In this document: positions 1-64,000 of the stretch, one piece after another
How the letters are laid out: each line of letters opens with the position of its first letter
Position numbering within the stretch: the stretch's first letter is position 1
Assembly (NCBI RefSeq): GCF_000165465.1
Contig: NC_017455.1
Span: 930,001-994,000, forward strand
Length of the DNA stretch: 64,000 nt
Source of the DNA: Halanaerobium praevalens DSM 2228
GTDB lineage: Bacteria > Bacillota > Halanaerobiia > Halanaerobiales > Halanaerobiaceae
Direction: 5' to 3'
Program-made: the position numbers and the translations under genes
The notes under the pieces: generated by a model
Seen by the model: only the letters and a program-made list of their open reading frames with translations
Told to the model about the DNA's origin: nothing
Databases searched by the model: none

Positions 1-139
1 GATTCAAGATGAAAGATTGACTACAAAACAGGCTCAAAACATATTATTAGAAGCAGATGTTAGTCGTCAGGGAAGAAAAAAGGTTATTGACAAATTAGCT
101 GCCTCTTTAATTTTACAATCTTATTTAGATTCTTTATAA
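1..139 (+). CDS. ruvX: RuvX/YqgF Holliday-junction resolvase-like protein, 3' end only
   Basis: The window opens inside this gene; 45 C-terminal residues remain before TAA at 137-139. They read [10 protein letters not shown], then [16 protein letters not shown] and LILQSYLD, which is the typical C-terminal signature of the YqgF/RuvX family: RNase H fold, linked to Holliday-junction resolution and to pre-16S rRNA end processing. The following DUF1292 and mltG genes match the order in Bacillus (yrrK-yrzB-yrrL), which supports the call. The start and N-terminal catalytic residues lie outside the window. Confidence 0.93.
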
Positions 140-202
140 TTTATTAATCTGTTCTAAAAAATAAATTATTAATAGAACATAAAAAAGGAAAGGAGAATTA
201 TT

Positions 203-469
203 ATGAGTAATGGTAAATTTTGGATTGACGAAAAGAAAAAAGAATTAGTTTTATCAGATGAGACTGGTGAAAGCAGATTTATTATTGAAGAAGATATGAT
301 AATTGATGGAGTAAAATATTTAATTATTGTTGATGCTAGAGCTGATGAAAATGCTGATGGAACAGTTGTTAAGATTTTAAATGAAGGTGAAGAAGAAATT
401 ATAGCTCCAGTAGAAGAAAAAGAAGAATTCGAAAAAGTAAAAGCTCAATATTTAGAAAACATTGAGTAA
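203..469 (+). CDS. DUF1292 family small acidic protein (YrzB-like)
   Basis: An 88-residue, strongly acidic protein that begins with a FWIDEKKKELVLSDE stretch and carries the DUF1292 core (FIIEEDMIIDGVKYLIIVD). No biochemical function is established for the family. It is almost always encoded between ruvX and mltG in Firmicutes, as here. GGAAAGGAG ends about 7 bases before the ATG, so the start is well supported. No signal peptide or membrane segment is visible; it is probably cytoplasmic. Confidence 0.88.
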   Translation: MSNGKFWIDEKKKELVLSDETGESRFIIEEDMIIDGVKYLIIVDARADENADGTVVKILNEGEEEIIAPVEEKEEFEKVKAQYLENIE

Positions 470-535
470 TGATTACTTTAAAGCAACTAGATTCAATAAT
501 GACTAAAATTTATTTTTGATTAAGGGAGGAAGAGT

Positions 536-1555
536 TTGAAGTTGAAAAAAATTGCTTTTTTATTTTTAATTTTTATTTTAAGTTTAAGTCTTTTTTTAAA
601 GTTAGATTCTTTAATAGAGCCAGTTGATCAAGTTAATCCTAAACAAGTTAGGATTAAAATTGAGGCTGGAATGAGTGGCAGAGCAATAGCTGATCGCTTA
701 GAAGAAAAAGGAGTTATTAAATCTTCTAAGGTCTTCTATTTTTTATTAAGACTTAAAAAGATAAATAATCTGCGTACAGGTTATTATCAAATTTCAACTT
801 CAAACACTCTTTTAGAAATAATAACTAAAATCCAAACTGGCAAAGAAGAAGAATTTAAAATTACTATTCCAGAGGGTTTTACTTTTGATGAAATTATAAC
901 TAGATTTTCAGAACTTGATTTTCCTAATTATGAATCTCAAAAATTAAAACAAGAAATTTATCAGCTGTTGCCAAAATTAAAAGAAGAGCTAAATTTTAAA
1001 GCAAATATTATAAAGTCAGAATTAATTTATCCAGTTGAAGGAATAATTATTCCTACAACTTATAAATTTCCACTTAGTTATCAGGAAGCAGACATTGTAA
1101 ATTATTTGGTCAAATATTTTATTAAAAATAGGGTTCCAGTTTTAAAAAAAGCAGCAAAGAACAATAAATTTTCTGCTTATGAACTGCTAATTATTGCTTC
1201 TCTAATTGAAGAAGAAGGTAAAATAGATTCTGAAAATGAAATTATTGCTTCTGTAATTTATAATCGCTTAGCTAAAAAAATGCCACTTCAGTTAGATGCT
1301 ACAGTGCAATATGCTTTAGCAGAAAGAACAAAAAGAGTTCTTTATTCTGATTTAGAAGTTGATTCACCTTATAATACTTATAAAATAAAAGAACTGCCAC
1401 CAACTCCAATAGCAAGTCCAGGTGCTAAAGCTCTCAAGGCAGCTATTAATCCAGCTGCTACAAATTATTTGTTTTATTTTGCTCAAGCAGATGGGAGCCA
1501 TATTTTTAGCAGAAATTATCAAGAGCATTTAAATAAACAGAGACAAAGAAATTAA
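536..1555 (+). CDS. mltG: Endolytic murein transglycosylase MltG (YceG-like)
   Basis: 339 residues. One N-terminal transmembrane segment (about residues 5-23) is followed by a YceG/MltG domain. The family cuts nascent glycan strands and is thought to set their length at the membrane. The catalytic glutamate motif appears as IASLIEEEGK near residue 220, followed by ASVIYNRL and LQLDATVQYAL, all typical of MltG. The start is TTG at 536, six bases after GGGAGGA; a second in-frame TTG lies two codons later. It sits between the DUF1292 and methyltransferase genes as in Bacillus yrrL. Confidence 0.93.
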   Translation: MKLKKIAFLFLIFILSLSLFLKLDSLIEPVDQVNPKQVRIKIEAGMSGRAIADRLEEKGVIKSSKVFYFLLRLKKINNLRTGYYQISTSNTLLEIITKIQTGKEEEFKITIPEGFTFDEIITRFSELDFPNYESQKLKQEIYQLLPKLKEELNFKANIIKSELIYPVEGIIIPTTYKFPLSYQEADIVNYLVKYFIKNRVPVLKKAAKNNKFSAYELLIIASLIEEEGKIDSENEIIASVIYNRLAKKMPLQLDATVQYALAERTKRVLYSDLEVDSPYNTYKIKELPPTPIASPGAKALKAAINPAATNYLFYFAQADGSHIFSRNYQEHLNKQRQRN

Positions 1556-1568
1556 AAGGAAGTAGATT

Positions 1569-2213
1569 ATGAAAATTACTGATATCAACAATAAATTTTC
1601 AAAGCAAAATTATATAGAAGCTGAATTTAAAGAACTTGAAAAAGAATGTTTAAAAAATAGAATTCCAATTATTGATCGAGATGCAGCGGATTTATTAAAA
1701 TTGCAATTAAAAATTAAAAATCCTAAAAAAATATTAGAAATTGGAACTGCTTGTGGATTCTCAACTCTTTTATTAGCTAAATATAGTTCGGCTGAAACTT
1801 TAATTACTGGAATTGAATTAAAACAGGCAAGATTTAGAGAAGCTAAGAAAAATTTTGAGAAATTTAATTATCAAAAAAAAATTAACTTAAAAGCTGGAGA
1901 TGCTTTTGATGTCTTAATGTATTTAAAAGGGAATTATGATTTTATTTTTTTGGATGCTGCCAAAGGGCAGTATTTTTATCTTTTTGAATATTTAATGGAG
2001 CTATTAGCTCCAGGAGGAATTTTAATTTCTGATAATGTGATGTATCAAGGGCAAGTACTTGCTGAAGGTGAAACAAGACATAAAATAAGAACAATGGTTA
2101 CTAATTTAAAAAAATACTTAAAATTAATTATGAACCATCCTGAGTTAGACTCAACAATTGTAACAGCTGGGGATGGAGTCGCAATTAGCAGGAGGAAAGA
2201 TATAAATGAATAA
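1569..2213 (+). CDS. Class I SAM O-methyltransferase, TrmR-like (tRNA mo5U34)
   Basis: 214 residues with the COMT-like Rossmann fold. SAM motif I is ILEIGTACGFSTLLLA (about residues 57-72), a later motif is FIFLDAAKG, and SDNVMYQG fits the metal/catalytic region. The Bacillus neighbour of mltG, YrrM (TrmR), methylates 5-hydroxyuridine at tRNA position 34. The next gene here is a U32-family protein like the TrhP enzymes that create that hydroxyl group, so the substrate assignment follows from context. The stop overlaps the next start by 8 bases, indicating translational coupling. Confidence 0.85.
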   Translation: MKITDINNKFSKQNYIEAEFKELEKECLKNRIPIIDRDAADLLKLQLKIKNPKKILEIGTACGFSTLLLAKYSSAETLITGIELKQARFREAKKNFEKFNYQKKINLKAGDAFDVLMYLKGNYDFIFLDAAKGQYFYLFEYLMELLAPGGILISDNVMYQGQVLAEGETRHKIRTMVTNLKKYLKLIMNHPELDSTIVTAGDGVAISRRKDINE

Positions 2214-3435
2214 AATTGAACTATTAGCACCCGCAGGAAATTTAGAGAAATTAAAAACTGCTATTTTATTTGGAGCAGATGCTGTATATTGTGGAGGTTT
2301 AAATTTTGGCTTAAGAGCTGGAGCTGATAATTTTAGTGTAGAAGAGCTTAAGCAGGGAATTGAATTTGCTCATCAAAGAGATAAGAGAGTTTATATGACT
2401 TTAAATATGATTCCACATAATGAAGAATTGGCTCAACTTCCAGAATATATAGAAAAAATTAAAGTTCTTAATTTAGATGCTTTAATAATCTCTGATCCAG
2501 GTGTTTTTGCTTTTGTTAAAAAAGAAATACCAGAAATGGAAATTCATATTAGTACTCAAGCAAATAATGTTAATTGGGCTTCAGCGCTTTTTTGGGCTGA
2601 GCAAGGAGCTGAGCGGATTATTTTGGCAAGAGAGCTTAGCCGGGCTGAGTTAAAAGAAATTTCTCGAAAAACTAAAAATAAGGTTGAATTAGAATATTTT
2701 GTACATGGTGCAATGTGCATTTCATATTCAGGCCGCTGTTTACTAAGTAATTATTTTGTCGGAAGAGATGCTAATAAAGGTGATTGTGCTCAATCATGTC
2801 GTTGGCAGTATCATTTAGTTGAAGAAAAAAGACCAGGAGAATATTATCCAATTAAAGAAAATGAAAAAGGTACTTTTATTATGAATTCACGTGATTTGAA
2901 TTTAGCAGCTGAAATTCCTGAGTTAATAGAATTAGGTTTAAGCAGTTTAAAAATCGAAGGTAGGATGAAAAGTGTTCATTATACAGCAACTGTTATTAAT
3001 ACTTACCGCCAGTTAATTGATCAGTATTATAAAGATCCAGTTAATTTTGAAGCTGATCCAGAATTATTAGCAGAACTTAGAAAAATCAGTCATCGCGATT
3101 ATACTAAGGGTTTTTATTATGGTGAACCTGGAGCAGAAGGACAGAGATATGAAAGTTCTTCTTATTTAAGAACTTACGATTTTATGGGAGTTGTTAAGGA
3201 ATATAATAGTGAAAAAGAAGAAGCAGTTGTTGAAGTTAGAAATAAAATTTTTAAAGGTGATAAATTAGAATTAATTGTTCCTGGACAAAAAACTTTTACA
3301 ATTACAGCTACTTATTTAATTAATGCTGAAGATCAAAAAATTGAAGCAGCTCCTCATCCGAAACAATTAATAAAAATACCAATTAAAAAGAAAATCCCAG
3401 TGGGTTCCTTGCTGAGACGTCAAAAGGAGAATTAA
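2206..3435 (+). CDS. U32 peptidase-family protein, probable tRNA uridine-34 hydroxylation protein (TrhP-like)
   Basis: 409 residues. It begins ELLAPAGNLEKLKTAILFGA and contains the U32 signature EYFVHGAMCISYSGRC (about residues 164-179), with further cysteines in DCAQSC. Despite the name, characterised bacterial members (TrhP/YegQ, YrrN/YrrO) take part in prephenate-dependent hydroxylation of tRNA U34 and probably bind an Fe-S cluster through these cysteines. The gene overlaps the preceding methyltransferase, giving a hydroxylase-methylase pair for mo5U34. Only one U32 gene is present here, whereas Bacillus has two side by side. Confidence 0.85.
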   Translation: MNKIELLAPAGNLEKLKTAILFGADAVYCGGLNFGLRAGADNFSVEELKQGIEFAHQRDKRVYMTLNMIPHNEELAQLPEYIEKIKVLNLDALIISDPGVFAFVKKEIPEMEIHISTQANNVNWASALFWAEQGAERIILARELSRAELKEISRKTKNKVELEYFVHGAMCISYSGRCLLSNYFVGRDANKGDCAQSCRWQYHLVEEKRPGEYYPIKENEKGTFIMNSRDLNLAAEIPELIELGLSSLKIEGRMKSVHYTATVINTYRQLIDQYYKDPVNFEADPELLAELRKISHRDYTKGFYYGEPGAEGQRYESSSYLRTYDFMGVVKEYNSEKEEAVVEVRNKIFKGDKLELIVPGQKTFTITATYLINAEDQKIEAAPHPKQLIKIPIKKKIPVGSLLRRQKEN

Positions 3436-3436
3436 G

Positions 3437-3658
3437 ATGGAAAATACTCTAAAATTAAGATATAAAGTTGATCCCAAACAGATCAATTATATAGATATGA
3501 TAATTAAAGCTTACGAAGGTATAGGAATTGTAAATGTTGATCATGATAAAAAGGGAGAAATTTGGATTGATGTTACAAGAGGAACTAAAAAAGAAGTAAA
3601 AGCAGTTATGGAAGATTTAGGCAAACAATTTACAGTAGAATTAATTTCTGAACCTTAA
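3437..3658 (+). CDS. DUF4911 small protein
   Basis: 73 residues beginning MENTLKLRYKVDPKQINYID. It has the look of a small alpha/beta domain of the DUF4911 family, for which no function is known. It starts one base after the stop of the U32 gene and its Shine-Dalgarno (AAAGGAG) lies inside that gene, so it is co-translated with the tRNA modification pair. A supporting role in tRNA hydroxylation is only an inference from position. Confidence 0.75.
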   Translation: MENTLKLRYKVDPKQINYIDMIIKAYEGIGIVNVDHDKKGEIWIDVTRGTKKEVKAVMEDLGKQFTVELISEP

Positions 3659-3692
3659 ATTTGTTAAAATTTTCTTTGTAAAATAGGAACAT

Positions 3693-3721
3693 TTGACATT
3701 AAGTCAGTAATTGTTTATGAT
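3693..3721 (+). promoter_or_regulatory. Sigma-A-type promoter for the SleB-like gene
   Basis: TTGACA (3693-3698), a 17-base spacer, then TATGAT (3716-3721). This is close to the vegetative consensus and lies about 114 bases before the downstream gene, leaving an untranslated leader of roughly 105 bases. Confidence 0.8.
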
Positions 3722-3790
3722 TAAGTTAACAATTAATTATAATTCTTAATAAGCAATTACTGTTTTGTTTTTAAAAGGGAGGAAGTTTAT

Positions 3791-3835
3791 ATTATAGATT
3801 TAACTAGTAGTTTACAAGAAGGAGGTAATTTATAA
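3791..3835 (+). CDS. Possible 14-codon leader peptide with ATT start
   Basis: A strong Shine-Dalgarno-like stretch (AAAAGGGAGGAAG, 3774-3786) sits just before an open frame that has no ATG, GTG or TTG. Reading from ATT at 3791 gives a 14-residue peptide (IDLTSSLQEGGNL after the start) whose TAA overlaps the ATG of the next gene as TAATG. That layout suits translational coupling or attenuation. There is no other support, and the Shine-Dalgarno could be coincidental. Confidence 0.35.
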   Translation: MIDLTSSLQEGGNL

Positions 3836-4524
3836 TGCTGGGAAAAACTAAGTTTATGGTCTCGGTTATGTTACTTCTTATAATGGTGTCTTTTGTTAGT
3901 GTAGAAAAAGTAGATGCTCTGGAATTAGCTGAATTTGGTAGTAGAATAATGCAGAGTGGAGATGAAGGAATAGATGTAGCAGTTTTACAGCAGAGATTAA
4001 AAAAATTAAATTATTATGTGGGTAGTGTAGATGGAATTTATGGTCAAGCAACAATTGAAGCTGTTAAAAAGTTTCAAGCTGATAAAGGGCTTCCAGTTGA
4101 CGGAGTTTTTGGTCAAAGAGCTTTAAAAATAATACCTGATTTAGAAGTGAATTTAGATTATAATATTTCTAGAGATGATATTATACTTTTAGCAAGAATT
4201 ATTCATGGTGAAGCTCGGGGAGAAGACTTTAGAGGTAAGGTTGCAGTAGGTTCTGTTATTTTAAATAGGATTAAAAGTGATAAATTTCCAGATACAATTA
4301 GAGATGTTATTTTACAAAAAGGACAGTTTAGTAGTTTAATGGATGGTCAGGCTAATTATTATCCAGGAGAAGAAGAATTACAGGCAGCTAGAGCTGCTCT
4401 TTTAGGATTTGATCCTACTTTAGGTTCTATTTTCTTTTATAATCCAGAAGTAGCGACAAATACAGCTTGGATATCTCAAAGGAACTTTGTGACAAGAATT
4501 GGTGGCCATGTATTTTTAAGATAA
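3835..4524 (+). CDS. SleB/CwlJ-type cell-wall hydrolase with peptidoglycan-binding domain
   Basis: 229 residues. There is a signal peptide or anchor at about 1-30, then a PG_binding_1 domain (DVAVLQQRLKKLNYYVG, about 45-102) and a Hydrolase_2 domain (ARIIHGEARGEDFRGKVAVG through the FFYNPEVA region). This is the architecture of the spore cortex-lytic enzyme SleB, a lytic transglycosylase; the glutamate in IHGEARGE is the probable catalytic residue. SleB proper acts in spore germination, but the domain also occurs in non-sporulating bacteria, so a general envelope role is possible. The start follows AAGGAGGT, and a terminator follows the gene. Confidence 0.85.
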   Translation: MLGKTKFMVSVMLLLIMVSFVSVEKVDALELAEFGSRIMQSGDEGIDVAVLQQRLKKLNYYVGSVDGIYGQATIEAVKKFQADKGLPVDGVFGQRALKIIPDLEVNLDYNISRDDIILLARIIHGEARGEDFRGKVAVGSVILNRIKSDKFPDTIRDVILQKGQFSSLMDGQANYYPGEEELQAARAALLGFDPTLGSIFFYNPEVATNTAWISQRNFVTRIGGHVFLR

Positions 4525-4526
4525 AC

Positions 4527-4558
4527 AAAAAAACAGCACTTTAAAGTGCTGTTTTTTT
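4527..4558 (+). terminator. Bidirectional terminator between sleB-like and abrB-like genes
   Basis: A perfect stem, AAACAGCACTTT paired with AAAGTGCTGTTT, is flanked by an A-run on the left and T-run on the right. It can therefore terminate both converging transcripts. Confidence 0.9.
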
Positions 4559-4596
4559 ATAATAGATATATCCAAATTTTGTTATTAAGATGAATT

Positions 4597-4851
4597 TTAT
4601 TGATCTTTTTCAAGTTCTTTCATATTGTCCATACATTCGCCACAGATTGTTCTGCCTTTGTACTCGATAGTATCATCTGCACTACCACAAAAGATACAAG
4701 CTGGCTCATATTTTTTCAAAATTATTTTTTCCTCGTCGACAAAAATCTCCATCGGATCCTTTTTGTTAATATTCATAGTTTTTCTGAGTTCAATTGGAAT
4801 TACCATTCTACCCAAATCATCAATTTTGCGAACGATACCAGTGGATTTCAT
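4597..4851 (-). CDS. AbrB/SpoVT-type transition-state regulator with C-terminal zinc-ribbon-like motif
   Basis: 84 residues. The N-terminal swapped-hairpin DNA-binding domain reads STGIVRKIDDLGRMVIPIEL, a close match to AbrB. The C-terminal part has two CxxC pairs (CIFCG and CGEC) that may bind zinc, as in many clostridial AbrB proteins. The family represses stationary-phase genes. It is transcribed alone on the minus strand, with GAAAGGAG before the ATG and a good promoter at 4902-4930. Confidence 0.92.
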   Translation of the reverse strand: MKSTGIVRKIDDLGRMVIPIELRKTMNINKKDPMEIFVDEEKIILKKYEPACIFCGSADDTIEYKGRTICGECMDNMKELEKDQ

Positions 4852-4901
4852 GTTAATTCTCCTTTCTTAACAAATTTCGACAAATTATTCTTATTTATTA
4901 C

Positions 4902-4930
4902 ATTATATAATTATTTAGACTGATAGTCAA
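4902..4930 (-). promoter_or_regulatory. Sigma-A-type promoter of the abrB-like gene
   Basis: On the minus strand TTGACT (4930-4925), a 17-base spacer and TATAAT (4907-4902) lie about 50 bases upstream of the abrB-like start. The match to the consensus is strong. Confidence 0.85.
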
Positions 4931-5052
4931 TAGCCAAATCTTATTTTTTTAAGTAAAAAATGGATATTTACTTTAAAAAAATAAAAATAATTATTAATAT
5001 CTACTCTAATTTATGATAAACTAAAATTAGTAATTTAAAAGAGGTGTTATAA

Positions 5053-5484
5053 ATGGAAAAATTAAAAGATAAATTTAAGCGAAAATTAGCAGAAAATAAT
5101 TATAAATTAACAAAACAAAGAGAAATGATTTTAGAGACAATTTTAACCAAAGAAAACTGGCATTTTACGGCAGAAGAACTTTTTTCTGCTGTTCGAGAAA
5201 AAGATAAAGATATTGGCATGGCGACAATTTATCGAACTTTGGAATTGATGCAGAATCTAAATATTGTTCATGTGTTAGACTTTAATGATGATTCTAGAAA
5301 ATATGAGATATATTTAGAGGAAACACATCACCATCACTTAATTTGTAAAAATTGTGGGAAGTTAATTGAGTTTAGTGATCAAGATATAAATTATTTTGAG
5401 TCAGAATTAGAAGAAAAATATGGATTTGAGATTACTGAACATAAGTTAAGATTTTATGGATATTGTGATAAGTGTAAAAAATGA
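5053..5484 (+). CDS. Fur-family metal- or peroxide-sensing repressor
   Basis: 143 residues with a winged helix (LTKQREMILETIL and MATIYRTLELM) followed by the dimerisation/metal domain ETHHHHLICKNCGKLIEF and the C-terminal CDKC pair. The two CxxC motifs are the structural zinc site seen in PerR, Fur and Zur. The sequence does not decide between iron, zinc, manganese or peroxide sensing. AGAGGTG precedes the ATG. TATGAT at 5012-5017 could be a -10 box but no convincing -35 is seen. Confidence 0.92.
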   Translation: MEKLKDKFKRKLAENNYKLTKQREMILETILTKENWHFTAEELFSAVREKDKDIGMATIYRTLELMQNLNIVHVLDFNDDSRKYEIYLEETHHHHLICKNCGKLIEFSDQDINYFESELEEKYGFEITEHKLRFYGYCDKCKK

Positions 5485-5559
5485 AATTAATTTTAAACAG
5501 GATTTTTATTATTAATCAAGAATAATATATATAGGACGGAATGAGAGGTAGGTTGAGAT

Positions 5560-6252
5560 ATGAAAGAAATAAAAAATTGTTTAAAAGACTTAATTGTATT
5601 TCAGAATCTGGACCCAGAAGAGTTAGAAATGTTATGTGAAAATTCTTATGCAAAATTATATGAAAAAGATGAAGTTATCTTTTTTGAAAATGATAGTGTT
5701 AAAAAATTGTATTTTTTAGTTAAAGGTAAAGTTAAGCTTTCTATGCTGTCAGCAGCAGGTAAAGAAAAAGTATTAACTATTTTACAAGAAGGAGATATTT
5801 TTGGAGAATTATCTCTTTTTGATGAGGATCCTCATCCTTTAACTGCTGAAGTAATGTCTGATGCTCGCTTATTAATTATTCCTTGGAATGAGATGGAGCG
5901 AATGATTATTGAAAGACCTTCACTTGCAATTAAAATTATAGAGGCACTTTCTAAAAAAACTAGACTTTTAACTAGCCAAGTTAGAGAATTAGTTTTTCAA
6001 GATGCTGCTGGACGTTTAGCTAGTTTACTTTCTCGACTTGCGGATGATTTTGGCCGTGAAATTGAATTGGGAACAGTTATTGACTTAGTTTTAACTCACC
6101 AGGAGATTGCTAATTTGATTGGTTCTTCTAGAGTTACAGTGACAAAATTGATTAACCGTTTTATAGATGAAGGAATGATTATCATTAAAAAGAGAAAAAT
6201 TATTATTAAGGATTTTGAGTCACTGGGAGAAAGGTTACAAACGCTTTTATAA
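5560..6252 (+). CDS. Crp/Fnr-family transcription regulator
   Basis: 230 residues. The N-terminal cyclic-nucleotide-binding-like beta barrel (VFQNLDPEELEMLC, then GDIFGELSLFDEDPHP) is followed by a Crp-type HTH (LTHQEIANLIGSSRVTVTKL, about residues 175-194). The N-terminal region does not show the FNR cysteine set, so oxygen sensing by an Fe-S cluster is unlikely; the ligand is unknown. It is a single gene followed by its own terminator. Confidence 0.9.
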   Translation: MKEIKNCLKDLIVFQNLDPEELEMLCENSYAKLYEKDEVIFFENDSVKKLYFLVKGKVKLSMLSAAGKEKVLTILQEGDIFGELSLFDEDPHPLTAEVMSDARLLIIPWNEMERMIIERPSLAIKIIEALSKKTRLLTSQVRELVFQDAAGRLASLLSRLADDFGREIELGTVIDLVLTHQEIANLIGSSRVTVTKLINRFIDEGMIIIKKRKIIIKDFESLGERLQTLL

Positions 6253-6292
6253 GTACAATAATCTTTTGAGCAGTTGGTTTTAAAATACATAG

Positions 6293-6329
6293 ATACACGC
6301 TGGTATTTAATCAACTGGCGTGTTTTAAT
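6293..6329 (+). terminator. Terminator after the crp/fnr-like gene
   Basis: ACACGCTGGT pairs with ACTGGCGTGT (two wobble pairs) around a short loop, followed by a T-rich tract. Confidence 0.75.
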
Positions 6330-6379
6330 TTGTTTATAATGTAAATGATTATTTTATTTATAATTTTAGGAGGTAGAAG

Positions 6380-7291
6380 ATGAGTATTTTTATACCAAAT
6401 AATGAAACAAATTTATATGGTTTATTAGGCAGAGATTTAAGCCATTCTATTTCTCCATCTTTACATAATAATGGATTTAGAGACTTAAATATTAATGCAG
6501 TTTATTTGATGTTAGAAAGTAAAGAAAAAGATTTAGCAAACTATATAGACTCTTTAAAAACTCTAGGTTTTTCCGGCTGGAATGTAACTCTTCCTTATAA
6601 AGAAGCTATTATTCCTTATTTAAACGGATTTTCCTCTTTAGCTAGAGCTTCTGGAGCAGTAAATACAGTTTTAAATAGAAGAGGCCGCTTAACTGGTTAT
6701 AATACTGATGTAATTGGTTTTCAACGTCAAATTGAAGAATCTGGTGTTAAGGTCAAAAACAAAAAAGCAGTTGTTATTGGAGCTGGTGGAGGAGCAAGGG
6801 CAGTAATTGCAGCTTTAGTTCAGCTAAAATTAGCAGAAATAATGATTATTAATCGTAGTGTTGATCAGGCTGAAAAGTTAGCTGGACTTTTTAGAGAAGA
6901 AAATCCAGAACAAAATTTTGATTTTTGCAGCTTAGAAGAAAATGAATATGCTTCTTATTTAAAAACAGCTGATTTAGTAGTTGATACAACACCAGTAGGA
7001 ATGTATAATTGCCAAATAGAAAAAGAATTAGTTATTAATCCTGATTATTTAAATGAAAATCAATTAGTGATTGATTTAGTTTATAATCCTTTAAAAACTA
7101 AAATTTTAGCAGAAGCCGAAAAAAGAGGTGCTCAGATTGGAAATGGTTTACCAACTCTAATTTATCAAGCAGAGGCATCTTTTAAACTTTGGACACAAGA
7201 AATGCCACCTAAGAAAAAATGGTATCAGATAGCAGAAAAGGCTGTTAAAAAAATAAAAGAAAAAGCAGCAGCAGCTGAAATTGAAAAATAA
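6380..7291 (+). CDS. aroE: Shikimate dehydrogenase
   Basis: 303 residues. It catalyses NADPH-dependent reduction of 3-dehydroshikimate to shikimate. Visible motifs are the substrate loop LGRDLSHSISPSLHN (about 13-27), the catalytic lysine in NVTLPYKEA, the NTD motif, the dinucleotide loop VIGAGGGARAV with the NRS motif after it, and C-terminal GLPTLIYQAE. The ATG follows AGGAGG. Other shikimate genes (aroK-aroB fusion and aroQ) lie 43 kb away beyond the second pilus cluster. Confidence 0.95.
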   Translation: MSIFIPNNETNLYGLLGRDLSHSISPSLHNNGFRDLNINAVYLMLESKEKDLANYIDSLKTLGFSGWNVTLPYKEAIIPYLNGFSSLARASGAVNTVLNRRGRLTGYNTDVIGFQRQIEESGVKVKNKKAVVIGAGGGARAVIAALVQLKLAEIMIINRSVDQAEKLAGLFREENPEQNFDFCSLEENEYASYLKTADLVVDTTPVGMYNCQIEKELVINPDYLNENQLVIDLVYNPLKTKILAEAEKRGAQIGNGLPTLIYQAEASFKLWTQEMPPKKKWYQIAEKAVKKIKEKAAAAEIEK

Positions 7292-7312
7292 TAAAAATTT
7301 ATAAGAAATTTG

Positions 7313-7341
7313 TAGACTTTTGTCGGATAATAGATTATAAT
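7313..7341 (+). promoter_or_regulatory. Sigma-A-type promoter upstream of the c-di-GMP riboswitch
   Basis: TAGACT (7313-7318), a 17-base spacer and TATAAT (7336-7341). The predicted start near 7348 lies about 23 bases before the riboswitch aptamer, so the leader begins with the aptamer, as expected for a cis-regulatory RNA. Confidence 0.7.
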
Positions 7342-7370
7342 AGGATTAAAATTAGATTAAAATAAAATAA

Positions 7371-7451
7371 AAAGCAAAACAACCTAAAGGTTGTTACGCA
7401 AAAACATAGGTCTAAAGCTTTTAAGCCATGACTGTTATGTCTGCCTCAGGT
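7371..7451 (+). ncRNA. Cyclic-di-GMP-I (GEMM) riboswitch aptamer before the pilus operon
   Basis: The conserved GEMM-I pattern is visible. GCAAA leads into a hairpin ACAACC-TAAA-GGTTGT (7379-7394), then the invariant ACGCAAA joining segment. Next comes the P3 arm ACATAGGTCTAAAGC with partner GCCATGACTGTTATGT, ending CTGCC. The tetraloop-receptor CTAAAG and the GCCATGAC segment are typical of this class. The element sits between a promoter and an intrinsic terminator, so the ligand probably decides between termination and read-through into pilB. Whether c-di-GMP turns the operon on or off cannot be told from the sequence alone. Confidence 0.92.
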
Positions 7452-7492
7452 AAAATTGCCAGTGTAAATTAATGCACAATGGCAATTTTTTT
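7452..7492 (+). terminator. Riboswitch expression-platform terminator
   Basis: AAAATTGCCA pairs with TGGCAATTTT (TGT/ACA extends the stem), followed by a T-run at about 7484-7492. It lies directly after the aptamer and before the pilus genes, so it is the likely regulated terminator. Confidence 0.9.
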
Positions 7493-7500
7493 CTATCTAA

Positions 7501-7522
7501 GCTTAATTTTATAAAATTAAGC
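7501..7522 (+). repeat. 22-bp perfect palindrome before pilB
   Basis: Arms GCTTAATTTTA and TAAAATTAAGC meet with no loop. The right end overlaps the putative sigma-H -35 box, so it could be an operator for a dimeric repressor. No regulator is identified. Confidence 0.6.
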
Positions 7523-7548
7523 AGGAATTAGTATTTAAATCAAGAATT
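7521..7548 (+). promoter_or_regulatory. Sigma-H-like promoter before pilB
   Basis: GCAGGAATT (7521-7529) fits the AGGAWTT-type -35 of sigma-H, and CAAGAAT (7541-7547) resembles its RnnGAAT -10 at 11-base spacing. A 20-base block containing the -35 recurs with 18 of 20 matches before the second pilus cluster, with the same distance to the -10. A promoter here would bypass the riboswitch. Confidence 0.5.
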
Positions 7549-7624
7549 TTATGGTTAGGAACTATAAATACTAAATTTTATTTGAAAATAAATTATGAGA
7601 AAATACATTGGGGGTGGAAGTTCT

Positions 7625-9322
7625 ATGGCCAAAAAAAGAGTTAAATTAGGTGAGTTACTAGTAGAACATGAATATATAACTGCTAAAGAATTAAAAGAGG
7701 CTTTAAATAAATTAGATAATACAGATAAAAAAATTGGTGAAGTTTTAGTTGAATTAGGATATGTTAAAGAAGAAGATTTAATTGAAGTTTTAGAATTTCA
7801 GCGCGGAATTCCTCATGCAGATCTGGATAAATATTTCTTTGATCCTTCTTTAGCAGAATTAATTCCGGAAAATATTGCCAGACGTTATTTAGCAGTACCT
7901 ATGGAAAAAAGTAGTCAAGGTAAGTTAAAAGTTGTAATGGCAGATCCAACTGATTTAGTTGCAATTGATGATTTAGAGATGTTAAGTAATTTTAGTGTAG
8001 AACCTCTTTATGGAGCACCAAAACAAATTAGAGCTGCTATTGATAGACTATATGGTAGTGATGAAATAGATATTTCTAATATTTTTGCGGATTTTGATTT
8101 AGAAGATTTAGAAGAAGTTTCTGATAATCAAGATGAAGAAATTTATGAAGAAGAACAATTAAGGGAAATGGTTGATGAGGCTCCAATTATTAAACTAGCT
8201 AATTATATAATTAGTAAGGCATATCAAAAAGGAGCAAGTGATATTCATATTGAGCCTGAAGAAGATAAAATAAGGGTTAGGTTTAGAATTGATGGAGTTT
8301 TGAAAAAAGAAATGACTGCCCCTAAATCTTCACACAGAGCTTTGGTTTCTAGAATTAAAATTATAGCCAATTTAGATATTACAGAACATCGAGTACCTCA
8401 AGATGGCCGGATTAAGATGATTTTTAAAGGTGAAAAACTTGATATGCGAGTTTCAACTTTACCTACGATTAGAGGAGAAAAGGTAGTAATTCGTCTTTTA
8501 GCTCAAAATACTAGTTTATTAGATTTAGATAATTTAGGCTTATCAGAATATAATAGAGAAAAATTTGGCAGTTTAATCCAAAAACCAAATGGGGTTTTAT
8601 TACTAACTGGTCCAACTGGTAGTGGAAAATCAACAACTTTATTTGCTGCTTTAAATGAGTTAAATAGTTCTCAAATTAATATGTTAACAATTGAAGACCC
8701 AGTTGAATATCAAATACCAGGAATTAATCAGGTTCAAGCTCAACCTAAAGCTGGTTTAACTTTTGCTAAAACTTTAAGATCTATCTTAAGACAGGATCCT
8801 GATATTATAATGATTGGAGAGATGAGAGATCAAGAAACAGCTGAAATTGCTGTGAGATCAGCTTTAACTGGCCATCTAGTTTTTAGTACTCTGCACACTA
8901 ATGATGCAGTTAGTTCGATAACTAGATTGACAGATATGGGTTTAGCATCTTATTTAGTAGCTGCTTCTTTAAATGGAGTGGTGGCCCAGCGTTTGGTACG
9001 CAAATTATGTCCCCACTGTAAGGAAAAAAGAAAATTAGAAAAAACTGATTTAAAATATTTAAATCAACCAGAACTAAAAGAAGCATATTTTGCTGTTGGT
9101 TGTGAAAAATGTAATAACACTGGTTATAATGGGAGACTTGCTATTCAAGAAATTTTTGAAATAGATAATCAAGTTAGAGAAATGATTAGTGATAATTATA
9201 GTAAAGAAAAAATCAGTGAATACGCAAAATCACAGGGGATGGTAACTTTGAAAGAAGATGGAATAGCAAAGATCAAAAAAGGTGAAACTGATATTTCTGA
9301 ATTAAGAAGGATTATCTATTAA
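7625..9322 (+). CDS. pilB: Type IV pilus extension ATPase PilB with c-di-GMP-binding MshEN domain
   Basis: 565 residues; powers pilin polymerisation at the inner membrane. Residues about 7-60 form a tandem MshEN motif (KLGELLVEHEYIT and KKIGEVLVELGYV), a known c-di-GMP-binding fold in PilB/GspE-like ATPases. Then come the N2 domain (ASDIHIEPEEDKIRVRFRID), Walker A GPTGSGKST (about 329-337), the Asp box and Walker B region (DPDIIMIGEMRD), the His box (STLHTNDA) and a zinc site (CPHC and CEKC). I start at ATG 7625, 7 bases after GGGGGTGG; an ATG at 7595 lacks a ribosome site. First gene of the pilus operon. Confidence 0.95.
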   Translation: MAKKRVKLGELLVEHEYITAKELKEALNKLDNTDKKIGEVLVELGYVKEEDLIEVLEFQRGIPHADLDKYFFDPSLAELIPENIARRYLAVPMEKSSQGKLKVVMADPTDLVAIDDLEMLSNFSVEPLYGAPKQIRAAIDRLYGSDEIDISNIFADFDLEDLEEVSDNQDEEIYEEEQLREMVDEAPIIKLANYIISKAYQKGASDIHIEPEEDKIRVRFRIDGVLKKEMTAPKSSHRALVSRIKIIANLDITEHRVPQDGRIKMIFKGEKLDMRVSTLPTIRGEKVVIRLLAQNTSLLDLDNLGLSEYNREKFGSLIQKPNGVLLLTGPTGSGKSTTLFAALNELNSSQINMLTIEDPVEYQIPGINQVQAQPKAGLTFAKTLRSILRQDPDIIMIGEMRDQETAEIAVRSALTGHLVFSTLHTNDAVSSITRLTDMGLASYLVAASLNGVVAQRLVRKLCPHCKEKRKLEKTDLKYLNQPELKEAYFAVGCEKCNNTGYNGRLAIQEIFEIDNQVREMISDNYSKEKISEYAKSQGMVTLKEDGIAKIKKGETDISELRRIIY

Positions 9323-9345
9323 ATTAAGATTGGAGAGTGATCTGT

Positions 9346-10407
9346 TTGGAATTAAAAAAATTATTAGAAATAGTATCTCAGGATGATCAAATATCTGATC
9401 TTCATTTAACAGTTTTTTCACCTCCTTATATTCGCAGAAATGGGAAATTAGAACCATATTCACAATATGAGGGAGAATTAAGTGTTGCAGATACTGAAAA
9501 TTTTGCTAAAGCAATGATGAATAAAAAACAATACCAGGAGTTTAAAGCTCAAGGAGAATTAGATTTTTCTTATCGAATGCCAGGCACCTCACGTTTTCGA
9601 GTTAATGCTTATCATCAAAGAGGAAGTGTTGGAATTGCTTTAAGAATTATTCCAAATCAAGTACCAACAATTGAAGCCATGAACTTGCCTAAAGTTTTAA
9701 AAAAACTAGCTTACCAAAGAATGGGTTTAGTTTTAAGTACTGGCCCAACAGGTAGTGGTAAATCTACAACTCAGGCAGCAATTATTAATGAAATAAATAA
9801 AAATAGACAGTGTCATATTATGACTTTAGAAGATCCAATTGAATATCTGCATAAACATAATAAGAGTCTTGTTCATCAGCGTGAAGTAGGTAGTGATACT
9901 AATAATTTCAAAAGAGGTTTAAGAGCCTGTTTACGCCAAGATCCAGATGTAATTTTAGTTGGAGAAATGAGAGATTTGGAGACTATTCAAATTGCTTTAG
10001 AGGCGGCAGAGACGGGTCATTTAGTTTTAGCAACTCTGCATACTAATAGTGCTCCTGCTACTATTGATCGAATAATTGATGTTTTCCCAGCAGCTCAACA
10101 AGGACAGATTAGGATTCAATTAGCTTCAGTTATTAGTGCAGTTATAGCTCAACAGTTAATTCCAACTAAAGATCAGAGTGGAAGAGTAGCAGCTTTTGAA
10201 ATTATGATGGCAACTTCTGCAATTAGAAATATAATTAGAGAAGGGAAGACAAATCAGATTTATTCTGCTATTCAAACTGGTGGTCGTTATCAAATGATTA
10301 CAATGGATAATTCTCTTTTGAAATTGTACAAGAGAGATAAAATTACTAAAGAATCAGTATTACATCACTGTAATGATATAAAATATGTTAATGAAAAATT
10401 GAGATAA
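9346..10407 (+). CDS. pilT: Type IV pilus retraction ATPase PilT
   Basis: 353 residues; drives pilus retraction for twitching and DNA uptake. Motifs are DLHLTVFSPPYIRRNG at the N terminus, Walker A GPTGSGKST (about 133-141), DPDVILVGEMRD, the His box ATLHTNSAPATIDRIIDVFP and the AAFEIMMAT motif typical of PilT. TTG at 9346 is preferred because GGAGAGTG is 8-12 bases upstream; GTG at 9337 is too close to it. Its presence makes this cluster a retractile type IV pilus, unlike the second cluster. Confidence 0.93.
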   Translation: MELKKLLEIVSQDDQISDLHLTVFSPPYIRRNGKLEPYSQYEGELSVADTENFAKAMMNKKQYQEFKAQGELDFSYRMPGTSRFRVNAYHQRGSVGIALRIIPNQVPTIEAMNLPKVLKKLAYQRMGLVLSTGPTGSGKSTTQAAIINEINKNRQCHIMTLEDPIEYLHKHNKSLVHQREVGSDTNNFKRGLRACLRQDPDVILVGEMRDLETIQIALEAAETGHLVLATLHTNSAPATIDRIIDVFPAAQQGQIRIQLASVISAVIAQQLIPTKDQSGRVAAFEIMMATSAIRNIIREGKTNQIYSAIQTGGRYQMITMDNSLLKLYKRDKITKESVLHHCNDIKYVNEKLR

Positions 10408-10436
10408 ATTTAAAATAAAAGTTAAGGAGGTGCAAA

Positions 10437-11681
10437 ATGGCACAACTTTATCAATACAAAGCTCGAGGCCAATCTGGTCAAATTTTAAATGGTAGTTTAG
10501 AAGCAGATAGTAGAAAAGAAGTTGCTAAACAATTACGTGAAAAAAATTTACATGCAGTTTCAATTAAAGCTATAAAAGTAGAAACACCTACTAAAAAAGA
10601 TAAATTTTCTTTATCTATGGATTTAGCAGATATAGACCTTTTTAGTGGTGGCTATAAGATTTCTGAATTAGCTAATTTTGCCCAAAGGCTTTCGGTTTTA
10701 ATTGCTGCTGGAATTCCTTTAGTTAGATCACTTACAATAATTAAAAATCAATCTAATATTAAACATGAAAAAGAAATGTTAACTCAACTTTTAGCCAAAG
10801 TAGAAGCAGGTGAGACTCTATCTTCTGCTTTAGAGGAACAGCCTAAATATTTTCCTAAACTTTTTGTGCATTTAATTAGAGCAGGTGAAACCGGTGGAGT
10901 TTTAGATGAAGTTTTAGCAGAACTTGTAGACTATTATCGTAACCGTGATAAAATAAATAAAGAGGTTAAATCAGCTTTATATTATCCGATAACGATTGTT
11001 CTTGTAGCTATAGTAGCAGTTTTTATTTTAATGGGTTTTGTACTTCCTAATATTTTAGATATGTTAACTGGTTTTGGGGGGCAAATTCCATTACCAACTA
11101 AGATTTTAATTTTTATTAGTAATTTTATTTCTGCTTACTGGTGGTTAATTTTAATTGTTTTAATTATAGCTGGCTTTTTAATAAATGCTTATTTAAAAAC
11201 TCCAAAGGGAAAACTAAAAAAAGATAGATTAATTTTAAAAATTCCAGTAATTGGTGATTTAGTTAGAAAAGTTGTAATTGCTAGATTTGCAAGCACCTTA
11301 GAACTTTTAATTAAGAGTGGAGTAAATATTATTAATGCTTTACCAGTAATTGAAGAAGTAGTTGATAATGAAATTTTTGCAGATGTATTATTAGAAACCA
11401 GAATGCGAGTGAGAGAAGGTTCTAGACTTTCAGAGCCAATTAAACAGAGTGGAGAATTTCCACCAATGGTGGTTCAGATGCTTAAAGTTGGAGAAGAAAG
11501 TGGTAATATAGAGGATATGTTAAATAAAATTTCCGATTATTATGACCTGGAAGTTGAAAATGCAATTGAGGGCAGTATTTCTCTGATTGAACCGGTAATG
11601 ATTATCATCTTAGCTGTAATTGTTGGTGGAATTGTTGCTTCTATTATTTTACCACTATTTAGTATTTATAGTAGTTTTTAG
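10437..11681 (+). CDS. pilC: Type IV pilus inner-membrane platform protein PilC
   Basis: 414 residues. It starts MAQLYQYKARGQSGQILNG, then carries two T2SSF domains (about 75-200 and 280-400) with three to four membrane segments, and conserved motifs such as LIAAGIPLVRSL, RAGETGG and VGEESGN. It forms the platform that couples PilB and PilT to pilin assembly. AAGGAGGTG lies 6 bases before the ATG. The following 163 bases contain no gene that I can support; a weak CTATAATTTA/TAAATTATAG hairpin there might tune pilin expression. Confidence 0.94.
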   Translation: MAQLYQYKARGQSGQILNGSLEADSRKEVAKQLREKNLHAVSIKAIKVETPTKKDKFSLSMDLADIDLFSGGYKISELANFAQRLSVLIAAGIPLVRSLTIIKNQSNIKHEKEMLTQLLAKVEAGETLSSALEEQPKYFPKLFVHLIRAGETGGVLDEVLAELVDYYRNRDKINKEVKSALYYPITIVLVAIVAVFILMGFVLPNILDMLTGFGGQIPLPTKILIFISNFISAYWWLILIVLIIAGFLINAYLKTPKGKLKKDRLILKIPVIGDLVRKVVIARFASTLELLIKSGVNIINALPVIEEVVDNEIFADVLLETRMRVREGSRLSEPIKQSGEFPPMVVQMLKVGEESGNIEDMLNKISDYYDLEVENAIEGSISLIEPVMIIILAVIVGGIVASIILPLFSIYSSF

Positions 11682-11844
11682 ATGGAAACAGGTTTTTGTA
11701 TTCTATTTAATCGTTATTTTTAGTTGAAAAGTTTATAGTTAATCTATAATTTATTTTTTATTAAATTATAGAGGGGGTGAGGCTCAAGAAAAGTGATTTA
11801 AAAACTTTATTTAAATTTTAAACTATAATGAGGAGGAAAAAGAT

Positions 11845-12300
11845 ATGAAAAAAATAAGAAAAATTTTTAGTGGAAATGAAGGTTTTACTTTAATTGAATT
11901 GTTAATTGTTATTGTTATTATTGGTGTGCTGGCAGCGATAGCAGTTCCGAATATTGCAGGATTGGGAGAAGGAGCAGATAAAGAAGCAGTGAGAGCAAAT
12001 ATGAGAACACTTATGGTAGAAATGGAAGCATTTAGGGCCGGACACCCTAACGCTACATTTAGCATTACCGCTGAAAGTGATAGTGATTTATCAGTTACTA
12101 GTACTGCAGATAATGGAGATGAATTTTCTAGTGGAGCGGTAGCTTCTTTAAATGATCAGGATATAACATTTGATGATTCAACTCCAGGTAACGCTGAAAC
12201 TGGTGATAATTATACCATTACGGCATCGTCAGATGCTGGCTGGACTGTTACTATTAGTGATGGTTCAATAACTACTACAACAGATGGTTCCGCTGGTTAA
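11845..12300 (+). CDS. Major type IV pilin (PilA-like)
   Basis: 151 residues. The short basic leader ends in NEG, cleaved before FTLIELLIVIVIIGVLAAIA, with the Glu5 needed for assembly. The mature protein is acidic, has no cysteines, and ends in a Ser/Thr-rich tail (TISDGSITTTTDGSAG). It has a strong ribosome site (GAGGAGG) and its own 163-base leader, so it is probably the most abundant subunit. The Thr-rich tail and the ligase gene next to it suggest O-glycosylation, which is inference. Confidence 0.92.
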   Translation: MKKIRKIFSGNEGFTLIELLIVIVIIGVLAAIAVPNIAGLGEGADKEAVRANMRTLMVEMEAFRAGHPNATFSITAESDSDLSVTSTADNGDEFSSGAVASLNDQDITFDDSTPGNAETGDNYTITASSDAGWTVTISDGSITTTTDGSAG

Positions 12301-12354
12301 TAAAATGATAGAATTAACTAATAATTTTCAGTGAAAATTTGAGGAGGTTAATTA

Positions 12355-14097
12355 TTGAAAATAGATATAAAAACAGCTAAAAAAATTAACCTTCTCTTGA
12401 TATTATTCATAGTAAATTTAATTCCTATGATTATTCGTTTCTCCTTTCCTATGCATAAAGATGCAACAAAAATCTGGGGCAGTTTTATCAATATCGATTT
12501 CTATTCATATTACAAAATGATATTTTTCTTAACTACCTCATTTTTTCTTTTAATTACTTTTCTAAAATATGTCGATCAAAATGGAATTAAAAATACTAAT
12601 TATTATTATCCAATAGCTATTTATAGTATTTTAGTAGTTTTATCATCTTTTATGTCAGAATATAAAGAAATAGTGATTAAGGGTTTTCCAGATCGTTATG
12701 AAAACATATTTGTCTTATTAGGATATTTACTGCTGGTGGTAGTAGCAATTAATGTAATTGATGATCAGAAGTCATTCAAATTAATTTTAAAAGCTTTATT
12801 TATTTCAGCTTTTATTTTAGCTATTCATGGTATTTTACAGTTTTATAACTATGATTTATTTGCCACTGAATTTGGTAGAGACTTAATTACACCTGATGGT
12901 TTAGAATTTTTTGTTGATCGTTTGAGTTTTATTGATAGAAGAGTTATTTATTCAACCATGTATAATCCCAATTATGTTGGCAGCTATGCTTCAATGGTCG
13001 GTATTTTAGTTTTAGGATTATATTTTAGTTCTCAAAAGAGAAAAAGATTACTTTTATTAGGTATTTTTAGTATTTTATTATTTGCTTTTTTAATTGGTTC
13101 GCGATCCAGAGCTGGTTATATGGGATTTATTGTAGGAATATTTATTTTGTTATTTATGCAGAGGAAATTTCTAAAAAATCACTGGCAAAGAATAATTGTT
13201 ATTTTTACAGCTTTTAGCTTAGTTTTTATAACAATGAATGCCAGGAGTTTGGATAGTATTTTTAGTGATGTTTTATTTCCTAAAACAGAAACAGAAAAAT
13301 ATTTAGAGGAAGAAATCTTACCCCCAATAACAGATGTGAGTTCTGAGAATGATAGATTAAATCTGGCAACAGCTGAAGCAGAATTTGACATAATTATGGA
13401 TTCAGATCAGATTGAAGTTTTAGCTAAAAAGCCAATTAAAGTTTATAACTCAGCCAAAGAAGTTGCAGAAATTATTTTTAAGGGTTATGCAAATCACAGT
13501 TTTCAAGTTAATGATCAGGAAAATTATATAGTCTGGAATTATGGAGGCAAAAGTGCTCAATTTCATAATCGGGATGATCAAATATTTATGGCAGGGATGC
13601 ATAATAACTTATATCCCTTAGTGGAAGCAGAAAGTTGGGGTTTTGAAGGCTATGAGAGACTAGGCTCATCCAGAGGCTATATCTGGTCTCGTACAATACC
13701 ACTGCTAAAAGACACAATTTTAGTTGGTCATGGTCCTGATACTTATGCTATGTATTTTCCACAGGATGATGTGATAGGGAAATTGAAATTTTTTAGCACC
13801 CCGAAGATGATTGTTGATAAACCGCACAATTTATATTTGCAGATAGCAATAAATACAGGGATAATTTCACTTATTGCTTTATTGTGGCTCTGGGGTAAAT
13901 ATCTTTTAAGTTCATTTTTCTTATTTTATCAGAGCAAATTAAATAGCTGGCAAGATAGACTGGGAAGTTCATTAATGGGAGCAGTTAGTGCCTATCTAGT
14001 TGCAGGTTTTTTTAATGACAGCGTTATTTCTGTGGCACCGGTTTTTTGGACTTTATTAGGCTTAGGAATATCTTTAAATTCTATTGTAGAAAAATAA
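12355..14097 (+). CDS. O-antigen ligase/PglL-like membrane glycosyltransferase, probable pilin O-glycosylation enzyme
   Basis: 580 residues with about 10-12 membrane segments and a large extracytoplasmic region (about 290-470). The Wzy_C signature region reads YNPNYVGSYASM, SRGYIWSRTIPLL and GHGPDTYAM, then DKPHNLYLQIAINTG. The superfamily includes LPS O-antigen ligases, Wzy polymerases and the pilin O-oligosaccharyltransferases PglL/TfpO. Its position between two pilin genes favours transfer of glycan to pilin. TTG at 12355 follows GAGGAGG. A role in LPS ligation cannot be excluded. Confidence 0.8.
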   Translation: MKIDIKTAKKINLLLILFIVNLIPMIIRFSFPMHKDATKIWGSFINIDFYSYYKMIFFLTTSFFLLITFLKYVDQNGIKNTNYYYPIAIYSILVVLSSFMSEYKEIVIKGFPDRYENIFVLLGYLLLVVVAINVIDDQKSFKLILKALFISAFILAIHGILQFYNYDLFATEFGRDLITPDGLEFFVDRLSFIDRRVIYSTMYNPNYVGSYASMVGILVLGLYFSSQKRKRLLLLGIFSILLFAFLIGSRSRAGYMGFIVGIFILLFMQRKFLKNHWQRIIVIFTAFSLVFITMNARSLDSIFSDVLFPKTETEKYLEEEILPPITDVSSENDRLNLATAEAEFDIIMDSDQIEVLAKKPIKVYNSAKEVAEIIFKGYANHSFQVNDQENYIVWNYGGKSAQFHNRDDQIFMAGMHNNLYPLVEAESWGFEGYERLGSSRGYIWSRTIPLLKDTILVGHGPDTYAMYFPQDDVIGKLKFFSTPKMIVDKPHNLYLQIAINTGIISLIALLWLWGKYLLSSFFLFYQSKLNSWQDRLGSSLMGAVSAYLVAGFFNDSVISVAPVFWTLLGLGISLNSIVEK

Positions 14098-14120
14098 AGA
14101 TTGTAGTGGAGGCTTTATTT

Positions 14121-14555
14121 ATGAACAAAAAAAATAATTTAAATCAAAAAGGTTTTACATTAATAGAATTATTAATAGTAATTGTAATACTTGGAACTTT
14201 AGCTTCAATAGCTTTACCCAACTTAATGGGGTTAACAGAAGAAGCTCGTAAAGAAGCAATAACTTTTAATACTAGAACTTTATTAACAGAGATTGAAGTA
14301 TATAAATTTCAAGAAGGTAACTATCCTGTAGCAGAAAATGCTGAAAACTTTATTTCAAATTTTAGAAATGATTTTAATGCTTTAGAAAGTATTATTCAAG
14401 AGCTAGGGATTAGTGATGATAGTCAATACAAGTATGAAAGTGATGGAAATGATTATGTTTTTTCTGTTAAATTACCAAATGATAAATATGTAGGAATTAG
14501 TTCAGAAGGTAATTTAGAACAAGATTTAAATCAGCATTTAAAGTTAGAAGAATAA
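14121..14555 (+). CDS. Second type IV pilin
   Basis: 144 residues with leader MNKKNNLNQKG cleaved before FTLIELLIVIVILGTLASIA. The body resembles GspG/PilA pseudopilins (EEARKEAITFNTRTLLTEIE, then YKFQEGNYPV). ATG 14121 is chosen because GGAGG (14108-14112) lies 8 bases upstream; an upstream in-frame ATG at 14046 would overlap the ligase gene and lacks such a site. It may be a minor or alternative major subunit. Confidence 0.9.
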   Translation: MNKKNNLNQKGFTLIELLIVIVILGTLASIALPNLMGLTEEARKEAITFNTRTLLTEIEVYKFQEGNYPVAENAENFISNFRNDFNALESIIQELGISDDSQYKYESDGNDYVFSVKLPNDKYVGISSEGNLEQDLNQHLKLEE

Positions 14556-14584
14556 TATTTATATAAAAAGATTGGATTGATATT

Positions 14585-15328
14585 ATGATATTTTTAATTT
14601 TTGTTTTAGGTTTAATAATTGGTAGTTTCTTAAATGTAGTTATTTATAGGCTTCCTAAAAAAGAATCAATAGTTTATCCAGCTTCTCATTGTCCAAACTG
14701 TGGACATGAATTAACACCGCTGGAATTAATACCTGTTTTTAGTTATATTTTTTTAAGAGGAAAGTGTAAAGACTGTGGAGAAAAAATTTCAATCAGATAC
14801 CCTATTATCGAATTGTTTACTGGCATTATATTTATTATTAATTATATATATTTATCTGATTTAATCATTTTAAGTGCAGGTCTAATTTTTTCTTCTTTAT
14901 TAATTGTTTTAACGATGATTGATTTTGATCATCAAATATTACCTGATAAATTAACTTTAGGTGGACTTGGAGTTGGCTTAATATTTAGTTTTTTTAGAAG
15001 TGATATTAGTTTTCTATTTTCTTTGAGTGGGGTAATAGCAGCTGGCGGTTTATTATTTTCAATTGCCTATTTAAGTAAAGGTGGTATGGGTGGAGGAGAT
15101 ATTAAGATGATGGCTATGGTGGGAAGTTTTGCTGGCCCAATAATTGCTGTTAGTTCTATTTTTTTAGGAGCAGTGATTGCTTTAATAGCTCATTTGCCTG
15201 GCATTGTTTCTGGGAAAACTGGCATGAAGACTAAATTACCTTTTGGTCCTTTTTTAGCACTTGCTTCATTTTTATTCTGGATATGGTCAGAAAATTTATT
15301 TAATTTGTATATAAACTTATTTCTGTAA
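14585..15328 (+). CDS. pilD: Prepilin peptidase/N-methyltransferase PilD
   Basis: 247 residues with about 7-8 membrane segments. It cleaves prepilin leaders at the inner membrane and N-methylates the new end. The methyltransferase-domain zinc cysteines are present (CPNCG near residue 36 and CKDCG), and the aspartate protease motifs are LPDKLTLGG and GMGGGDIKMMAMVG (D near 172). It is the only prepilin peptidase in the window and so probably also serves the pseudopilins at 44806-46985. The ribosome site is weak. Confidence 0.94.
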   Translation: MIFLIFVLGLIIGSFLNVVIYRLPKKESIVYPASHCPNCGHELTPLELIPVFSYIFLRGKCKDCGEKISIRYPIIELFTGIIFIINYIYLSDLIILSAGLIFSSLLIVLTMIDFDHQILPDKLTLGGLGVGLIFSFFRSDISFLFSLSGVIAAGGLLFSIAYLSKGGMGGGDIKMMAMVGSFAGPIIAVSSIFLGAVIALIAHLPGIVSGKTGMKTKLPFGPFLALASFLFWIWSENLFNLYINLFL

Positions 15329-15344
15329 ATAAAGGGGGCATAAA

Positions 15345-15806
15345 ATGATAAAAAATGATAATTCAGGTTTAACTTTAATTGAAACTATGATTGCTTTGTC
15401 CCTTATTATAATTTTAGCAGCAGCTTTTGCTGGTGCTATGGTTACTGGTTTAAAAAGTGAAAAGACAACAAATAGTTTAGATCAAACTGTTAATTTTTCA
15501 GCCTCAATTTTTGACCTTTTTAACCAAGATTTTGAAATTATTTTATCAAAGATTGTATTAAATTCAAATAAATATACTAATACTTTAGAAGATTTTAAAA
15601 ATGAAATTAATAATAGTGCTTTTAATAAAATTTATGATTTTCATACCAAAAAGTTAAATTATAATTCTGATAAATCAAAAATAACAATAGAAAAAATTAA
15701 TGAAAATTTAAAACTATATAAAGTTCAGTTGATTATTAGTTGGAAAAATGGTAATGAGAATGGTTCATATGAATTAAAAAGTATTTTTGGTGGTTCATAT
15801 GAATAA
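15345..15806 (+). CDS. Minor pilin with type III-like leader (PilV/GspI-like)
   Basis: 153 residues starting with NDNSG before LTLIETMIALSLIIILA, so it has a prepilin cleavage site and Glu5. The rest is charged and Asn/Lys-rich with no recognised domain. GGGGGC precedes the ATG. It overlaps the next gene by 8 bases. In order it corresponds to PilV or GspI, a minor pilin priming pilus assembly. Confidence 0.8.
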   Translation: MIKNDNSGLTLIETMIALSLIIILAAAFAGAMVTGLKSEKTTNSLDQTVNFSASIFDLFNQDFEIILSKIVLNSNKYTNTLEDFKNEINNSAFNKIYDFHTKKLNYNSDKSKITIEKINENLKLYKVQLIISWKNGNENGSYELKSIFGGSYE

Positions 15807-16299
15807 AAATAATTGTTTCTTTTATAATAAAGGGATAACTATAATTGAAATTTTAATTACAGTTATGATTCTGGGAGTAGTATTTTCCGTTGCATCCCCA
15901 ATGATTATTCAAACTTTTAATATTTTTGATAAAAGTTCAATTAGGATAACTCAAAATAGATTAGCTGATCTTATGCTTGAAGATATTAGTACCCATTTTA
16001 AATCTGCAATGAGCTATAATGAAAAGAAAATAAATGGATTAAATATTTATGAATTTGAAGCTTATTCACCTCAAAGCGGGAACCAAAAAACTTATAAAAT
16101 TATTGAAACAGCTAATTCTGAATTAGAATTTAGAGAAAATGGTAATCTAATAAGAAGAATTGAAAATGTTGAAAAATTTAAAATTAATAATGATAATCCT
16201 CCTATATATTTTTTAGAATTGAAGATTAATAAAGAAAATGGCGAAAAATTAGAAAAACAGATTAGTTTATATGCACGAAATATTACTAGTGAAGATTAG
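15799..16299 (+). CDS. Minor pilin (PilW/GspJ-like)
   Basis: 166 residues. Its leader ends NKG before ITIIEILITVMILGVVF, keeping Glu5. ATG 15799 follows GGTGG by 5 bases and overlaps the preceding stop, so it is translationally coupled. TTG at 15787 is an alternative. The second half (FRENGNLIRRIENVEKFKI) resembles PilW/GspJ-type minor pilins. Confidence 0.8.
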   Translation: MNKNNCFFYNKGITIIEILITVMILGVVFSVASPMIIQTFNIFDKSSIRITQNRLADLMLEDISTHFKSAMSYNEKKINGLNIYEFEAYSPQSGNQKTYKIIETANSELEFRENGNLIRRIENVEKFKINNDNPPIYFLELKINKENGEKLEKQISLYARNITSED

Positions 16300-16331
16300 G
16301 TGAATTCACTTGTAACTAAGGGGGCGCTAAA

Positions 16332-17909
16332 ATGACTAACTTAGATAATAAAGGAATGGCTTTAATAATGGTTTTATTAATGATTATTGTAGTAGGAGGC
16401 TTAAGTGGAGCTCTATTAATTGCTTATAATAGTAATATTAATCAGAGCAGTAATCAGGCGACCCAAACAAAAGCTTTTTATGCTGCAGAAGGAGGGATAA
16501 ATTATTTAGATGCTAGAATTTATGAATTAAATACTGAAGAAAATGATTTACCTTCTTTTTATTTGGGAAAAGGACCATTTCAAAAAAGATATGAAACTGT
16601 TGTTGAAGAAATTGAAAAATTAAATAATAGTTTAGTTATTTCAGACTTTAATATTAGCTATAAAGTTCCAGAAAATCACAAAAAAGAGAATAGTTTTGTA
16701 GTTGAAGTAATTGCTGATAATAGTAATTTTTCTGAAAAAATTGAAGTAACTTATAAATTGGCATCTAAAGGACTTGCGTTTTTTGCTCATACTTTAGCAG
16801 CAAGAACAATTGAAATGAATGGAAATTTAGTTTTAAGGGGTAATTATCCTGAAGAAGGATCATATCCACTAATTGCTACATCAGAAAATAGTCAAAATGC
16901 GGATATAAATAAATCTAATGTTGATTTACAAGAATTAAGAGGTTGGTGGATTTTTAAAAATTGGGAATCATTAACAGGATATCAATATGATCAAGCATAT
17001 AATAATACTTTTCAATTTTATGGAGATGGAGATGATGAATTATATTTACCTGAAGATAATGATGCAAATGATTTTAAAGAATATGTAAGAAGTATTAATT
17101 TCCGAGAGGTATTAAAACAAAATGGAATTACTGATTATATTATTGGAGAAGATGAGGAAGGAAATCCGATAACTGTTTCTTTAGATCAATTTGAAATTCC
17201 AACTGAAAATGAAGAAATTTTATATAATATTACAGATATTAATCCAGAAATGGACTCAAACAAGTTAGATTCAAGTTCTTTTCAGGGCATATTTCCTGAT
17301 AGTTTGAACGGTTTTTATGAAGATTTTGATGATTTACAAAGATTTTCGAATTCTAATACAGGCCCTTATATTTATATAGAAAATTTTGATTTTAGTCCTA
17401 AGAGGAATAGAGATTATAAAATTGATTTTACAAATATTAAGTCTGTAGAAAATAATGAGAATGAATCTGGAGTTGTTCAATTATATATTGATGATAATAT
17501 TGATTTTTCAGAAACCACTAAAAATATTTATTTTGCGTCTCGAGATGAAAAAAGTGTTTTAGTTCAATCAGGAGGCTCAGAAATAAATCTTGATAATAAC
17601 CGTATTTTATATTATTCATCAGGTGCTGAAGGTAGGATTAAGAGTATTGCATATTATGCACCTAATGCTGAAATGAAAATTTCTGGTAATATGCCTGGTA
17701 CAGGTTGGGGACAATCATATAATGTTAAAAAAATAATTGTAGAAGATGATGTTACATTTCCCCCAATGGTTTATGATCCTGAAAAATCTGGCTTATATGG
17801 TAATATTCATCCAGATATTGGAGGCTATTTTGAAGAAGATCAAGAAGAATTATATTCAAATAAAGCACCCGGTGAAGTATTTAAAGTGAATTGGAAAACA
17901 ATTAAATAA
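16332..17909 (+). CDS. Large PilX/GspK-like minor pilin, possible pilus-tip protein
   Basis: 525 residues, much longer than the other pilins here. The N terminus DNKGMALIMVLLMIIVVGG is a PilX_N-type leader; the position that is Glu5 in other pilins is not acidic, as in GspK. TKAFYAAEGGINYLDARI is typical of PilX. The remaining 430 or so residues are an Asp/Asn/Tyr-rich domain that I do not recognise. Lack of Glu5 places GspK at the pseudopilus tip, so this protein could carry an adhesive or substrate-binding tip domain. Confidence 0.8.
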   Translation: MTNLDNKGMALIMVLLMIIVVGGLSGALLIAYNSNINQSSNQATQTKAFYAAEGGINYLDARIYELNTEENDLPSFYLGKGPFQKRYETVVEEIEKLNNSLVISDFNISYKVPENHKKENSFVVEVIADNSNFSEKIEVTYKLASKGLAFFAHTLAARTIEMNGNLVLRGNYPEEGSYPLIATSENSQNADINKSNVDLQELRGWWIFKNWESLTGYQYDQAYNNTFQFYGDGDDELYLPEDNDANDFKEYVRSINFREVLKQNGITDYIIGEDEEGNPITVSLDQFEIPTENEEILYNITDINPEMDSNKLDSSSFQGIFPDSLNGFYEDFDDLQRFSNSNTGPYIYIENFDFSPKRNRDYKIDFTNIKSVENNENESGVVQLYIDDNIDFSETTKNIYFASRDEKSVLVQSGGSEINLDNNRILYYSSGAEGRIKSIAYYAPNAEMKISGNMPGTGWGQSYNVKKIIVEDDVTFPPMVYDPEKSGLYGNIHPDIGGYFEEDQEELYSNKAPGEVFKVNWKTIK

Positions 17910-17940
17910 TATTTATATTAACTAGAAAGGAGCTGATCAA

Positions 17941-19044
17941 ATGGCAGTAAGCCCATTATCTCTAATCAGGGGAATAAAATACACAAGCATTGATTTTGGT
18001 CATAATAGTATTAAATATCTAAATAGTAGAGTAAAAAATGGGAAATTTAAATTACTTGCTTCTGGACGTCGAGAAATTCCTACAGGTACAATTGAAAACG
18101 GTAAAGTTATTGATACTCATCTGTTAACTAAAATAGTGGGAGATATTTTTGATGAAAAAAATATGAATCCAGGTGTTTTATTAGTTACACCTGCTCCTGG
18201 TCAAGAATTTGTTAGAAATATCAAAATGCCTAAAATGCCAAAAGAAGAATTACAAGAAGCTTTAATATGGGAAGTTCAGGATTTTTTAGATTTAGAGCCA
18301 GAAGAAATAGCTTTAGATTATATTGTTTTAGAAGAAAAAGCTGAAGAATTAGATTTATTGGTGACAGTTATCTCTAAAGAGGTATTAAATAGTTATCTAG
18401 AGTTATTTAATAATAATATGCTAAAAGTTAAGGTTTTTAATTTAGAAGACATGGCTTTGATCTCACTTTTAGCAGCGTCTAATCAACTAACAGATCCAGC
18501 TTTAATTTTAGATATAGGTACAAATAAATCTAAAATATTAATAGCAGCTAAAAACAAATTTTATCTTAGCCGAGAAGTTGGAACTTCAGCCCAAGACTTT
18601 ACTAATCTTTTTTTAGAAGGAGAAGCTGATTATCAAAAAGCTGAAATTAGAAAAAAGAAATTTAAATTTTTTCCAGAACAAGCAGAAGAAACAGAGGAAC
18701 CAGAAAATTTAGATTTAATGCTTTCTGAAATAGAGACCACTAAAACTATTCAAAAACAAGTTAAGAATTTAGCAGATGAAATTATTTTTGAAATAAATAG
18801 ATCTTTAGAATATCATAATGAAAGATATGCTGATAGCTCAGTCAACAAATTATATTTAACTGGAGGCGGTCTGCTTTTAAATGGATTAGTAGATTATTTT
18901 AAAACTGAGCTTGATAATGAAATAGCATTAATCAAGCCTTTAGAAAAATTTTATTTAGCAGATAATATCAATCAGATCAATAATTATTTTTTAGCCACTA
19001 CTGCTGGTACAATTATTAGTGAGGTGAAGCATAATGAGAGTTAA
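17941..19044 (+). CDS. pilM: PilM, actin-like pilus alignment protein
   Basis: 367 residues. The actin/FtsA-like ATPase fold is shown by SIDFGHNSIKYL, LILDIGTNKSKILI and LYLTGGGLLLNGL, together with PKMPKEELQEALIWEVQDFL typical of PilM. It is cytoplasmic, binds the PilN N-terminus and links ATPases to the envelope complex. GGAGC precedes the ATG; the stop overlaps pilN by 11 bases. Confidence 0.92.
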   Translation: MAVSPLSLIRGIKYTSIDFGHNSIKYLNSRVKNGKFKLLASGRREIPTGTIENGKVIDTHLLTKIVGDIFDEKNMNPGVLLVTPAPGQEFVRNIKMPKMPKEELQEALIWEVQDFLDLEPEEIALDYIVLEEKAEELDLLVTVISKEVLNSYLELFNNNMLKVKVFNLEDMALISLLAASNQLTDPALILDIGTNKSKILIAAKNKFYLSREVGTSAQDFTNLFLEGEADYQKAEIRKKKFKFFPEQAEETEEPENLDLMLSEIETTKTIQKQVKNLADEIIFEINRSLEYHNERYADSSVNKLYLTGGGLLLNGLVDYFKTELDNEIALIKPLEKFYLADNINQINNYFLATTAGTIISEVKHNES

Positions 19045-19561
19045 CCTCCTGGAAAAAGATGCAAGTATTAAAGTTGAATGGGTAGAAATTTTAGTTGTTT
19101 TATTAATTATTTTGATTTTCACTTTACCTATTGTTCATTTTTATCTTAATTATATTGAAGTTCAAAATTTAAAACAACGCCGCATTAATTGGGAAACAAG
19201 GTTAAAAGCAATGGAACCAGAATTAGCCCATTATCAAAATCTAAAAAAAGAAATAGATAATTTTAAACTGCCAGCTAAAGTAGAACTGGAAAAATATAAT
19301 GTATATCCATTTTTCTTAGAATTTGCCAAAATAATCGAAGGAGAAATTAGTTTTAATAATTTAGATTATAATAGTGGACAAATAAATATCCAAGGTAGAG
19401 CAGATGATATTAATTCCTTATTAGACTTTTCTGCTCGAATTTTTGATTCAGAAGTTTTTTCTCTTATTTCTTTAGAAAGATTTGAAAAAAATAATAAATT
19501 AGAATTCAATCTAGTATTAAAACTTGATAATAGGCAAAAGGATGTGATTTATAATGAGTAA
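19034..19561 (+). CDS. pilN: PilN, inner-membrane alignment protein
   Basis: 175 residues. A short N-terminal MRVNLLEKD PilM-binding motif is followed by one membrane segment (about 16-36), a coiled coil and a ferredoxin-like periplasmic domain. Length and order (M-N-O-P-Q) fit PilN. It overlaps both neighbours, consistent with stoichiometric coupling. Confidence 0.88.
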   Translation: MRVNLLEKDASIKVEWVEILVVLLIILIFTLPIVHFYLNYIEVQNLKQRRINWETRLKAMEPELAHYQNLKKEIDNFKLPAKVELEKYNVYPFFLEFAKIIEGEISFNNLDYNSGQINIQGRADDINSLLDFSARIFDSEVFSLISLERFEKNNKLEFNLVLKLDNRQKDVIYNE

Positions 19562-20102
19562 TTTATCAAAAAGGGAAAAAATATTACTTTTTATTCTTCT
19601 GATAACTATAGTTATAGTTGCCTATTATTACTTGCTGTATCAACCAATTAAAAGCCAGCAGTCTAATTTAAAAAATCAAATAACTAATATTCAAACGGAA
19701 TATAGTAATAATTTAGCTAAAGTAAATAAAATCGATACTTTAGAATCAGATTTAGCTGCTTTAAAAAAGAAACGTAAAGAACGCCTAAATATAGTTATAA
19801 GAGAAGCAGAAGAAGTATTAGCAGCAATTAATTTTTTTGCTAATCAAAGTGGAATTGAAATTAAAAGTTATCAAAAAAATCAGGCTAAAAATGGATATCC
19901 TTTTACTTTCAATCTAGAAGGAAATTATTTTGGACTATTAGGCTTTTTTAAAATGCTTGATAACTGGGACTATAGATTAGTTGTGGAAAATTTATCTGCC
20001 GAAAGTATTCAGCCTGGTCAAGATAAAATAAATTTAAGTATCAATTTATTTTATCACCAAGCAGATGATTTAAAAGCTTTTAAAGAAAGTAAAGAGAGGT
20101 GA
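19554..20102 (+). CDS. pilO: PilO, inner-membrane alignment protein
   Basis: 182 residues with one membrane segment near residues 9-27, a coiled coil (about 30-90), then a compact domain (EEVLAAINFFANQSGIEIKS and FNLEGNYFGLLGFFKMLDNW) typical of PilO. It pairs with PilN to form the periplasmic scaffold. It overlaps pilN by 8 bases. Confidence 0.88.
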   Translation: MSNLSKREKILLFILLITIVIVAYYYLLYQPIKSQQSNLKNQITNIQTEYSNNLAKVNKIDTLESDLAALKKKRKERLNIVIREAEEVLAAINFFANQSGIEIKSYQKNQAKNGYPFTFNLEGNYFGLLGFFKMLDNWDYRLVVENLSAESIQPGQDKINLSINLFYHQADDLKAFKESKER

Positions 20103-20107
20103 TTTAA

Positions 20108-20584
20108 ATGAAATTTTTAAAAATATTATTTCTGCTTTGCTTGATAATGTTAATTAGTATTAATGTTTTTGCTTTAGAGCTTGAGGTTGAATCACAATTA
20201 AATGATTTTGTTCAATCTAATCTTTTAGTAGAGCTGGAAAAAGAAAATTTAAAAAACCCATTTTTTATAAAAAAAGAAAAAGTAGAATCTGATTTCAAAA
20301 AAACTTTAGACTTAGGTTTAAAAGCTAATCAAAAAGAAAGCAAGATAATTAAAGAGAATAAAGAGCAGCAATTAGATGAGCAAAAAAATAATTATAATCC
20401 TGAAATTAAAATAAATGGTGTTCTTAGAAGCTCTAATTCTAAATTAGCTTTACTTGTTAATTATAAAAATCAGAGTGAAATAATTAAAATTGGGGAGAGC
20501 TTGGATAGTTATAAGCTAATAAGTTATCAAGCTGGGGAAGCCACTTTTATAAATCAGGGAGAAAAATTTAAAGTAATATATTAA
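20108..20584 (+). CDS. PilP-like periplasmic protein
   Basis: 158 residues with an N-terminal signal peptide (about 1-22) and no lipobox cysteine. A charged linker leads to a small C-terminal beta domain (INGVLRSSNSKLALLVNY, then EIIKIGESLDSYKLISY), which is the PilP/GspC HR pattern. PilP links the PilN/PilO scaffold to the secretin. The absence of a lipidation site differs from proteobacterial PilP. The assignment rests mainly on position and the C-terminal domain. Confidence 0.7.
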   Translation: MKFLKILFLLCLIMLISINVFALELEVESQLNDFVQSNLLVELEKENLKNPFFIKKEKVESDFKKTLDLGLKANQKESKIIKENKEQQLDEQKNNYNPEIKINGVLRSSNSKLALLVNYKNQSEIIKIGESLDSYKLISYQAGEATFINQGEKFKVIY

Positions 20585-20615
20585 ATTTTAGTTAATATTG
20601 ATTGGAGGCGGAATT

Positions 20616-22505
20616 ATGTTAAATATAAAAAAAATTTCTATTATATTTTTAATTTTAATAATAACTTTTTCACTAGCAGCTACTGCAGCACCAGAAACTA
20701 AAATAGAAAATATGAATTTTAAAAATGCAGAACTGATTGATGTTTTAAGAACTATTGCAGAAGTAGCAAATGTTAATTTAATTACTGATGGCCAGGTTGC
20801 TGGTCAAATAACTGTTAATTTAAAGAATATAACTTTTAAAAAAGCTTTAGATCTAATAACTCAGAGTAAGGGTATTGATTATAAATGGGATCAAAATACA
20901 GTTGTAGTCGCTCCAACTGATAGATTAGAAAGTATTTATGCTAATTTAAAAACAGAATTTGTCAAAGTTAATTCTAATGACTTTGATAATATAGGTACTA
21001 TAATTAAAGAAATTTTTCCAGAAACCCAAATAACTTTAGATCCGACTAGAAGACAGTTTATATTAAAAGGAGAAAAAGAAAATTTAGTTGAAGTAAAAGA
21101 AATGATTGATAGTTTAGATTCAGAACAAAATAAAAATAATTTTGATGGTCAAAGTTCTAAGACAGCTGCTATAAAAGAGTTAGCAGCTTATAGTGAGAGT
21201 TATCAAGTTTTAAATGCTGAATTAGAAGATTTAAAGTCAAAATTAAGAACTGTAAATACAGGCTTAGATTATAAAGTTAATTCATTGACTGAAACAATGA
21301 CTATTAGTGGTAATAAAAAAGAAGTTAAAGAAGCTATTTCAATGGCAAAAACTTATGATCAAAGTTTAGAACCAGAAACAAGAAATATTAGAGTTGATTA
21401 TGTAGATACTGAACAAATAAGTGAGATAGTAGGCAAGTTTTATCCAGAAATTAAATTGCATGTTAATGCTAAACGAAAAGAAATTATCATTAATGGAGCT
21501 AAAAATAAACTTGATGGTGTTGAAGAATTAATAAATGAAATAAATAAACCACAATATCAAGTAGTTATTGAAACTAGGGTTGAAGAAATATCATCAGATT
21601 TTTCTAGAGAATTAGGAATTGATCATACTGATGGTGGTATTTTTAATATTATAAAAGAATCAACTAATAATGCTGATGGAGAAAGTTATAAAATAGAAAA
21701 ATTAGATTATAGCTGGCCAGATGTTTTTAAAGCTCTTGATACTTCTACAGATACTAAGACTTTAGCTAGCCCTAAATTAATGACTTTAAATGGGGAAGAG
21801 GCTAATCTTTCTATTTTAGAAGAGAAGCCTTATAAAGTTGTAAATACAGATTCAAATGGAGAAAAAACTACCAGTTGGGAATATGCAGAAGCTGGTGTTG
21901 AATTAACTTTCACTCCCTGGATTAGCAAAAATAATGAAATTGAATTAGAAATTGCTCCTACAGTTAGTAGTTTTAGTGAAATAGCTGATTCACAAACAGG
22001 AGAAGGCGAATCTCCTCCTCCAGCTAAAAAAAGTAGAAGTGTAGAAACAACTTTAAGATTAAAAGATAATGAAACATTTGCTGTAGGTGGTTTAATTCAG
22101 ACAGATAAAGAAGGGAAAATTACTAAAATTCCTTTATTAGGAGATTTACCACTTTTTGGTGAATTATTTAAATTTAGAGAGCCCAGTGACTCTACAAATG
22201 AGTTAATAATTTTTGTTACTCCTCATATTATTAAATATGGTGATGAAATAACAAATAAAAATATTATTAATCCTGAAAACGAAAAATTAGCTCCAGAAAT
22301 ACAAAAAGAAATAAAATTAAAAAATAATAAAGAAAATCAGGCAAAATTAGAGCAAGAAAAAACCAAAGAAGAAATAATAAAAGAATATCTAGAAAAAAGA
22401 AGTGAGAATAGAAAAGAAATTTTAAACTCTCTTAAAACAAATAAAGATAAAAAAGAATATCAAGATTTAACTCCTGCAGAATTAGAAGAAATTTTAGCAG
22501 ATTAA
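20616..22505 (+). CDS. pilQ: PilQ-type outer-membrane secretin
   Basis: 629 residues. A signal peptide (about 1-25) is followed by an STN/N0 domain (LIDVLRTIAEVANVNLI), NolW-type N1 repeats, and the secretin domain (YQVVIETRVEEISS to ELIIFVTPHII, about 308-540) with the conserved VGGLIQTDKEG and IPLLGDLP motifs. A charged C-terminal tail ends YQDLTPAELEEILAD. Secretins form outer-membrane channels, so the cell is a diderm. ATG 20616 follows GGAGG by 7 bases. A terminator follows. The tail recurs in the second secretin. Confidence 0.93.
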   Translation: MLNIKKISIIFLILIITFSLAATAAPETKIENMNFKNAELIDVLRTIAEVANVNLITDGQVAGQITVNLKNITFKKALDLITQSKGIDYKWDQNTVVVAPTDRLESIYANLKTEFVKVNSNDFDNIGTIIKEIFPETQITLDPTRRQFILKGEKENLVEVKEMIDSLDSEQNKNNFDGQSSKTAAIKELAAYSESYQVLNAELEDLKSKLRTVNTGLDYKVNSLTETMTISGNKKEVKEAISMAKTYDQSLEPETRNIRVDYVDTEQISEIVGKFYPEIKLHVNAKRKEIIINGAKNKLDGVEELINEINKPQYQVVIETRVEEISSDFSRELGIDHTDGGIFNIIKESTNNADGESYKIEKLDYSWPDVFKALDTSTDTKTLASPKLMTLNGEEANLSILEEKPYKVVNTDSNGEKTTSWEYAEAGVELTFTPWISKNNEIELEIAPTVSSFSEIADSQTGEGESPPPAKKSRSVETTLRLKDNETFAVGGLIQTDKEGKITKIPLLGDLPLFGELFKFREPSDSTNELIIFVTPHIIKYGDEITNKNIINPENEKLAPEIQKEIKLKNNKENQAKLEQEKTKEEIIKEYLEKRSENRKEILNSLKTNKDKKEYQDLTPAELEEILAD

Positions 22506-22508
22506 ATT

Positions 22509-22545
22509 AAAGAGGCTGAGTAAGTTAATCAGCCTCTTTTTAATT
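22509..22545 (+). terminator. Terminator at the end of the first pilus operon
   Basis: AAAGAGGCTGA pairs with TCAGCCTCTTT around a 9-base loop, followed by a T-rich tract. Confidence 0.92.
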
Positions 22546-22640
22546 TTTTGAAATCAAAAATATATGATATACTAAATTTAATCTTTAAAAAATACTGCAA
22601 ATTATAATAATTAGTGTAAATTACTGGAGGTTTTTAGAAT

Positions 22641-23492
22641 ATGGAAAAAACTATTTATAAATTAAGAGCTTTTACAGAAAATATTAATGGTGGTAACCCA
22701 GCTGGAGTTGTTTTAAATGCTGATTCTTTGACTAAAAATGAAATGTTAGTTATTGCTAAAAAAGTAGGTTATTCTGAAACTGCTTTTATAATGAATTCTA
22801 AGCAAGCTGATTTTAAACTTAGATTTTTCACTCCTACTGCTGAAGTAGATTTATGTGGTCATGCAACAATAGCTGCTTTTAATTTATTAAGAGATTTAGG
22901 GATTATAAGTACTGGCGAATATTTGCAAGAAACTAAAGCTGGGATTTTAAAAATTAAAGTTAAGGCAGAATCTGTTTATATGGAGCAAAACAAGGCTGAA
23001 TATTTTGAGGTGATAAATAAAGCTGAAATAAAAGCTTGTTTTAAAAGTGAAACTGAAAATTATTTAGGAGAAATGCCAATTCAAATTGTTTCCACAGGAC
23101 TTAAAGATATTATCGTATTTATTAAAGACTTAGAAACTCTATTGAATTTAGAACCTAGACAAAAAAAGATTAAAAAAATTAGTGAAAAATATGATGTTGT
23201 AGGAATTCATGCCTTTAGCTTAGAGACTATAAATGATTTTGAGGCACATGCAAGAAACTTTGCTCCTAGATATGGAATTGATGAAGAAGCTGCAACAGGA
23301 ACTTCAAATTGTGCTTTAGCTTGTTATTTAAAGAAATATTTACCAAATAAATTTGCAAATAATTTTACTATTGAACAGGGCTATAGTATGGAAAGTCCTT
23401 CTCAAATAAAAATTAAATTAGTAACTAAGCTGGAGCAATTAAAAGCAGTTTATGTTGGTGGGAAAGCAGTTCTAATTTTACCTGAGCTGTAA
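22641..23492 (+). CDS. PhzF-family isomerase/epimerase-like protein
   Basis: 283 residues with the PhzF/diaminopimelate-epimerase-like two-domain fold. Motifs are ENINGGNPAGVVL at the N terminus, EVDLCGHATIAAF (about 71-83) and EEAATGTSNCALA in the second half. The acidic residue near FTENINGG may correspond to the PhzF catalytic Glu. Few family members have a known substrate, and this one has no metabolic neighbours to point to one. The ATG follows CTGGAGG. Confidence 0.85.
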   Translation: MEKTIYKLRAFTENINGGNPAGVVLNADSLTKNEMLVIAKKVGYSETAFIMNSKQADFKLRFFTPTAEVDLCGHATIAAFNLLRDLGIISTGEYLQETKAGILKIKVKAESVYMEQNKAEYFEVINKAEIKACFKSETENYLGEMPIQIVSTGLKDIIVFIKDLETLLNLEPRQKKIKKISEKYDVVGIHAFSLETINDFEAHARNFAPRYGIDEEAATGTSNCALACYLKKYLPNKFANNFTIEQGYSMESPSQIKIKLVTKLEQLKAVYVGGKAVLILPEL

Positions 23493-23543
23493 CTGGTTAA
23501 ATTTTAATCTGAGCTGAACTTAAGTTTTAGGGAGGGGATACTA

Positions 23544-26500
23544 ATTAAATTTAACAAAGATTATTTTAAAAAGAAGATAACAGTTAATATAGGTTTAATT
23601 TTATTTGTAATATTATTGGCCCTTTCGTTTTTCTTAGTTTTTGAATTCAGAAAAAATCAAATTGGAGAAGTAACTAAAGGTATGAAAGAAGTAAGTACAA
23701 AACTTGCTTTAGAAATAAATAGTCAAAATAAAAATACAGTTAACTTAGCTAAATCAATTGTTGCTTATCAAAAAGCAGGAGGTTTTGGCCAAAGAGAAGA
23801 AGGGGTTAGATATTTACGAAATATTTTAGCAGATAATCCTCAGCTGATTGGACTTTCTTTAGGTTATGAACCTAATGCTGACAAACAAGATGATATTTAT
23901 GCTGCTGATAAAGAAGATTATCGTAAATATAATAATGAAGCTGGACGCTATTTAGTTTATTGGTCAAGAGCTAATACTAATTTTGAGTTAAAACAATTAA
24001 TTGGAATGGCTAATAGTCAGTATTACCAGGAGCCTAAAAAAACAGGTCAAATAACAATCACTGAACCTTATGTCTATCAAAATGTAATGATGACTGAAAC
24101 AGCAGCTCCAATTATAATTGAAGGTGATTTTGTTGGAGTTACAGCCTTAGATCGTAGTTTAAGTAGTTTACAAGCAAAATTAAATAATACAAATAGTTTT
24201 AAAACTGCTAAATTCTATTTACTAAGTAAAGAAAACAAGATAATTGCGACTTCCGATAATTCAGAATTATTAACTAAGCATTTAGAATCTTTTAGTGAGT
24301 ATTATGCAGTTTTTAGTCCTTTATTAAAAAATAATTCGGCTAAGGTAATGAAAAATAATAAATTAGATAAATTTATAGCCTATGCTCCAATTGAATTAGG
24401 AGATTGGAAATTATTGATGACTGTAGACAATCAGGAAATATTTTCAGCTCTTAATAAAAGTATTTTATTGCTCTTTCTTATGGGAAGTTTAGGTATAATA
24501 ATAATTAAATCAATTCAAAAAAAAGATAGGGCTAAACAAAAGGCTGAATTAGCTAATAAAGCAAAAAGTGAATTTTTGGCTAATATGAGCCATGAAATTA
24601 GAACCCCAATTAATGCTATTAAGGGCTTAATTTATTTAATACTAGATACTCCTTTATCTATGCAGCAAAAAGATTATCTTAAAAAAATTCAATCATCTAC
24701 AGTTTCTTTATCAAGACTAATTAATGATATTTTAGATTTTTCCAAAATTGAAGCAAAAAAATTAGATTTAGAAGCAGAAGAGTTTGCTCTTGATGATGTT
24801 TTACATGATTTATCAAATCAAGCTGCTATGAAAGCTTATGATAAAGGCTTAGAATTCTTTTATGATACAGATCATGTTCCTCAAAAATTAGTTGGAGATT
24901 CTTTGCGGTTAGGACAAATATTACTTAATTTAGTTAGTAATGCAATAAAATTTACTGAAACTGGAGAAGTTAGGCTAATAGTTAGAATTATTAAAAAAAC
25001 AGAGCAGAAAATTAAATTAAAATTTATAGTTAAAGATACTGGAATTGGGATGACTAAAGAAGAACAGCAAAAACTTTTTAGCCAGTTTACTCAGGCTGAT
25101 AGTTCTACTACTAGAAAATATGGTGGAACAGGTTTAGGTTTAACAATTAGTCAAAGATTAGTAGAAAAAATGGGAGGAGAAATTAAAGTAGAAAGTAAGC
25201 CAGCTGAAGGTAGTACTTTTACTTTTACCGCTCAATTTGGTTTAGGTAAACAGCCACAACTATCACAAAAACTAAAAAAATATAACTTAGATCATAAAAA
25301 AGTTTTAATTGTAGATGATATAAAAATGAATAGAGATTTTTTAATTGGAGTCATTGATCAATTTGGTTTAGAAGTTGAGGCAGCTTCTGGTGCCCTTTTA
25401 GCAATTGAAAAAATAAAAAAAGAATCAGATTATGATTTAATATTTATGGATTGGAAAATGCCTGATTTAGATGGTATTAAGGCAGCTACAATTATAAAAG
25501 AAGAATTAAATTTAGAACTAGTGCCTAAAATAATATTAATAACAGCTTTTGGTAAAGAATTAGAAAATTCTCAACAAAAAAATATAGATAAAATATTATT
25601 TAAACCAATAACTCAATCAATTTTATTTAATGCTCTACTTAATAGTTTAGGCGGAGTAAATATTGAAAAAGAGAAAAATAAAAATGGAGAAAAGATTTTA
25701 AAAGATTTAGGTCCAGTTAATATTTTAGTAGTTGAAGATAATAAAATAAATCAACAAGTTGCTGTTGAACTTTTAAGAAAAGTTAAGGCTCAAGTTGAAA
25801 TTGCTGATAATGGTAAAAAAGCTATTGCAAAAATAAAGAAGCAAAAATTTGATTTAGTTTTAATGGATGTTCAAATGCCAGAAATGGATGGTTATCAAGC
25901 AACTAAAAAGATTCGTCAAGATTTAAACCTAAATAAGTTACCGATAATTGCAATGACTGCAAATGCAATTAAAGGTCATAAAGAAAAAGCTTTAGCAATG
26001 GGAATGGATGATTATATTACTAAACCACTTGATTTAGATCAATTTTTTAGTACCTTAAAAAAATGGCTTCCTGTTAAAAAAGAAACTAAAAAAATAAATA
26101 ATAATTTTAAAGAAGCTAAAATTGCTAATAATTTAGCTAAAATAACTACAATTGATATTAATTCGGCTTTAAAAAGAATAAATAATAATTATCAGTTATA
26201 CAAAGAAATTTTGATTGACTTTTATCATAATTATCAAGATTTTCAGCAGCTTGTATCAAAATTAGTTCAAGAAAATAAATTAGATAAATTAAAAGCTAAA
26301 TTACATTCTTTAAAAGGAGTAGCAGGTAATATTGGTGCTATTGAATTATATAATATTACTTTAGCTTTGAATTCTAAAATTAAAGCTGAAGAAAATTTTG
26401 ATGATCTACTGAGTGCTTTTTATCAAAAATTAGAAGAAGTAATTAATGATTTAGCAAAGTTTGTTAGTAATCACCCATCTATAGAAGAAGATAGAGATTT

Positions 26501-26747
26501 AGCACAAATAACTAAAAAAGAATTAAAACAATATTTATTAGAATTAAAAATAGATTTAAAAAGCTATAAAGCAAATCAAGCTAAAGAAGTAGTAGAAAAA
26601 ATAATTAATTATACCTGGGATAAGCAAGCAGAAAAGTTAGTTAATCAATTATTTAAATATGTAAAGAATTATCAATTTGAGCAGGCTTTAAAACTGCTCA
26701 ATAAATTAGAGGCTGATTTAGAAAGGGCTGATCTTAATGAAAAATAA
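23544..26747 (+). CDS. Hybrid sensor histidine kinase with Cache-like sensor, two receiver domains and HPt, apparent ATT start
   Basis: About 1067 residues. A membrane segment (about 12-32), a Cache-type extracellular sensor (about 33-300) and a second membrane segment lead to HisKA ([15 protein letters not shown], His350), HATPase_c ([22 protein letters not shown]), REC1 ([10 protein letters not shown], Asp636), REC2 ([10 protein letters not shown], Asp775) and HPt ([10 protein letters not shown], His921). The frame extends upstream of TTG 23616 to ATT 23544, 6 bases after AGGGAGGGG; this restores the cationic end before the first membrane segment. TTG 23616 has no ribosome site. It overlaps the HD-GYP gene, its likely phosphorelay target. 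Confidence 0.88.
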
Positions 26748-27831
26748 AGATACTATTTTGATAGTAGAAGATGAAAAAATAAATATTGATATTCTTTTAG
26801 AAGCATTTAATGGAGATTACGAAATTATGGTTGCTTTAAATGGAAAACAGGCCTTAAAAGCTGTAAAATCTAAATTACCAGATTTAATTTTATTAGATAT
26901 AGTAATGAAAGAATTGACTGGTTATCAAGTTTGTCAAAAATTAAAAGCAGATCCTAAAACTGCTGAAATCCCTGTAATTTTTGTAACATCTATGGATCAA
27001 GATTCAGATGAACAAAAGGGTTTAGCAATTGGTGCAATTGATTATATAACTAAACCTTTTAATTTACCTATTGTTAAAAGTAGAGTAAAAAATCATTTAG
27101 AATTGAAAAAAGCAAAAGAAGAGTTAAAAGATAAAAATTATAATTTAGAGCAAAAAGTAAAAGAGAGAACTGCTCAATTAGAATTAATCCAAGATGTTGC
27201 TATTCAAAGTTTAGCAGATTTAGCTGAAACTCGAGATGATGAAACTGGTGCTCATATTATGCGTACCAAAAGGTATGTTAAAGTTTTAGCTAAATTTCTC
27301 CAAAATCACCCTAGATTTTCTGATTGTTTAACTGATAAAAATATTGAATGGATTTATAAAACAGCACCTTTACATGATATTGGCAAAGTAGGCATTCCTG
27401 ATAAGATATTATATAAAAAAGGACCTTTAACTGAAAAAGAATTTACAATAATAAAAAAACATCCTGCTTATGGTAAGATAGCTATTGAACGAGCTGAGAA
27501 AAATTTAGGTACTAATTCTTTTTTGAGCTTTGCTCGTCAAATAATAGGTACTCATCATGAAAAATGGGATGGTTCAGGCTATCCTAAAGGTTTAAAAAAA
27601 GAAGAAATACCAATTGCAGGAAGATTAATGGCAATTGCTGATGTATATGATGCTTTAGCTAACAAACGAGTCTATAAAGAAGCATATAGTCACCAGCGGG
27701 CAATTGAAATTATAACTCAAGGTGATGGAAGAACAAAACCTGAACATTTTGATCCCGCTGTTTTAGATGCTTTTGTCAATTTGGAAGCTAAATTTAAGGA
27801 AATTGCTTCTACATTTAAAGAGAAAAAATAG
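26737..27831 (+). CDS. Response regulator with HD-GYP c-di-GMP phosphodiesterase domain
   Basis: 364 residues. REC domain ([14 protein letters not shown], phospho-acceptor Asp54 in LLDIVMKE), coiled linker, then HD-GYP (about 165-350). The catalytic residues look intact: H213-D214 in [10 protein letters not shown] and [11 protein letters not shown] at 273-283. The family hydrolyses c-di-GMP. The gene overlaps the hybrid kinase by 11 bases and lies about 4 kb after a pilus operon that carries a c-di-GMP riboswitch and an MshEN-type PilB, so it probably adjusts that signal. Confidence 0.93.
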
Positions 27832-27864
27832 ATTAGTTAAATTGATAAATTAGTGAGTTATTTC

Positions 27865-27920
27865 AAATATTCCTTAGAGGAGAGTTTATATTTTATCTCT
27901 ACTTTAAGGAATATTTTTAT
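27865..27920 (+). terminator. Terminator between converging HD-GYP and araC-type genes
   Basis: AAATATTCCTTA (27865-27876) pairs with TAAGGAATATTT (27905-27916), with an inner GAGAG/CTCTC extension and a T-run on the plus strand. Confidence 0.85.
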
Positions 27921-28754
27921 TTATTTATTTATTTTTCTATAATTTGAAGGAGTAGTTTTAACTCTTTTTTTAAATAGTTGACTAAAATAAGATTGATTAT
28001 AATAACCAACTAATTCACTAATTTTACTTATAGAATATTTTGTAGTACTTAAAAGTGTTTTTGCTGTTTCAATCCTTTTATCAATTAAATAATTAATTGG
28101 TGATTTACCAAAATTATCTTTGAAGATATGAGATAAATAATATTTATTCATACAAGTAAACTTAGCTAAAGTATTTAGATTTAAATCTTCTGCATAATGT
28201 ATATCTATATACTTTTTAATATGAGCACAATCTGAATTTAATTTATCAGTTTTTGATAATATTAGATTTGATTTTGTTCTTCTTAAAACATTATAGATTA
28301 ATATTTCTAAGTAATTTTGACAAATATTTTTATGAAATGAATTATTATTTTGAGCTTCTTTTAATATTTTGTTAAAATATATTAAAATTTCATTTTTAAA
28401 TTGAGCATAGTTATTAATAGTATAATGATTTTGATTATTTAAATCAGTATCAGATTTTAAAGACATTCCTTCAAATCCTAGCACAATATACTCTAAAGGG
28501 TTAGAATTCTTAGAAGATTCTGTATGTATTGTATTCCGATTGACTATTACTAAGTCATTATCTTTAACAGTATATTTTTTATTTTCAAATTCAAAATTGC
28601 CTATACCTTTAATAACATAAAATAATTCTGTGAATGGGTGAATATGCATTGTACTGTGCCAATCATCTTCATATTTTGATTTTGAAACATATAATAGTTT
28701 TAAATTAAACTTATTTTCTTTTATATTGCTAAAATGGTAAAGATTATTTGACAT
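27921..28754 (-). CDS. AraC-family regulator of the sugar cluster
   Basis: 277 residues. The N-terminal cupin-like sugar-binding domain (HSTMHIHPFTELFYVIKG) is followed by two C-terminal HTH motifs (LNLNTLAKFTCMNKYYLSHI and ISKISELVGYYNQSYFSQLF). It is divergent from the ABC transporter operon; a 13-bp inverted repeat between the two genes overlaps both promoters and is a candidate binding site. It probably activates the downstream catabolic genes when the imported sugar is present. The ATG follows AAGAGGAATG on the minus strand. Confidence 0.92.
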   Translation of the reverse strand: MSNNLYHFSNIKENKFNLKLLYVSKSKYEDDWHSTMHIHPFTELFYVIKGIGNFEFENKKYTVKDNDLVIVNRNTIHTESSKNSNPLEYIVLGFEGMSLKSDTDLNNQNHYTINNYAQFKNEILIYFNKILKEAQNNNSFHKNICQNYLEILIYNVLRRTKSNLILSKTDKLNSDCAHIKKYIDIHYAEDLNLNTLAKFTCMNKYYLSHIFKDNFGKSPINYLIDKRIETAKTLLSTTKYSISKISELVGYYNQSYFSQLFKKRVKTTPSNYRKINK

Positions 28755-28791
28755 ATAATCATTCCTCTTTTAATTATATTTTATTTATAAT

Positions 28792-28851
28792 TAATTATAT
28801 TGTTTTTTTTATAGAAAAGCAAGATAGCTAAAAAACATAACAATATAATTA
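28792..28851 (+). promoter_or_regulatory. 13-bp inverted repeat, candidate AraC-type operator
   Basis: TAATTATATTGTT (28792-28804) and AACAATATAATTA (28839-28851) are perfect inverted copies 34 bases apart. The left arm contains the -10 of the araC promoter, and the right arm ends at the -35 of the transporter promoter. That position suits coordinated control of both directions. Confidence 0.6.
28794..28822 (-). promoter_or_regulatory. Promoter of the AraC-type regulator
   Basis: On the minus strand TTGCTT (28822-28817), a 17-base spacer and TATAAT (28799-28794), about 40 bases before the gene start. Confidence 0.65.
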
Positions 28852-28880
28852 TTGAGTTATATTTTTTATTATAATAGAAT
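28852..28880 (+). promoter_or_regulatory. Promoter of the sugar ABC transporter operon
   Basis: TTGAGT (28852-28857), a 17-base spacer and TAGAAT (28875-28880). It directly abuts the right arm of the inverted repeat, where an AraC-type activator could contact polymerase. Confidence 0.65.
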
Positions 28881-28963
28881 AATATTAAGCTGAATATGTT
28901 TTGAAATATAATATAAGAAAAATATTTTTAATTTTTCAAAAAAAGCTAAAAAGGGGAGAAATA

Positions 28964-30280
28964 ATGATGTTAAAAAGAAAAAATATTATTTTAGTTTTAG
29001 TAATATTAGTTTTGTTCAGTTTCAATATTTGCGCTAGTGAAAAGCCTTTTATTGGGAAGACTGTTTATTTGGCAATTTCGGAAACACAAACTCAAACAGG
29101 TGAAATATTTGAGTTGGTAAAGAAGGTAGAAGAAGAAACAGGTATTAAAATAGAGTTTAATATTATGCCAACTAGTAAAGATGGTGAAATAGATAAAACT
29201 TTAATTGGCTTAATGGCTGGTGATGAAATTGATATTATTTACAAAACAGATTCTAAACTAAAAACTTATTATAATGCTGGTTTATTAACACCATTAAAAA
29301 AATTAGCAAAACAAAATAATTATAATATGCAAAAAATTTATGGTTATAATTTACCTAAATTTGATAATAAGATATATGGATTACCAGTTTTTAATGATAT
29401 TTGGTTAACATTTTATAATAAAAAAATATTTGATCAAGCAGGATTAGAATATCCAAAAGCAGACAATTGGACTTGGGAAAAGTATATTGAGACTGCTAAA
29501 AAATTAACCAATACTGAAAAAGATATTTATGGTTCTTATATGTTAGCCTATAATAATTATAATTATATGTGGGCTGTTCAACATGGCATAGCTCACTATA
29601 ATAAAGCTGGATTAACTAATTATGATAAAGAGATTTTTGCCGAAAGTTTAAAATTTTATTATGGGCTTGGCAATAATTTAAAGATTCAGCCTGATAGTAT
29701 TAGCTATGCTTCTGGAGAGTATGCTTGGAACTCTTTTTTAGCTTCTGATAATTTAGCTATGTTTGTTTGTGGTGGTTGGTTAGCATCATTATTACCTGAT
29801 TTTGAAAATTATCCTAGAGATTGGGAAGTAGGAATTCTACCCATGCCTTATCCAGAAGGAGAAACGCCATCAACATTAGCTGTAACAGGTAATTATGCAA
29901 TTCCTACAACTAGTAAAAATAAAGAAGCAGCTTTTGCTGCAATTTCATTTATGGCAGAAAATCAATATAAACTTGGTTATGGTAGGATTCCAGCTAGAGT
30001 TGATTTATCAGATAAAGAAATAAATAATTATATTGAAAATCAATTAACTCCTAAATTTGCCACTGATAATATTTCAACTGCTGATTTCAAAAAAGCTTGG
30101 TTTGATCCAAAAAGAAAAATTTATTCTGAAAAATTAATTGGGGTAGCTGATACAACAATTAATCAAATTTGGGATGAAGAAGGAAAATTATATGGTCAGG
30201 GTCAAAAAAGTTTAGAATCAGCTATTAAAGCAATAAAGAGTAGAGCAGATCAGGCAATTAAAGATGAAAAAAATGAATAA
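28964..30280 (+). CDS. Sugar ABC transporter substrate-binding protein
   Basis: 438 residues. An N-terminal signal peptide (about 1-25) leads to a family 1 extracellular solute-binding fold: VKKVEEETGIKIEFNI, LMAGDEIDIIYK, YGLPVFNDIWLTFYN and LAVTGNYAIPT are typical. No standard lipobox is seen, so it may be free in the periplasm, which suits a diderm. ATG 28964 follows GGGGAG by 5 bases; an upstream in-frame ATG at 28901 lacks a ribosome site. A strong hairpin separates it from the permeases. The substrate is probably a galactosyl disaccharide, by context. Confidence 0.9.
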   Translation: MMLKRKNIILVLVILVLFSFNICASEKPFIGKTVYLAISETQTQTGEIFELVKKVEEETGIKIEFNIMPTSKDGEIDKTLIGLMAGDEIDIIYKTDSKLKTYYNAGLLTPLKKLAKQNNYNMQKIYGYNLPKFDNKIYGLPVFNDIWLTFYNKKIFDQAGLEYPKADNWTWEKYIETAKKLTNTEKDIYGSYMLAYNNYNYMWAVQHGIAHYNKAGLTNYDKEIFAESLKFYYGLGNNLKIQPDSISYASGEYAWNSFLASDNLAMFVCGGWLASLLPDFENYPRDWEVGILPMPYPEGETPSTLAVTGNYAIPTTSKNKEAAFAAISFMAENQYKLGYGRIPARVDLSDKEINNYIENQLTPKFATDNISTADFKKAWFDPKRKIYSEKLIGVADTTINQIWDEEGKLYGQGQKSLESAIKAIKSRADQAIKDEKNE

Positions 30281-30290
30281 ATTAATTTTA

Positions 30291-30338
30291 AGAGTCGTTA
30301 TGAAAATTATTTTCATAACGACTCTCTTTCAAAGAGAG
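30291..30338 (+). promoter_or_regulatory. Intercistronic double hairpin between binding protein and permease
   Basis: A perfect 16-bp stem (30291-30306 with 30310-30325, three-base loop) is followed by CTCTCT (30322-30327) pairing with AGAGAG (30333-30338), which contains the permease Shine-Dalgarno. The two stems share four bases, so they may exclude each other. Such elements usually stabilise the binding-protein mRNA or lower permease output. No T-run follows, so it is not a simple terminator. Confidence 0.75.
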
Positions 30339-30351
30339 GTGAACTATAATT

Positions 30352-31260
30352 ATGAAAATAAAAGAGTTATTAGAAAAATATACTTGGGCTAACAGAGAAA
30401 ATATTGCAGGTTATCTTTTTGTAACTCCATATGTTATTTTATTTATGATTTTCACAGGTATTCCATTTATTGCATCATTTATTTTAGCTTTTCTCAATGT
30501 TAAATTCATTACTCGTTTAGATAATTTGAAATTTGTAGGATTAAATAATTTTATTAAAATTTTTCAAAATAAAGAAACTTTATCAGCTCTTTTGAGGACA
30601 TTTCAATACTCAATTATTTATGTACCACTAATTATGATAGTGGGTTTTATTCTGGCTGTATTATTAAATAAGGGTGTTCATTTAAAGAATACAATTCGAG
30701 CAATGGTATTTCTACCATATGTTTCAAATATGGTTGCAGTAGCAGTTATTTTTAAAATATTATTGGGACCAAAAGGACCAATAATTCATTTATTAAGCTC
30801 AATTGGAATGCAAAATCCGCCTAACTTATTATTAGATTTGAAATTGGCTTTACCTACAATTGTTTGTATAGCAGTCTGGAAAGGTGTGGGGCTAAATATG
30901 ATTGTGTATCTAGCTGCATTGCAGGATATACCTAAATCACTAATTGAAGCGGCTCAAATAGATGGTGCAAACAAATTACAAATTATATTAAAAGTTATTT
31001 TACCTAAGCTTTCACCTACAACTTTTTTTCTTTTAATTAGTTCTATTATTACATCTTTACAAAATTTCACAGTTATAAAGGCACTAACTGATGGTGGTCC
31101 AGGGCAAGCAACGACAGTAATGTCTTTAAGCATTGTACAAACTGCATTTACAAAGTTTCAAACGAGTTATGCTAGTGCTCAAGCAATATTAGTATTTATT
31201 ATTGTAATGGTTATAACGATAATTCAATGGAGGGGACAGAAAAAATGGGTAAATTATTAA
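30352..31260 (+). CDS. Sugar ABC transporter permease (MalF/UgpA type)
   Basis: 302 residues with six membrane segments. The EAA loop that contacts the ATPase reads EAAQIDGANKLQIILKVILP (about 204-223). Its 3' end overlaps the second permease gene. AGAGAGGTG precedes the ATG at a longer than usual distance. No ATPase gene is present; such importers usually share an MsmX/UgpC-type ATPase encoded elsewhere. Confidence 0.93.
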   Translation: MKIKELLEKYTWANRENIAGYLFVTPYVILFMIFTGIPFIASFILAFLNVKFITRLDNLKFVGLNNFIKIFQNKETLSALLRTFQYSIIYVPLIMIVGFILAVLLNKGVHLKNTIRAMVFLPYVSNMVAVAVIFKILLGPKGPIIHLLSSIGMQNPPNLLLDLKLALPTIVCIAVWKGVGLNMIVYLAALQDIPKSLIEAAQIDGANKLQIILKVILPKLSPTTFFLLISSIITSLQNFTVIKALTDGGPGQATTVMSLSIVQTAFTKFQTSYASAQAILVFIIVMVITIIQWRGQKKWVNY

Positions 31261-32102
31261 AAAAAAATATTAATAAAACTATAAATTTTTCTAGTTTATT
31301 AAAAACTATAATAATGCTAATAATTGCAATGGGATCAATTTTTCCTTTTATTTTTATGTTATCTTCTACTTTTAAATTGAGTGGAAATGTTTTGAAATTA
31401 CCATTTGAAATCATTCCTGATCCATTTACTTTTAATAATATAAAAAGTTTATTTGAAAGTGATTATTATAATTTTGGAAGATGGTATTTTAATACTATTT
31501 TAATGGCTGGGACTTCTTTGTTTTTAAAGTATTTTTTTGTGAGCTATACTGCTTATGGTTTTGCTAAAATAAAATTTAAAGGTCGTGATATAATTTTCCT
31601 TATTTTATTAGCAGGCCTAATGATTCCACGTGATATTATGATTTTACCTCGTTATATGATTTTTAAGCAACTAAATCTACTTGACTCAATGTGGACTCTT
31701 ATTTTGCCGAGCTTAGTTGATGTTTATTTTGTTTTTTTATTAAGACAATCATTTGTTAGTATTCCTGAATCACTTAGTGAAGCTGCTAAAATAGATGGGT
31801 GTAGTCATTTTAAAATTTATTATAAGATTATTTTACCTTTATCTAAACCAATTATTTCTACAATGATGTTATTTTCTTTTGTTTGGTCTTGGAATGATTA
31901 TATGAGTCCTTATTTATATATATCATCTGTAGATAAACAGATGTTATCAGTTGGAATAAAATTATTTGCTGAAGGAAAAATTCAAGATTATGGTGCTCAA
32001 ATGGCAGCAGCAACTTTAGCATTATTACCAATAATATTAGTTTTTATATTTTCTCAAAGATATTTTATTGAAGGAGTAAGTAATTCTGGAGTTAAAGGCT
32101 AA
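31245..32102 (+). CDS. Sugar ABC transporter permease (MalG/UgpE type)
   Basis: 285 residues with six membrane segments and the EAA loop EAAKIDGCSHFKIYYKIILP. ATG 31245 is favoured because GGAGGGG (31229-31235) lies 9 bases upstream, inside the previous gene; an ATG at 31227 precedes that site. The genes overlap by 16 bases, indicating coupled synthesis of the heterodimeric channel. Confidence 0.93.
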   Translation: MGKLLKKNINKTINFSSLLKTIIMLIIAMGSIFPFIFMLSSTFKLSGNVLKLPFEIIPDPFTFNNIKSLFESDYYNFGRWYFNTILMAGTSLFLKYFFVSYTAYGFAKIKFKGRDIIFLILLAGLMIPRDIMILPRYMIFKQLNLLDSMWTLILPSLVDVYFVFLLRQSFVSIPESLSEAAKIDGCSHFKIYYKIILPLSKPIISTMMLFSFVWSWNDYMSPYLYISSVDKQMLSVGIKLFAEGKIQDYGAQMAAATLALLPIILVFIFSQRYFIEGVSNSGVKG

Positions 32103-32142
32103 ATAAAATTAATAACTATAATTGAAAAAAGGAGTTTTTTTA

Positions 32143-34308
32143 ATGAAAGCGATGAAAAATGGAAGAGTAACAATTCCAACTGATTTAGATATGATAGAAG
32201 AAACAAAAGAAATTATAGATCAGTGGGGAGCAGATGCAGTAAGAGACTGTGATGGTACTGAAATGCCAGATCAATTTAAAAATTATCCAGTTAAAGTATA
32301 TTCAAATTATTATACAACTAGAAAAGATAACAATTGGGCAAATAAAAATCCAGATGAAGTACAGCAAGTTTATTTAATGACTGATTTTTATACTGCAATG
32401 GATGATCAACTCAAGATACCAATTATGAAAGATTTATATAAAGAACAATTAAAACCAAATACTATTAATGATATAAAAAGATGGTGGGAAGTAATTAATA
32501 GAACAACAGGTGAGGTAGTGCCTGTTGAAGCATGGGATTATAATAAAAAATCACAGGAGATTATACTTCGTAATCCTAAAAAATATCATAGTTATACAGT
32601 TAGTTTTCTCGCTTTTATAATTTGGGATCCTGTACATATGTATAATTATATTACAAATGATTGGGAAGATGTAGAACATCAAATGACTTATGACGTAAGG
32701 CAGCCTAAAACTAAAGCTTATACTCTAAAAAAATTAAAGAAATGGATGGTTGAAAATCCTGAAACAGACGTTGTTAGATTCACAACTTTTTTTCATCAAT
32801 TCACATTAATTTTTAATGAGCAGAGAAAAGAAAAGTTTGTAGATTGGTTTGGCTATAGTGCTAGTGTTAGCCCTTATATTTTAAAACAGTTTGAAAAAGA
32901 AGTTGGTTATAAATTTAGACCTGAATATATAATTGATCAGGGATATCATAATAGTACCTTTAGAGTGCCTTCTAAAGAGTTTAGAGATTTTCAAGATTTT
33001 CAACAAAGAGAAGTGGCAAAATTAGTTAAAAAATTTGTTGATATTTGTCATGAAAATAATAAAGAAGCAATGATGTTTTTAGGAGATCATTGGATTGGAA
33101 CTGAACCATATGGTAAATACTTTAAAGATATAGGATTAGATGCAGTAGTGGGTTCTGTGGGTAATGGTACAACACTCCGCTTAATTTCAGATATTTCTGG
33201 TGTTAAATATACAGAAGGTCGTTTTCTACCCTATTTTTTTCCAGATGTATTTAATAAAAAGGGAAATCCAATTAAAGAAGCAAAAGAAAATTGGGTGACT
33301 GCAAGAAGAGCTATTTTGCGAAGTCCTGTAGATCGTATTGGTTATGGTGGTTATTTAAAATTAGCTTTAGAATTTCCTGAATTTGTGGATTATATAGAAA
33401 GTGTATGTAATGAGTTTCGAATTTTATCTGAAAATATTGATGGAAAAAAGCCATATAGTCATTTTACAGTTGGAATTTTAAATGCTTGGGGAAAATTACG
33501 TTCTTGGGGAACTCACATGGTTGCTCATGCTATTAATTATAAACAGACTTATTCTTATAATGGCATACTTGAGTCTTTAAGTGGAATGCCTTTTGATGTT
33601 AAATTTATTAGTTTTGATGATATTAGTGAAAATTCTGATATTCTAAAAGATTGTAGTGTCATAATAAATGTGGGAGATGCCTATACTGCTTTTAGTGGTG
33701 GAAAAAATTGGTTAAATCCTTTAATAACTTCTGCAGTGAGAGAATATGTAGCTGAAGGAGGAGGATTTATTGGAGTAGGAGAGCCAACAGCTTATCAAAA
33801 TCAGGGAAGGTATTTTAATCTTGCTGATGTTTTAGGAGTAGATAAAGAAATAGGCTTTAGCTTATCAAGTAATAAATATAACTGGTCTGAGAATGAACAC
33901 TTTATTTTAAAAGATAATAGTTCTGAATTAGACTTTGGTGAAGGAAAGAAGAATATTTATGCAGATTTAGAAACTAAGGTATTAAAGACATCAGGAAAAG
34001 ATGTACAATTAGCAGTTAATGAATTTGGTAAAGGAAAAAGTGTTTATATTAGTGGATTGCCATATTCATTAGAAAATTCGAGAATATTATATCGTGCTAT
34101 TTTTTGGGCTGCTGGTAAAGATAATGAAATAAAAAAGTGGTATAGTAAAAATTATAATCTTGAAGTTAACTACTACCCAGCTTCAAATAAATATTGTGTA
34201 GTTAATAATACTTATGTAAAACAAGAGACAATTATTTATGATGGTACTGGTAAATCATTTGATTTAATTGTTGAGCCTAATGATATATTGTGGTTTGACG
34301 AAGAATAA
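32143..34308 (+). CDS. GH112 beta-galactosyl disaccharide phosphorylase
   Basis: 721 residues, the usual length of GH112 enzymes. The family cleaves beta-galactosides with inorganic phosphate to give alpha-galactose-1-phosphate plus N-acetylhexosamine (galacto-N-biose/lacto-N-biose phosphorylase) or L-rhamnose. Motifs are KNGRVTIPTDLDM, WGADAVRDCDGTEMPDQF, EYIIDQGYHNSTF and GDHWIGTEPYG; Asp315 there probably matches the general acid Asp313 of the bifidobacterial enzyme. The C-terminal third has an amidotransferase-like fold. No signal peptide, so it acts on imported disaccharide. ATG 32143 follows AAAGGAG. Acceptor specificity cannot be read reliably; no galK, galT or rhamnose genes are nearby. 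Confidence 0.9.
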   Translation: MKAMKNGRVTIPTDLDMIEETKEIIDQWGADAVRDCDGTEMPDQFKNYPVKVYSNYYTTRKDNNWANKNPDEVQQVYLMTDFYTAMDDQLKIPIMKDLYKEQLKPNTINDIKRWWEVINRTTGEVVPVEAWDYNKKSQEIILRNPKKYHSYTVSFLAFIIWDPVHMYNYITNDWEDVEHQMTYDVRQPKTKAYTLKKLKKWMVENPETDVVRFTTFFHQFTLIFNEQRKEKFVDWFGYSASVSPYILKQFEKEVGYKFRPEYIIDQGYHNSTFRVPSKEFRDFQDFQQREVAKLVKKFVDICHENNKEAMMFLGDHWIGTEPYGKYFKDIGLDAVVGSVGNGTTLRLISDISGVKYTEGRFLPYFFPDVFNKKGNPIKEAKENWVTARRAILRSPVDRIGYGGYLKLALEFPEFVDYIESVCNEFRILSENIDGKKPYSHFTVGILNAWGKLRSWGTHMVAHAINYKQTYSYNGILESLSGMPFDVKFISFDDISENSDILKDCSVIINVGDAYTAFSGGKNWLNPLITSAVREYVAEGGGFIGVGEPTAYQNQGRYFNLADVLGVDKEIGFSLSSNKYNWSENEHFILKDNSSELDFGEGKKNIYADLETKVLKTSGKDVQLAVNEFGKGKSVYISGLPYSLENSRILYRAIFWAAGKDNEIKKWYSKNYNLEVNYYPASNKYCVVNNTYVKQETIIYDGTGKSFDLIVEPNDILWFDEE

Positions 34309-34326
34309 TTATTGGGGGTTTTAAAT

Positions 34327-35553
34327 ATGAAAAAAGTTGGTTTAGCTGTAGTTGGAGTAAATAACTTTGCAAAATTTTATTTGGATAAAATAAAAGAACT
34401 TGAAGAAGAGGGAGAAATTAAATTAACAGCTGTAGTAATAGAAGATCAAATCAAAAATGCTGATCAATTGAGAAATTTAAGAAGTCAAGGAATAACTGTT
34501 TATAATTCTTATCAAAAATTATTAAAAGAATCAAAACAGTTTGTTGATATTGTTTGTTTGCCTGTTTCAATTCCTACTCATTCAAATATGGCAATTAGTG
34601 GTATGAAAGCAGGATATAATATTCTTTTGGAAAAACCACCGACCCCTACAGTTCAAGAACTGGATGCAATAATTAAAACTGAAAAAGAAACGGGGAGATT
34701 TTGTTCAATAGGATTTCAGTTTATTCACTCTTATACTATTAGAAAGATTAAGCAGTTTATTTTAGATGGTAAATTAGGAAATATAAAAGAAATAGCAACT
34801 AAAGGATTTTGGCCAAGATTTAAATCCTATTATGATCGTAATGATTGGGCAGGAAAAAGTTTATATATGGGGCAACTTGTTTTAGATGGTCCAATGCAGA
34901 ATGCTTTTGCTCATTATTTAAATAATATGATTTATATTACAGGACCAGATATGAATAGTTCTGCCTCATTGAAAAAAATTAGATCAGAATTATATAGAGC
35001 TCATTCTTATATAGAAGCTGATGATACTTCTTGTATGCAATTAGAAACAGCTAATGGGACTAATATCTATTTTTATGTTACTCATTCTCCAGAAAAGTTG
35101 AGACATCCTTATATGGAAATAGTTGGAGAAAAAGGTGAAATAAAATGGACCATGGAAAATGAAAAGACAGTTATTAAATTAAATAATGAAAAAGTAATTA
35201 AATTTGATAATAATAATATTGATCCATATAAAGAAGAATTTAGAATTGTAGCTAAAAAACAACTTGGTAAAATTGATAATTTATATTGTACTCCAGAAAA
35301 TACAAGAAATTTTGTAGTAGCAATTAATGGAGCTTATGATTCTGCAAAAAAAATTAAAGCTATTCCAAAAGATTTAATAAATGAATTTATTAATGATGAT
35401 AATGAATATCAGACAATATTAACTGGTATTGATAAATTATTTGATCAGGCTTTTGCAGAAAGAAAATTATTATCTGAACTAGATATTGACTGGGCAGTAA
35501 GAACAGAATGGATCAATATAGAGGAGTATTCTTGTTTTAATCCATTTAATTAA
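34327..35553 (+). CDS. Gfo/Idh/MocA-family sugar oxidoreductase
   Basis: 408 residues. The N-terminal Rossmann domain (LAVVGVNNFAKFYLDKI) is followed by the family signature NILLEKPPTPTVQELDAII, whose EKP lysine is catalytic in characterised members, and a C-terminal alpha/beta substrate domain. The nucleotide loop has Asn residues where the usual second glycine would be. The family oxidises or reduces sugar hydroxyls with NAD(P), sometimes at C3 of glycosides. ATG 34327 is 8 bases after GGGGG. Substrate unknown. Confidence 0.85.
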   Translation: MKKVGLAVVGVNNFAKFYLDKIKELEEEGEIKLTAVVIEDQIKNADQLRNLRSQGITVYNSYQKLLKESKQFVDIVCLPVSIPTHSNMAISGMKAGYNILLEKPPTPTVQELDAIIKTEKETGRFCSIGFQFIHSYTIRKIKQFILDGKLGNIKEIATKGFWPRFKSYYDRNDWAGKSLYMGQLVLDGPMQNAFAHYLNNMIYITGPDMNSSASLKKIRSELYRAHSYIEADDTSCMQLETANGTNIYFYVTHSPEKLRHPYMEIVGEKGEIKWTMENEKTVIKLNNEKVIKFDNNNIDPYKEEFRIVAKKQLGKIDNLYCTPENTRNFVVAINGAYDSAKKIKAIPKDLINEFINDDNEYQTILTGIDKLFDQAFAERKLLSELDIDWAVRTEWINIEEYSCFNPFN

Positions 35554-35574
35554 GTTAGGAAGGGATTTGACTAA

Positions 35575-36867
35575 ATGAAAAATGATATGTTTAACTATAG
35601 TTCTTTAGCAGAGTTGAAAGCAGAGTTTTCTGGTTTTGATTTAAATATTCCTTTATTAAAAAATACAGATATATTAAAAAATCAAATTAAGCTTCAAAAT
35701 TTAATTATTCCAAATCGCATTGCTATTCATCCTATGGAGGGAGCAGATGCTACTTTAGATGGCTCTCCTTCTGCTTTGACAAGAAGAAGATATCAACGTT
35801 TTGCAGCTGGTGGTGCAGGCTTGATTTGGTTTGAAGCAATGGCTATTAATAAAAGTGGTAGAGCAAATAAAAATCAATTGTATTTAAAAGAAGCAAACTT
35901 AAATGAATTTAAAGAACTTATTAATTTAATTAAAAATATATCGAAGATTGATCCTTATACAGTAGCTCAGCTGAGTCATTCTGGTCGCTTTGGTGATAAT
36001 AATATAATTGTATTTAAAGATAAGGATCTTGATCCTATTTCAATATCAGAAAAAGATTATCACCAAATAACTGATTTAGAACTTGATTATTTACAGCTTG
36101 ATTATTTAAAAGCAGCTGAATTGGCAGCTAGATCAGGATTTGATGCAGTCGATATTAAAAGTTGCCATCGTTATTTACTCTCATCTATACTAGCTGCCAA
36201 GAATAGAAAAGGTAAATACGGTGGTAGTTATGAAAATAGGACTCGTTTTTTGAAAGAAACAATAAAAAAAATTAAAGATAATATTAATATTGATATAACA
36301 GTTCGTTTAAATATTTATGATGCCTTACCTGGAGGATGGGCTACAGATCAAAAAGGTAATCCACAATTAGAAGAATGTAAAAAATTACTTAAAGAATTAG
36401 AGGAGCTTGATGTTAAAATTATTAATATCACAGCGAGTACTCCATATTTAAAACCACATATAAATAGGCCATATGATCGCGGTTCATATATTCCTCCAGA
36501 ATCACCTTTACAGGGAGTTCAAAGATTATTGAAGCTAACTAAATTTGCTAAAGATAACTTAAAAAAAGCAATTGTAATAGGAACTGGTTTTAGTTGGCTT
36601 CGCCAATATGGGGCTAATATTGCTGCAGGTATGATTCAATCTGATTGGACAGATTTAGCAGGTTTTGGTAGGCAAGCTTTTGCTTATCCAAATTTTGCGA
36701 ATGATATTTTCAAAAAAAATGAAATGGATAAAAATAAAGTATGTATTAGTTGTAGTAAGTGTGCTGAATTAAAAGCAGCTAAAAAAAAGGCTGGTTGTGT
36801 AATTAGAGATTCAAATATCTATTTACCTTTATATCAAGAAATTAATTTAAAAAATAAAAAGGAGTAA
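35575..36867 (+). CDS. NADH:flavin oxidoreductase (old yellow enzyme-like) with C-terminal Fe-S cysteines
   Basis: 430 residues. The FMN TIM barrel includes NRIAIHPMEGADATLDGSPS, the YQRFAAGGAGLIWFEA region, AQLSHSGRFG and the loop YGGSYENRTRFL that is highly typical of this family. A C-terminal CISCSKC and later Cys (12 residues on) resemble the 4Fe-4S site of 2,4-dienoyl-CoA reductase-type members. The flavodoxin-like/NAD domain of those long enzymes is absent. The separate FAD protein at 37739 could supply that part. An ordinary ene-reductase role in sugar metabolism is not established. Confidence 0.85.
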   Translation: MKNDMFNYSSLAELKAEFSGFDLNIPLLKNTDILKNQIKLQNLIIPNRIAIHPMEGADATLDGSPSALTRRRYQRFAAGGAGLIWFEAMAINKSGRANKNQLYLKEANLNEFKELINLIKNISKIDPYTVAQLSHSGRFGDNNIIVFKDKDLDPISISEKDYHQITDLELDYLQLDYLKAAELAARSGFDAVDIKSCHRYLLSSILAAKNRKGKYGGSYENRTRFLKETIKKIKDNINIDITVRLNIYDALPGGWATDQKGNPQLEECKKLLKELEELDVKIINITASTPYLKPHINRPYDRGSYIPPESPLQGVQRLLKLTKFAKDNLKKAIVIGTGFSWLRQYGANIAAGMIQSDWTDLAGFGRQAFAYPNFANDIFKKNEMDKNKVCISCSKCAELKAAKKKAGCVIRDSNIYLPLYQEINLKNKKE

Positions 36868-36873
36868 ATTATT

Positions 36874-37689
36874 TTGAAATTATCATATAGTACTTTAGCA
36901 TGTCCAGAATGGAATTTTGATAAAATCATAAAATTTGCTAAAATCAATTTTTATGATGGTGTAGAATTAAGAATATGTGAATCACAAATAAATGCAAATT
37001 TAGATCCACGAAAAGTAAAAAGGATAAAAAATAAATTTTTCATTAATAAATTAGAAATAGCATGTCTTTCAGCATATACTAATTTTAATAATCCAGATTA
37101 TAATACTAGAAAAGAAAATATTTTGAAATTAAAAGAAATAATTGATTTAGCTTCCGCTTTAGGAGCAAAATATGTACGTACATTTGGTTCAAATACTAAT
37201 AATGATATTAAAAAAAGTAAAATAATTTTTTGGATTCAAGAAGCTTTTAAAGAGCTTGATAGATATGCAGATAAAAAAAATGTTAAAATATTATTAGAGA
37301 CTCATGATGACCTTAGTACAGGCTACGATGTTCATAAAATATTTAAAAATAAAGAATTTGATAATTGTGGAGTTCTTTGGGATATTGCACATTCTATTAG
37401 AGCTGGGGAAGATATTTTAACTACTTTAGAATATTTAAAAGATTATATATATCATATACACATTAAGGATTGGATAAAATTAAATGAAGAAAAAGATTAT
37501 TATGTGTTATTAGGAGCGGGTGTATTGCCAGTAGAAAAATTATTATTAGAATTAAAGAAAATTAAGTATAATGGGTATCTATCTTTAGAATGGGAAAAAA
37601 TATGGATTCCAGAAATTGAAGAGTCAGATATTGCTATAATGCAATATTCCAAAAAAATGAATTATTATTTTCAAAAGCTTAACCTTTAA
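36874..37689 (+). CDS. Sugar phosphate isomerase/epimerase-like TIM-barrel protein
   Basis: 271 residues of the xylose-isomerase-like AP_endonuc_2 fold. Likely metal ligands are the Glu in ILLETHDDLS, Asp in LWDIAHS, His in HIHIKDW and the final Glu in YLSLEWEK. TTG 36874 follows AAAGGAG by 10 bases. Relatives act as isomerases, epimerases or, with Gfo/Idh partners, as lyases on 3-keto-glycosides. The neighbourhood supports a redox-coupled sugar conversion, but the reaction is not known. Confidence 0.82.
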   Translation: MKLSYSTLACPEWNFDKIIKFAKINFYDGVELRICESQINANLDPRKVKRIKNKFFINKLEIACLSAYTNFNNPDYNTRKENILKLKEIIDLASALGAKYVRTFGSNTNNDIKKSKIIFWIQEAFKELDRYADKKNVKILLETHDDLSTGYDVHKIFKNKEFDNCGVLWDIAHSIRAGEDILTTLEYLKDYIYHIHIKDWIKLNEEKDYYVLLGAGVLPVEKLLLELKKIKYNGYLSLEWEKIWIPEIEESDIAIMQYSKKMNYYFQKLNL

Positions 37690-37738
37690 TAATTGAAATT
37701 TATTAATTATTTTTATAAATAAAATGGGGTAGATTAAA

Positions 37739-39745
37739 ATTGAAAAAAATAAAATAAAAATCAATTGTAAACAAATTGAAGTATATTCTTTAAACACAGT
37801 TATAGTAGGTTCTGGTGCGGCTGGATTAAATGCAGCAGATAGATTATATAATTTTGGTCAAAAAGATATAGCAGTTATTACTGAAGGTCTTAAAATGGGA
37901 ACTTCTCGTAATACAGGTTCAGATAAACAGACTTATTATAAACTGAGTTTAAGTAGCAAAAATAAAGATTCAACTTATGAAATGGCTGAAACATTATTTT
38001 CAGGTGGAGCTGTAGATGGAGATATTGCTTTAGTTGAATCTGCTTTATCGACGTTTTCATTTTATCATCTTGTTGATATTGGGGTGCCTTTCCCTCATAA
38101 CCAGTTTGGAGAATATATTGGTTATAAAACTGATCATGCACCTAAAAAAAGGGCAACTTCTGCTGGCCCATTAACTTCTTATTATATGACTGAAAAATTA
38201 GAAAAAGAAGTTCAAAACAAAAGTATTAAAATTTTTGATAATTATCAAGTAATAGCAATTTTAACGGATAAATCACAAAAAAAAGCTATTGGTTTATTAA
38301 CTTTAAATAAAAACCAATTAAATAACAAAGAAAAATTATATACAATTTTTAATACTACAAATATTATTTATGCTACTGGTGGTCCAGCTGGAATGTATGC
38401 TGCTTCAGTTTATCCTAGTAGTCAAACAGGAGCATCAGGACTGGCTTTTGAAGTAGGTGTGAAAGGTAAAAATTTAACTGAGTGGCAATATGGTATTGCG
38501 TCAACTAAATTTAGATGGAATTTATCTGGATCTTATCAACAAGTTTTACCAACTTATATTTCTACAGATCAAAAAGGGAATGATAGAAAAGAATTTTTAA
38601 ATGATTACTTTAGTAATCCAAAAAAAATGTTTATTTCTATTTTTAAAAAAGGCTATGAGTGGCCTTTTGATCCTCGTAAAGTTAAAAATCAAGGTTCCTC
38701 TTTAATAGATATTATAGTTTATTATGAAACTATAATTAAAGGAAGAAGAGTTTGGCTTGATTATCGTCAAAATTCAAAGTTAATATCTGATTGTGGAAAA
38801 CTAAATATTTCTTTATTAGGTAAGGAAGTAAAAAAATATCTTAAAAATTCTGAAGCGTTATTTGGAAACCCAATTGAAAGACTAAAAAAGATGAATAAAC
38901 CAGCAATTGATTTATATGCTAATAATGGTATAAATTTAAAAAATGAAATGCTTGAAATAGCAGTTTGTGCTCAACATAATAATGGTGGTCTTGCAGCTAA
39001 TATTTGGTGGGAAAGCAATTTGAAACATTTTTTTCCAGTGGGAGAAGTTAATGGCAGTCATGGTGTTTATCGACCTGGAGGTTCTGCCTTAAACGCTGGT
39101 CAAGTTGGAAGTACAAGAGCTGCTCAATTTATAGCTAATTGTTATAGAGAAAATCCATTGGATTTAAAACATTTTAAAAGAATGATAACAATGCAGGTTA
39201 AAAGAAAAATAGATCTTGGAGATACATTTTTAGATTCAATTAATAAAAATAATTATAAATTTAGTTCTAGTGTAATAGAGATTAGAAAAAAAATTGGACA
39301 AAGAATGAGTAAAGCTGCAGCTCATATTCGTTCTAAAAATAGTATTCAATCTGCTTTAGAGAAAACAAAATTTGATTTTGAAAATTTAACTAAGACATGT
39401 TTTTTAAATTCAATTAGAGATTTAAGTTTAGCTTTTCAAAATTATGATTTGCTTTTCACACAATTAGTATATTTAAAGGCAATAAAAAATTATATAGATT
39501 TAGGAGGGAAAAGTAGAGGTTCTTATCTAATTAAAACAGAAAAAGAAAATATTTTTACTAATAACTTAATTGAAAATTTAGATTTTGATTTAGAAAAAAA
39601 TTTTTTAAGTGAAAAAATACAATTAATTCAATATAAAAATAATAAATTTAATATTAATTGGCGTCATGTAAGACCAATTCCAGATAATGATTATTGGTTT
39701 GAAAAAATTTGGAATAAATATCGTAAAAATAAAATCATAAAATAA
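37739..39745 (+). CDS. FAD-dependent oxidoreductase of the succinate dehydrogenase/fumarate reductase flavoprotein class, apparent ATT start
   Basis: About 668 residues. The dinucleotide loop TVIVGSGAAGLNAADRL (about residues 20-36) lies upstream of the first ATG (37895), so the true start must be earlier. The only candidate in frame is ATT 37739, 9 bases after GGGG; a TTG one base later is out of frame. Other motifs are TRNTGSDKQ-like SRNTGSDKQ, YATGGPAGMYA and the C-terminal PVGEVNGSHGVYRPGGSALN FAD-binding region. It presumably oxidises or reduces a sugar-derived substrate with the neighbouring FMN protein. A homopolymer error at the A-run (37743-37749) could also explain the missing start. 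Confidence 0.82.
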   Translation: MEKNKIKINCKQIEVYSLNTVIVGSGAAGLNAADRLYNFGQKDIAVITEGLKMGTSRNTGSDKQTYYKLSLSSKNKDSTYEMAETLFSGGAVDGDIALVESALSTFSFYHLVDIGVPFPHNQFGEYIGYKTDHAPKKRATSAGPLTSYYMTEKLEKEVQNKSIKIFDNYQVIAILTDKSQKKAIGLLTLNKNQLNNKEKLYTIFNTTNIIYATGGPAGMYAASVYPSSQTGASGLAFEVGVKGKNLTEWQYGIASTKFRWNLSGSYQQVLPTYISTDQKGNDRKEFLNDYFSNPKKMFISIFKKGYEWPFDPRKVKNQGSSLIDIIVYYETIIKGRRVWLDYRQNSKLISDCGKLNISLLGKEVKKYLKNSEALFGNPIERLKKMNKPAIDLYANNGINLKNEMLEIAVCAQHNNGGLAANIWWESNLKHFFPVGEVNGSHGVYRPGGSALNAGQVGSTRAAQFIANCYRENPLDLKHFKRMITMQVKRKIDLGDTFLDSINKNNYKFSSSVIEIRKKIGQRMSKAAAHIRSKNSIQSALEKTKFDFENLTKTCFLNSIRDLSLAFQNYDLLFTQLVYLKAIKNYIDLGGKSRGSYLIKTEKENIFTNNLIENLDFDLEKNFLSEKIQLIQYKNNKFNINWRHVRPIPDNDYWFEKIWNKYRKNKIIK

Positions 39746-39802
39746 TTACTGGTTTAATTTAATTATAATAAATATTCTAGTTTTAAAAAGGAGTTTTGCT
39801 TA

Positions 39803-40453
39803 ATGATTAAAACTAATAGTTTAAAAAAAATTGAGAAAAAAGGAATTATTGCTGTTATTAGGGCAGAAAATCAAGAAGAAGCATTAAAAATTACTGAAGC
39901 TGTAAAAGAAGGTGGAATTGAAGCAATTGAAATCACAATGACTGTTCCTGGTGCGGTAAGTCTAATTAAGAATTTAACTAATGAATATAGTAAGGATGAT
40001 ATATTAATTGGAGCAGGATCTGTGTTAGATGCCGAGACTGCTCGTACTTGTATATTAGCTGGTGCAGAATATATTGTTTCTCCTTCATTAGATAAAGAAA
40101 CAATTGCTATGTGTAACCGTTATCAAAAAGCTGTTATACCTGGTGCAATGAGTGTTACTGAAATAGTTGAAGCCATGAAAAATGGTGCAGATATTATTAA
40201 AATTTTTCCTGCAACATTATTTGGACCTAAAATTATTAAAGCAGTGAAAGGACCTTTACCTCAAGCACCTTTAATTCCTACTGGAGGAGTTAGTTTAGAT
40301 AATGTTAAAGAATGGATTAGAGCAGGGAGTTTCGCGGTTGGTGTAGGTAGCTCTCTGAGTAAAGGTGCTAAAAATGGAAATTATGCTCAAATAACAGAAA
40401 ATGCTAAAGAATTTATTAGTTTGATTAAAGAGGCCAGAGCAGAAATGGCTTAA
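39803..40453 (+). CDS. eda: 2-keto-3-deoxy-6-phosphogluconate aldolase (KDPG/KHG aldolase)
   Basis: 216 residues. It splits KDPG into pyruvate and glyceraldehyde-3-phosphate. The class I aldolase residues are visible: Glu in EAIEITMTVPGAV, phosphate-binding GAGSVLDAETA, the Schiff-base Lys in ADIIKIFPA and the PTGGV loop. AAAGGAG precedes the ATG. It is 57 bases after the FAD gene and probably in the same transcript, so the cluster ends in KDPG cleavage. Confidence 0.93.
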   Translation: MIKTNSLKKIEKKGIIAVIRAENQEEALKITEAVKEGGIEAIEITMTVPGAVSLIKNLTNEYSKDDILIGAGSVLDAETARTCILAGAEYIVSPSLDKETIAMCNRYQKAVIPGAMSVTEIVEAMKNGADIIKIFPATLFGPKIIKAVKGPLPQAPLIPTGGVSLDNVKEWIRAGSFAVGVGSSLSKGAKNGNYAQITENAKEFISLIKEARAEMA

Positions 40454-40633
40454 ATCTCATTTTAGAAATAACTTTAAAGAATAACTAGAATTTATCTTTC
40501 TAATTAATCAGGCCCACTTCCCGATTGCCACATCCTGTGGCACGGTCAGTTCAGGGCGTCCTGCCCTTCAGCCTGATTGGTTAGAAATCTTCATTAAGTT
40601 ATTCTAGATAAAGTTCTTAATTTATGAGATTTA
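40451..40633 (+). repeat. Long nested inverted-repeat element with GC-rich two-hairpin core
   Basis: Five nested arm pairs: 40451-40460/40624-40633, 40470-40476/40609-40615, 40479-40487/40597-40605, 40497-40503/40581-40587 and AATCAGGC (40506-40513)/GCCTGATT (40571-40578). The core contains GCCACA-TCC-TGTGGC and AGGGC-GTCCT-GCCCT hairpins. The core is far richer in G+C than its surroundings. It resembles a REP- or MITE-like insertion or a structured RNA, and fills most of the 263-base gap between eda and kdgK. Confidence 0.7.
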
Positions 40634-40672
40634 AGATCATTTCTTTTAGTAGCGAATGTTAAGTTATTCTAG
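40594..40672 (+). repeat. Direct repeat at the right edge of the element
   Basis: TTAAGTTATTCTAG occurs exactly at 40594-40607 and 40659-40672, with imperfect similarity continuing on the right. The first copy is part of the right arm of the long inverted repeat, the second lies just before kdgK. It could reflect insertion or slippage. Confidence 0.65.
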
Positions 40673-40716
40673 TAAAAATTCTAATTCATAAAAACTCACA
40701 GGAGGTTTTTTATATT

Positions 40717-41739
40717 ATGTCTAAAAAAGTTGTTACATTTGGAGAGATTATGCTGCGTTTAACCCCACCTGATCATAAGCGTTTTATTCAGGCTGACACT
40801 TTTAATGTTATTTATGGTGGAGGAGAAGCAAATACGGCTGTATCTTTAGCTAATTATGGTCTGGATGCTCGTTTTGTAACTAAATTACCTGACAATCCGA
40901 TCGGTCAGGCTGCTTTAAATGAAATTCGTCATTTTGGTGTGGATACTGATTACATTGCTCGAGGTGGAGACCGTTTAGGAATCTATTACTGTGAGAATGG
41001 TGCAAGTCAGAGACCATCTAATGTAGTTTATGATAGAGCTTATTCTGCGATTGCTGAAGCTGAGAGTGCAGATTTTGACTGGGAAGATATTTTTGCTGAT
41101 GTAGACTGGTTCCACTATACTGGAATCACTCCTGCTTTAAGTGAGCAGATGTCAAATGTTACTTTAGAAGCTGTTAAAGCTGCTAAAAAGTACGGAGTAA
41201 AAGTGAGCTGTGACTTAAACTTCCGCGCTAAGCTCTGGAGTAAAGAAAGAGCTGGCCAGGTAATGGATGGTTTAATGGAATATACTGATGTTGTAATTGC
41301 TAATGAAGAAGATGCCGAAATGGTATTTGATATTAAGAGTGGTTCTGATATTACTGGTGGTGACTTAAATATTGAAGGTTACAAAAATGTTGCCAAGCAG
41401 TTAATTGATCGCTTTGATCTAGACTTAGTAGGAAGTCACTTAAGAATCAGCCACAGTGCTTCTAATAATGGCTGGTTAGTTATTCTTTTTGATGGAGAGA
41501 ACTTTGTTCAGTCAACTAAATATGAGATTACAATTATTGATCGTGTTGGTGGAGGAGATTCTTTTGCTGGGGGCTTAATTTATTCTCTAGTGACCGGTAA
41601 AGGACTTCAAGAAGCTGCTGAGTTTGGTGCTGCTGCTTCTGCTTTAAAGCAGTCAATCCCTGGTGATTTTAACCATGTAAATATTAAAGAAGTAGAAAAC
41701 TTAGCAAATGGAAATATTTCGGGGAGAGTTAAAAGATAA
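40717..41739 (+). CDS. kdgK: 2-keto-3-deoxygluconate kinase (PfkB family)
   Basis: 340 residues. It phosphorylates KDG to KDPG, the substrate of the aldolase encoded upstream. PfkB motifs are VIYGGGEANTAVSLANYG at the N terminus and DRVGGGDSFAGGLIYSL with the catalytic Asp near the C terminus. The ATG follows AGGAGG. Its base composition is clearly higher in G+C than its cluster neighbours, which suggests high expression or a different history. A terminator follows. Confidence 0.93.
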   Translation: MSKKVVTFGEIMLRLTPPDHKRFIQADTFNVIYGGGEANTAVSLANYGLDARFVTKLPDNPIGQAALNEIRHFGVDTDYIARGGDRLGIYYCENGASQRPSNVVYDRAYSAIAEAESADFDWEDIFADVDWFHYTGITPALSEQMSNVTLEAVKAAKKYGVKVSCDLNFRAKLWSKERAGQVMDGLMEYTDVVIANEEDAEMVFDIKSGSDITGGDLNIEGYKNVAKQLIDRFDLDLVGSHLRISHSASNNGWLVILFDGENFVQSTKYEITIIDRVGGGDSFAGGLIYSLVTGKGLQEAAEFGAAASALKQSIPGDFNHVNIKEVENLANGNISGRVKR

Positions 41740-41813
41740 ATTGTAATCATTATAATTAACTAAGGTAGTGAAATGTTTTGTTATAATATTAAAAATATAA
41801 ATAAATAACTAAT

Positions 41814-41852
41814 AAAAACAGCTGTTGAAACATAAAAGCAGCTGTTTTTTTA
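41814..41852 (+). terminator. Terminator after kdgK
   Basis: AAAAACAGCTG pairs with CAGCTGTTTTT around a 13-base loop, followed by a T-run. The remaining bases to 42046 hold a weak 9-bp inverted repeat (41870-41878/41903-41911) and the sigma-H-like promoter; no gene is seen. Confidence 0.9.
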
Positions 41853-41945
41853 ATTTTGTTTATTAATAAAATAGTTATTAAATTCACTAATAAAAAAATA
41901 ATATAACTATTATTTTGTAAAAAAAGAAAAAAATTACAAAATTAT

Positions 41946-41973
41946 GCAGGAATTATTTTATCAGTGGAGAAGA
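41946..41973 (+). promoter_or_regulatory. Sigma-H-like promoter of the second pilus/T2SS cluster
   Basis: GCAGGAATT (41946-41954) with GGAGAAG (41966-41972) as a near match to RnnGAAT. The block 41936-41955 matches 7511-7530 at 18 of 20 positions, and both have 23 bases from the start of the -35 box to the GAA of the -10. This points to shared control of the two clusters. Confidence 0.5.
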
Positions 41974-42046
41974 TACTAAACAGACTCAATAAATATTACA
42001 TAATTTATTTTTTGAGATAAAAAATGGAAGAATAAAGGTGGTAATT

Positions 42047-43717
42047 ATGCAAAGCTTTTATGATTTTTTAATTAATCAATATCAAATTCCAACTAAAGCC
42101 CAAGTAAAGTTATTTAATTTAACTCAAAATGAAAATTTAAAAAGTTTAATTGATTTTATTAAAACCAAAAACATAATTTCAGAAAAGAATTTGTTAACAG
42201 CAATGGCTAATTATTTTGATTTTAAATTATATAAAGATTTTAAAATAAAAAATAATAAAATTGAATTACCTCTTTTAGAATTAGAACAAGTAGAAAAATA
42301 TAAAATTATAATAATTAATAAAACAAAATCACTGATTTCTTTTGGCACTCTTTATCCTCCAGATTTATTTTTAGAAGAGAAATTAAAGTTTAAATTCAAA
42401 GTGCAAGTTAAATTTTATTTAATGTCAAAAAAAGAATTTTATCAACTAAAAGATTCTATTTATAGCAGTTATTTTAAAGTTGATCAACAGGAATTATTAA
42501 AAGAATTTAGTGATTTCAAAAAAATTGATAGTAGAGACATTGATAGTCTTAAAAATATAGTGGAAGATGCTCCAATTGTTAAATTATTAAATAAGATTTT
42601 AACAGAAGCAATAGCTGTAAAAGCAAGTGATATACATTTAGAAAAAAAAGAAAATTATTTTAAAATTAGATATAGAGTTGATGGTATTTTAAAAACTTAT
42701 TATAAATTACCAGTTAAAATTTCTGCTGCTGTTATTTCACGCATCAAAATTATTTCTGCAATGGATATAACAATTAGGCATTTACCCCAAGATGGAAAAA
42801 TGGAATTTAAATTCCAGGGAGCTATTTATGATATCAGAACTTCTGTAATTCCTACAATTTATGGAGAAAAGGCAGTTTTGAGATTATTATTGAGAAATGA
42901 AAACTTATTACAAGTTAAAGAATTAAATTTTAGTAAACATAATTTAAAAAGATTTAAGCAAATTTTGAAATTTAATTCAGGTATTATTTTAGTCTCTGGG
43001 CCAACAGGAAGTGGGAAAACAACTACTTTATTTTCAATTTTAAATGAATTAGCCACAGAAAAAAATAATATTATTACTGTTGAAAATCCAGTTGAATATA
43101 AACTTGATTTATTAAATCAAATAGAGATAAATAAAGCTCAAGGATTAAAATTCCCAATAATTTTAAGATCAATTTTAAGACAAGATCCAGATATTATAAT
43201 GATTGGAGAGATTAGAGATCAAGAAACAGCTCAAATTGCTGTCAGAGCTGCAGTTACAGGTCATTTGGTTTTAAGTACTATTCATACAGTAGATAGTATA
43301 TCAGCTGTAATTCGCTTAATAGATATGGGAATACCACCTTATTTAATCAGCAGTACTTTAAATGCAGTTATTGCTCAAAGGTTATTACTTAAGCTTTGCT
43401 CTAACTGCAAAGAAAAAATAAGACTTCAGCCCAAATATAAAACGATATTTAAAGAAAAAGATATAAATTATAGTTATCAGCCTGTAGGCTGTAAAAAATG
43501 TAATGATGGTCATTTAGGCAGAATACCTACAGCTGAAATTTTAATTATAAATAATCAAATTAGAAATATAATTAATCAAAATTCTAACTATTCTAAATTA
43601 AAACAAGCAGCAGTGGCTTCAGGAATGATGACTTTAGCTCAATCCTCTCTTGAAAAATTAAAAAATGGAATTGTTGCAAAAGATGAGCTTTTGAGAGTAA
43701 TAAATTTCAGTGCCTAA
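42047..43717 (+). CDS. GspE/PilB-type assembly ATPase of the second cluster
   Basis: 556 residues. The N-terminal 150 residues are divergent and lack the RLGxxL-type MshEN motifs of PilB. Then come the N2 domain (ASDIHLEKKENYFKIRYRVD), Walker A GPTGSGKTTT (about 317-326), DPDIIMIGEIRDQ, His box STIHTVDS and the zinc cysteines CSNC and CKKC. ATG 42047 follows AAAGGTGG; a GTG at 42038 overlaps that site. No retraction ATPase follows, so this powers a secretion pseudopilus or non-retractile pilus. Confidence 0.92.
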   Translation: MQSFYDFLINQYQIPTKAQVKLFNLTQNENLKSLIDFIKTKNIISEKNLLTAMANYFDFKLYKDFKIKNNKIELPLLELEQVEKYKIIIINKTKSLISFGTLYPPDLFLEEKLKFKFKVQVKFYLMSKKEFYQLKDSIYSSYFKVDQQELLKEFSDFKKIDSRDIDSLKNIVEDAPIVKLLNKILTEAIAVKASDIHLEKKENYFKIRYRVDGILKTYYKLPVKISAAVISRIKIISAMDITIRHLPQDGKMEFKFQGAIYDIRTSVIPTIYGEKAVLRLLLRNENLLQVKELNFSKHNLKRFKQILKFNSGIILVSGPTGSGKTTTLFSILNELATEKNNIITVENPVEYKLDLLNQIEINKAQGLKFPIILRSILRQDPDIIMIGEIRDQETAQIAVRAAVTGHLVLSTIHTVDSISAVIRLIDMGIPPYLISSTLNAVIAQRLLLKLCSNCKEKIRLQPKYKTIFKEKDINYSYQPVGCKKCNDGHLGRIPTAEILIINNQIRNIINQNSNYSKLKQAAVASGMMTLAQSSLEKLKNGIVAKDELLRVINFSA

Positions 43718-43733
43718 ATTGGAGTGAATCATT

Positions 43734-44765
43734 ATGTTTAAGAAAAAATTTGATTTCAATTTTTTTGCTGGCCAGTTAAAAATAATGCTGCAATCAGGTT
43801 TAAGCTTAAATAGAACTTTATTAATTATGGCTCAACAAAGTCGAAGTGAAAGAGAAGCTGAAATTTATAGTAATTTATTAAAAAATATTGAGTCAGGTTT
43901 AACCTTAGCTTCTGCTTTGAAAGAAGAAAAAATATTTAAAGATTTATTTATTGAAATTGTTCGAGCAGGTGAAAAAAGTGGTAGTTTAGTTAGTGTTTTA
44001 ACTAGTTTAGAAGAATATTATAAAAGTAAAAATGAATTAAAAAAAGAAATAAAAAAAGCTTGTTTTTATCCACTAACTGTGATCATAACTCTAATTTTAG
44101 CAGCCTTTTTTATTTTCAAATTTATATTGCCAGTTTTTGTAGACTTATTTGCAGAATTTAATGGTCAATTACCTTTTTTGACCAGAATTCTTTTAAGCTT
44201 AAGTTTAGGTTTTAATAAACATTTTATTTTATTTTTAATTTTTTCAATATTTATAATATTCTTTTCATATTATTTATATCAGAATACTAAAAGAGATGAT
44301 TTAAAAAGTAAATTAATTTTAAAAATACCAATGATTTCAACAATTTATAGAGATTTAATATTATGCCAAATAGCTGTCTATTTATCTTTACTTTTAAAAA
44401 GTGGTTTAGAATTAATAACTGCTTTAAAACTTTTAGAAAATATTATTCATGATTATCAATATAAAAATTTCATTCACGAAACAACTTTAAATATTTCAAA
44501 AGGAGCTTCAATTAAAGAATGTTTTGGTAATAGCAATTATATTCCAGATATTTTTTACTATTTTTTAATGACTGGAGAGGAAACTGCAAAAATAGATTTT
44601 ATGTTAAAAAAGGCAGGTGATTATTATTATTCTAAACTTAAAACAGAAATAGAGAAGATGCTGCAGTATTTAGAGCCTCTTTTAATCACATTAACTGCAA
44701 TTTTTGTCGCTTTACTTGCTGCAGCAGTAATTATGCCGATGTTTCAAATTTATTTAATTATTTAA
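43734..44765 (+). CDS. GspF/PilC-type platform protein of the second cluster
   Basis: 343 residues with two T2SSF repeats (FFAGQLKIMLQSGLSLNRTL and LCQIAVYLSLLLKSGLELIT), the RAGEKSG motif and about three membrane segments. It lacks the roughly 70-residue N-terminal extension of PilC in cluster 1. It follows the ATPase by 16 bases. Confidence 0.9.
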   Translation: MFKKKFDFNFFAGQLKIMLQSGLSLNRTLLIMAQQSRSEREAEIYSNLLKNIESGLTLASALKEEKIFKDLFIEIVRAGEKSGSLVSVLTSLEEYYKSKNELKKEIKKACFYPLTVIITLILAAFFIFKFILPVFVDLFAEFNGQLPFLTRILLSLSLGFNKHFILFLIFSIFIIFFSYYLYQNTKRDDLKSKLILKIPMISTIYRDLILCQIAVYLSLLLKSGLELITALKLLENIIHDYQYKNFIHETTLNISKGASIKECFGNSNYIPDIFYYFLMTGEETAKIDFMLKKAGDYYYSKLKTEIEKMLQYLEPLLITLTAIFVALLAAAVIMPMFQIYLII

Positions 44766-44805
44766 TAGTTTATTTTTAAATTAAAAATAAGAAAGGAAGT
44801 TGAAA

Positions 44806-45219
44806 ATGAAAAACAAAGAAGCTGGATTTACTTTAATCGAATTATTGATTGTTATTGTTGTTTTAGGGATTTTAATGTCAATGGCTGTACCTGCTTTAAG
44901 TGGAGTTAAAAATAAGGCTGATACAACTGTTGCTAAAGCAGATCTGCATAATATTATGCAGAGTTTAGAAATGTATTATTTAGATTATGGAGAATATCCC
45001 GGTCAGAGTACTAAAACTAAATTAACAACTATTAGTGATGATTTAAAAGAATTAAAACTTAAAAATAAGCCAGAAGATTACAGTTATCAAAGTGATTTAG
45101 ATACAGCAGCCCAAAAATATATAATTATTTACCAAGCGGCGGCAGATGAATATTATTATATCTCAACTACAGAATCTGCTTTAGTTGGTCCCAAAACAAG
45201 TGAGCCAAGTTTAGAGTAA
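44806..45219 (+). CDS. Major pseudopilin (GspG-like)
   Basis: 137 residues. Leader MKNKEAG is cleaved before FTLIELLIVIVVLGILMSMA with Glu5. KADLHNIMQSLEMYYLDYGEYPG is the GspG-type pattern of a helix followed by a YPG turn. ATG 44806 is 6 bases after AGGAAG. It has no PilD of its own cluster and must use the peptidase at 14585. Confidence 0.9.
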   Translation: MKNKEAGFTLIELLIVIVVLGILMSMAVPALSGVKNKADTTVAKADLHNIMQSLEMYYLDYGEYPGQSTKTKLTTISDDLKELKLKNKPEDYSYQSDLDTAAQKYIIIYQAAADEYYYISTTESALVGPKTSEPSLE

Positions 45220-45220
45220 A

Positions 45221-45703
45221 ATGAATAAGAGCAGTGGTTTTACTTTAATAGAAATTTTAATAGTAATTACACTGATGGGAATTTTATTTGGTCTTAGTTA
45301 TTCTTTGGAGTTAAAACAAGATTTTGCAGTTGAACAGCAGCTCGAAAGCATAGCTGCTGATTTAAGATGGGCCAGAAATAAAGCAGTTTTAGATAACCAA
45401 AGTTATATTTTTAGAATTTATACAGTTAAAGAGAATATGAATGAGAATAAAATTCCCTATTATTTTTATATTAAACAAAATGGTAAAAAAATTATAAAAA
45501 AGAAAGGTTATTATTCTGCAGAACTAATTTTATATAAAACTTTAAAGTTTAAATTAGTTGAATCTAAATATTATGAATGGATTAGATTTAATAATACAGC
45601 TACAGCAAGAGGTGGCACCATTGCTTTAGCTAAAGCAAATCCAGATGCAAATAAATATTCAGTTACAGTAAACCAACTAGGGAGGGTTAGAGTTGAAAAA
45701 TAA
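45221..45703 (+). CDS. Minor pseudopilin (GspH-like)
   Basis: 160 residues. Leader NKSSG precedes FTLIEILIVITLMGILFGLS; then SIAADLRWARNKAVLDNQSY resembles the GspH segment, and the last 40 residues (YSVTVNQLGRVRVEK) end in the typical GspH strand. It starts one base after the preceding stop. Confidence 0.85.
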   Translation: MNKSSGFTLIEILIVITLMGILFGLSYSLELKQDFAVEQQLESIAADLRWARNKAVLDNQSYIFRIYTVKENMNENKIPYYFYIKQNGKKIIKKKGYYSAELILYKTLKFKLVESKYYEWIRFNNTATARGGTIALAKANPDANKYSVTVNQLGRVRVEK

Positions 45704-46103
45704 CGCAGGTTTTTCACTTTTAGAAGTAGTAATTACAATTTCTTTAGCTGGAATAGTTTTAGCAGTGATGAGTAGAACTATTAAGACTGGCTTAGAAGTA
45801 CAAAGTTTTTTGGCAGATGAAAATGCAGCTTTAAATTGGACTGAATCTGTTTTAGAAGCTTATAAAAATAAAGAATCATTAAGTTTAGGCATTGCTGATA
45901 GTAATTCAAAATTTATAAAGAATTTGGAGTTATTAGAAAAAGAATCTCTACCTAAAAATTATAAACTAACTAAAGTTAAGATTAGTCCTTTTATTGATGG
46001 TGAAATTAAATATCAAGGCTTATATAAGCTAAAAGTACAAGTTGATTATGACTGCCATAATAAGGAGCGGAGACATGAAATTTTCACTTTGCTTGAAAAA
46101 TAA
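45693..46103 (+). CDS. Minor pseudopilin (GspI-like)
   Basis: 136 residues. Leader KNNAG precedes FSLLEVVITISLAGIVLAVM. The short body (ENAALNWTESVLEAYKN) fits GspI/PilV. TTG 45693 lies inside the end of the previous gene, after GGGAGGG, and the 3' end overlaps the next gene by 29 bases. Confidence 0.82.
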   Translation: MKNNAGFSLLEVVITISLAGIVLAVMSRTIKTGLEVQSFLADENAALNWTESVLEAYKNKESLSLGIADSNSKFIKNLELLEKESLPKNYKLTKVKISPFIDGEIKYQGLYKLKVQVDYDCHNKERRHEIFTLLEK

Positions 46104-46587
46104 ATTTAATTCGTCAGCTGGTTTTACTTTAATAGAGATTTTAATTGTACTTAGTATTTCTTCATTGTTAACTATCTGTTTTCTCCAATTAGTAATTAGA
46201 TTGTATCAGAACAATAATAATTTTATCTTTAAAAATTCTTGGCAATTAGATGCTTTTTTAGCAGTAAATTTTATGGTAGAACAAATAACAAACTCTATTA
46301 AGATAGAAGTCGTTAATCAAGGTGAATTAAATATTTATACTTATTATAATCATAATTATCAATGGCTTAAGTTTTCTCTTTTTCAGAATGAAAAAGGAAA
46401 GACATTAGCAAAAGCAATTGGTAGTGAAGAACCTTTACAGCAAGATTTCGGTAAAAATTTAACTTTGATTAATCAAGTTAAAGAACTTAAATTCATCAAA
46501 GTTAAACCAGGCTTATTGCAAATAAAACTTTTGTTGACTCAAAATAAAGAAGAATTAATTGTTTCTAGATTAGTTAAAATTAATTAA
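46075..46587 (+). CDS. Minor pseudopilin (GspJ-like)
   Basis: 170 residues. A longer leader ends SSAG before FTLIEILIVLSISSLLTICF with Glu5. ATG 46075 is favoured by AAGGAGCGG just upstream; an earlier ATG at 46042 lacks a site. The body (FMVEQITNSIKIEVVNQG) is GspJ-like. Confidence 0.82.
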   Translation: MKFSLCLKNKFNSSAGFTLIEILIVLSISSLLTICFLQLVIRLYQNNNNFIFKNSWQLDAFLAVNFMVEQITNSIKIEVVNQGELNIYTYYNHNYQWLKFSLFQNEKGKTLAKAIGSEEPLQQDFGKNLTLINQVKELKFIKVKPGLLQIKLLLTQNKEELIVSRLVKIN

Positions 46588-46601
46588 AAGTAGGTAAAAA
46601 A

Positions 46602-46985
46602 ATGAAATTTAACAATCAAGCGGGTTATATTCTTTTGCTAAATTTACTTTTAATAACTATGATCTCTTTATTTATTCCTTTACTAGTCCAACAGCAAAAA
46701 CTAAATTTTATGATTTTAAATAATAGAAAAAAATCAGCACAAAATAGAGAAATAGTAGATTCAGCTCTCCAATATCAGTTATATCATTTTAAAGAGAAAA
46801 AAATACTTTTAGATGATCAATTTATTTTAGAAAATAAATTTAAAGTTTTTGTTTTAGGAGAGGAGGATGATGATTTTGTTTATTTTAAAGCCAGATTAAA
46901 TAATAATCCAGCCTATGAATCAGAAATGAAAATTAGAAAGAGTAATATGGAAACAATTTACAAAAAAATATATAGGAGTGAATAA
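46602..46985 (+). CDS. PilX/GspK-like tip pseudopilin, short
   Basis: 127 residues. NNQAG precedes YILLLNLLLITMISLFIPLL with no Glu at position 5, as in GspK/PilX. It is only a quarter of the length of its cluster 1 counterpart (525 residues) and lacks the large tip domain, which suggests that the tips of the two systems do different jobs. Confidence 0.7.
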   Translation: MKFNNQAGYILLLNLLLITMISLFIPLLVQQQKLNFMILNNRKKSAQNREIVDSALQYQLYHFKEKKILLDDQFILENKFKVFVLGEEDDDFVYFKARLNNNPAYESEMKIRKSNMETIYKKIYRSE

Positions 46986-46986
46986 A

Positions 46987-47730
46987 ATGTTTAATAATTA
47001 CTATTCAATTTCAATTCCCTGTGGCAAAAAACTGAAAAACGTAGTAGTAAGAGCCAAAGATGAAAAAATAGATTTTGTTGAAGGTATTAATGAGATTTCT
47101 ACTATTGGCAAAATAAAAAAATTAAATTTTAATTGTCAGTATATTGTTCTTTTGCCAGCAGATTCTTTATTTTATCATTCAGTAGTTTTAGAAGAAAAAA
47201 ATCCTTATCGAATAAGTGAGGATAATATCTTAAGTAAATTTGCAGAAGTTAAAGAAAATTTTGCAGAAGAATTTTATTATGATTATCTTGAAATTGTTTC
47301 AGATAAAACTAAAGCAAGAGAAATAAAATTTTTTGCTGCTCCTAAAAATATGCTTGATCCAATTACAGAGACAATGGAAAAGCATAAAAATAATTTTTTA
47401 GTATCTGCTTTACCAGTGGCGGTATTTTCAATTGTGAATAAAATTGTTTCTGCTAAGAATTATCTTCTTTATTATAAAATTAATAAAAACTATACAATAT
47501 TAACTAGTATAGATAATAAATTGGGATTATTACAGTCTGCTATTAAAAAAGAAGATTTAAAAAATGAGATAAATAAAACTAAAAAATATTACCTTAATAA
47601 TAAGGGGATCGAATTAGAAGTCTTAGAAGGTAATAGTGATTTGCTTAACTTAGGGGACTATTTAGATTTGAAAGCAGATGATTTTGTTTTCTTAACTTCT
47701 CTATTTTGGAGTATTAATAAATGTCAATAA
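46987..47730 (+). CDS. Degenerate PilM/GspL-like protein
   Basis: 247 residues. By position it should be PilM (before N-, O- and P-like genes), but the nucleotide-binding motifs seen in PilM of cluster 1 (DFGHNS, LDIGTN, LTGGG) are missing. It may keep only a scaffold role like the cytoplasmic part of GspL. ATG 46987 is 8 bases after AGGAG; GTG 46978 overlaps that site. Confidence 0.6.
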   Translation: MFNNYYSISIPCGKKLKNVVVRAKDEKIDFVEGINEISTIGKIKKLNFNCQYIVLLPADSLFYHSVVLEEKNPYRISEDNILSKFAEVKENFAEEFYYDYLEIVSDKTKAREIKFFAAPKNMLDPITETMEKHKNNFLVSALPVAVFSIVNKIVSAKNYLLYYKINKNYTILTSIDNKLGLLQSAIKKEDLKNEINKTKKYYLNNKGIELEVLEGNSDLLNLGDYLDLKADDFVFLTSLFWSINKCQ

Positions 47731-48185
47731 TTTTTAAAGAAAAAAATTATAATCAAATTGTTTTAATTTTAAAGCATCTATTGCTAATAATTTTTATAAT
47801 ACTTATTTTAGTTTTAGCATTAAATTTGTTTTTAGAAAATAAAAATAATTCTTTAAATAAAAAACTAGTTGATTTAAAAAAAGAAGAATTTAAATATAAA
47901 AATTTACTAAAAACAACTAAAGCAGTTAAAAAAGTAGAAGAAAAAAAATTAGCAAACTATTATTTACTTATTAAATTAGCTAATTACGCTGAAAAGCTAA
48001 GTTATAAGTCAATTCACTTTAAAAATAAAAAGATTAATTTAACTGCAGTTACTAAAAATCAGACTCAAATATTTAAATTAGTTGATAATTTAAAAAAAGA
48101 TTTTCAGTTTAAAGCAGTAAATTTAATTAATATTAATTCAAATCAACAATTTGATTTTAAGCTAGAAGCATTTTTAGTTAATTAA
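47721..48185 (+). CDS. PilN-like inner-membrane protein
   Basis: 154 residues with one membrane segment (about 15-35), then a coiled coil and a small alpha/beta domain (LKKDFQFKAVNLININ). Position and layout match PilN of cluster 1. It overlaps the preceding gene by 10 bases. Confidence 0.72.
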   Translation: MSIIFKEKNYNQIVLILKHLLLIIFIILILVLALNLFLENKNNSLNKKLVDLKKEEFKYKNLLKTTKAVKKVEEKKLANYYLLIKLANYAEKLSYKSIHFKNKKINLTAVTKNQTQIFKLVDNLKKDFQFKAVNLININSNQQFDFKLEAFLVN

Positions 48186-48196
48186 TGGAGGGGAAA

Positions 48197-48661
48197 ATGA
48201 AAATTATTCAGAAAAAAATATTTATTTATATTTTAATTATCTTAGTACTTTTATTCTTAATTTTGCAGTCTTATTATCTAAAAAATAATTTTATCAAAAA
48301 TAAGTATTTGCATGCAAAAATTAAAAAACAACAGCAAAATAATATGGAATTTAAAACAAAATACCAAAAAAATATTAAAAAAAAGAACTCAAATAATAAT
48401 AGACATGCAAAACCTTTGGCAGCTAAAACAGCTTCTATTTTAGCTAAAGTCAAAACTTTGAATTTAAAATTAATAGACCTAAATAGAACTAAAAATGAAA
48501 TCAACTTAAATATTTCTGGTGATTTTCATTCTATTTTAAACTTAATTAAATACTTAGAAATTGAGATGATTGATCTAAAAATAAGAGAGTTTAAATTAAA
48601 AGATAATAATCAAAACTTATTCTTATTTTTAAAACTAACAAGATGGGTTGATGTTAAATGA
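48197..48661 (+). CDS. PilO-like inner-membrane protein
   Basis: 154 residues with one membrane segment (about 8-26), a Lys/Asn-rich coiled region and a C-terminal domain with NLNISGDFHSILNLIKYLE resembling PilO. ATG 48197 follows GGAGGGG; an ATG at 48185 is upstream of that site. Confidence 0.72.
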   Translation: MKIIQKKIFIYILIILVLLFLILQSYYLKNNFIKNKYLHAKIKKQQQNNMEFKTKYQKNIKKKNSNNNRHAKPLAAKTASILAKVKTLNLKLIDLNRTKNEINLNISGDFHSILNLIKYLEIEMIDLKIREFKLKDNNQNLFLFLKLTRWVDVK

Positions 48662-49317
48662 AAAAATTAAAAATTAATAAAAAAATAGTTCTAATTATCT
48701 TAACTTTAGTTTTAATTATCTCAATTTCTTTTAATTATGTTAAACTCAAAGGTAAAAAATCTACTAATTTATTAGAAAAGGAAAATGAAAACCAATTAAA
48801 AGTACAATCTCAAAGCAAAGAAGTAGCAGCAGCTAATTTAAAAATAAAAAACAAAAATTTAAATCTTAAAAGTAATTCAAAAGCAGAAATTACAGTTGAA
48901 AAATTAGCTACAATTAAAGAAATAAAAGATCCTTTTAAAATCGATAAAAATAATCAAAATTCTGCAAATCAAGATGCAGATTCAACTAATCCAATTAATC
49001 CAGATGAACTTTTATCACTAGAAAAAAATATTATTCAGCAAGTGAAAACTAAAAATCCAAATAAATCAGATAATTTAAGTCCCTCAATTGAAGACAATCT
49101 AAAATTAGATTTCAAGTTGCTAGGTATAATAAAGAATAAAAAACAGGCTGCTGCTCTTTTTTTATATCAAGGCAAAACCATTTTTAAAAAAGAAAAAGAT
49201 AAAATTAGTTCATTTGAGATTAAAAACATAAATAAGAAAGAGGTTATACTTTTTTATCAAGAAAAAGAAATAAAATTAAATTTATGGGAGGATCTAAAAG
49301 ATGGGACTGAAAGCTAG
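48658..49317 (+). CDS. PilP/GspC-like protein
   Basis: 219 residues with one N-terminal membrane segment, a long Asn/Lys-rich linker and a C-terminal beta domain (DFKLLGIIKNKKQAAALFLY, then VILFYQEKEIKLNLW) like the HR domain of GspC or PilP. It overlaps both neighbours and probably connects the inner platform to the secretin. Confidence 0.68.
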   Translation: MKKLKINKKIVLIILTLVLIISISFNYVKLKGKKSTNLLEKENENQLKVQSQSKEVAAANLKIKNKNLNLKSNSKAEITVEKLATIKEIKDPFKIDKNNQNSANQDADSTNPINPDELLSLEKNIIQQVKTKNPNKSDNLSPSIEDNLKLDFKLLGIIKNKKQAAALFLYQGKTIFKKEKDKISSFEIKNINKKEVILFYQEKEIKLNLWEDLKDGTES

Positions 49318-50617
49318 ACAGATAGTAGAAATTTTTGTTTTAGTAATAATTTTAGTTTTTTTATCAACTTTTGTTAGAGCAGAAACTAAAACAAAAGATT
49401 TGATTTCTATTAATCTTAGAGATGTGGAATTAGAGACAGCTTTAATAATGTTGGCTAATACAGCTGAAAAAAATTTGATCTGTGATAGTAAAGTAAATGG
49501 AAAAATAACTGTGTTATTTAATGATATAATTTTTGAAGATGCCTTAGATTTAATTACAGATAGTTTTGATTTAGCTTATAGCTATCAAAAAAATGTAATT
49601 TATGTTAGTACAAGTGAAAAAATGGCTTTAGACAAAAATGAATTTTATACTAAAAATTATAAATTCAATTATCTAACATCTGAAACCGCAGCTGAAATAT
49701 TAAAAAATAATTTTGAAGACATTAAAATAATTGATTTAAATAGTGAAGGTTTAATTGTCAGTTGTGCCAAACATGAATTTAATAAAATTGATCAAATAGT
49801 AAAAAAAATTGATCAGCCACAAAAACAAATTATGATTAAAGCTAGAGTTGAAGAAATCAGTAGAACAGAAATTAAAGAATTAGGTATTAATCCTAGTCAA
49901 TTAACTGAATTAAAAATAATAAAAAATGAAGCTGGAGATTTAGAAGAACTAAAACCTAATTGGCCTGATACTTTAAGATCTTTAAATGAAAGAGGTCTTT
50001 CTAATATACTTGCTAACCCTAGTTTAATGACTCTTGATCGAAAAAAAGCAAAATTAATAATTGGTGATCAAATACCAGTTAAATTAGAAAGAGTAGAATC
50101 AGAAAAAACAGTTTCTACAATTAATTATATAGAAGCTGGAATTGTTTTAGAATTTTTACCTAAAATTATCAATGAAAAAGAAGTTCTTTTAGAAATAAAA
50201 CCATCAGTTAATAGTTTAGGTCAAGTGCTTGCTGATGGTTTACCAGCTGTAAACTCCAGAAGTGCTGAAACAACTGTTATTTTAGAAAATGATCAAACTT
50301 TAGCTATTGGAGGCTTAATCAAAAAAGATGAGTTAAAAAGTATTAAAGAAGTACCTATTTTAGCAGATTTGCCGTTATTAGGAAAATTATTTTCAGCTGA
50401 AGAAAAAAATGATATAGAAACTGAATTAATTATTTTTATTACACCTAAAATTATAGAATCTAAAACTGAAATTAAAACTAAAACACCAGTTTTAACAGAA
50501 GAAAAATTAAATAATAAGATTAAAAAGCAGGAAAAAGAGGTCTTAAAAGAGAATAAAAGTAATAGAGAGTTTAAAAATCTAACAGAAGCAGAATTAAAAA
50601 AAATTTTAGATAAATAA
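49301..50617 (+). CDS. Secretin of the second cluster (GspD/PilQ-like)
   Basis: 438 residues. Signal peptide, N0/STN (SINLRDVELETALIMLAN), one N1 repeat and a secretin core (QIMIKARVEEIS to ELIIFITPKII) with IGGLIKKDELKSIKEVPILA. It is about 190 residues shorter than PilQ of cluster 1, mainly by lack of one N-domain. It ends FKNLTEAELKKILDK, matching the tail of the other secretin. GGGAGG precedes the ATG, and a terminator follows. Confidence 0.9.
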   Translation: MGLKARQIVEIFVLVIILVFLSTFVRAETKTKDLISINLRDVELETALIMLANTAEKNLICDSKVNGKITVLFNDIIFEDALDLITDSFDLAYSYQKNVIYVSTSEKMALDKNEFYTKNYKFNYLTSETAAEILKNNFEDIKIIDLNSEGLIVSCAKHEFNKIDQIVKKIDQPQKQIMIKARVEEISRTEIKELGINPSQLTELKIIKNEAGDLEELKPNWPDTLRSLNERGLSNILANPSLMTLDRKKAKLIIGDQIPVKLERVESEKTVSTINYIEAGIVLEFLPKIINEKEVLLEIKPSVNSLGQVLADGLPAVNSRSAETTVILENDQTLAIGGLIKKDELKSIKEVPILADLPLLGKLFSAEEKNDIETELIIFITPKIIESKTEIKTKTPVLTEEKLNNKIKKQEKEVLKENKSNREFKNLTEAELKKILDK

Positions 50618-50646
50618 AAGGATATTTAAACTTTTTCAAGAAATTT

Positions 50647-50675
50647 AATTCAGGGGAAACCCTGAATTTTCTTTT
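50647..50675 (+). terminator. Terminator after the second secretin
   Basis: AATTCAGGG pairs with CCCTGAATT around a GAAA tetraloop, followed by a T-rich tract. Confidence 0.9.
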
Positions 50676-50714
50676 AATAATAAAAACAAATGCTAATTGA
50701 AGGAGGTTAATTTA

Positions 50715-52334
50715 TTGAAAATAGTTTTAACTGGATTTATGACTGCTGGTAAAACAACAGTAGCTAAAATTATAGCAGCTAAAAAAAACTATAAATTTTA
50801 TGATAGTGATCAATTAATTGAAGCAAAAGAAAAAATGACTATTAAAGAAATATTTAAACTCAAAGGTGAAAAATATTTTAGAAAAATTGAAAAAGAGATT
50901 ATTATGAACCTTTTAAAAACAAAAAAAAATTTAGTATTGGCTACAGGTGGTGGCTCTATTATAAATAAAGAGTTAAGAAATCTAATCTTAGAGCAATCTG
51001 AAAGCTTTTGTTTAGATTTAAGTCCAGAAGCTGTTTTAAAGAGAGAAAAAAAGTCAAAGATACAACGGCCTCTACTTGCAGGGAATAATAAATTAAACAA
51101 GGTAAAAAAACTTTTAGCAAAGCGAAAAAAGTATTATCAACAAATTCCAATTCATTTTGATAGTGAAACAAATTCAGCGATAGAAATCGCAGATTTAATT
51201 TTAGCTGAATTACCTGAACAAAAAATAAATATTAAAATTGATTCTAAATCAATGGCTTATCCTGTAATTATAGAATCAAAATTTAAAAAAAATAGTTTTA
51301 AAAAAATTATAGATAAAATTAAAGGTAATAAGGTATTTTTATTGGTAGATCAAGTTTTAATGTCAAAACATAGTGCTCAAATAATTGATTTACTTAATAA
51401 AAATTCTCAGCTTGTCAAATTGGAGCTTAAAGCTGGAGAAGAAATTAAAAGCCTTAGTTATTTAAATCAGATTTATCAAATTTTATATGAAAATAATTTT
51501 AGTCGTTCTGATTATTTAATTGCTTTTGGGGGAGGTACTGTTGGTGATTTGGGTGGTTTAGCTGCCTCTACTTATTTAAGAGGTTTAAAACTAATTCAAC
51601 TGCCAACAACTATTATTTCTCAATTAGATAGTAGTATAGGTGGTAAAACTGCTGTTAACTTTAAAAATACTAAAAATATAATAGGTACTTTTTATCAGCC
51701 AGAATTAGTATATTATCAATTAGATTGGTTAAAAACTTTAGCTACTAGAGAAATAAAATCTGGTTTAGGAGAAGTTATAAAATATTCAATTTTAGCTGGT
51801 CCAGAACTCTTTGATCTTTTAGTTGAAAAAGAAACTGAAATTATTAACTTAGATGAAGATATTATGCTACAAATAGCCGAGATTTGTTTAAATACTAAAT
51901 ACGAATATGTAAGAAATGATGTTCAAGATAAAGGCTTGAGGAAAAAACTTAATTTAGGTCATAGTTTTGGTCATGCACTTGAAGCTACAGAAAATTTTAA
52001 TTATAAGCATGGACAGGCAGTAGTTATGGGAATTGCTTTTACAGCTTTTTTATCTAATAAAATAGGAGTTTTAGAATCAGATAAATTCAAAAAAATAATA
52101 AAATTAATTTTAAATTTCAATTATGAAATTTTTCCTTCACCAGCAATAAAAGTTAAGGATTTAATAAATTATTTAGCTTATGATAAAAAAAATAGTGGAA
52201 ATAAGATCTGGTGGGTTTTAATAAATGACATCGGTACTACTTATTTAAGTGATAGATTTAAGCAAAAAGAACTTAGTCAATATATGGAGGAATACTTATG
52301 CAAAAAGTGGCTATTATCCATGGACCTAATTTAA
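50715..52334 (+). CDS. Shikimate kinase-3-dehydroquinate synthase fusion
   Basis: 539 residues. The N-terminal part (about 1-165) is AroK: Walker A GFMTAGKTT, FYDSDQLIE, and ATGGGS with RKIEKE. The C-terminal part (about 180-535) is AroB: LIAFGGGTVGDLGGLAASTY, QLPTTIISQLDSSIGGKTAV, LGEVIKYSIL and NLGHSFGHALE with metal-binding His residues. It catalyses two shikimate-pathway steps. TTG 50715 follows AGGAGG. Fusion order K-B also occurs in other Firmicutes. Its place after a PilMNOP-secretin row matches the pilMNOPQ-aroK-aroB order of gammaproteobacteria. Confidence 0.95.
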   Translation: MKIVLTGFMTAGKTTVAKIIAAKKNYKFYDSDQLIEAKEKMTIKEIFKLKGEKYFRKIEKEIIMNLLKTKKNLVLATGGGSIINKELRNLILEQSESFCLDLSPEAVLKREKKSKIQRPLLAGNNKLNKVKKLLAKRKKYYQQIPIHFDSETNSAIEIADLILAELPEQKINIKIDSKSMAYPVIIESKFKKNSFKKIIDKIKGNKVFLLVDQVLMSKHSAQIIDLLNKNSQLVKLELKAGEEIKSLSYLNQIYQILYENNFSRSDYLIAFGGGTVGDLGGLAASTYLRGLKLIQLPTTIISQLDSSIGGKTAVNFKNTKNIIGTFYQPELVYYQLDWLKTLATREIKSGLGEVIKYSILAGPELFDLLVEKETEIINLDEDIMLQIAEICLNTKYEYVRNDVQDKGLRKKLNLGHSFGHALEATENFNYKHGQAVVMGIAFTAFLSNKIGVLESDKFKKIIKLILNFNYEIFPSPAIKVKDLINYLAYDKKNSGNKIWWVLINDIGTTYLSDRFKQKELSQYMEEYLCKKWLLSMDLI

Positions 52335-52744
52335 ATATGTTAGGAATAAGGGAACCTGAAATTTATGGAGGTACTAATTTAGCAGCACTTAATAATGATT
52401 TGAAAAAAAAAGCTAAAGAAATTGATTTAGAATTAGAGATTATACAGACTAATCATGAGGGGGAAATTGTTGATTTTTTACAGCAAAACTACAAAGAATT
52501 GTCAGGAATAGTAATTAACCCAGGTGGTTTAACTCATACTAGTGTTGTTTTGAGAGATGCTCTAGCATCAGTGAGATTAGCAGTTATTGAAGTTCATATT
52601 AGTAATATTTATCGAAGAGAAGAATATCGTAAAAAATCAATTACAGCAGAAGCAGCTGTGGGATTAATAACTGGTTTAGGAGTTTATGGCTATGTTTTAG
52701 CTTTAGAAGCATTAAAAAAAATATTGATAAAGGAGAAATACTAA
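52298..52744 (+). CDS. aroQ: Type II 3-dehydroquinate dehydratase
   Basis: 148 residues. It converts 3-dehydroquinate to 3-dehydroshikimate. Motifs are IIHGPNLNMLGIREPEIYGG, TNHEGEIVDFLQ, NPGGLTHTSVVLRDAL and EVHISNIYRREEYR, which contain the catalytic Tyr, Asn and His residues. It overlaps the aroK-aroB fusion by 37 bases and abuts pepP. Confidence 0.96.
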   Translation: MQKVAIIHGPNLNMLGIREPEIYGGTNLAALNNDLKKKAKEIDLELEIIQTNHEGEIVDFLQQNYKELSGIVINPGGLTHTSVVLRDALASVRLAVIEVHISNIYRREEYRKKSITAEAAVGLITGLGVYGYVLALEALKKILIKEKY

Positions 52745-53811
52745 TGAAAAAAAGAATTGATAAATTAAGAAAAAATTTAATTGAAAAAGATATAGAGGCC
52801 TTTTTAGTAACTAAAAGAGAAAATGTACGTTATTTAAGTAATTTTACAGGCACAGCAGGTAAATTATTAATAACTAAAAAAGATAATATTTTCATTACTG
52901 ATTTTCGTTATTTAGATCAGGCTGCAGAACAAACAGAAGGATGTGTAATTGAAGAAATAAGCAGTGACTTTGTTAAGGGATTTGCTGAACTTTTAAAAAG
53001 AAAAAATATTAAAAATTTAAGTTTTGAAAGTGAAGATTTAAACTTTAAAATGTATCAAAAATTAAAAGATAATTTAGACTTAGATTCATTTATGCCTTTA
53101 GAATCTCTGGTAGAAAATTTAAGATTAATTAAAGATCAGAGTGAAATTGAAAAAATTAAAAAAGCAGTAGAAATAGCAGATCAAGGTTTTGATTTCTTAA
53201 TTGATTTTATTGAACCTGGTAAAACAGAAAAAGAAGTCGCTTTAGAACTAGAATTTTTTATGAAAAGAAAAGGTGGAGAAGCTAATGCTTTTGATTTTAT
53301 AGTAGCCTCTGGCAAAAGAGGAGCTTTACCACATGGAGTGGCCTCAGATAAAAAAATAGAAACTGGAGATTTAGTTACAATTGATTTTGGTACTGTTTAT
53401 CAGGGATATCATTCTGATATGACCAGAACAATTGCAGTAGGAGAACCAGAAGCAAAATTAAAAAATATTTATGAGCTTGTTTTAAGTGCTCAGCAAAAAG
53501 TGATTAGAGAAATTAAAGCAGGTATGAGTTGTTTTGAAGCAGATAAAATAGCGAGAGATTTTATTGCAGAAGCAGGCTATAAAGAAAACTTTGGCCATGG
53601 TTTAGGACATGGACTTGGACTTGAAATTCATGAAGGGCCTAGACTTTCTTATAGCTCAGATTCTCAATTGAAAGCAGGAATGGTTGTTACAGATGAGCCT
53701 GGAATTTATGTTTCTGGTTTAGGTGGAGTTAGAATTGAAGATGATTTGGTAATTACTGAAAATGGTTGTCAAGTTTTAAATTCAGCTCCTAAAGAATTGA
53801 TTATTTTATAA
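52744..53811 (+). CDS. M24 Xaa-Pro aminopeptidase-like protein
   Basis: 355 residues. A creatinase N-terminal domain (about 1-125) is followed by the M24 catalytic domain with metal ligands in TIDFGTVYQGYHSDMTRTI, FGHGLGHGLGLEIHEGP, VTDEPGIYVSGLGGVRIED. Probably releases N-terminal residues before proline. The aroQ-pepP-efp order is conserved in Firmicutes (yqhS-yqhT-efp), and EF-P helps translate proline-rich proteins, so the association may be functional. Confidence 0.93.
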   Translation: MKKRIDKLRKNLIEKDIEAFLVTKRENVRYLSNFTGTAGKLLITKKDNIFITDFRYLDQAAEQTEGCVIEEISSDFVKGFAELLKRKNIKNLSFESEDLNFKMYQKLKDNLDLDSFMPLESLVENLRLIKDQSEIEKIKKAVEIADQGFDFLIDFIEPGKTEKEVALELEFFMKRKGGEANAFDFIVASGKRGALPHGVASDKKIETGDLVTIDFGTVYQGYHSDMTRTIAVGEPEAKLKNIYELVLSAQQKVIREIKAGMSCFEADKIARDFIAEAGYKENFGHGLGHGLGLEIHEGPRLSYSSDSQLKAGMVVTDEPGIYVSGLGGVRIEDDLVITENGCQVLNSAPKELIIL

Positions 53812-53873
53812 ATTAAAATCCAGACTATACTTTGCTGACAAACTTTAAATCAAATTTAGTTAGAGTTTATAAT

Positions 53874-53902
53874 TTGTTTAAAAAGATAATTTCTGCTATA
53901 AT
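53874..53902 (+). promoter_or_regulatory. Sigma-A-type promoter of efp
   Basis: TTGTTT (53874-53879), a 17-base spacer and TATAAT (53897-53902), about 35 bases before the efp start. Confidence 0.75.
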
Positions 53903-53937
53903 TGAACTGCAGCAAAAAATAGTGGAGGTGGCCGTAA

Positions 53938-54501
53938 ATGATTTCAACAAATGATTTTAATACAGGTTTAACAATAGAGCTAGAAGGGGAAGTATATCAA
54001 GTTATAGAATTTCAGCATTCTAAATCTGGCAGAGGTAGTGCTTTTGTTAGAACAAAATTGCGTAATGTTGAAGAAGGATATACAATTAATAAAACTTTTA
54101 AGGCAGGAGAAAAAGTAGAAACTGCTCATGTAGAAAAAAAGAAAATGCAGTATCTATATTGGGATGGTAGTGATTATATTTTTATGGATAATGATACATA
54201 TGAACAATTTAGCTTAAGTGAAGAACAACTTGGAGATAAGGTTAAGTATTTAAAAGAAAATATGGAACTTGATATATCTGTTTATCAAGGTAAACCGATT
54301 GATATAGATTTACCTACCTTTGTTAAATTAAAAGTAGAAAGTACTCCTCCTAATGTTAGAGGTAATACAGTTTCGGGAGGTAATAAGCCAGCTACAATGG
54401 AAACTGGCTTGGTAACTCAAGTGCCTTTATTTATTGAAGAAGGGGATATACTTAAAATAGATAGTAGAACTAATGAATATGTAGAAAGAGCTAATAAATA
54501 A
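53938..54501 (+). CDS. efp: Translation elongation factor P
   Basis: 187 residues with three beta-barrel domains. It rescues ribosomes stalled at polyproline. The modification loop reads [18 protein letters not shown]; the residue at the tip is Ser-Gly rather than the more usual Lys-Pro-Gly, so modification may differ. [18 protein letters not shown] is the typical domain II/III junction. The start follows GTGGAGGTG. Confidence 0.96.
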
Positions 54502-54528
54502 ACTTTAGTACTAGAGGAGGATCTTTAG

Positions 54529-55656
54529 ATGAATTATTTAATCATTGGAGCAGGTGCAGCAGGAGCTTCTGCTGCCAAATCAATTTTAAAAAATAGCAAA
54601 GAAAATGATCAAATAAAAATTTTTACAGACGAAAATTATCCTTTTTATTATCGTCCTCGTCTAATAGAATGTTTGTCAGGTGAAGTTGCAATTGAGGATA
54701 TTATTATTAATGATCAAGAGTGGTTTGCAGAAAATGGAATTGAACTTCATTTAGATGAAAAAATTATAGATGTTAATCTTGAAGCTAAAGAAATAAAAAG
54801 TAAAAAAGATACTTATAAATATGACAAATTATTACTGGCAAGTGGATCTCATTGTTTTGTCCCACCATTTTCAGGTTTAGATTTAGAAAATATTTTTACT
54901 TTAAGAACTGCAGCAGATCTTAAGGAAATTAATAAAGCAGCAGCAAAAGCCAAAAAGGCAGTTGTTGTTGGAGGTGGACTTTTGGGCTTAGAAATCGCCT
55001 ATAACTTTGCTAAAGCTGGTTTAGATACAACGGTTTTAGAAGTAGCACCTTATCTATTGCCAATGCAGTTAGATAAAAAGGGTGGAGATCTTTTAGAAAA
55101 GAAATTGGAGAAAAACCAAGTTAAAGTAATTACTGATGCAAAGACTAAAGGTTTTGCTGGTGATAAAAAAGTTGAAAAAGTAATTCTTGAAGATCAAAAA
55201 ATAGAAGCAGATATTGTTTTGATTTCAACTGGAATTCGCTGTAATACTTCTTTAGCAGATGATATTGATATTGAACAGAATAAAGGAGTAATAGTTAACA
55301 ATAAAATGCAGACTTCAGTTCCAGATGTTTTTGCTGCTGGAGATATAGCAGAATTTAAGGGAGAAGTTTATGGGATTTGGCCTCCTTCTTTAAAACAGGG
55401 TCAAGTTGCTGGTAAAGTAATGAGTGGAGAAAAAGCAGAGTTTGAAGCACATGTTTCTTCACATAAGCTAAAAGTTGCTGGTATTGATGTTATTTCTTTA
55501 GGAGAATTAAACAAAGATAATGAATATGAAGAAGAAATTTTAGCTGATGATGATAATTATATTAAAGTTATAAAAAACAATGGTAAAAAGATTGGAGCTA
55601 TAATAGTTGGCCAATATTCTAACAAAAATAAGATTATGGCTGAAGTCAAAAAATAA
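54529..55656 (+). CDS. NAD(P)/FAD-dependent oxidoreductase (NADH oxidase/rubredoxin reductase-like)
   Basis: 375 residues of the Pyr_redox_2 fold. FAD loop LIIGAGAAGASAAKSI, NAD loop AVVVGGGLLGLEIAYNFAKA and the second FAD motif VFAAGDIAEF are clear. No redox-active cysteine pair of disulfide reductases is visible, so rubredoxin reductase, nitrite reductase-like or oxygen-scavenging NADH oxidase roles are more likely. It sits between efp and asp23, not a standard neighbour there. Confidence 0.85.
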   Translation: MNYLIIGAGAAGASAAKSILKNSKENDQIKIFTDENYPFYYRPRLIECLSGEVAIEDIIINDQEWFAENGIELHLDEKIIDVNLEAKEIKSKKDTYKYDKLLLASGSHCFVPPFSGLDLENIFTLRTAADLKEINKAAAKAKKAVVVGGGLLGLEIAYNFAKAGLDTTVLEVAPYLLPMQLDKKGGDLLEKKLEKNQVKVITDAKTKGFAGDKKVEKVILEDQKIEADIVLISTGIRCNTSLADDIDIEQNKGVIVNNKMQTSVPDVFAAGDIAEFKGEVYGIWPPSLKQGQVAGKVMSGEKAEFEAHVSSHKLKVAGIDVISLGELNKDNEYEEEILADDDNYIKVIKNNGKKIGAIIVGQYSNKNKIMAEVKK

Positions 55657-55684
55657 ATTTTATTAATTGAAGGAGGGTTTAATA

Positions 55685-56128
55685 ATGGAAAAAGATAAGA
55701 TTAAAGATGTTGAAGCTGAGGCAGTAGAAACAGAAGAAGTTGATGAAGGAAGTATTCAAATTGCTGATGAGGTAGTAGGAATTATAACTGGTTTAGCTGC
55801 TACTGAAATTGATGGTGTAGCAGGTATGAGTGGTGGCCTTGCTGGTGGAATTGCTGATATGCTAGGTCGAAAAAGTTTAAGTAAAGGTGTTAAGGTTCAG
55901 GTTGAAGATCAAACTGCTTCAGTTGATGTTTATGTTATTATAGATTATGGTAATTCTATTCCTGATGTAGCATGGAAAATACAAGATAATGTTAAAGAGG
56001 CAATAGAAGGAATGACAGGTTTAGATGTTAAAGCGGTTAATGTTCATGTGCAGGGAGTTAATTTCCCCGAAAATGACCAAAAGCAAGCTGAAAAAAAAGA
56101 ATTAGAGGAAGTAGAAGCAGATAAATAA
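55685..56128 (+). CDS. Asp23/Gls24-family envelope stress protein (YqhY-like)
   Basis: 147 residues, acidic at both ends. The Asp23 core includes GSIQIADEVVGIITGLAATE, EIDGVAGMSGGLAGGI and VDVYVIIDYGNSIPDVAWKI. In Bacillus YqhY is linked to lipid synthesis and precedes nusB, as here. The AmaP gene next to it encodes its membrane anchor. ATG 55685 follows GGAGGG; a TTG at 55667 precedes that site. Confidence 0.93.
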   Translation: MEKDKIKDVEAEAVETEEVDEGSIQIADEVVGIITGLAATEIDGVAGMSGGLAGGIADMLGRKSLSKGVKVQVEDQTASVDVYVIIDYGNSIPDVAWKIQDNVKEAIEGMTGLDVKAVNVHVQGVNFPENDQKQAEKKELEEVEADK

Positions 56129-56159
56129 TATTTTTCTATAACTGATTGGAGGTTAAACT

Positions 56160-56699
56160 ATGAAAATTATCCGCAATATAGTTTCTTTTATTAGTGCTTT
56201 AATTCTTATTGTTTTAACTATAGTTTTTTCTCTTTATAGTTTTGGGCTTTTATCAGCCAATTTTATTCCTAATTTAATTTTAAGAAGTTATAATAATTGG
56301 CAGTTAGGAGCTGTTTATTTATTATTGTTACTGGGGGCGCTTTTTGTTATTTATCCTTATTTTACTGATGAAAAGTTTAAATCAACTCATTTATTAAGTT
56401 CTGAATCAGGTGATATAACAATTACAGTTTCTGCTCTTTCTAATTTAATTAAAGATAGGGTTAAAACAAAAGAAAAATTTAATGATATAAAAATTAAATT
56501 AAAAGAACAAGAAGCAGGATTAAAAATTACTTTAAATGGTAAATTGACTGTACCAGGTGATATAACTTCTATCAGTGAAAATATACAGCGTGATTTAAAA
56601 AAATATATAGAAGATACAACTGGCATTCAAGTAAGTAAAATTCAGATTAGAATTGATGCTGTCAAAAAAGATGATAAACTGCCCGAAAAGGTAGAATGA
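56160..56699 (+). CDS. amaP: AmaP, membrane anchor for Asp23
   Basis: 179 residues with two membrane segments (about 8-28 and 50-68) and a cytoplasmic Asp23-like domain (DITITVSALSNLIKDRVKTK). AmaP tethers Asp23 at the membrane in Staphylococcus. TTGGAGG precedes the ATG; the order asp23-amaP-DUF2273 is conserved. Confidence 0.87.
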   Translation: MKIIRNIVSFISALILIVLTIVFSLYSFGLLSANFIPNLILRSYNNWQLGAVYLLLLLGALFVIYPYFTDEKFKSTHLLSSESGDITITVSALSNLIKDRVKTKEKFNDIKIKLKEQEAGLKITLNGKLTVPGDITSISENIQRDLKKYIEDTTGIQVSKIQIRIDAVKKDDKLPEKVE

Positions 56700-56711
56700 G
56701 GTGGGCTATAA

Positions 56712-56948
56712 ATGGATAAGCAGAAATTAAAAGCAGACTTAATTCAATTTATATATTTAAATCTCAAAAAAATATTTGGGGCAGTTATTGGCTTAATTAT
56801 TGGGATTTTGATTTTAGTAATTGGTTTTTTTAAAACTTTAGTTATTTGCTTAACTACTTTAGTAGGTTATTATTTAGGAGCACGCTGGCGTTTTGAAGAG
56901 GACATAAAAGACTTTATATTAAAAGTTATTCCTGAAAAATTTAAATAG
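56712..56948 (+). CDS. DUF2273 small membrane protein
   Basis: 78 residues with one or two closely spaced membrane segments (IFGAVIGLIIGILILVIGFF and TLVICLTTLVGYYLGARW). It commonly lies between amaP and nusB in Firmicutes. Function unknown, probably a partner of the Asp23/AmaP complex. Confidence 0.85.
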   Translation: MDKQKLKADLIQFIYLNLKKIFGAVIGLIIGILILVIGFFKTLVICLTTLVGYYLGARWRFEEDIKDFILKVIPEKFK

Positions 56949-56972
56949 AGCTAGGAAAGAGGTATTTTCTTT

Positions 56973-57374
56973 ATGCAAAATGTTTCGAGACATAAACAAA
57001 GAATCTGGGCTTTGCAGATTCTTTATGGATTAGATATTAGAAAAAAGCTTGCTTTGGAGCATTCCAAAAAAAGTTATGAAAATTTTATGGCTGAAAAAGG
57101 AGTTTTAAGTGAAGATTTATATGTGGCAGAAATTTTAGAAGGCATAATACTGGAATTAGAACTGTTAGATGCCCAAATTGATCAATATGCAATTAATTGG
57201 GATATTGAAAGGATGCCTGCAATTGATAGAAATATTTTGAGAATTGCTGCTTATGAAATCCAGCACGATATTCCTGCTAAAGTAGCTATAAATGAAGCTG
57301 TGAAAATAGCAAAAAAATATGCTGATGATAGTTCACCTTCATTTATTAATGGAATATTATCTAAATTCGCTTAA
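56973..57374 (+). CDS. nusB: Transcription antitermination factor NusB
   Basis: 133 residues. It binds BoxA RNA with NusE/S10 during rRNA antitermination. The family signature is [17 protein letters not shown] followed by [17 protein letters not shown] and [11 protein letters not shown] terminator follows. Confidence 0.95.
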
Positions 57375-57400
57375 AAAGAGGGCTTCTTGCTCTCTTTTTT
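57373..57400 (+). terminator. Terminator after nusB
   Basis: AAAAAGAG pairs with CTCTTTTT around an 11-base loop, followed by a T-run. Confidence 0.8.
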
Positions 57401-57474
57401 TGTGCTTTGATTAGTTTAATTAGTTATAAATTTGAAATAAAAAAGTTAATTTAAAAAATAATGGAGGTCTAATA

Positions 57475-58677
57475 ATGAAATATTCAGCAAGAATTGAAAA
57501 AATTGAAGAATCCAAAACAATTGCTGTTAGTACAGAAGCTAATCGTTTAACTGCTGCTGGAGAAGATGTAGTAAGTTTTGGAGCAGGAGAACCAGATTTT
57601 CCTACTCCAGCTCCAATTAAAAAAGCAGCAGTTGAAGCTATGGAAAAAGGTTATACAGGTTATACTTCTGCTTCTGGTTTACCTGAATTAAAAAAAGCAG
57701 TAACTAATAAATTTGCTGCTGATTATAAGATTAAATATTCTACAGAAGAAGTATTTGTTGGTAATGGTGGTAAACAGGTTCTTTTTAATGGCTTATCTGC
57801 TATTTTAGAAGCTGGAGATGAGGTTTTAATACCTAAACCATATTGGGTTTCTTATCCTGAATTAGTAAAGCTAGCTGGAGGGACTCCTGTTTTGATAGAA
57901 ACTAAGGCTGCAGATCGATATAAATTAAAAGCAGCTGAACTTAAAGAAAATATAACTGAAAAGACAAAGGCAATTATTCTTAATTCTCCTTCAAATCCAG
58001 ATGGACATTTTTATTCCAATTCTGAGTTAGAAAAACTAGTTTCAGTCTTAATTAAACACGATATCTTTGTGATTAGTGATGAAATTTATGATAAACTTCT
58101 TTATGATAAACAAGAATTTAAATCAATGGTCCAGCTTTTTCCAGATTTGAAAGCAAGAATTTTAGTTGTTAATGGAATGTCTAAATCATATGCTATGACT
58201 GGTTGGAGAGTAGGTTTTGGTTTTGCAAATGAAGACTGGATTAAAGCAATGACAAAAATTCAAAGTCATACAACATCAAATGTCAATACAATTGCTCAAT
58301 ATGCAAGTGCTAAGGCCTTAGAAAATAATGAGCTAGAAAAAATTATTGAAAAACGAAAATCAATTTATCAAAAAAGAAGAGATTTAACTGCTTCATTATT
58401 AGCAGAAATTGAAGCAATTGATACTTTAAAACCCGCTGGAGCTTTCTATTTCTTTATTGATATTTCTAAGTTGATTGGTAAAAAAATTAAGGGAGAGCAG
58501 ATTCAGGGTTCACTTTCTTTTTCAGATTTACTTTTAAAAGAAGATAAAGTTGCCGTAGTACCAGGAATAGCTTTTGGAATGGATAATTTTATTCGGATTT
58601 CTTTTGCTTTAGGGGAAGAGAGAATAAAAACGGGAATTAAAAGAATAGCTGATTTTATAGCAAGACTTGAGTCTTAA
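57475..58677 (+). CDS. Aspartate aminotransferase-like class I aminotransferase
   Basis: 400 residues. PLP motifs are VSFGAGEPDFPTPAPI, LNSPSNPDGHFYS (the Asn-Pro loop, with Asp in place of the usual Thr), VISDEIYDKLLYD and SKSYAMTGWRVGFGF with the Schiff-base Lys. Length and order fit the AspC/aspB subgroup. AATGGAGGT precedes the ATG. It starts after the nusB terminator, so it has its own promoter. Confidence 0.93.
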   Translation: MKYSARIEKIEESKTIAVSTEANRLTAAGEDVVSFGAGEPDFPTPAPIKKAAVEAMEKGYTGYTSASGLPELKKAVTNKFAADYKIKYSTEEVFVGNGGKQVLFNGLSAILEAGDEVLIPKPYWVSYPELVKLAGGTPVLIETKAADRYKLKAAELKENITEKTKAIILNSPSNPDGHFYSNSELEKLVSVLIKHDIFVISDEIYDKLLYDKQEFKSMVQLFPDLKARILVVNGMSKSYAMTGWRVGFGFANEDWIKAMTKIQSHTTSNVNTIAQYASAKALENNELEKIIEKRKSIYQKRRDLTASLLAEIEAIDTLKPAGAFYFFIDISKLIGKKIKGEQIQGSLSFSDLLLKEDKVAVVPGIAFGMDNFIRISFALGEERIKTGIKRIADFIARLES

Positions 58678-58762
58678 AAATAGATTAATATAAATTAAGT
58701 TAGTTTAATAAATAAAAATTTAAAGCAAAAGTAAGTTAGTTTTAGATTTCAGGAGGTAAATT

Positions 58763-59593
58763 ATGTATGAAATATTAGCAAAAGAAGTTTTAGCACCAAC
58801 TATAAAAAAATTAAAGGTTAAAGCACCTTTAATTGCAAAAAAAACTAAGGCTGGTAATTTTATTATCTTAAGAGTAGACGAAAAGGGAGAAAGAATCCCT
58901 TTGACTGTAGCTGATTATGAAAGAAAGACAGGTATTATTACTATTATCTTTCAAGAAGTTGGCTATTCAACTAAATTATTAGGTAGAATGGAGCCAGGTG
59001 ATAAAATTCAAGATATAGTGGGCCCTTTAGGTCATCATATTGATTTAGAAGGTTATCAAAAAGTAGTGCTTTTAGGTGGTGGCTCAGGTACTGCTCTTTT
59101 ATATCCTAAAGTTAGGGCTTTTTATGAGCAGGGAGCAGAAGTTATTAGTATTACTGGAGCCAGAACTAAAAACCTAGTTATTTTAGAAGAGGAATTAGAA
59201 AGTTTTAGTGATCGTGTATTTATAGCAACTGATGATGGTAGTTATGGACACAAAGGATATGTAACTGATATTTTAAAAGACTTATTAATTCAAGAAAAAG
59301 ATATTGATTTAGTAGTTGCAATTGGACCTGTACCGATGATGAAAGCAGTTTCAGATCTGACTGCAGAATATGAAATTGAAACTATTGTTAGCTTAAATAC
59401 AATTATGGTTGATGGAACGGGTATGTGTGGAGCTTGTAGAGTAACTGTTGGCGGAGAAAGAAAATTCACTTGTGTAGATGGTCCAGCTTTTGATGCTCAT
59501 CAAGTTGATTTTGAAGAATTAATAAATAGACTTAATTTTTATCAGAATGAAGAAAATTTAGTTCATTCGCAAGCAGTCGAGGAGGATAATTAA
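58763..59593 (+). CDS. NfnA-like ferredoxin:NADP oxidoreductase small subunit
   Basis: 276 residues. FAD domain (about 1-95), NAD-binding domain (VVLLGGGSGTALLYPKVRA), and a C-terminal 2Fe-2S cysteine set in GMCGACRVTV and FTCVDG. The next gene encodes the NfnB/GltD-like large subunit. Together they form the electron-bifurcating NADH-dependent ferredoxin:NADP oxidoreductase used by anaerobes to make NADPH. The stop and next start are adjacent. Confidence 0.92.
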   Translation: MYEILAKEVLAPTIKKLKVKAPLIAKKTKAGNFIILRVDEKGERIPLTVADYERKTGIITIIFQEVGYSTKLLGRMEPGDKIQDIVGPLGHHIDLEGYQKVVLLGGGSGTALLYPKVRAFYEQGAEVISITGARTKNLVILEEELESFSDRVFIATDDGSYGHKGYVTDILKDLLIQEKDIDLVVAIGPVPMMKAVSDLTAEYEIETIVSLNTIMVDGTGMCGACRVTVGGERKFTCVDGPAFDAHQVDFEELINRLNFYQNEENLVHSQAVEEDN

Positions 59594-61008
59594 TGTCATT
59601 GCAAAAAAAGAAAACGCCAATGAAGGAACAAAAAGCAGAAAAAAGAATTAGAAATTTTGATGAAGTTCCCTTTGGTTATACAAAAGAAGAAGCACTTGTA
59701 GAAGCAGACAGATGTTTGCAGTGTAAACACAAACCATGTGTTGAAGGTTGTCCAGTTGGAGTTCCGATTCCTCAATTTATTCAGGCTTTAAAAAATGGTA
59801 ATCCAGAAGAAGCAAATCAAATAATTAAAAGCAAAAATAATTTGCCTGCTATCTGTGGTCGAGTGTGTCCCCAAGAAGAACAATGTGAAGCTAAATGTGT
59901 AATGGGAATTAAAAATGAAGCAGTTGCTATTGGTCGTTTAGAACGTTATGTAGCTGATTATAATTTAGAAAAAGAAACAGCAGAGTCCTCTAAAAGTGAA
60001 TTAGAAAAATTAAAAATTGCGGAATTGACCGATAAAAAGGTTGCTGTTATTGGTTCAGGACCTGCTAGTTTGGCTGCAGCAGCTGATTTGGCCAAATCTG
60101 GACTTAAAGTTACTATTTTTGAAGCTCTGCATAAAACAGGTGGAGTTTTAAGATATGGAATTCCCGAATTTAGATTACCTAAAACTATAGTTGAACAAGA
60201 AGTTGAATCAATTAAGAAACTAGGTGTAGAAATTAAATTAAATGTAGTAGTTGGTAAATCTATTACTATTGAAGAACTTTTTGAACAAAATTATAAATCA
60301 ATATTTATTGGTGTAGGAGCTGGTTTACCTAGATTTTTAAATATTCCAGGAGAAAATTTAAATGGAGTTTATTCAGCTAATGAATTTTTAACTAGAGTTA
60401 ATTTAATGAAAGCTTTTAAATATCCTGAATATAAAACACCTGTTGCAGTTGGAAATAAGGTTGCAATTGTTGGAGCTGGAAATGTAGCAATGGATGCAGC
60501 AAGAACTGCTAAAAGATTAGGAGCTGAAGATGTTTATGTAGTTTATCGCCGTTCAGAAGAGCAGATGCCTGCTCGCAGTGAAGAAATACACCATGCTCAA
60601 GAAGAAGGTATTGAATTTAAATTATTAAATAATCCGATTGCAATTAAGGGTGAAAAGGGAAAAGTAAAAGCAATGGAATGTCAAAAGATGGAGCTGGGAG
60701 AAAAAGATAATTCTGGTAGAAGAAGACCACTTCCGATTAAAAATTCAAATTGGGATTTAGAACTTGATACAGTAATTATTGCTATTGGTCAAAATCCTAA
60801 TCCACTTTTAACTGCTAATACTAAGGATTTAGAGACTAAAAGCTGGGGTGGAATTAAGGTGGATTCTGGCCAGAAAACTAGTCGTGAAGGTGTTTATGCA
60901 GGTGGAGACATAGTAACTGGTGGAGCAACAGTTATTCAGGCAATGGGTGCAGGTAAAAAAGCTGCCCAAAACATCAAAAATTATTTGCTTGAGAAATCTA
61001 AAAAATAA
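59593..61008 (+). CDS. NfnB/GltD-like large subunit (FAD and 4Fe-4S)
   Basis: 471 residues. N-terminal 4Fe-4S clusters (CLQCKHKPCVEGCPVG and CGRVCPQEEQCEAKC), then FAD and NADPH domains (VAVIGSGPASLAAAADLAKS, KVAIVGAGNVAMDAARTAKR). It matches NfnB or the small subunit of glutamate synthase; no gltB is near, and the NfnA-like gene before it makes NfnB the better call. Confidence 0.93.
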   Translation: MSLQKKKTPMKEQKAEKRIRNFDEVPFGYTKEEALVEADRCLQCKHKPCVEGCPVGVPIPQFIQALKNGNPEEANQIIKSKNNLPAICGRVCPQEEQCEAKCVMGIKNEAVAIGRLERYVADYNLEKETAESSKSELEKLKIAELTDKKVAVIGSGPASLAAAADLAKSGLKVTIFEALHKTGGVLRYGIPEFRLPKTIVEQEVESIKKLGVEIKLNVVVGKSITIEELFEQNYKSIFIGVGAGLPRFLNIPGENLNGVYSANEFLTRVNLMKAFKYPEYKTPVAVGNKVAIVGAGNVAMDAARTAKRLGAEDVYVVYRRSEEQMPARSEEIHHAQEEGIEFKLLNNPIAIKGEKGKVKAMECQKMELGEKDNSGRRRPLPIKNSNWDLELDTVIIAIGQNPNPLLTANTKDLETKSWGGIKVDSGQKTSREGVYAGGDIVTGGATVIQAMGAGKKAAQNIKNYLLEKSKK

Positions 61009-61023
61009 AGTAGTTGATTTTAT

Positions 61024-62283
61024 ATGGAAAATTTATATCAAGACAATTTATTTAGTGAAAAAGATAAAAAAATATATAGTGTGGCAGAAATAACAAAATA
61101 TCTAAAAAATTTAATAAAAGAAGATCCATTTTTAAATGATTTTTGGCTTAGTGGTGAGATTTCTAATTTTTATCATCACAGTTCTGGTCATATGTATTTA
61201 ACTCTTAAAGATAAAAATTCTCAATTAAAAACCGTAATGTTTAAAGGTGATAATTCCAAGCTTGACTTTGAACCAGAAGATGGAATGCAGGTTGAAGCTA
61301 AAGGTAATTTGGATATTTATAGCCAGCGAGGAGAATATCAATTTTATGCGCGTCAAATGAAAAAAGCTGGTAAAGGTAAATTATATGAAAAATATCAAAA
61401 ATTAAAATCAGAATTGGAAAAAGAAGGATTATTCGCTGTCTCTAAAAAACAAGAAATTCCTTTTTTAGCTAATAAAATTGGGATTGTCACTTCTCCAACT
61501 GGAGCAGCTGTGCGTGATATACTTTCAGTTATGAAAAGAAGAAGCAGTAATTTTTCTGTTTTAATAGTTCCAGCTCATGTCCAGGGTAAACTTGCTCAAG
61601 CAGAAATTAGTGCTGGAATTAGGTATTTAAATAGTAGAAATGATATCGATTTGATTATTGTCAGCCGTGGTGGAGGTTCAATTGAAGATTTGTGGCCTTT
61701 TAATGAAGAAAAAGTAGCAAGAGCAATTTATAATTCAAAACTGCCAGTAATTAGTGGAGTTGGCCATGAAACTGATTTTACTATTGCTGATTTTGTAGCT
61801 GATCTGCGGGCACCAACTCCTTCTGCTGCAGCTGAATTAGCAACTGCAAATAGAGAGGAAGTTTTAACTAGGCTTGATAATTTAACTAAAAGATTATTAA
61901 ATAGTAGTTTAACGAAAATTAAAGAATCTAAAAATAAATTAAATAGTATTGAAGCCAGAAAAATATTTTCAAGTCCAGCCGAATTATTTAGAGATTATGA
62001 ACAAGAATTAGATAATTTAGAAACTCAATTAGTGCATCAAATAGAAAAAAATTATCAAGACTGGGAAAATAAATATCAATTATTACATCAGAAATTAAAT
62101 AATTTAAGCCCTTTAAAAACTTTAGATCGAGGTTATACTATTTTACAAGATCAAACTAAAAAACCAATTAAATCAATTAAAGAAATTGAAATTGGGGATT
62201 TAGTTAAGGCCCGTTTAACTGATGGTTTAGCCGAAGTGGAAATCAAAGACTGTAGAAAAGTGGGTGACATTAATGGAAAATAA
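61024..62283 (+). CDS. xseA: Exodeoxyribonuclease VII large subunit
   Basis: 419 residues. N-terminal OB fold (FWLSGEISNFYHHSSGHMYL), then the catalytic core with IGIVTSPTGAAVRDIL, IIVSRGGGSIEDLWPFN and PVISGVGHETDFTIADFVAD. It degrades single-stranded DNA together with XseB, whose gene overlaps it by 11 bases. No strong ribosome site precedes the ATG. Confidence 0.96.
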   Translation: MENLYQDNLFSEKDKKIYSVAEITKYLKNLIKEDPFLNDFWLSGEISNFYHHSSGHMYLTLKDKNSQLKTVMFKGDNSKLDFEPEDGMQVEAKGNLDIYSQRGEYQFYARQMKKAGKGKLYEKYQKLKSELEKEGLFAVSKKQEIPFLANKIGIVTSPTGAAVRDILSVMKRRSSNFSVLIVPAHVQGKLAQAEISAGIRYLNSRNDIDLIIVSRGGGSIEDLWPFNEEKVARAIYNSKLPVISGVGHETDFTIADFVADLRAPTPSAAAELATANREEVLTRLDNLTKRLLNSSLTKIKESKNKLNSIEARKIFSSPAELFRDYEQELDNLETQLVHQIEKNYQDWENKYQLLHQKLNNLSPLKTLDRGYTILQDQTKKPIKSIKEIEIGDLVKARLTDGLAEVEIKDCRKVGDINGK

Positions 62284-62545
62284 AAAAGAATTTGAAAAGA
62301 AAATCAAAATTGAAGAATTAGATTTTGAGTCTGCCCTAGCAAAATTACAAAAAATTGTAGACGATTTAGAAGAAGGTGGGAATGATTTAGATAAAACTTT
62401 AGCAGAATTTAGTCAAGGAATGAAATTGCTTAAATTTTGCCACCAAAAATTAGATAAGGCAGAATCCAAAATAGAATTAATGTTAAAAGAAAATCAAGAA
62501 TTTACTAAAGAAGTAGCTTTTGAATCTGAGTTGGGAGAGGATTAA
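62273..62545 (+). CDS. xseB: Exodeoxyribonuclease VII small subunit
   Basis: 90 residues, mostly two helices. The motif FESALAKLQKIVDDLEEGGN with LDKTLAEFSQGMKLLKFC is the XseB signature. ATG 62273 lies 6 bases after GTGGGTG and inside the end of xseA; a GTG at 62264 overlaps that site. Confidence 0.95.
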   Translation: MENKKEFEKKIKIEELDFESALAKLQKIVDDLEEGGNDLDKTLAEFSQGMKLLKFCHQKLDKAESKIELMLKENQEFTKEVAFESELGED

Positions 62546-62547
62546 TT

Positions 62548-63429
62548 TTGGATAAAATAAAGAATATTTTAAAAGCTAAAGCAGAAGTTATTGAAGAAAA
62601 TCTAATAAAGTTATTAGATTGTCAAGATGAACTTGCACCTCAATTAACTAAGTCAATGAAATACACCCTACTTTCGGGAGGTAAAAGGATTAGACCAATC
62701 CTTACTCTTTTAATAGCCGAATTATTAGAAGGTAATTATCAAGCTGCTTTAAAAGCAGGATCTGCCTTAGAGATGATTCACAGTTATTCTTTAATCCATG
62801 ATGATTTGCCAGCTATGGATGATGATAAATTAAGAAGAGGAAAAAAGACTAACCATCTTGTTTTTGGAGAGGCAACTGCAATTTTAGCTGGAGATGGACT
62901 TTTAACTTATGCTTTTCAAGTGTTAGCTGATCTAGAACTTAAGCCTGATTTAAAGGTTAAAATTATTGCAAATACAGCCAAATTCTCTGGTTATCAGGGA
63001 ATGGTTGGAGGTCAGGTTTTAGATCTTGAGGCTGAAAATAAGGACTTAACACTTCAAGAAATGCAAAAAGTACATCAAGCTAAAACTGGAGCCTTGATTA
63101 AAGCATCAGTTTTAAATGGAGTTTATTGTTCTGATTTTAAGCCAGAAGAGAAAAAAGCACTTTTAACTTATGCAGAAAAAATTGGAGTCTTATTTCAGAT
63201 AGTAGATGATTTGCTAGACTTAACTGGTGAAACTGAGGCGATGGGAAAAGTAGTTGGTAGGGATCAAGAATTAAATAAAGCAACTTACCCTAAATTATTA
63301 GGGTTGAAAAAGGCTCAAAAAGAAGCTGAAAAATATGCTAAAGAGGCTAAAGAAGCTTTAATTATTTTTGGCAAAAAAGCTGAGAAATTAGAAGCTTTAA
63401 TTGATTTTATTTTAAAAAGACAGCAGTAA
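62548..63429 (+). CDS. ispA: Farnesyl/geranylgeranyl diphosphate synthase
   Basis: 293 residues. It builds isoprenoid chains by adding isopentenyl diphosphate. The first aspartate-rich motif is IHDDLPAMDDD and the second is QIVDDLLDLTG; GGKRIRPILTLL is also typical. TTG 62548 follows GGGAGAGG by 7 bases. It is the last protein gene of the xseA-xseB-ispA row, and OLE-like RNA follows, the known context of OLE. Confidence 0.95.
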   Translation: MDKIKNILKAKAEVIEENLIKLLDCQDELAPQLTKSMKYTLLSGGKRIRPILTLLIAELLEGNYQAALKAGSALEMIHSYSLIHDDLPAMDDDKLRRGKKTNHLVFGEATAILAGDGLLTYAFQVLADLELKPDLKVKIIANTAKFSGYQGMVGGQVLDLEAENKDLTLQEMQKVHQAKTGALIKASVLNGVYCSDFKPEEKKALLTYAEKIGVLFQIVDDLLDLTGETEAMGKVVGRDQELNKATYPKLLGLKKAQKEAEKYAKEAKEALIIFGKKAEKLEALIDFILKRQQ

Positions 63430-63458
63430 TTGAAGCCCCTAAATAAATGTGTTATAAT
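63430..63458 (+). promoter_or_regulatory. Promoter of the OLE-like RNA
   Basis: TTGAAG (63430-63435), a 17-base spacer and TATAAT (63453-63458) directly after the ispA stop, predicting a start near 63465. The RNA may thus be made alone as well as from the upstream operon. Confidence 0.75.
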
Positions 63459-63464
63459 TAGTTA

Positions 63465-64000
63465 AAATGCAGATGGTGCAGTATTCTAGTCAGCATACTA
63501 TCTTTGAAGGCGGGCCTAAAAATCCGTCAACGGGCATATCGATGAAGTTCTTTGTAATGGCTGCTGACGCCCAGTCGGGGGCTGTTGCAGAGAGATAAGG
63601 GCTTGGGGCGATCCACAATGGCATGTGGGCGTTGACCCCTTTCCCGCGGAGGCCTGGTCGAGTTTGTAAAAAATAAGGCTAGGTTCACCTGTTCTAACCG
63701 CAAGGTTGAACAGTGTAGCCTGCTTTGAAGTGGTACTGGAGACAGTAGCAAAACACAGACGCTTGGATCCAGCTCTGGGTTGAACCTGCTGGAAACCAGT
63801 ACTGCAAAAGAAGCTAGGGGATAGTTTAAATGCTGTTAAGGAAAACTTCTAGACTGTCTTAGTGAATTCAATAGGGATTAAAGTGTGTTCTTAGTGGCAA
63901 TCCAGCTCTGTAGAGGGAGACCCTACAGCAGGAATTTAAAGAGAAATCTCCTGATTGGTGACGATTAGGAATTCCTGGGGAAAACCTGCTGGACCTATGA
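63465..64000 (+). ncRNA. ole: OLE RNA (ornate, large, extremophilic), 3' end beyond the window
   Basis: At least 536 bases with no supportable protein frame, a sharp rise in G+C (40 of 60 bases in one hand-counted line, 63601-63660) and many local complementarities, for example GCAGTATTCTAG against CAGCATACT and AGGTTCACC against GGTTGAAC. OLE RNA is about 600 bases and is found in anaerobic and extremophilic Firmicutes, almost always beside ispA/xseB, exactly as here. It associates with the membrane proteins OapA, OapB and OapC and is linked to stress tolerance. OapA would be expected just downstream, outside the window. Confidence 0.87.

Follow-up and report, generated by a model that had tools for sequence, protein, structure and literature searches.

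Cluster 2, the second filament cluster of the window (the whole stretch of 64,000 nucleotides that was analysed, from Halanaerobium praevalens DSM 2228), is by descent of its ATPase and platform a type IV pilus (T4P) paralogue and not a type II secretion system (T2SS). We propose, with about even confidence in this explanation as a whole, that it is a PilT-less filament system specific to Halanaerobiales, which split from the T4P of the order before its families separated, remaining at the ancestral aro locus. As for its role, the chances seem to us evenly balanced that it forms a pseudopilus exporting proteins. Outside supplements, the literature on Halanaerobium with both type II secretion and type IV pili yielded no description of a second cluster, and none stands in the parts consulted of PMC6668835, PMC5007114 and PMC4793230.

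The block occupies window positions 42047-50617 with 12 closely spaced ORFs, most overlapping or separated by few bases, all on the + strand in the order E-F-G-H-I-J-K-M-N-O-P-D. The equivalents that a previous sequence-only reading had assigned to them are confirmed, with support from profiles, hhalign and folds. The features are as follows.

7595..22505, +: cluster 1, T4aP-type, the paralogous reference (PilB-PilT-PilC-PilA-Wzy-PilA-PilD-minor pilins-PilM-N-O-P-Q)
14585..15328, +: PilD1, in cluster 1, the only prepilin peptidase found in the genome (A24 family search)
42047..43717, +: E2, assembly ATPase (PilB/GspE type), 556 aa; T2SSE 407.7 bits
43734..44765, +: F2, inner-membrane platform (PilC/GspF type), 343 aa; T2SSF 139.2 bits
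44800..45219, +: G2, major pilin or pseudopilin with a G^FTLIE site; GspG model 68.8 bits, cut-off 88.85
45221..45703, +: H2, minor pilin (GspH/FimU type); Pfam GspH 22.3 bits, cut-off 21
45693..46103, +: I2, minor pilin (GspI/PilV position); N_methyl 28.6 bits and gene order
46081..46587, +: J2, minor pilin (GspJ/PilW position); N_methyl 26.5 bits and gene order
46602..46985, +: K2, putative tip pilin, 127 aa; alignment of 9 orthologues
46978..47730, +: M2, degenerate PilM (actin-like), nucleotide motifs absent; AlphaFold model against PDB
47721..48185, +: N2, PilN-like; Pfam PilN 22.9 bits, barely above the cut-off of 22.8
48185..48661, +: O2, PilO/GspM-like; hhalign to cluster-1 PilO, E 1.2e-6
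48658..49317, +: P2, PilP/GspC-like; hhalign to cluster-1 PilP, E 4.7e-9
49301..50617, +: D2, short PilQ-type secretin, 438 aa; Secretin 151.9 bits
50697..54501, +: fused aroK-aroB, aroQ, pepP and efp (names assigned by eye), the adjoining flank that marks the ancestral filament locus

The 12-gene block holds one assembly ATPase, one platform and a GspG-K-like pilin set; neither pilT nor a prepilin peptidase gene lies inside it, as had been noted. Searches of the whole genome gave three filament ATPases only, PilB1, PilT1 and E2, with PilT1 of cluster 1 its sole PilT. A peptidase dedicated to cluster 2 and encoded elsewhere would have spoken against the earlier reading; the A24 search returned one real peptidase, PilD1, and a weak second match with five stop codons, and PilD1 is presumed to serve both clusters. 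The Halanaerobiales T4P of cluster 1 is a locus reported by Antunes et al. 2016 (PMC5007114).

In alignment E2 retains Walker A (GPTGSGKTT), Walker B and the four-Cys motif, and the motor motifs are invariant among the aligned cluster-2 ATPases. Its N-terminal MshEN domain, a domain of the c-di-GMP type, is degenerate, at 17.6 bits in Pfam against a cut-off of 23.1 and 71.9 for PilB1, in keeping with the lack of MshEN motifs reported earlier. E2 scores nearly the same with the PilB (497.7 bits) and GspE (497.0 bits) models, both below cut-off, which for the NCBIfam GspE equivalog is 630.25. F2 is without some 60 N-terminal residues of PilC1 and aligns to positions 66-397 of the 401 of the GspF model; its top match to GspF was dropped as evidence for a T2SS, since PilC1 too scores best with GspF. 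A phylum-wide platform search in 149 genomes gave a top match outside Halanaerobiaceae at E 1.7e-52, and the plasmid-borne relatives among the matches listed were T2SS, T4P-type and conjugation ATPases.

A prepilin N-terminus is carried by G2, H2, I2 and J2, whereas that of K2 is only prepilin-like; K2 lacks Glu at +5 and the large alpha domain and has no family match in Pfam or NCBIfam; at 127 aa K2 is as short a tip pseudopilin as had been supposed. The best-scoring models for G2 and H2 are GspG and GspH respectively. G2 is conserved about like its motor E2: mean column identity is 62% over 14 sequences, and its identity relative to that of E2 is 0.98-1.14, whereas cluster-1 pilins reach 0.47-0.82 relative to PilB1. 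The median G/E identity ratio of cluster 2 is 0.95 over 55 pairs, as compared with 0.41-0.56 in three T4P sets and 0.98 in the T2SS of the order; loci without a recognised pilin after F, among those listed L058, L061, L064, L117, L132, L143 and L150, are omitted from these ratios. As broad Gsp and Xps T2SS controls give 0.62 and 0.60, near the T4P values, pilin conservation is suggestive rather than diagnostic. The G2 model lies closest to PilA4, a T4 pilin from Thermus (Z 9.1), and the G2 fold was rejected as a discriminator, as it ties T4 pilins and GspG.

As the match of M2 to the PilM sequence profile is weak (E 0.07), its identity was taken from the fold, the first PDB match of its low-confidence AlphaFold model (mean pLDDT 61) being P. 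aeruginosa PilM (E 6.8e-8). Pfam and NCBIfam returned no trustworthy family match for M2, O2 or P2. The layout of P2 is a transmembrane segment, a linker and a C-terminal region matching PilP, with no PDZ match in Pfam. The inner parts are of the PilN/O/P type and not the GspL/M/C type, with M2 and N2 separate. D2 is much shorter than most GspD in the set compared and, of the N0-N3 domains of GspD-type secretins, shows a sub-threshold N0 and one short N-domain match. The 13 secretins of cluster 2 in Halanaerobiaceae all give 157-193 bits with PilQ1 as against 77-100 with E. coli GspD. A C-terminal motif common to D2 and PilQ1, and alike in form, suggests that one outer-membrane targeting partner may serve both secretins.

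Cluster 2 is not a chance arrangement, since its synteny is kept in 12 further genomes (loci L036-L047) and E2, taken as marker of the block, was found in 12/12 Halanaerobium genomes examined; the block is also present in two sister genera, and it is kept next to aroKB-aroQ-pepP-efp. An O-antigen-ligase family gene adjoins D2 in 6 of 12 related loci, and genes of this family are of a kind able to glycosylate pilins.

The descent of the block was addressed by an unrooted ATPase plus platform (E+F) phylogeny under LG+C20 PMSF. The 94-row set already leaves out four nearly identical loci of cluster 2 and also five second ATPases; the 66-row tree combines 62 of the 94 rows with 4 added ones, the 65-row tree is the same without ComG, and AU tests were run on 26-, 35- and 24-row subsets. 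In the 65-row tree Halanaerobiales T4P and the cluster-2 lineage are together separated from all others at 100/99, as is the cluster-2 lineage itself (100/99), and, taken singly, the window's cluster 2 and G001 each group with Halanaerobiales T4P at 100. Grouping with T2SS was rejected by the E+F AU tests (p 3.1e-5, 0.0106, 0.00185 and 0.00163). The secretin tree agrees with the E+F topology, and its AU test did not reject a T2SS grouping (p 0.20). By the yardstick of the sequence-only reading, placement with a known T4P subtype would argue against it; we find a separate PilT-less clade, yet one whose nearest relative is the T4P of the order, an outcome that goes half against that reading.

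A duplication confined to Halanaerobiaceae, suggested by a tandem arrangement in G021, was rejected (p 7e-60); the split between clusters 1 and 2 is as old as the order, predates Halanaerobiaceae and is not local. The paralogous copy proposed earlier stands as to its T4P ancestry, but the block is no recent duplicate of cluster 1. Blocks of the cluster-2 type in families f2 and f4 stand alone at the aro locus, and f1, f2 and f4 share this same ancestral locus and a vertical pattern of the type.

Relatives seem to keep intermediate steps of a change from pilus to secretion-like machine. PilM_2 scores 97.5 bits in G001 and 43.0 in G021 and gives no match with M2; MshEN scores 70.4, 43.0 and 34.5 bits in G001, G021 and G022 and falls short of the cut-off or is missing in each of the three Halanaerobium sequences that were scanned. 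The PilM nucleotide motifs, which M2 had been said to lack and does lack in alignment, are lost in the 11 Halanaerobium and G022 sequences aligned and kept in 2/2 deeper orthologues. G001 and G021 keep both the PilM nucleotide motifs and MshEN, whereas Halanaerobium is without both. Tentatively, and with somewhat less than even confidence, we suggest that diderm Bacillota made a secretion machine from a T4P of their own, independently of the proteobacterial T2SS, with G001, then G021/G022, then Halanaerobium retaining the order in which PilT, the PilM ATP site and MshEN were lost, while another branch of the order has a genuine T2SS. Such a T2SS is found in other families (L053), where GspE reaches 630.5 (cut-off 630.25) and GspG 160.9 (cut-off 88.85). 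It occurs together with the cluster-2 lineage in 0/38 genomes, a distribution that follows family lines and so does not count as independent observations.

We favour an export pseudopilus because the cluster lacks PilT, its pilin is conserved like its motor and no genome has both cluster 2 and the T2SS of the order. In such a machine PilD1 would trim all five cluster-2 prepilins, and E2 and F2 would build a short pseudopilus in the periplasm from G2, with H2-I2-J2-K2 as its cap; its subunits would be turned over and not pulled back, the retraction motor being absent from the cluster. M2 would serve as a static adaptor, which in T2SS is the part of the GspL cytoplasmic domain, N2, O2 and P2 would connect the small D2 gate with the platform, and folded proteins would be pushed out via D2 by the pseudopilus. 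Cluster 2 would thereby work like a T2SS, though it is not one by descent.

Several observations sit uneasily with export. Packed minor pilins, PilMNOP and the lack of PilT would suit a pilus that only extends as well, cluster 1 could supply PilT1 in trans, the length of D2 falls far below that of most GspD in the set, the secretin AU test leaves a T2SS grouping open and the G/E ratios of the Gsp and Xps controls lie near T4P values. It is possible, though doubtful, that E2 and F2 polymerise G2 through D2 into a long, thin surface pilus for adhesion or aggregation, static or borrowing PilT1. Its T4P descent, the PilA4-like G2 model, the PilQ-type secretin and the O-antigen-ligase gene beside D2 speak for such a pilus, but surface pilins usually diversify, as those of cluster 1 do and G2 does not, and the two 95%-complete drafts in which the cluster-2 kind is the only filament ATPase yielded no PilT. 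Of the two options in the earlier reading, T2SS-like or a non-retractile pilus, a T2SS by descent does not hold, and secretion is the role that we infer beside a non-retractile pilus as a possible one. A decaying, non-functional spare copy could account for the long branches and the fast divergence of N2, O2 and P2 (32-45% identity among the four nearest relatives compared), and yet all 12 frames are open in L036-L046, the motor motifs are invariant and G2 is conserved, making decay a very remote prospect.

DNA uptake is possible as ComEA and ComEC are present: the filament would be the diderm equivalent of the ComG pilus of Bacillota and feed these two proteins, which we regard as improbable. 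The ComG order comGA-GB-GC-GD-GE-GF-GG matches E-F-G-H-I-J-K in gene number and order, with a short platform and a short last pilin. ComEC was found in 33/38 genomes of the order, among them G001 and G025, which have no filament ATPase but that of the cluster-2 type, and ComEA-type HHH matches in 38/38. However, ComEC also occurs in families without cluster 2 and was not found in G026 and G029, which retain the f4 block. One 35-row tree joins ComG with clade 2 at 99, but a better tree (lnL +9.6) places ComG outside it; once f4 rows are removed clade 2 again groups with Halanaerobiales T4P, at 95.7, and ComG plus clade 2 is worse by 7.3 log units (p 0.069). This kinship was set aside as a likely long-branch effect. 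A true T2SS gained by transfer, its parts having diverged, would explain the T2SS-like gene order, the five pseudopilins, the best matches of G2 and H2 and the secretin AU result. This reading is largely refuted, and we hold it to be most improbable, by the E+F AU tests (p 3e-5 to 0.011), the missed GspE and GspG cut-offs, both of which the real T2SS of the order passes, and the ancestral locus and vertical pattern in f1, f2 and f4.

Little is settled about how pili turn into protein exporters, and forms midway between T4P and the proteobacterial T2SS have proved elusive. Within a single order there seem to be a pilus, a graded secretion-like paralogue and, in sister families, a genuine T2SS, so that what the loss of PilT, the PilM ATP site and the ATPase N-terminal domain each contribute can be tested by comparison. 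That two secretins of the same cell carry one C-terminal motif points to a shared, unnamed outer-membrane partner in diderm Bacillota.

The known system closest to cluster 2 by ATPase, platform and secretin topology is the Halanaerobiales T4aP-type pilus of cluster 1, with whose T4P the ATPase and platform group in the unrooted tree. They have in common the PilM-N-O-P-Q module, the fur-crp-aroE ... aroK flank and, in Halanaerobiaceae, the secretin C-terminal motif; cluster 2 differs in lacking PilT and PilD, in its degenerate PilM and MshEN, its short platform and secretin and its conserved major pilin. It resembles T2SS in having one ATPase, one platform, five pseudopilins, a motor adaptor without nucleotide motifs, no retraction motor and a similar gene order, which in the Xps type is E-F-G-H-I-J-K-L-M-N-D. 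Unlike T2SS, it lies outside their clade, has separate M2 and N2 instead of GspL (a fused PilM and PilN), a P2 without PDZ match where GspC has a PDZ domain or a coiled coil, a D2 of 438 aa, a K2 of 127 aa as against 327 in E. coli GspK, and no GspO. With the ComG pilus of monoderm Bacillota it shares the short platform, the lack of PilT, gene order and pilin number, but ComG is not known to have a secretin or PilMNOP, and its tree position beside clade 2 is unstable. MSH (MSHA-type) loci, a different clade compared by description, likewise lack a prepilin peptidase and are presumed to borrow one, according to Denise et al. 2019 (PMC6668835), who list six filament systems with secretins in diderm Firmicutes, one of them a T2SS. 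The putative T2SS of Bacteroidetes (Cytophaga hutchinsonii), which as described in PMC5553014 and Denise et al. 2019 clusters with T4aP away from other T2SS, belongs to another phylum and is linked there to cellulose use; compared by description, it provides a precedent for the independent origin of a T2SS-like system.

Cluster 2 is a real, conserved type IV filament system without PilT, a type IV pilus (T4P) by descent that is T2SS-like in its layout and reduction. It comprises 12 closely packed genes, and its flanking genes were named by eye:

Upstream neighbour of cluster 2: sugar-kinase gene, 2-keto-3-deoxygluconate kinase by eye
Window 42047-50617, + strand: cluster 2
Window 50697-52334: fused aroK-aroB, downstream neighbour of cluster 2

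Family searches identified an assembly ATPase (E2), a platform protein, four prepilin-like proteins, a PilN-like protein and a secretin (D2); a fifth, short prepilin-like protein (K2) has no Glu at +5, and profile comparison tied O2 and P2 to PilO and PilP of cluster 1, the T4aP-type pilus cluster of the window. The same searches gave no match for M2, and the top PDB match of its predicted model, one of low confidence (mean pLDDT 61), was the PilM of P. aeruginosa (E 6.8e-8), with FtsA and further PilM structures ranking next. The whole genome (2,309,262 bases) encodes three ATPases of this family, PilB1, PilT1 and E2, and one real A24 peptidase, located in cluster 1.

The 12-gene order is repeated in ten genomes of the window's genus and in G022, a carrier outside it (L036-L046), and is shared by G021 (L047), another outside carrier, but with a longer PilM; small genes of L047 that had no recorded match were assigned by position. 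Wherever the locus extends far enough, aroKB, aroQ, pepP and efp come after cluster 2 in L036-L047. The aroK-aroB fusion is a single 545-aa ORF in the genus and G022, and separate genes in G021 and other families. Judged by the ATPase, E2 is present in all 12 genomes of the genus, ten of which, each at least 98% complete, hold exactly one A24 peptidase; none was found in the other two, both incomplete. G022 holds a second PilD (L202, G022:C3:80000-98000) that precedes its cluster 2 by ~13 kb, so the case for a shared peptidase is secure only within the window's genus. Outside Halanaerobiaceae, a PilT-less block at the same fur-crp-(aroE)...(aroK-aroQ)-pepP-efp site is found in G001 (family f2) and in G023, G024, G026, G027 and G029 (family f4). 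In G021 the cluster-1 pilQ is immediately followed by cluster 2, and in G005 cluster 1 itself precedes aroK. In the drafts G001 and G025 (L139; G025:C90:31505), of 95% completeness, the sole filament ATPase is a cluster-2 one, and two models detected no convincing A24 prepilin peptidase; likewise, none was found in G026 and G029. The L139 pilins still carry GFTLIE.

In the main ATPase and platform tree (65 rows, 785 columns, LG+C20 PMSF, careful search), which is unrooted, a branch of 100/99 sets Halanaerobiales T4P together with the cluster-2 lineage apart from the 38 remaining rows, the T2SS clade among them, and a separate branch of 100/99 unites the cluster-2 lineage. Grouping this lineage with T2SS was rejected by AU with 26 rows (p 3.1e-5), with 35 rows including ComG (p 0.0106), and with 24 rows when its sole member was the window's cluster 2 (p 0.00185) or G001 (p 0.00163). 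ComG joined the lineage at 99 in one tree and stood apart from it in a tree 9.6 log units better; when the long f4 branches were left out, the lineage fell with Halanaerobiales T4P at 95.7 and its union with ComG had a p of 0.069. Duplication within Halanaerobiaceae as the origin of cluster 2 was rejected (p 7e-60).

In the secretin tree (43 rows, 372 columns) D2 falls among the PilQ of Halanaerobiales, with an AU p of 0.20 that does not reject a T2SS grouping. Each of the 13 D2 proteins of Halanaerobiaceae scores higher with PilQ1 (157-193 bits) than with E. coli GspD (77-100 bits), and each ends in a motif of about [FY]xxLTxxELxxIL. The same motif closes six cluster-1-type PilQ, of which five come from Halanaerobiaceae and one from f3. 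The remaining 48 of the 67 secretins examined do not have it, nor do the f2 and f4 blocks; shuffled tails match the pattern, which was composed after the tails had been viewed, at a rate of 6e-5. The motif suggests that D2 and the cluster-1 PilQ may have one outer-membrane partner in common. Four cluster-1 PilQ (L054, L143, L144, L148; 803-916 aa) have an end that by eye resembles a LysM repeat, and these ends could perhaps bind peptidoglycan.

PilM and MshEN change stepwise. PilM_2 matches the G001 protein at 97.5 bits and that of G021 at 43.0, with no PilM family match for M2; in the alignment the actin-like motifs of PilM are kept in G001 and G021 and gone from the 11 genus and G022 sequences. 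MshEN scores 70.4 in G001, 43.0 in G021 and 34.5 in G022, is below the cut-off of 23.1 in G011 (19.8) and the window's E2 (17.6), and gives nothing at E 0.01 in G018. PilB1 retains MshEN (71.9) and a c-di-GMP motif domain (62.6).

Compared with six relatives that have a window-type cluster 1, the identity of the major pilin G2 relative to that of E2 is 0.98-1.14, and that of the cluster-1 pilins relative to PilB1 is 0.47-0.82. Median pilin/ATPase ratios, from pairs that are not independent, are 0.95 for cluster 2 (55 pairs), 0.56, 0.53 and 0.41 for three T4P sets (6, 3 and 6 pairs), 0.98 for the T2SS of the order (10 pairs), 0.62 for a broad Gsp set (21 pairs) and 0.60 for a broad Xps set (6 pairs). 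Such ratios favour, without proving, a filament that would be unexposed. We propose export through a pseudopilus as the most likely mechanism, at roughly even odds; a pilus that only extends comes next, and DNA uptake after it. ComEC was detected in 33 of the 38 genomes of the order, G001 and G025 among them, and was not found in G026 or G029; DNA uptake by cluster 2 is accordingly possible but not required.

Cluster 1 itself varies. Two distinct versions occur across species of the genus (L051, L153 and L157 versus window 7595-22505), and the PilB of G011, 53% identical to that of the window, branches elsewhere within the T4P clade. Even at a PilB identity of 85% or more, the minor pilins V, W and X share only 24-69%. 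An O-antigen-ligase family gene (Wzy_C, window 12355-14097) lies between two cluster-1 pilin genes and a further one near D2 in six of 12 related cluster-2 loci (L038, L041, L042, L044, L045, L047); glycosylation of pilins or a substrate is possible.

Another PilT-less system, present in families f3 and f5 of the order and in f8, which belongs to the same class (L053, L055, L141, L142, L145, L201), is a genuine T2SS-type system whose ATPase and platform lie inside the T2SS clade, beside Xps-like systems. As the positive control, L053 exceeds the NCBI cut-offs for GspE (630.5 of 630.25) and GspG (160.9 of 88.85), whereas cluster 2 is under both (497.0 and 68.8). No genome among the order's 38 shows the two kinds together. 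At L055 the system adjoins a 2277-aa ORF, possibly a large secreted protein. Halanaerobiales carry a conserved T4P locus with PilQ, according to Antunes et al. 2016 (PMC5007114), and a putative T2SS of Cytophaga hutchinsonii is the subject of PMC5553014. According to Denise et al. 2019 (PMC6668835), MSH loci without a peptidase may borrow one and the Bacteroidetes 'T2SS' groups with T4aP, providing two precedents for what we propose for cluster 2.

Follow-up and report, generated by a model that had tools for sequence, protein, structure and literature searches.

A predicted OLE RNA gene upstream of oapA in Halanaerobium praevalens, a member of a genus with repeated loss of OapB

Among structured bacterial RNAs that still lack an assigned biochemical function, OLE RNA is one of the largest, and a block at the end of a 64,000-nucleotide stretch of the Halanaerobium praevalens DSM 2228 genome (the window; NC_017455.1, positions 930,001 to 994,000) raises the question of whether this RNA is encoded here, and with which partner proteins it would work. 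The initial annotation had described a GC-rich, non-coding block of more than 530 bases behind ispA, and the composition bears this out: positions 63467-64000 have a GC content of 47.6% vs 27.9% in the rest of the window, and the other 534-base stretches sampled from the window reach at most 40.3%. The block holds a single sense open reading frame of 43 amino acids, and the longest antisense frame encodes 74 amino acids; a coding reading was rejected because these frames are short and at chance level. According to the Rfam match described below, the block continues 43 bases past the window edge (genome position 994000), to genome position 994043.

Searched against the window only, the Rfam OLE covariance model (RF01071) matched 63457-64000 with 404.6 bits (cut-off 50), the match being clipped by the window edge. 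With flanking DNA included, the complete match covered model positions 1-616 and genome positions 993457-994043, with 446.9 bits, far over the same cut-off, and an E-value of 5.1e-130 to 1.2e-128. This was the single OLE match in the 2,309,262-base genome, and the same model found no OLE in 14 control genomes. Among the 146 base pairs of the Rfam structure that are present in the H. praevalens RNA, 134 are standard pairs. The score is below that of most OLE RNAs (the best reach about 530-578 bits), because P7, P8 and the distal part of P9 are shortened or divergent.

The fold was assessed on an alignment of 32 OLE sequences, all those that 59 genomes of the class yielded, by counting the pairs of the Rfam structure together with two long-range helices assigned here (P1 and P3). 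Across this alignment 88.9% of cells were paired, and two-sided changes were seen in 95 of 161 pairs; the covariation score was 0.379, compared with 0.184 after shuffling and 0.07-0.12 when partners were slid by 1-3 columns. The match thus combines a length of 587 positions, in the range of the ~600 nt typical of OLE, with an ornate structure backed by covariation. Helix names (Table 1) follow the text, not a figure, of the published structural work (PMC12265935), and their mapping onto this RNA is ours. The closing helix P1 covaries at 7 of its 8 pairs and is paired in 99.6% of cells; P3, formed by UAUUC and UA, has no two-sided changes, and its support is conservation. The P4 loop corresponds to a dimer contact in cryo-EM work (PMC12265935). 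The tip of P9 reads GGAUCC in H. praevalens and GGUACC or GGGCCC in relatives, again palindromes, with a few relatives deviating; tips that differ yet stay self-complementary are what the published P9-P9 kissing contact would lead one to expect. In the OLE RNA of another member of the order (L037 in G202), about 60 bases are missing from the distal P9 arm, the arch through which one dimer contact is made. In two further genomes (L046 and L051 in G326 and G327), a palindrome near P4a, AUCGAU at OLE positions ~80-90, has become AUAAAU or AUAAUU; by our mapping this is the published OapA contact region, and the other sampled genera of that family have neither OLE nor OapA. Six genomes (G118, G153, G184, G215, G235 and G266) show OLE as 2-4 partial matches each, which could reflect insertions, duplications or contig breaks.

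Table 1. Features of the OLE locus, in window positions.
Feature	Position	Strand	Basis or detail
ispA (farnesyl diphosphate synthase), directly upstream	62548..63429	+	Pfam polyprenyl_synt 5.7e-61; NCBIfam FPPsyn 4.7e-106, above cut-off; stop codon 63427-63429
Sigma-A-type promoter, extended -10	63430..63458	+	TTGAAG (63430-63435), 17-base spacer, TATAAT (63453-63458), TG ahead of the -10; -35 starts one base after the ispA stop
OLE RNA (RF01071)	63457..64000	+	First 544 of the 587 positions of the Rfam match; covariance match and covariation
P1 (own assignment), 5' strand of closing helix	63470..63477	+	CAGAUGGU, pairs with ACCAUCUG just beyond the window end
P4 hairpin, invariant A-rich loop	63509..63528	+	Covariation alignment; named after PMC12265935
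P5/P5.1, loop GCCCA	63548..63594	+	Two-sided changes in 9 of 20 pairs
P6/P6.1	63599..63645	+	3' strand CCCCUUUCCC, without CCUCC anti-Shine-Dalgarno mimic
P7, shortened	63653..63683	+	Base stem retained; A/U-rich loop in place of the distal stem
P9 long arm	63722..63814	+	Self-complementary GGATCC at tip (63765-63770)
P12.2 5' strand and hairpin P13	63901..63928	+	Published OapB-binding region; 63901-63906 pairs with 63988-63993 (P12.2); P13 is 63908-63928
P14/P15 arm (own naming)	63929..63977	+	Two-sided changes in 14 of 16 pairs

The gene expected next to OLE lies just outside the window. It starts 57 bases beyond the window end, spans genome positions 994057-994620 and encodes a membrane protein of 187 amino acids with a TTG start codon and a ribosome-binding site (AGAGGAGG). 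The Pfam CNNM match of this protein is weak (E 0.00077, below the cut-off), and since the Pfam CNNM and KOW models are too weak to classify OapA or to find OapB, dedicated alignments were used for both. A profile built from seven OapA sequences of the class, one of them this same sequence, matched the protein with an E-value of 7.3e-87. Among the 59 genomes, full-length OapA and OLE are found in precisely the same 32; the 27 OLE-less genomes have no OapA except fragments of 43-48 residues in two draft genomes (G308 and G309, 72% and 90% complete). The closest relatives of the H. praevalens protein share 70-89% identity and are nearly all named Halanaerobium. The gene order, ispA-OLE-oapA-dxs-tlyA-nadK-recN-spo0A, agrees from ispA to dxs with the published neighbourhood, and joins isoprenoid, translation, DNA repair and sporulation genes in the kind of cluster by which OLE is recognized. 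The OLE reading passed both tests by which it could have been refuted, the search for a hit to the OLE model over the block and that for an oapA gene nearby downstream. That the block is instead a different structured RNA, or GC-rich by chance alone, has a negligible probability given an E-value of about 1e-128 to a curated model, the covariation of the fold and oapA as a neighbour. We therefore regard the locus, on comparative grounds, as very probably a genuine OLE gene carried by a Halanaerobium species, and its RNA is an ordinary member of the known family.

The promoter proposed by the initial annotation, TTGAAG-17-TATAAT, is present directly behind ispA, but its hexamers alone carry no significance: a consensus scan found 3 promoter-like sites in the region, and 3.3 are expected from shuffles. 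For this reason we examined its conservation across relatives. In all 32 class members the extended -10 sequence TGnTATAAT is found no more than 70 bases ahead of the conserved OLE core (0.3 expected in composition-shuffled sequences), and the same holds for 18 of 27 other Bacillota (0.2 expected from shuffles). The RNA is predicted to start at about 63465. At the other end, no terminator-like site was found on the + strand in the scanned region 62500-64000, and none was evident on visual inspection of the final bases ahead of oapA; the ribosome-binding site of oapA follows the closing helix by about 10 bases. Read-through into oapA, with processing to form the RNA 3' end, is therefore probable, so that the end of OLE RNA would be set by processing or read-through.

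This arrangement, with its own promoter, no visible terminator and a ribosome-binding site so close behind the closing helix, could also be that of a long 5' leader that mainly regulates oapA and dxs in cis instead of yielding a separate trans-acting RNA. We consider this very unlikely: published OLE RNAs are abundant membrane ribonucleoproteins (RNPs; PMC12265935), relatives differ in how far the oapA start lies from the OLE 5' core, and the fold is much bigger than known cis-regulators. Somewhat different evidence bears on the idea that this OLE RNA is decaying, with the missing OapB and bS21 and the short P7-P9 as signs of an RNP that is being lost. OapB has been lost, bS21 is undetected, the score is low within the family, P7 and P8 are short, and several sister families in the class lack both OLE and OapA. 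All domains nevertheless still pair and their conserved blocks are intact, as are the promoter and oapA; the short P7 is common to the genus, including species that bear OapB, and published natural variants without P7 and P8 are presumably functional. Decay is accordingly an improbable explanation, and we keep to the reading of a retained OLE RNA gene.

The partner proteins were then compared across the class. OapC (YbxF) is represented by a single L7Ae-family gene adjoining rpsL; its top hit in the PDB is an L7Ae protein of the YbxF type. In relatives, OapB is a KOW protein of 93-107 amino acids encoded between map and infA, with a match to PDB 7k9b ('OLE-associated protein B'). A profile built from relatives of 7k9b found OapB in 25 of 32 OLE genomes and in 3 of 27 OLE-less genomes of the class, and the same profile gave no match in the whole H. 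praevalens genome. The gap between map and infA, about 204 bases long (L067 5036-5238), is an oapB deletion scar, which keeps the upstream promoter-like sequence as well as the terminal codons and stop, the remainder being gone; the retained codons contain the infA ribosome-binding site. A similar, shorter scar is present in G314, and in G315 and G317 the gene was lost differently. On the tree of OLE and oapA, well-supported branches make it necessary to assume three separate changes for the OapB-less species. The genome comparison thus indicates that OapB was lost at least three times within Halanaerobium, with OLE RNA and oapA retained every time. We found no description of repeated recent OapB loss within one genus with OLE and OapA kept in the open-licence literature, a weak negative. 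OapB is missing from ~40% of OLE carriers (PMC11332333), so its lack does not exclude membership of the OLE RNA class.

Decay of the OapB-binding helices after OapB loss was rejected, as P12.2 and P13 in all of these OapB-less species are no less well paired than in OapB carriers. Better pairing of P15 as a correlate of OapB absence was likewise set aside: by eye, three of the four OapB-less Halanaerobium pair somewhat better here, but so does the carrier G322. One Pfam search of the H. praevalens genome gave no match to bS21 (PF01165). The CCUCC anti-Shine-Dalgarno mimic that the P6 of Halalkalibacterium halodurans contains is absent from P6 of H. praevalens, and it is rare elsewhere (2 of 31 sequences in the class and 3 of 17 readable ones outside it); a loss of the mimic tracking the loss of bS21 was dropped for this rarity and because bS21 was searched in H. 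praevalens only. H. praevalens is thus apparently without two of the four known OLE partner proteins, OapB being lost and bS21 undetected. Elsewhere the genome encodes, in single copy, one MpfA-type protein with CNNM, two CBS and CorC_HlyC domains, which is consistent with the published pattern of usually no more than one such protein per OLE carrier (PMC11332333). OapA resembles these MpfA/CorC-type CNNM transporters in its weak CNNM match, and differs from them in having no CBS and CorC_HlyC domains.

Compared with the type example from H. halodurans, the locus is alike in its full-length covariance match and invariant sequence blocks, in oapA downstream, in its isoprenoid-gene context and in an OapC homologue. 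It differs in the shortened P7 and the reduced P8 and distal P9, in the absence of OapB and the undetected bS21, and in a host that has LpxC, and so probably a lipopolysaccharide (LPS) outer membrane, alongside its one MpfA-type protein. OLE variants 1 and 2 of the TANB77 and RF39 clades (PMC11332333) share the short P7/P8 region and the missing OapB; unlike in those variants, P7, P8 and P9 do exist here, though short, the OapB site in P13 pairs just as it does elsewhere in the class, there is an OapC, and, at 2.3 Mb, the genome is not strongly reduced.

From published work on OLE of H. halodurans and clostridia and, for the promoter, from its conservation, the following course can be proposed. 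OLE RNA would be transcribed from its own promoter within the isoprenoid gene cluster, fold into two domains and dimerise through the P4, P5.1/P6.1 and P9 loops. OapA, as a CNNM-related membrane protein, would hold the RNA at the cytoplasmic membrane. By analogy, the RNP may aid survival of stress such as cold, alcohol, Mg2+ or a poor carbon source, and it probably acts on or together with divalent-metal handling. In H. praevalens it would consist of OLE RNA, OapA and OapC, without OapB and apparently without bS21.

The host itself gives this composition further interest. LpxC is encoded in the H. praevalens genome (E 5.1e-100), which makes the host diderm, and the Halanaerobiales have been described with LPS outer membranes (PMC5007114). 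OLE, by contrast, is mostly treated in the literature as a Gram-positive device. A 2024 survey took its absence from the Negativicutes, which are diderm, as a hint of a link to the Gram-positive wall (PMC11332333), and a 2025 transmembrane model likewise suggested possible contact between domain 2 and the Gram-positive cell wall (PMC12265935). That a diderm has a full-length OLE RNA in which domain 2 is intact weakens the case for such a link, although OLE had been counted in most Bacillota classes by the survey itself. H. praevalens was probably counted in the 2024 survey, since its genome set was of a similar kind; in the open-licence literature we found no discussion of OLE in Halanaerobium or Halothermothrix, again a weak negative. 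We give an even chance to a working minimal OLE RNP of OLE RNA, OapA and OapC, without OapB or bS21, in a Halanaerobium with an outer membrane. If it is real, the repeated loss of OapB with OLE and OapA kept would make OapB, and bS21, accessory; the conserved helices P12.2 and P13 of the OapB site must then serve another role, and domain 2 would face a diderm periplasm and wall instead of a Gram-positive wall. Closely related Halanaerobium species, some with OapB and some lacking it, amount to a natural experiment on the partners required by the RNP and on the purpose of P13.

Elsewhere in the window, a c-di-GMP-I riboswitch (7363-7448; 54.5 bits, cut-off 35) lies ahead of two T2SSE-family ATPase genes (7595-9322 and 9337-10407), seemingly the first genes of a cluster for a type IV pilus or type II secretion.
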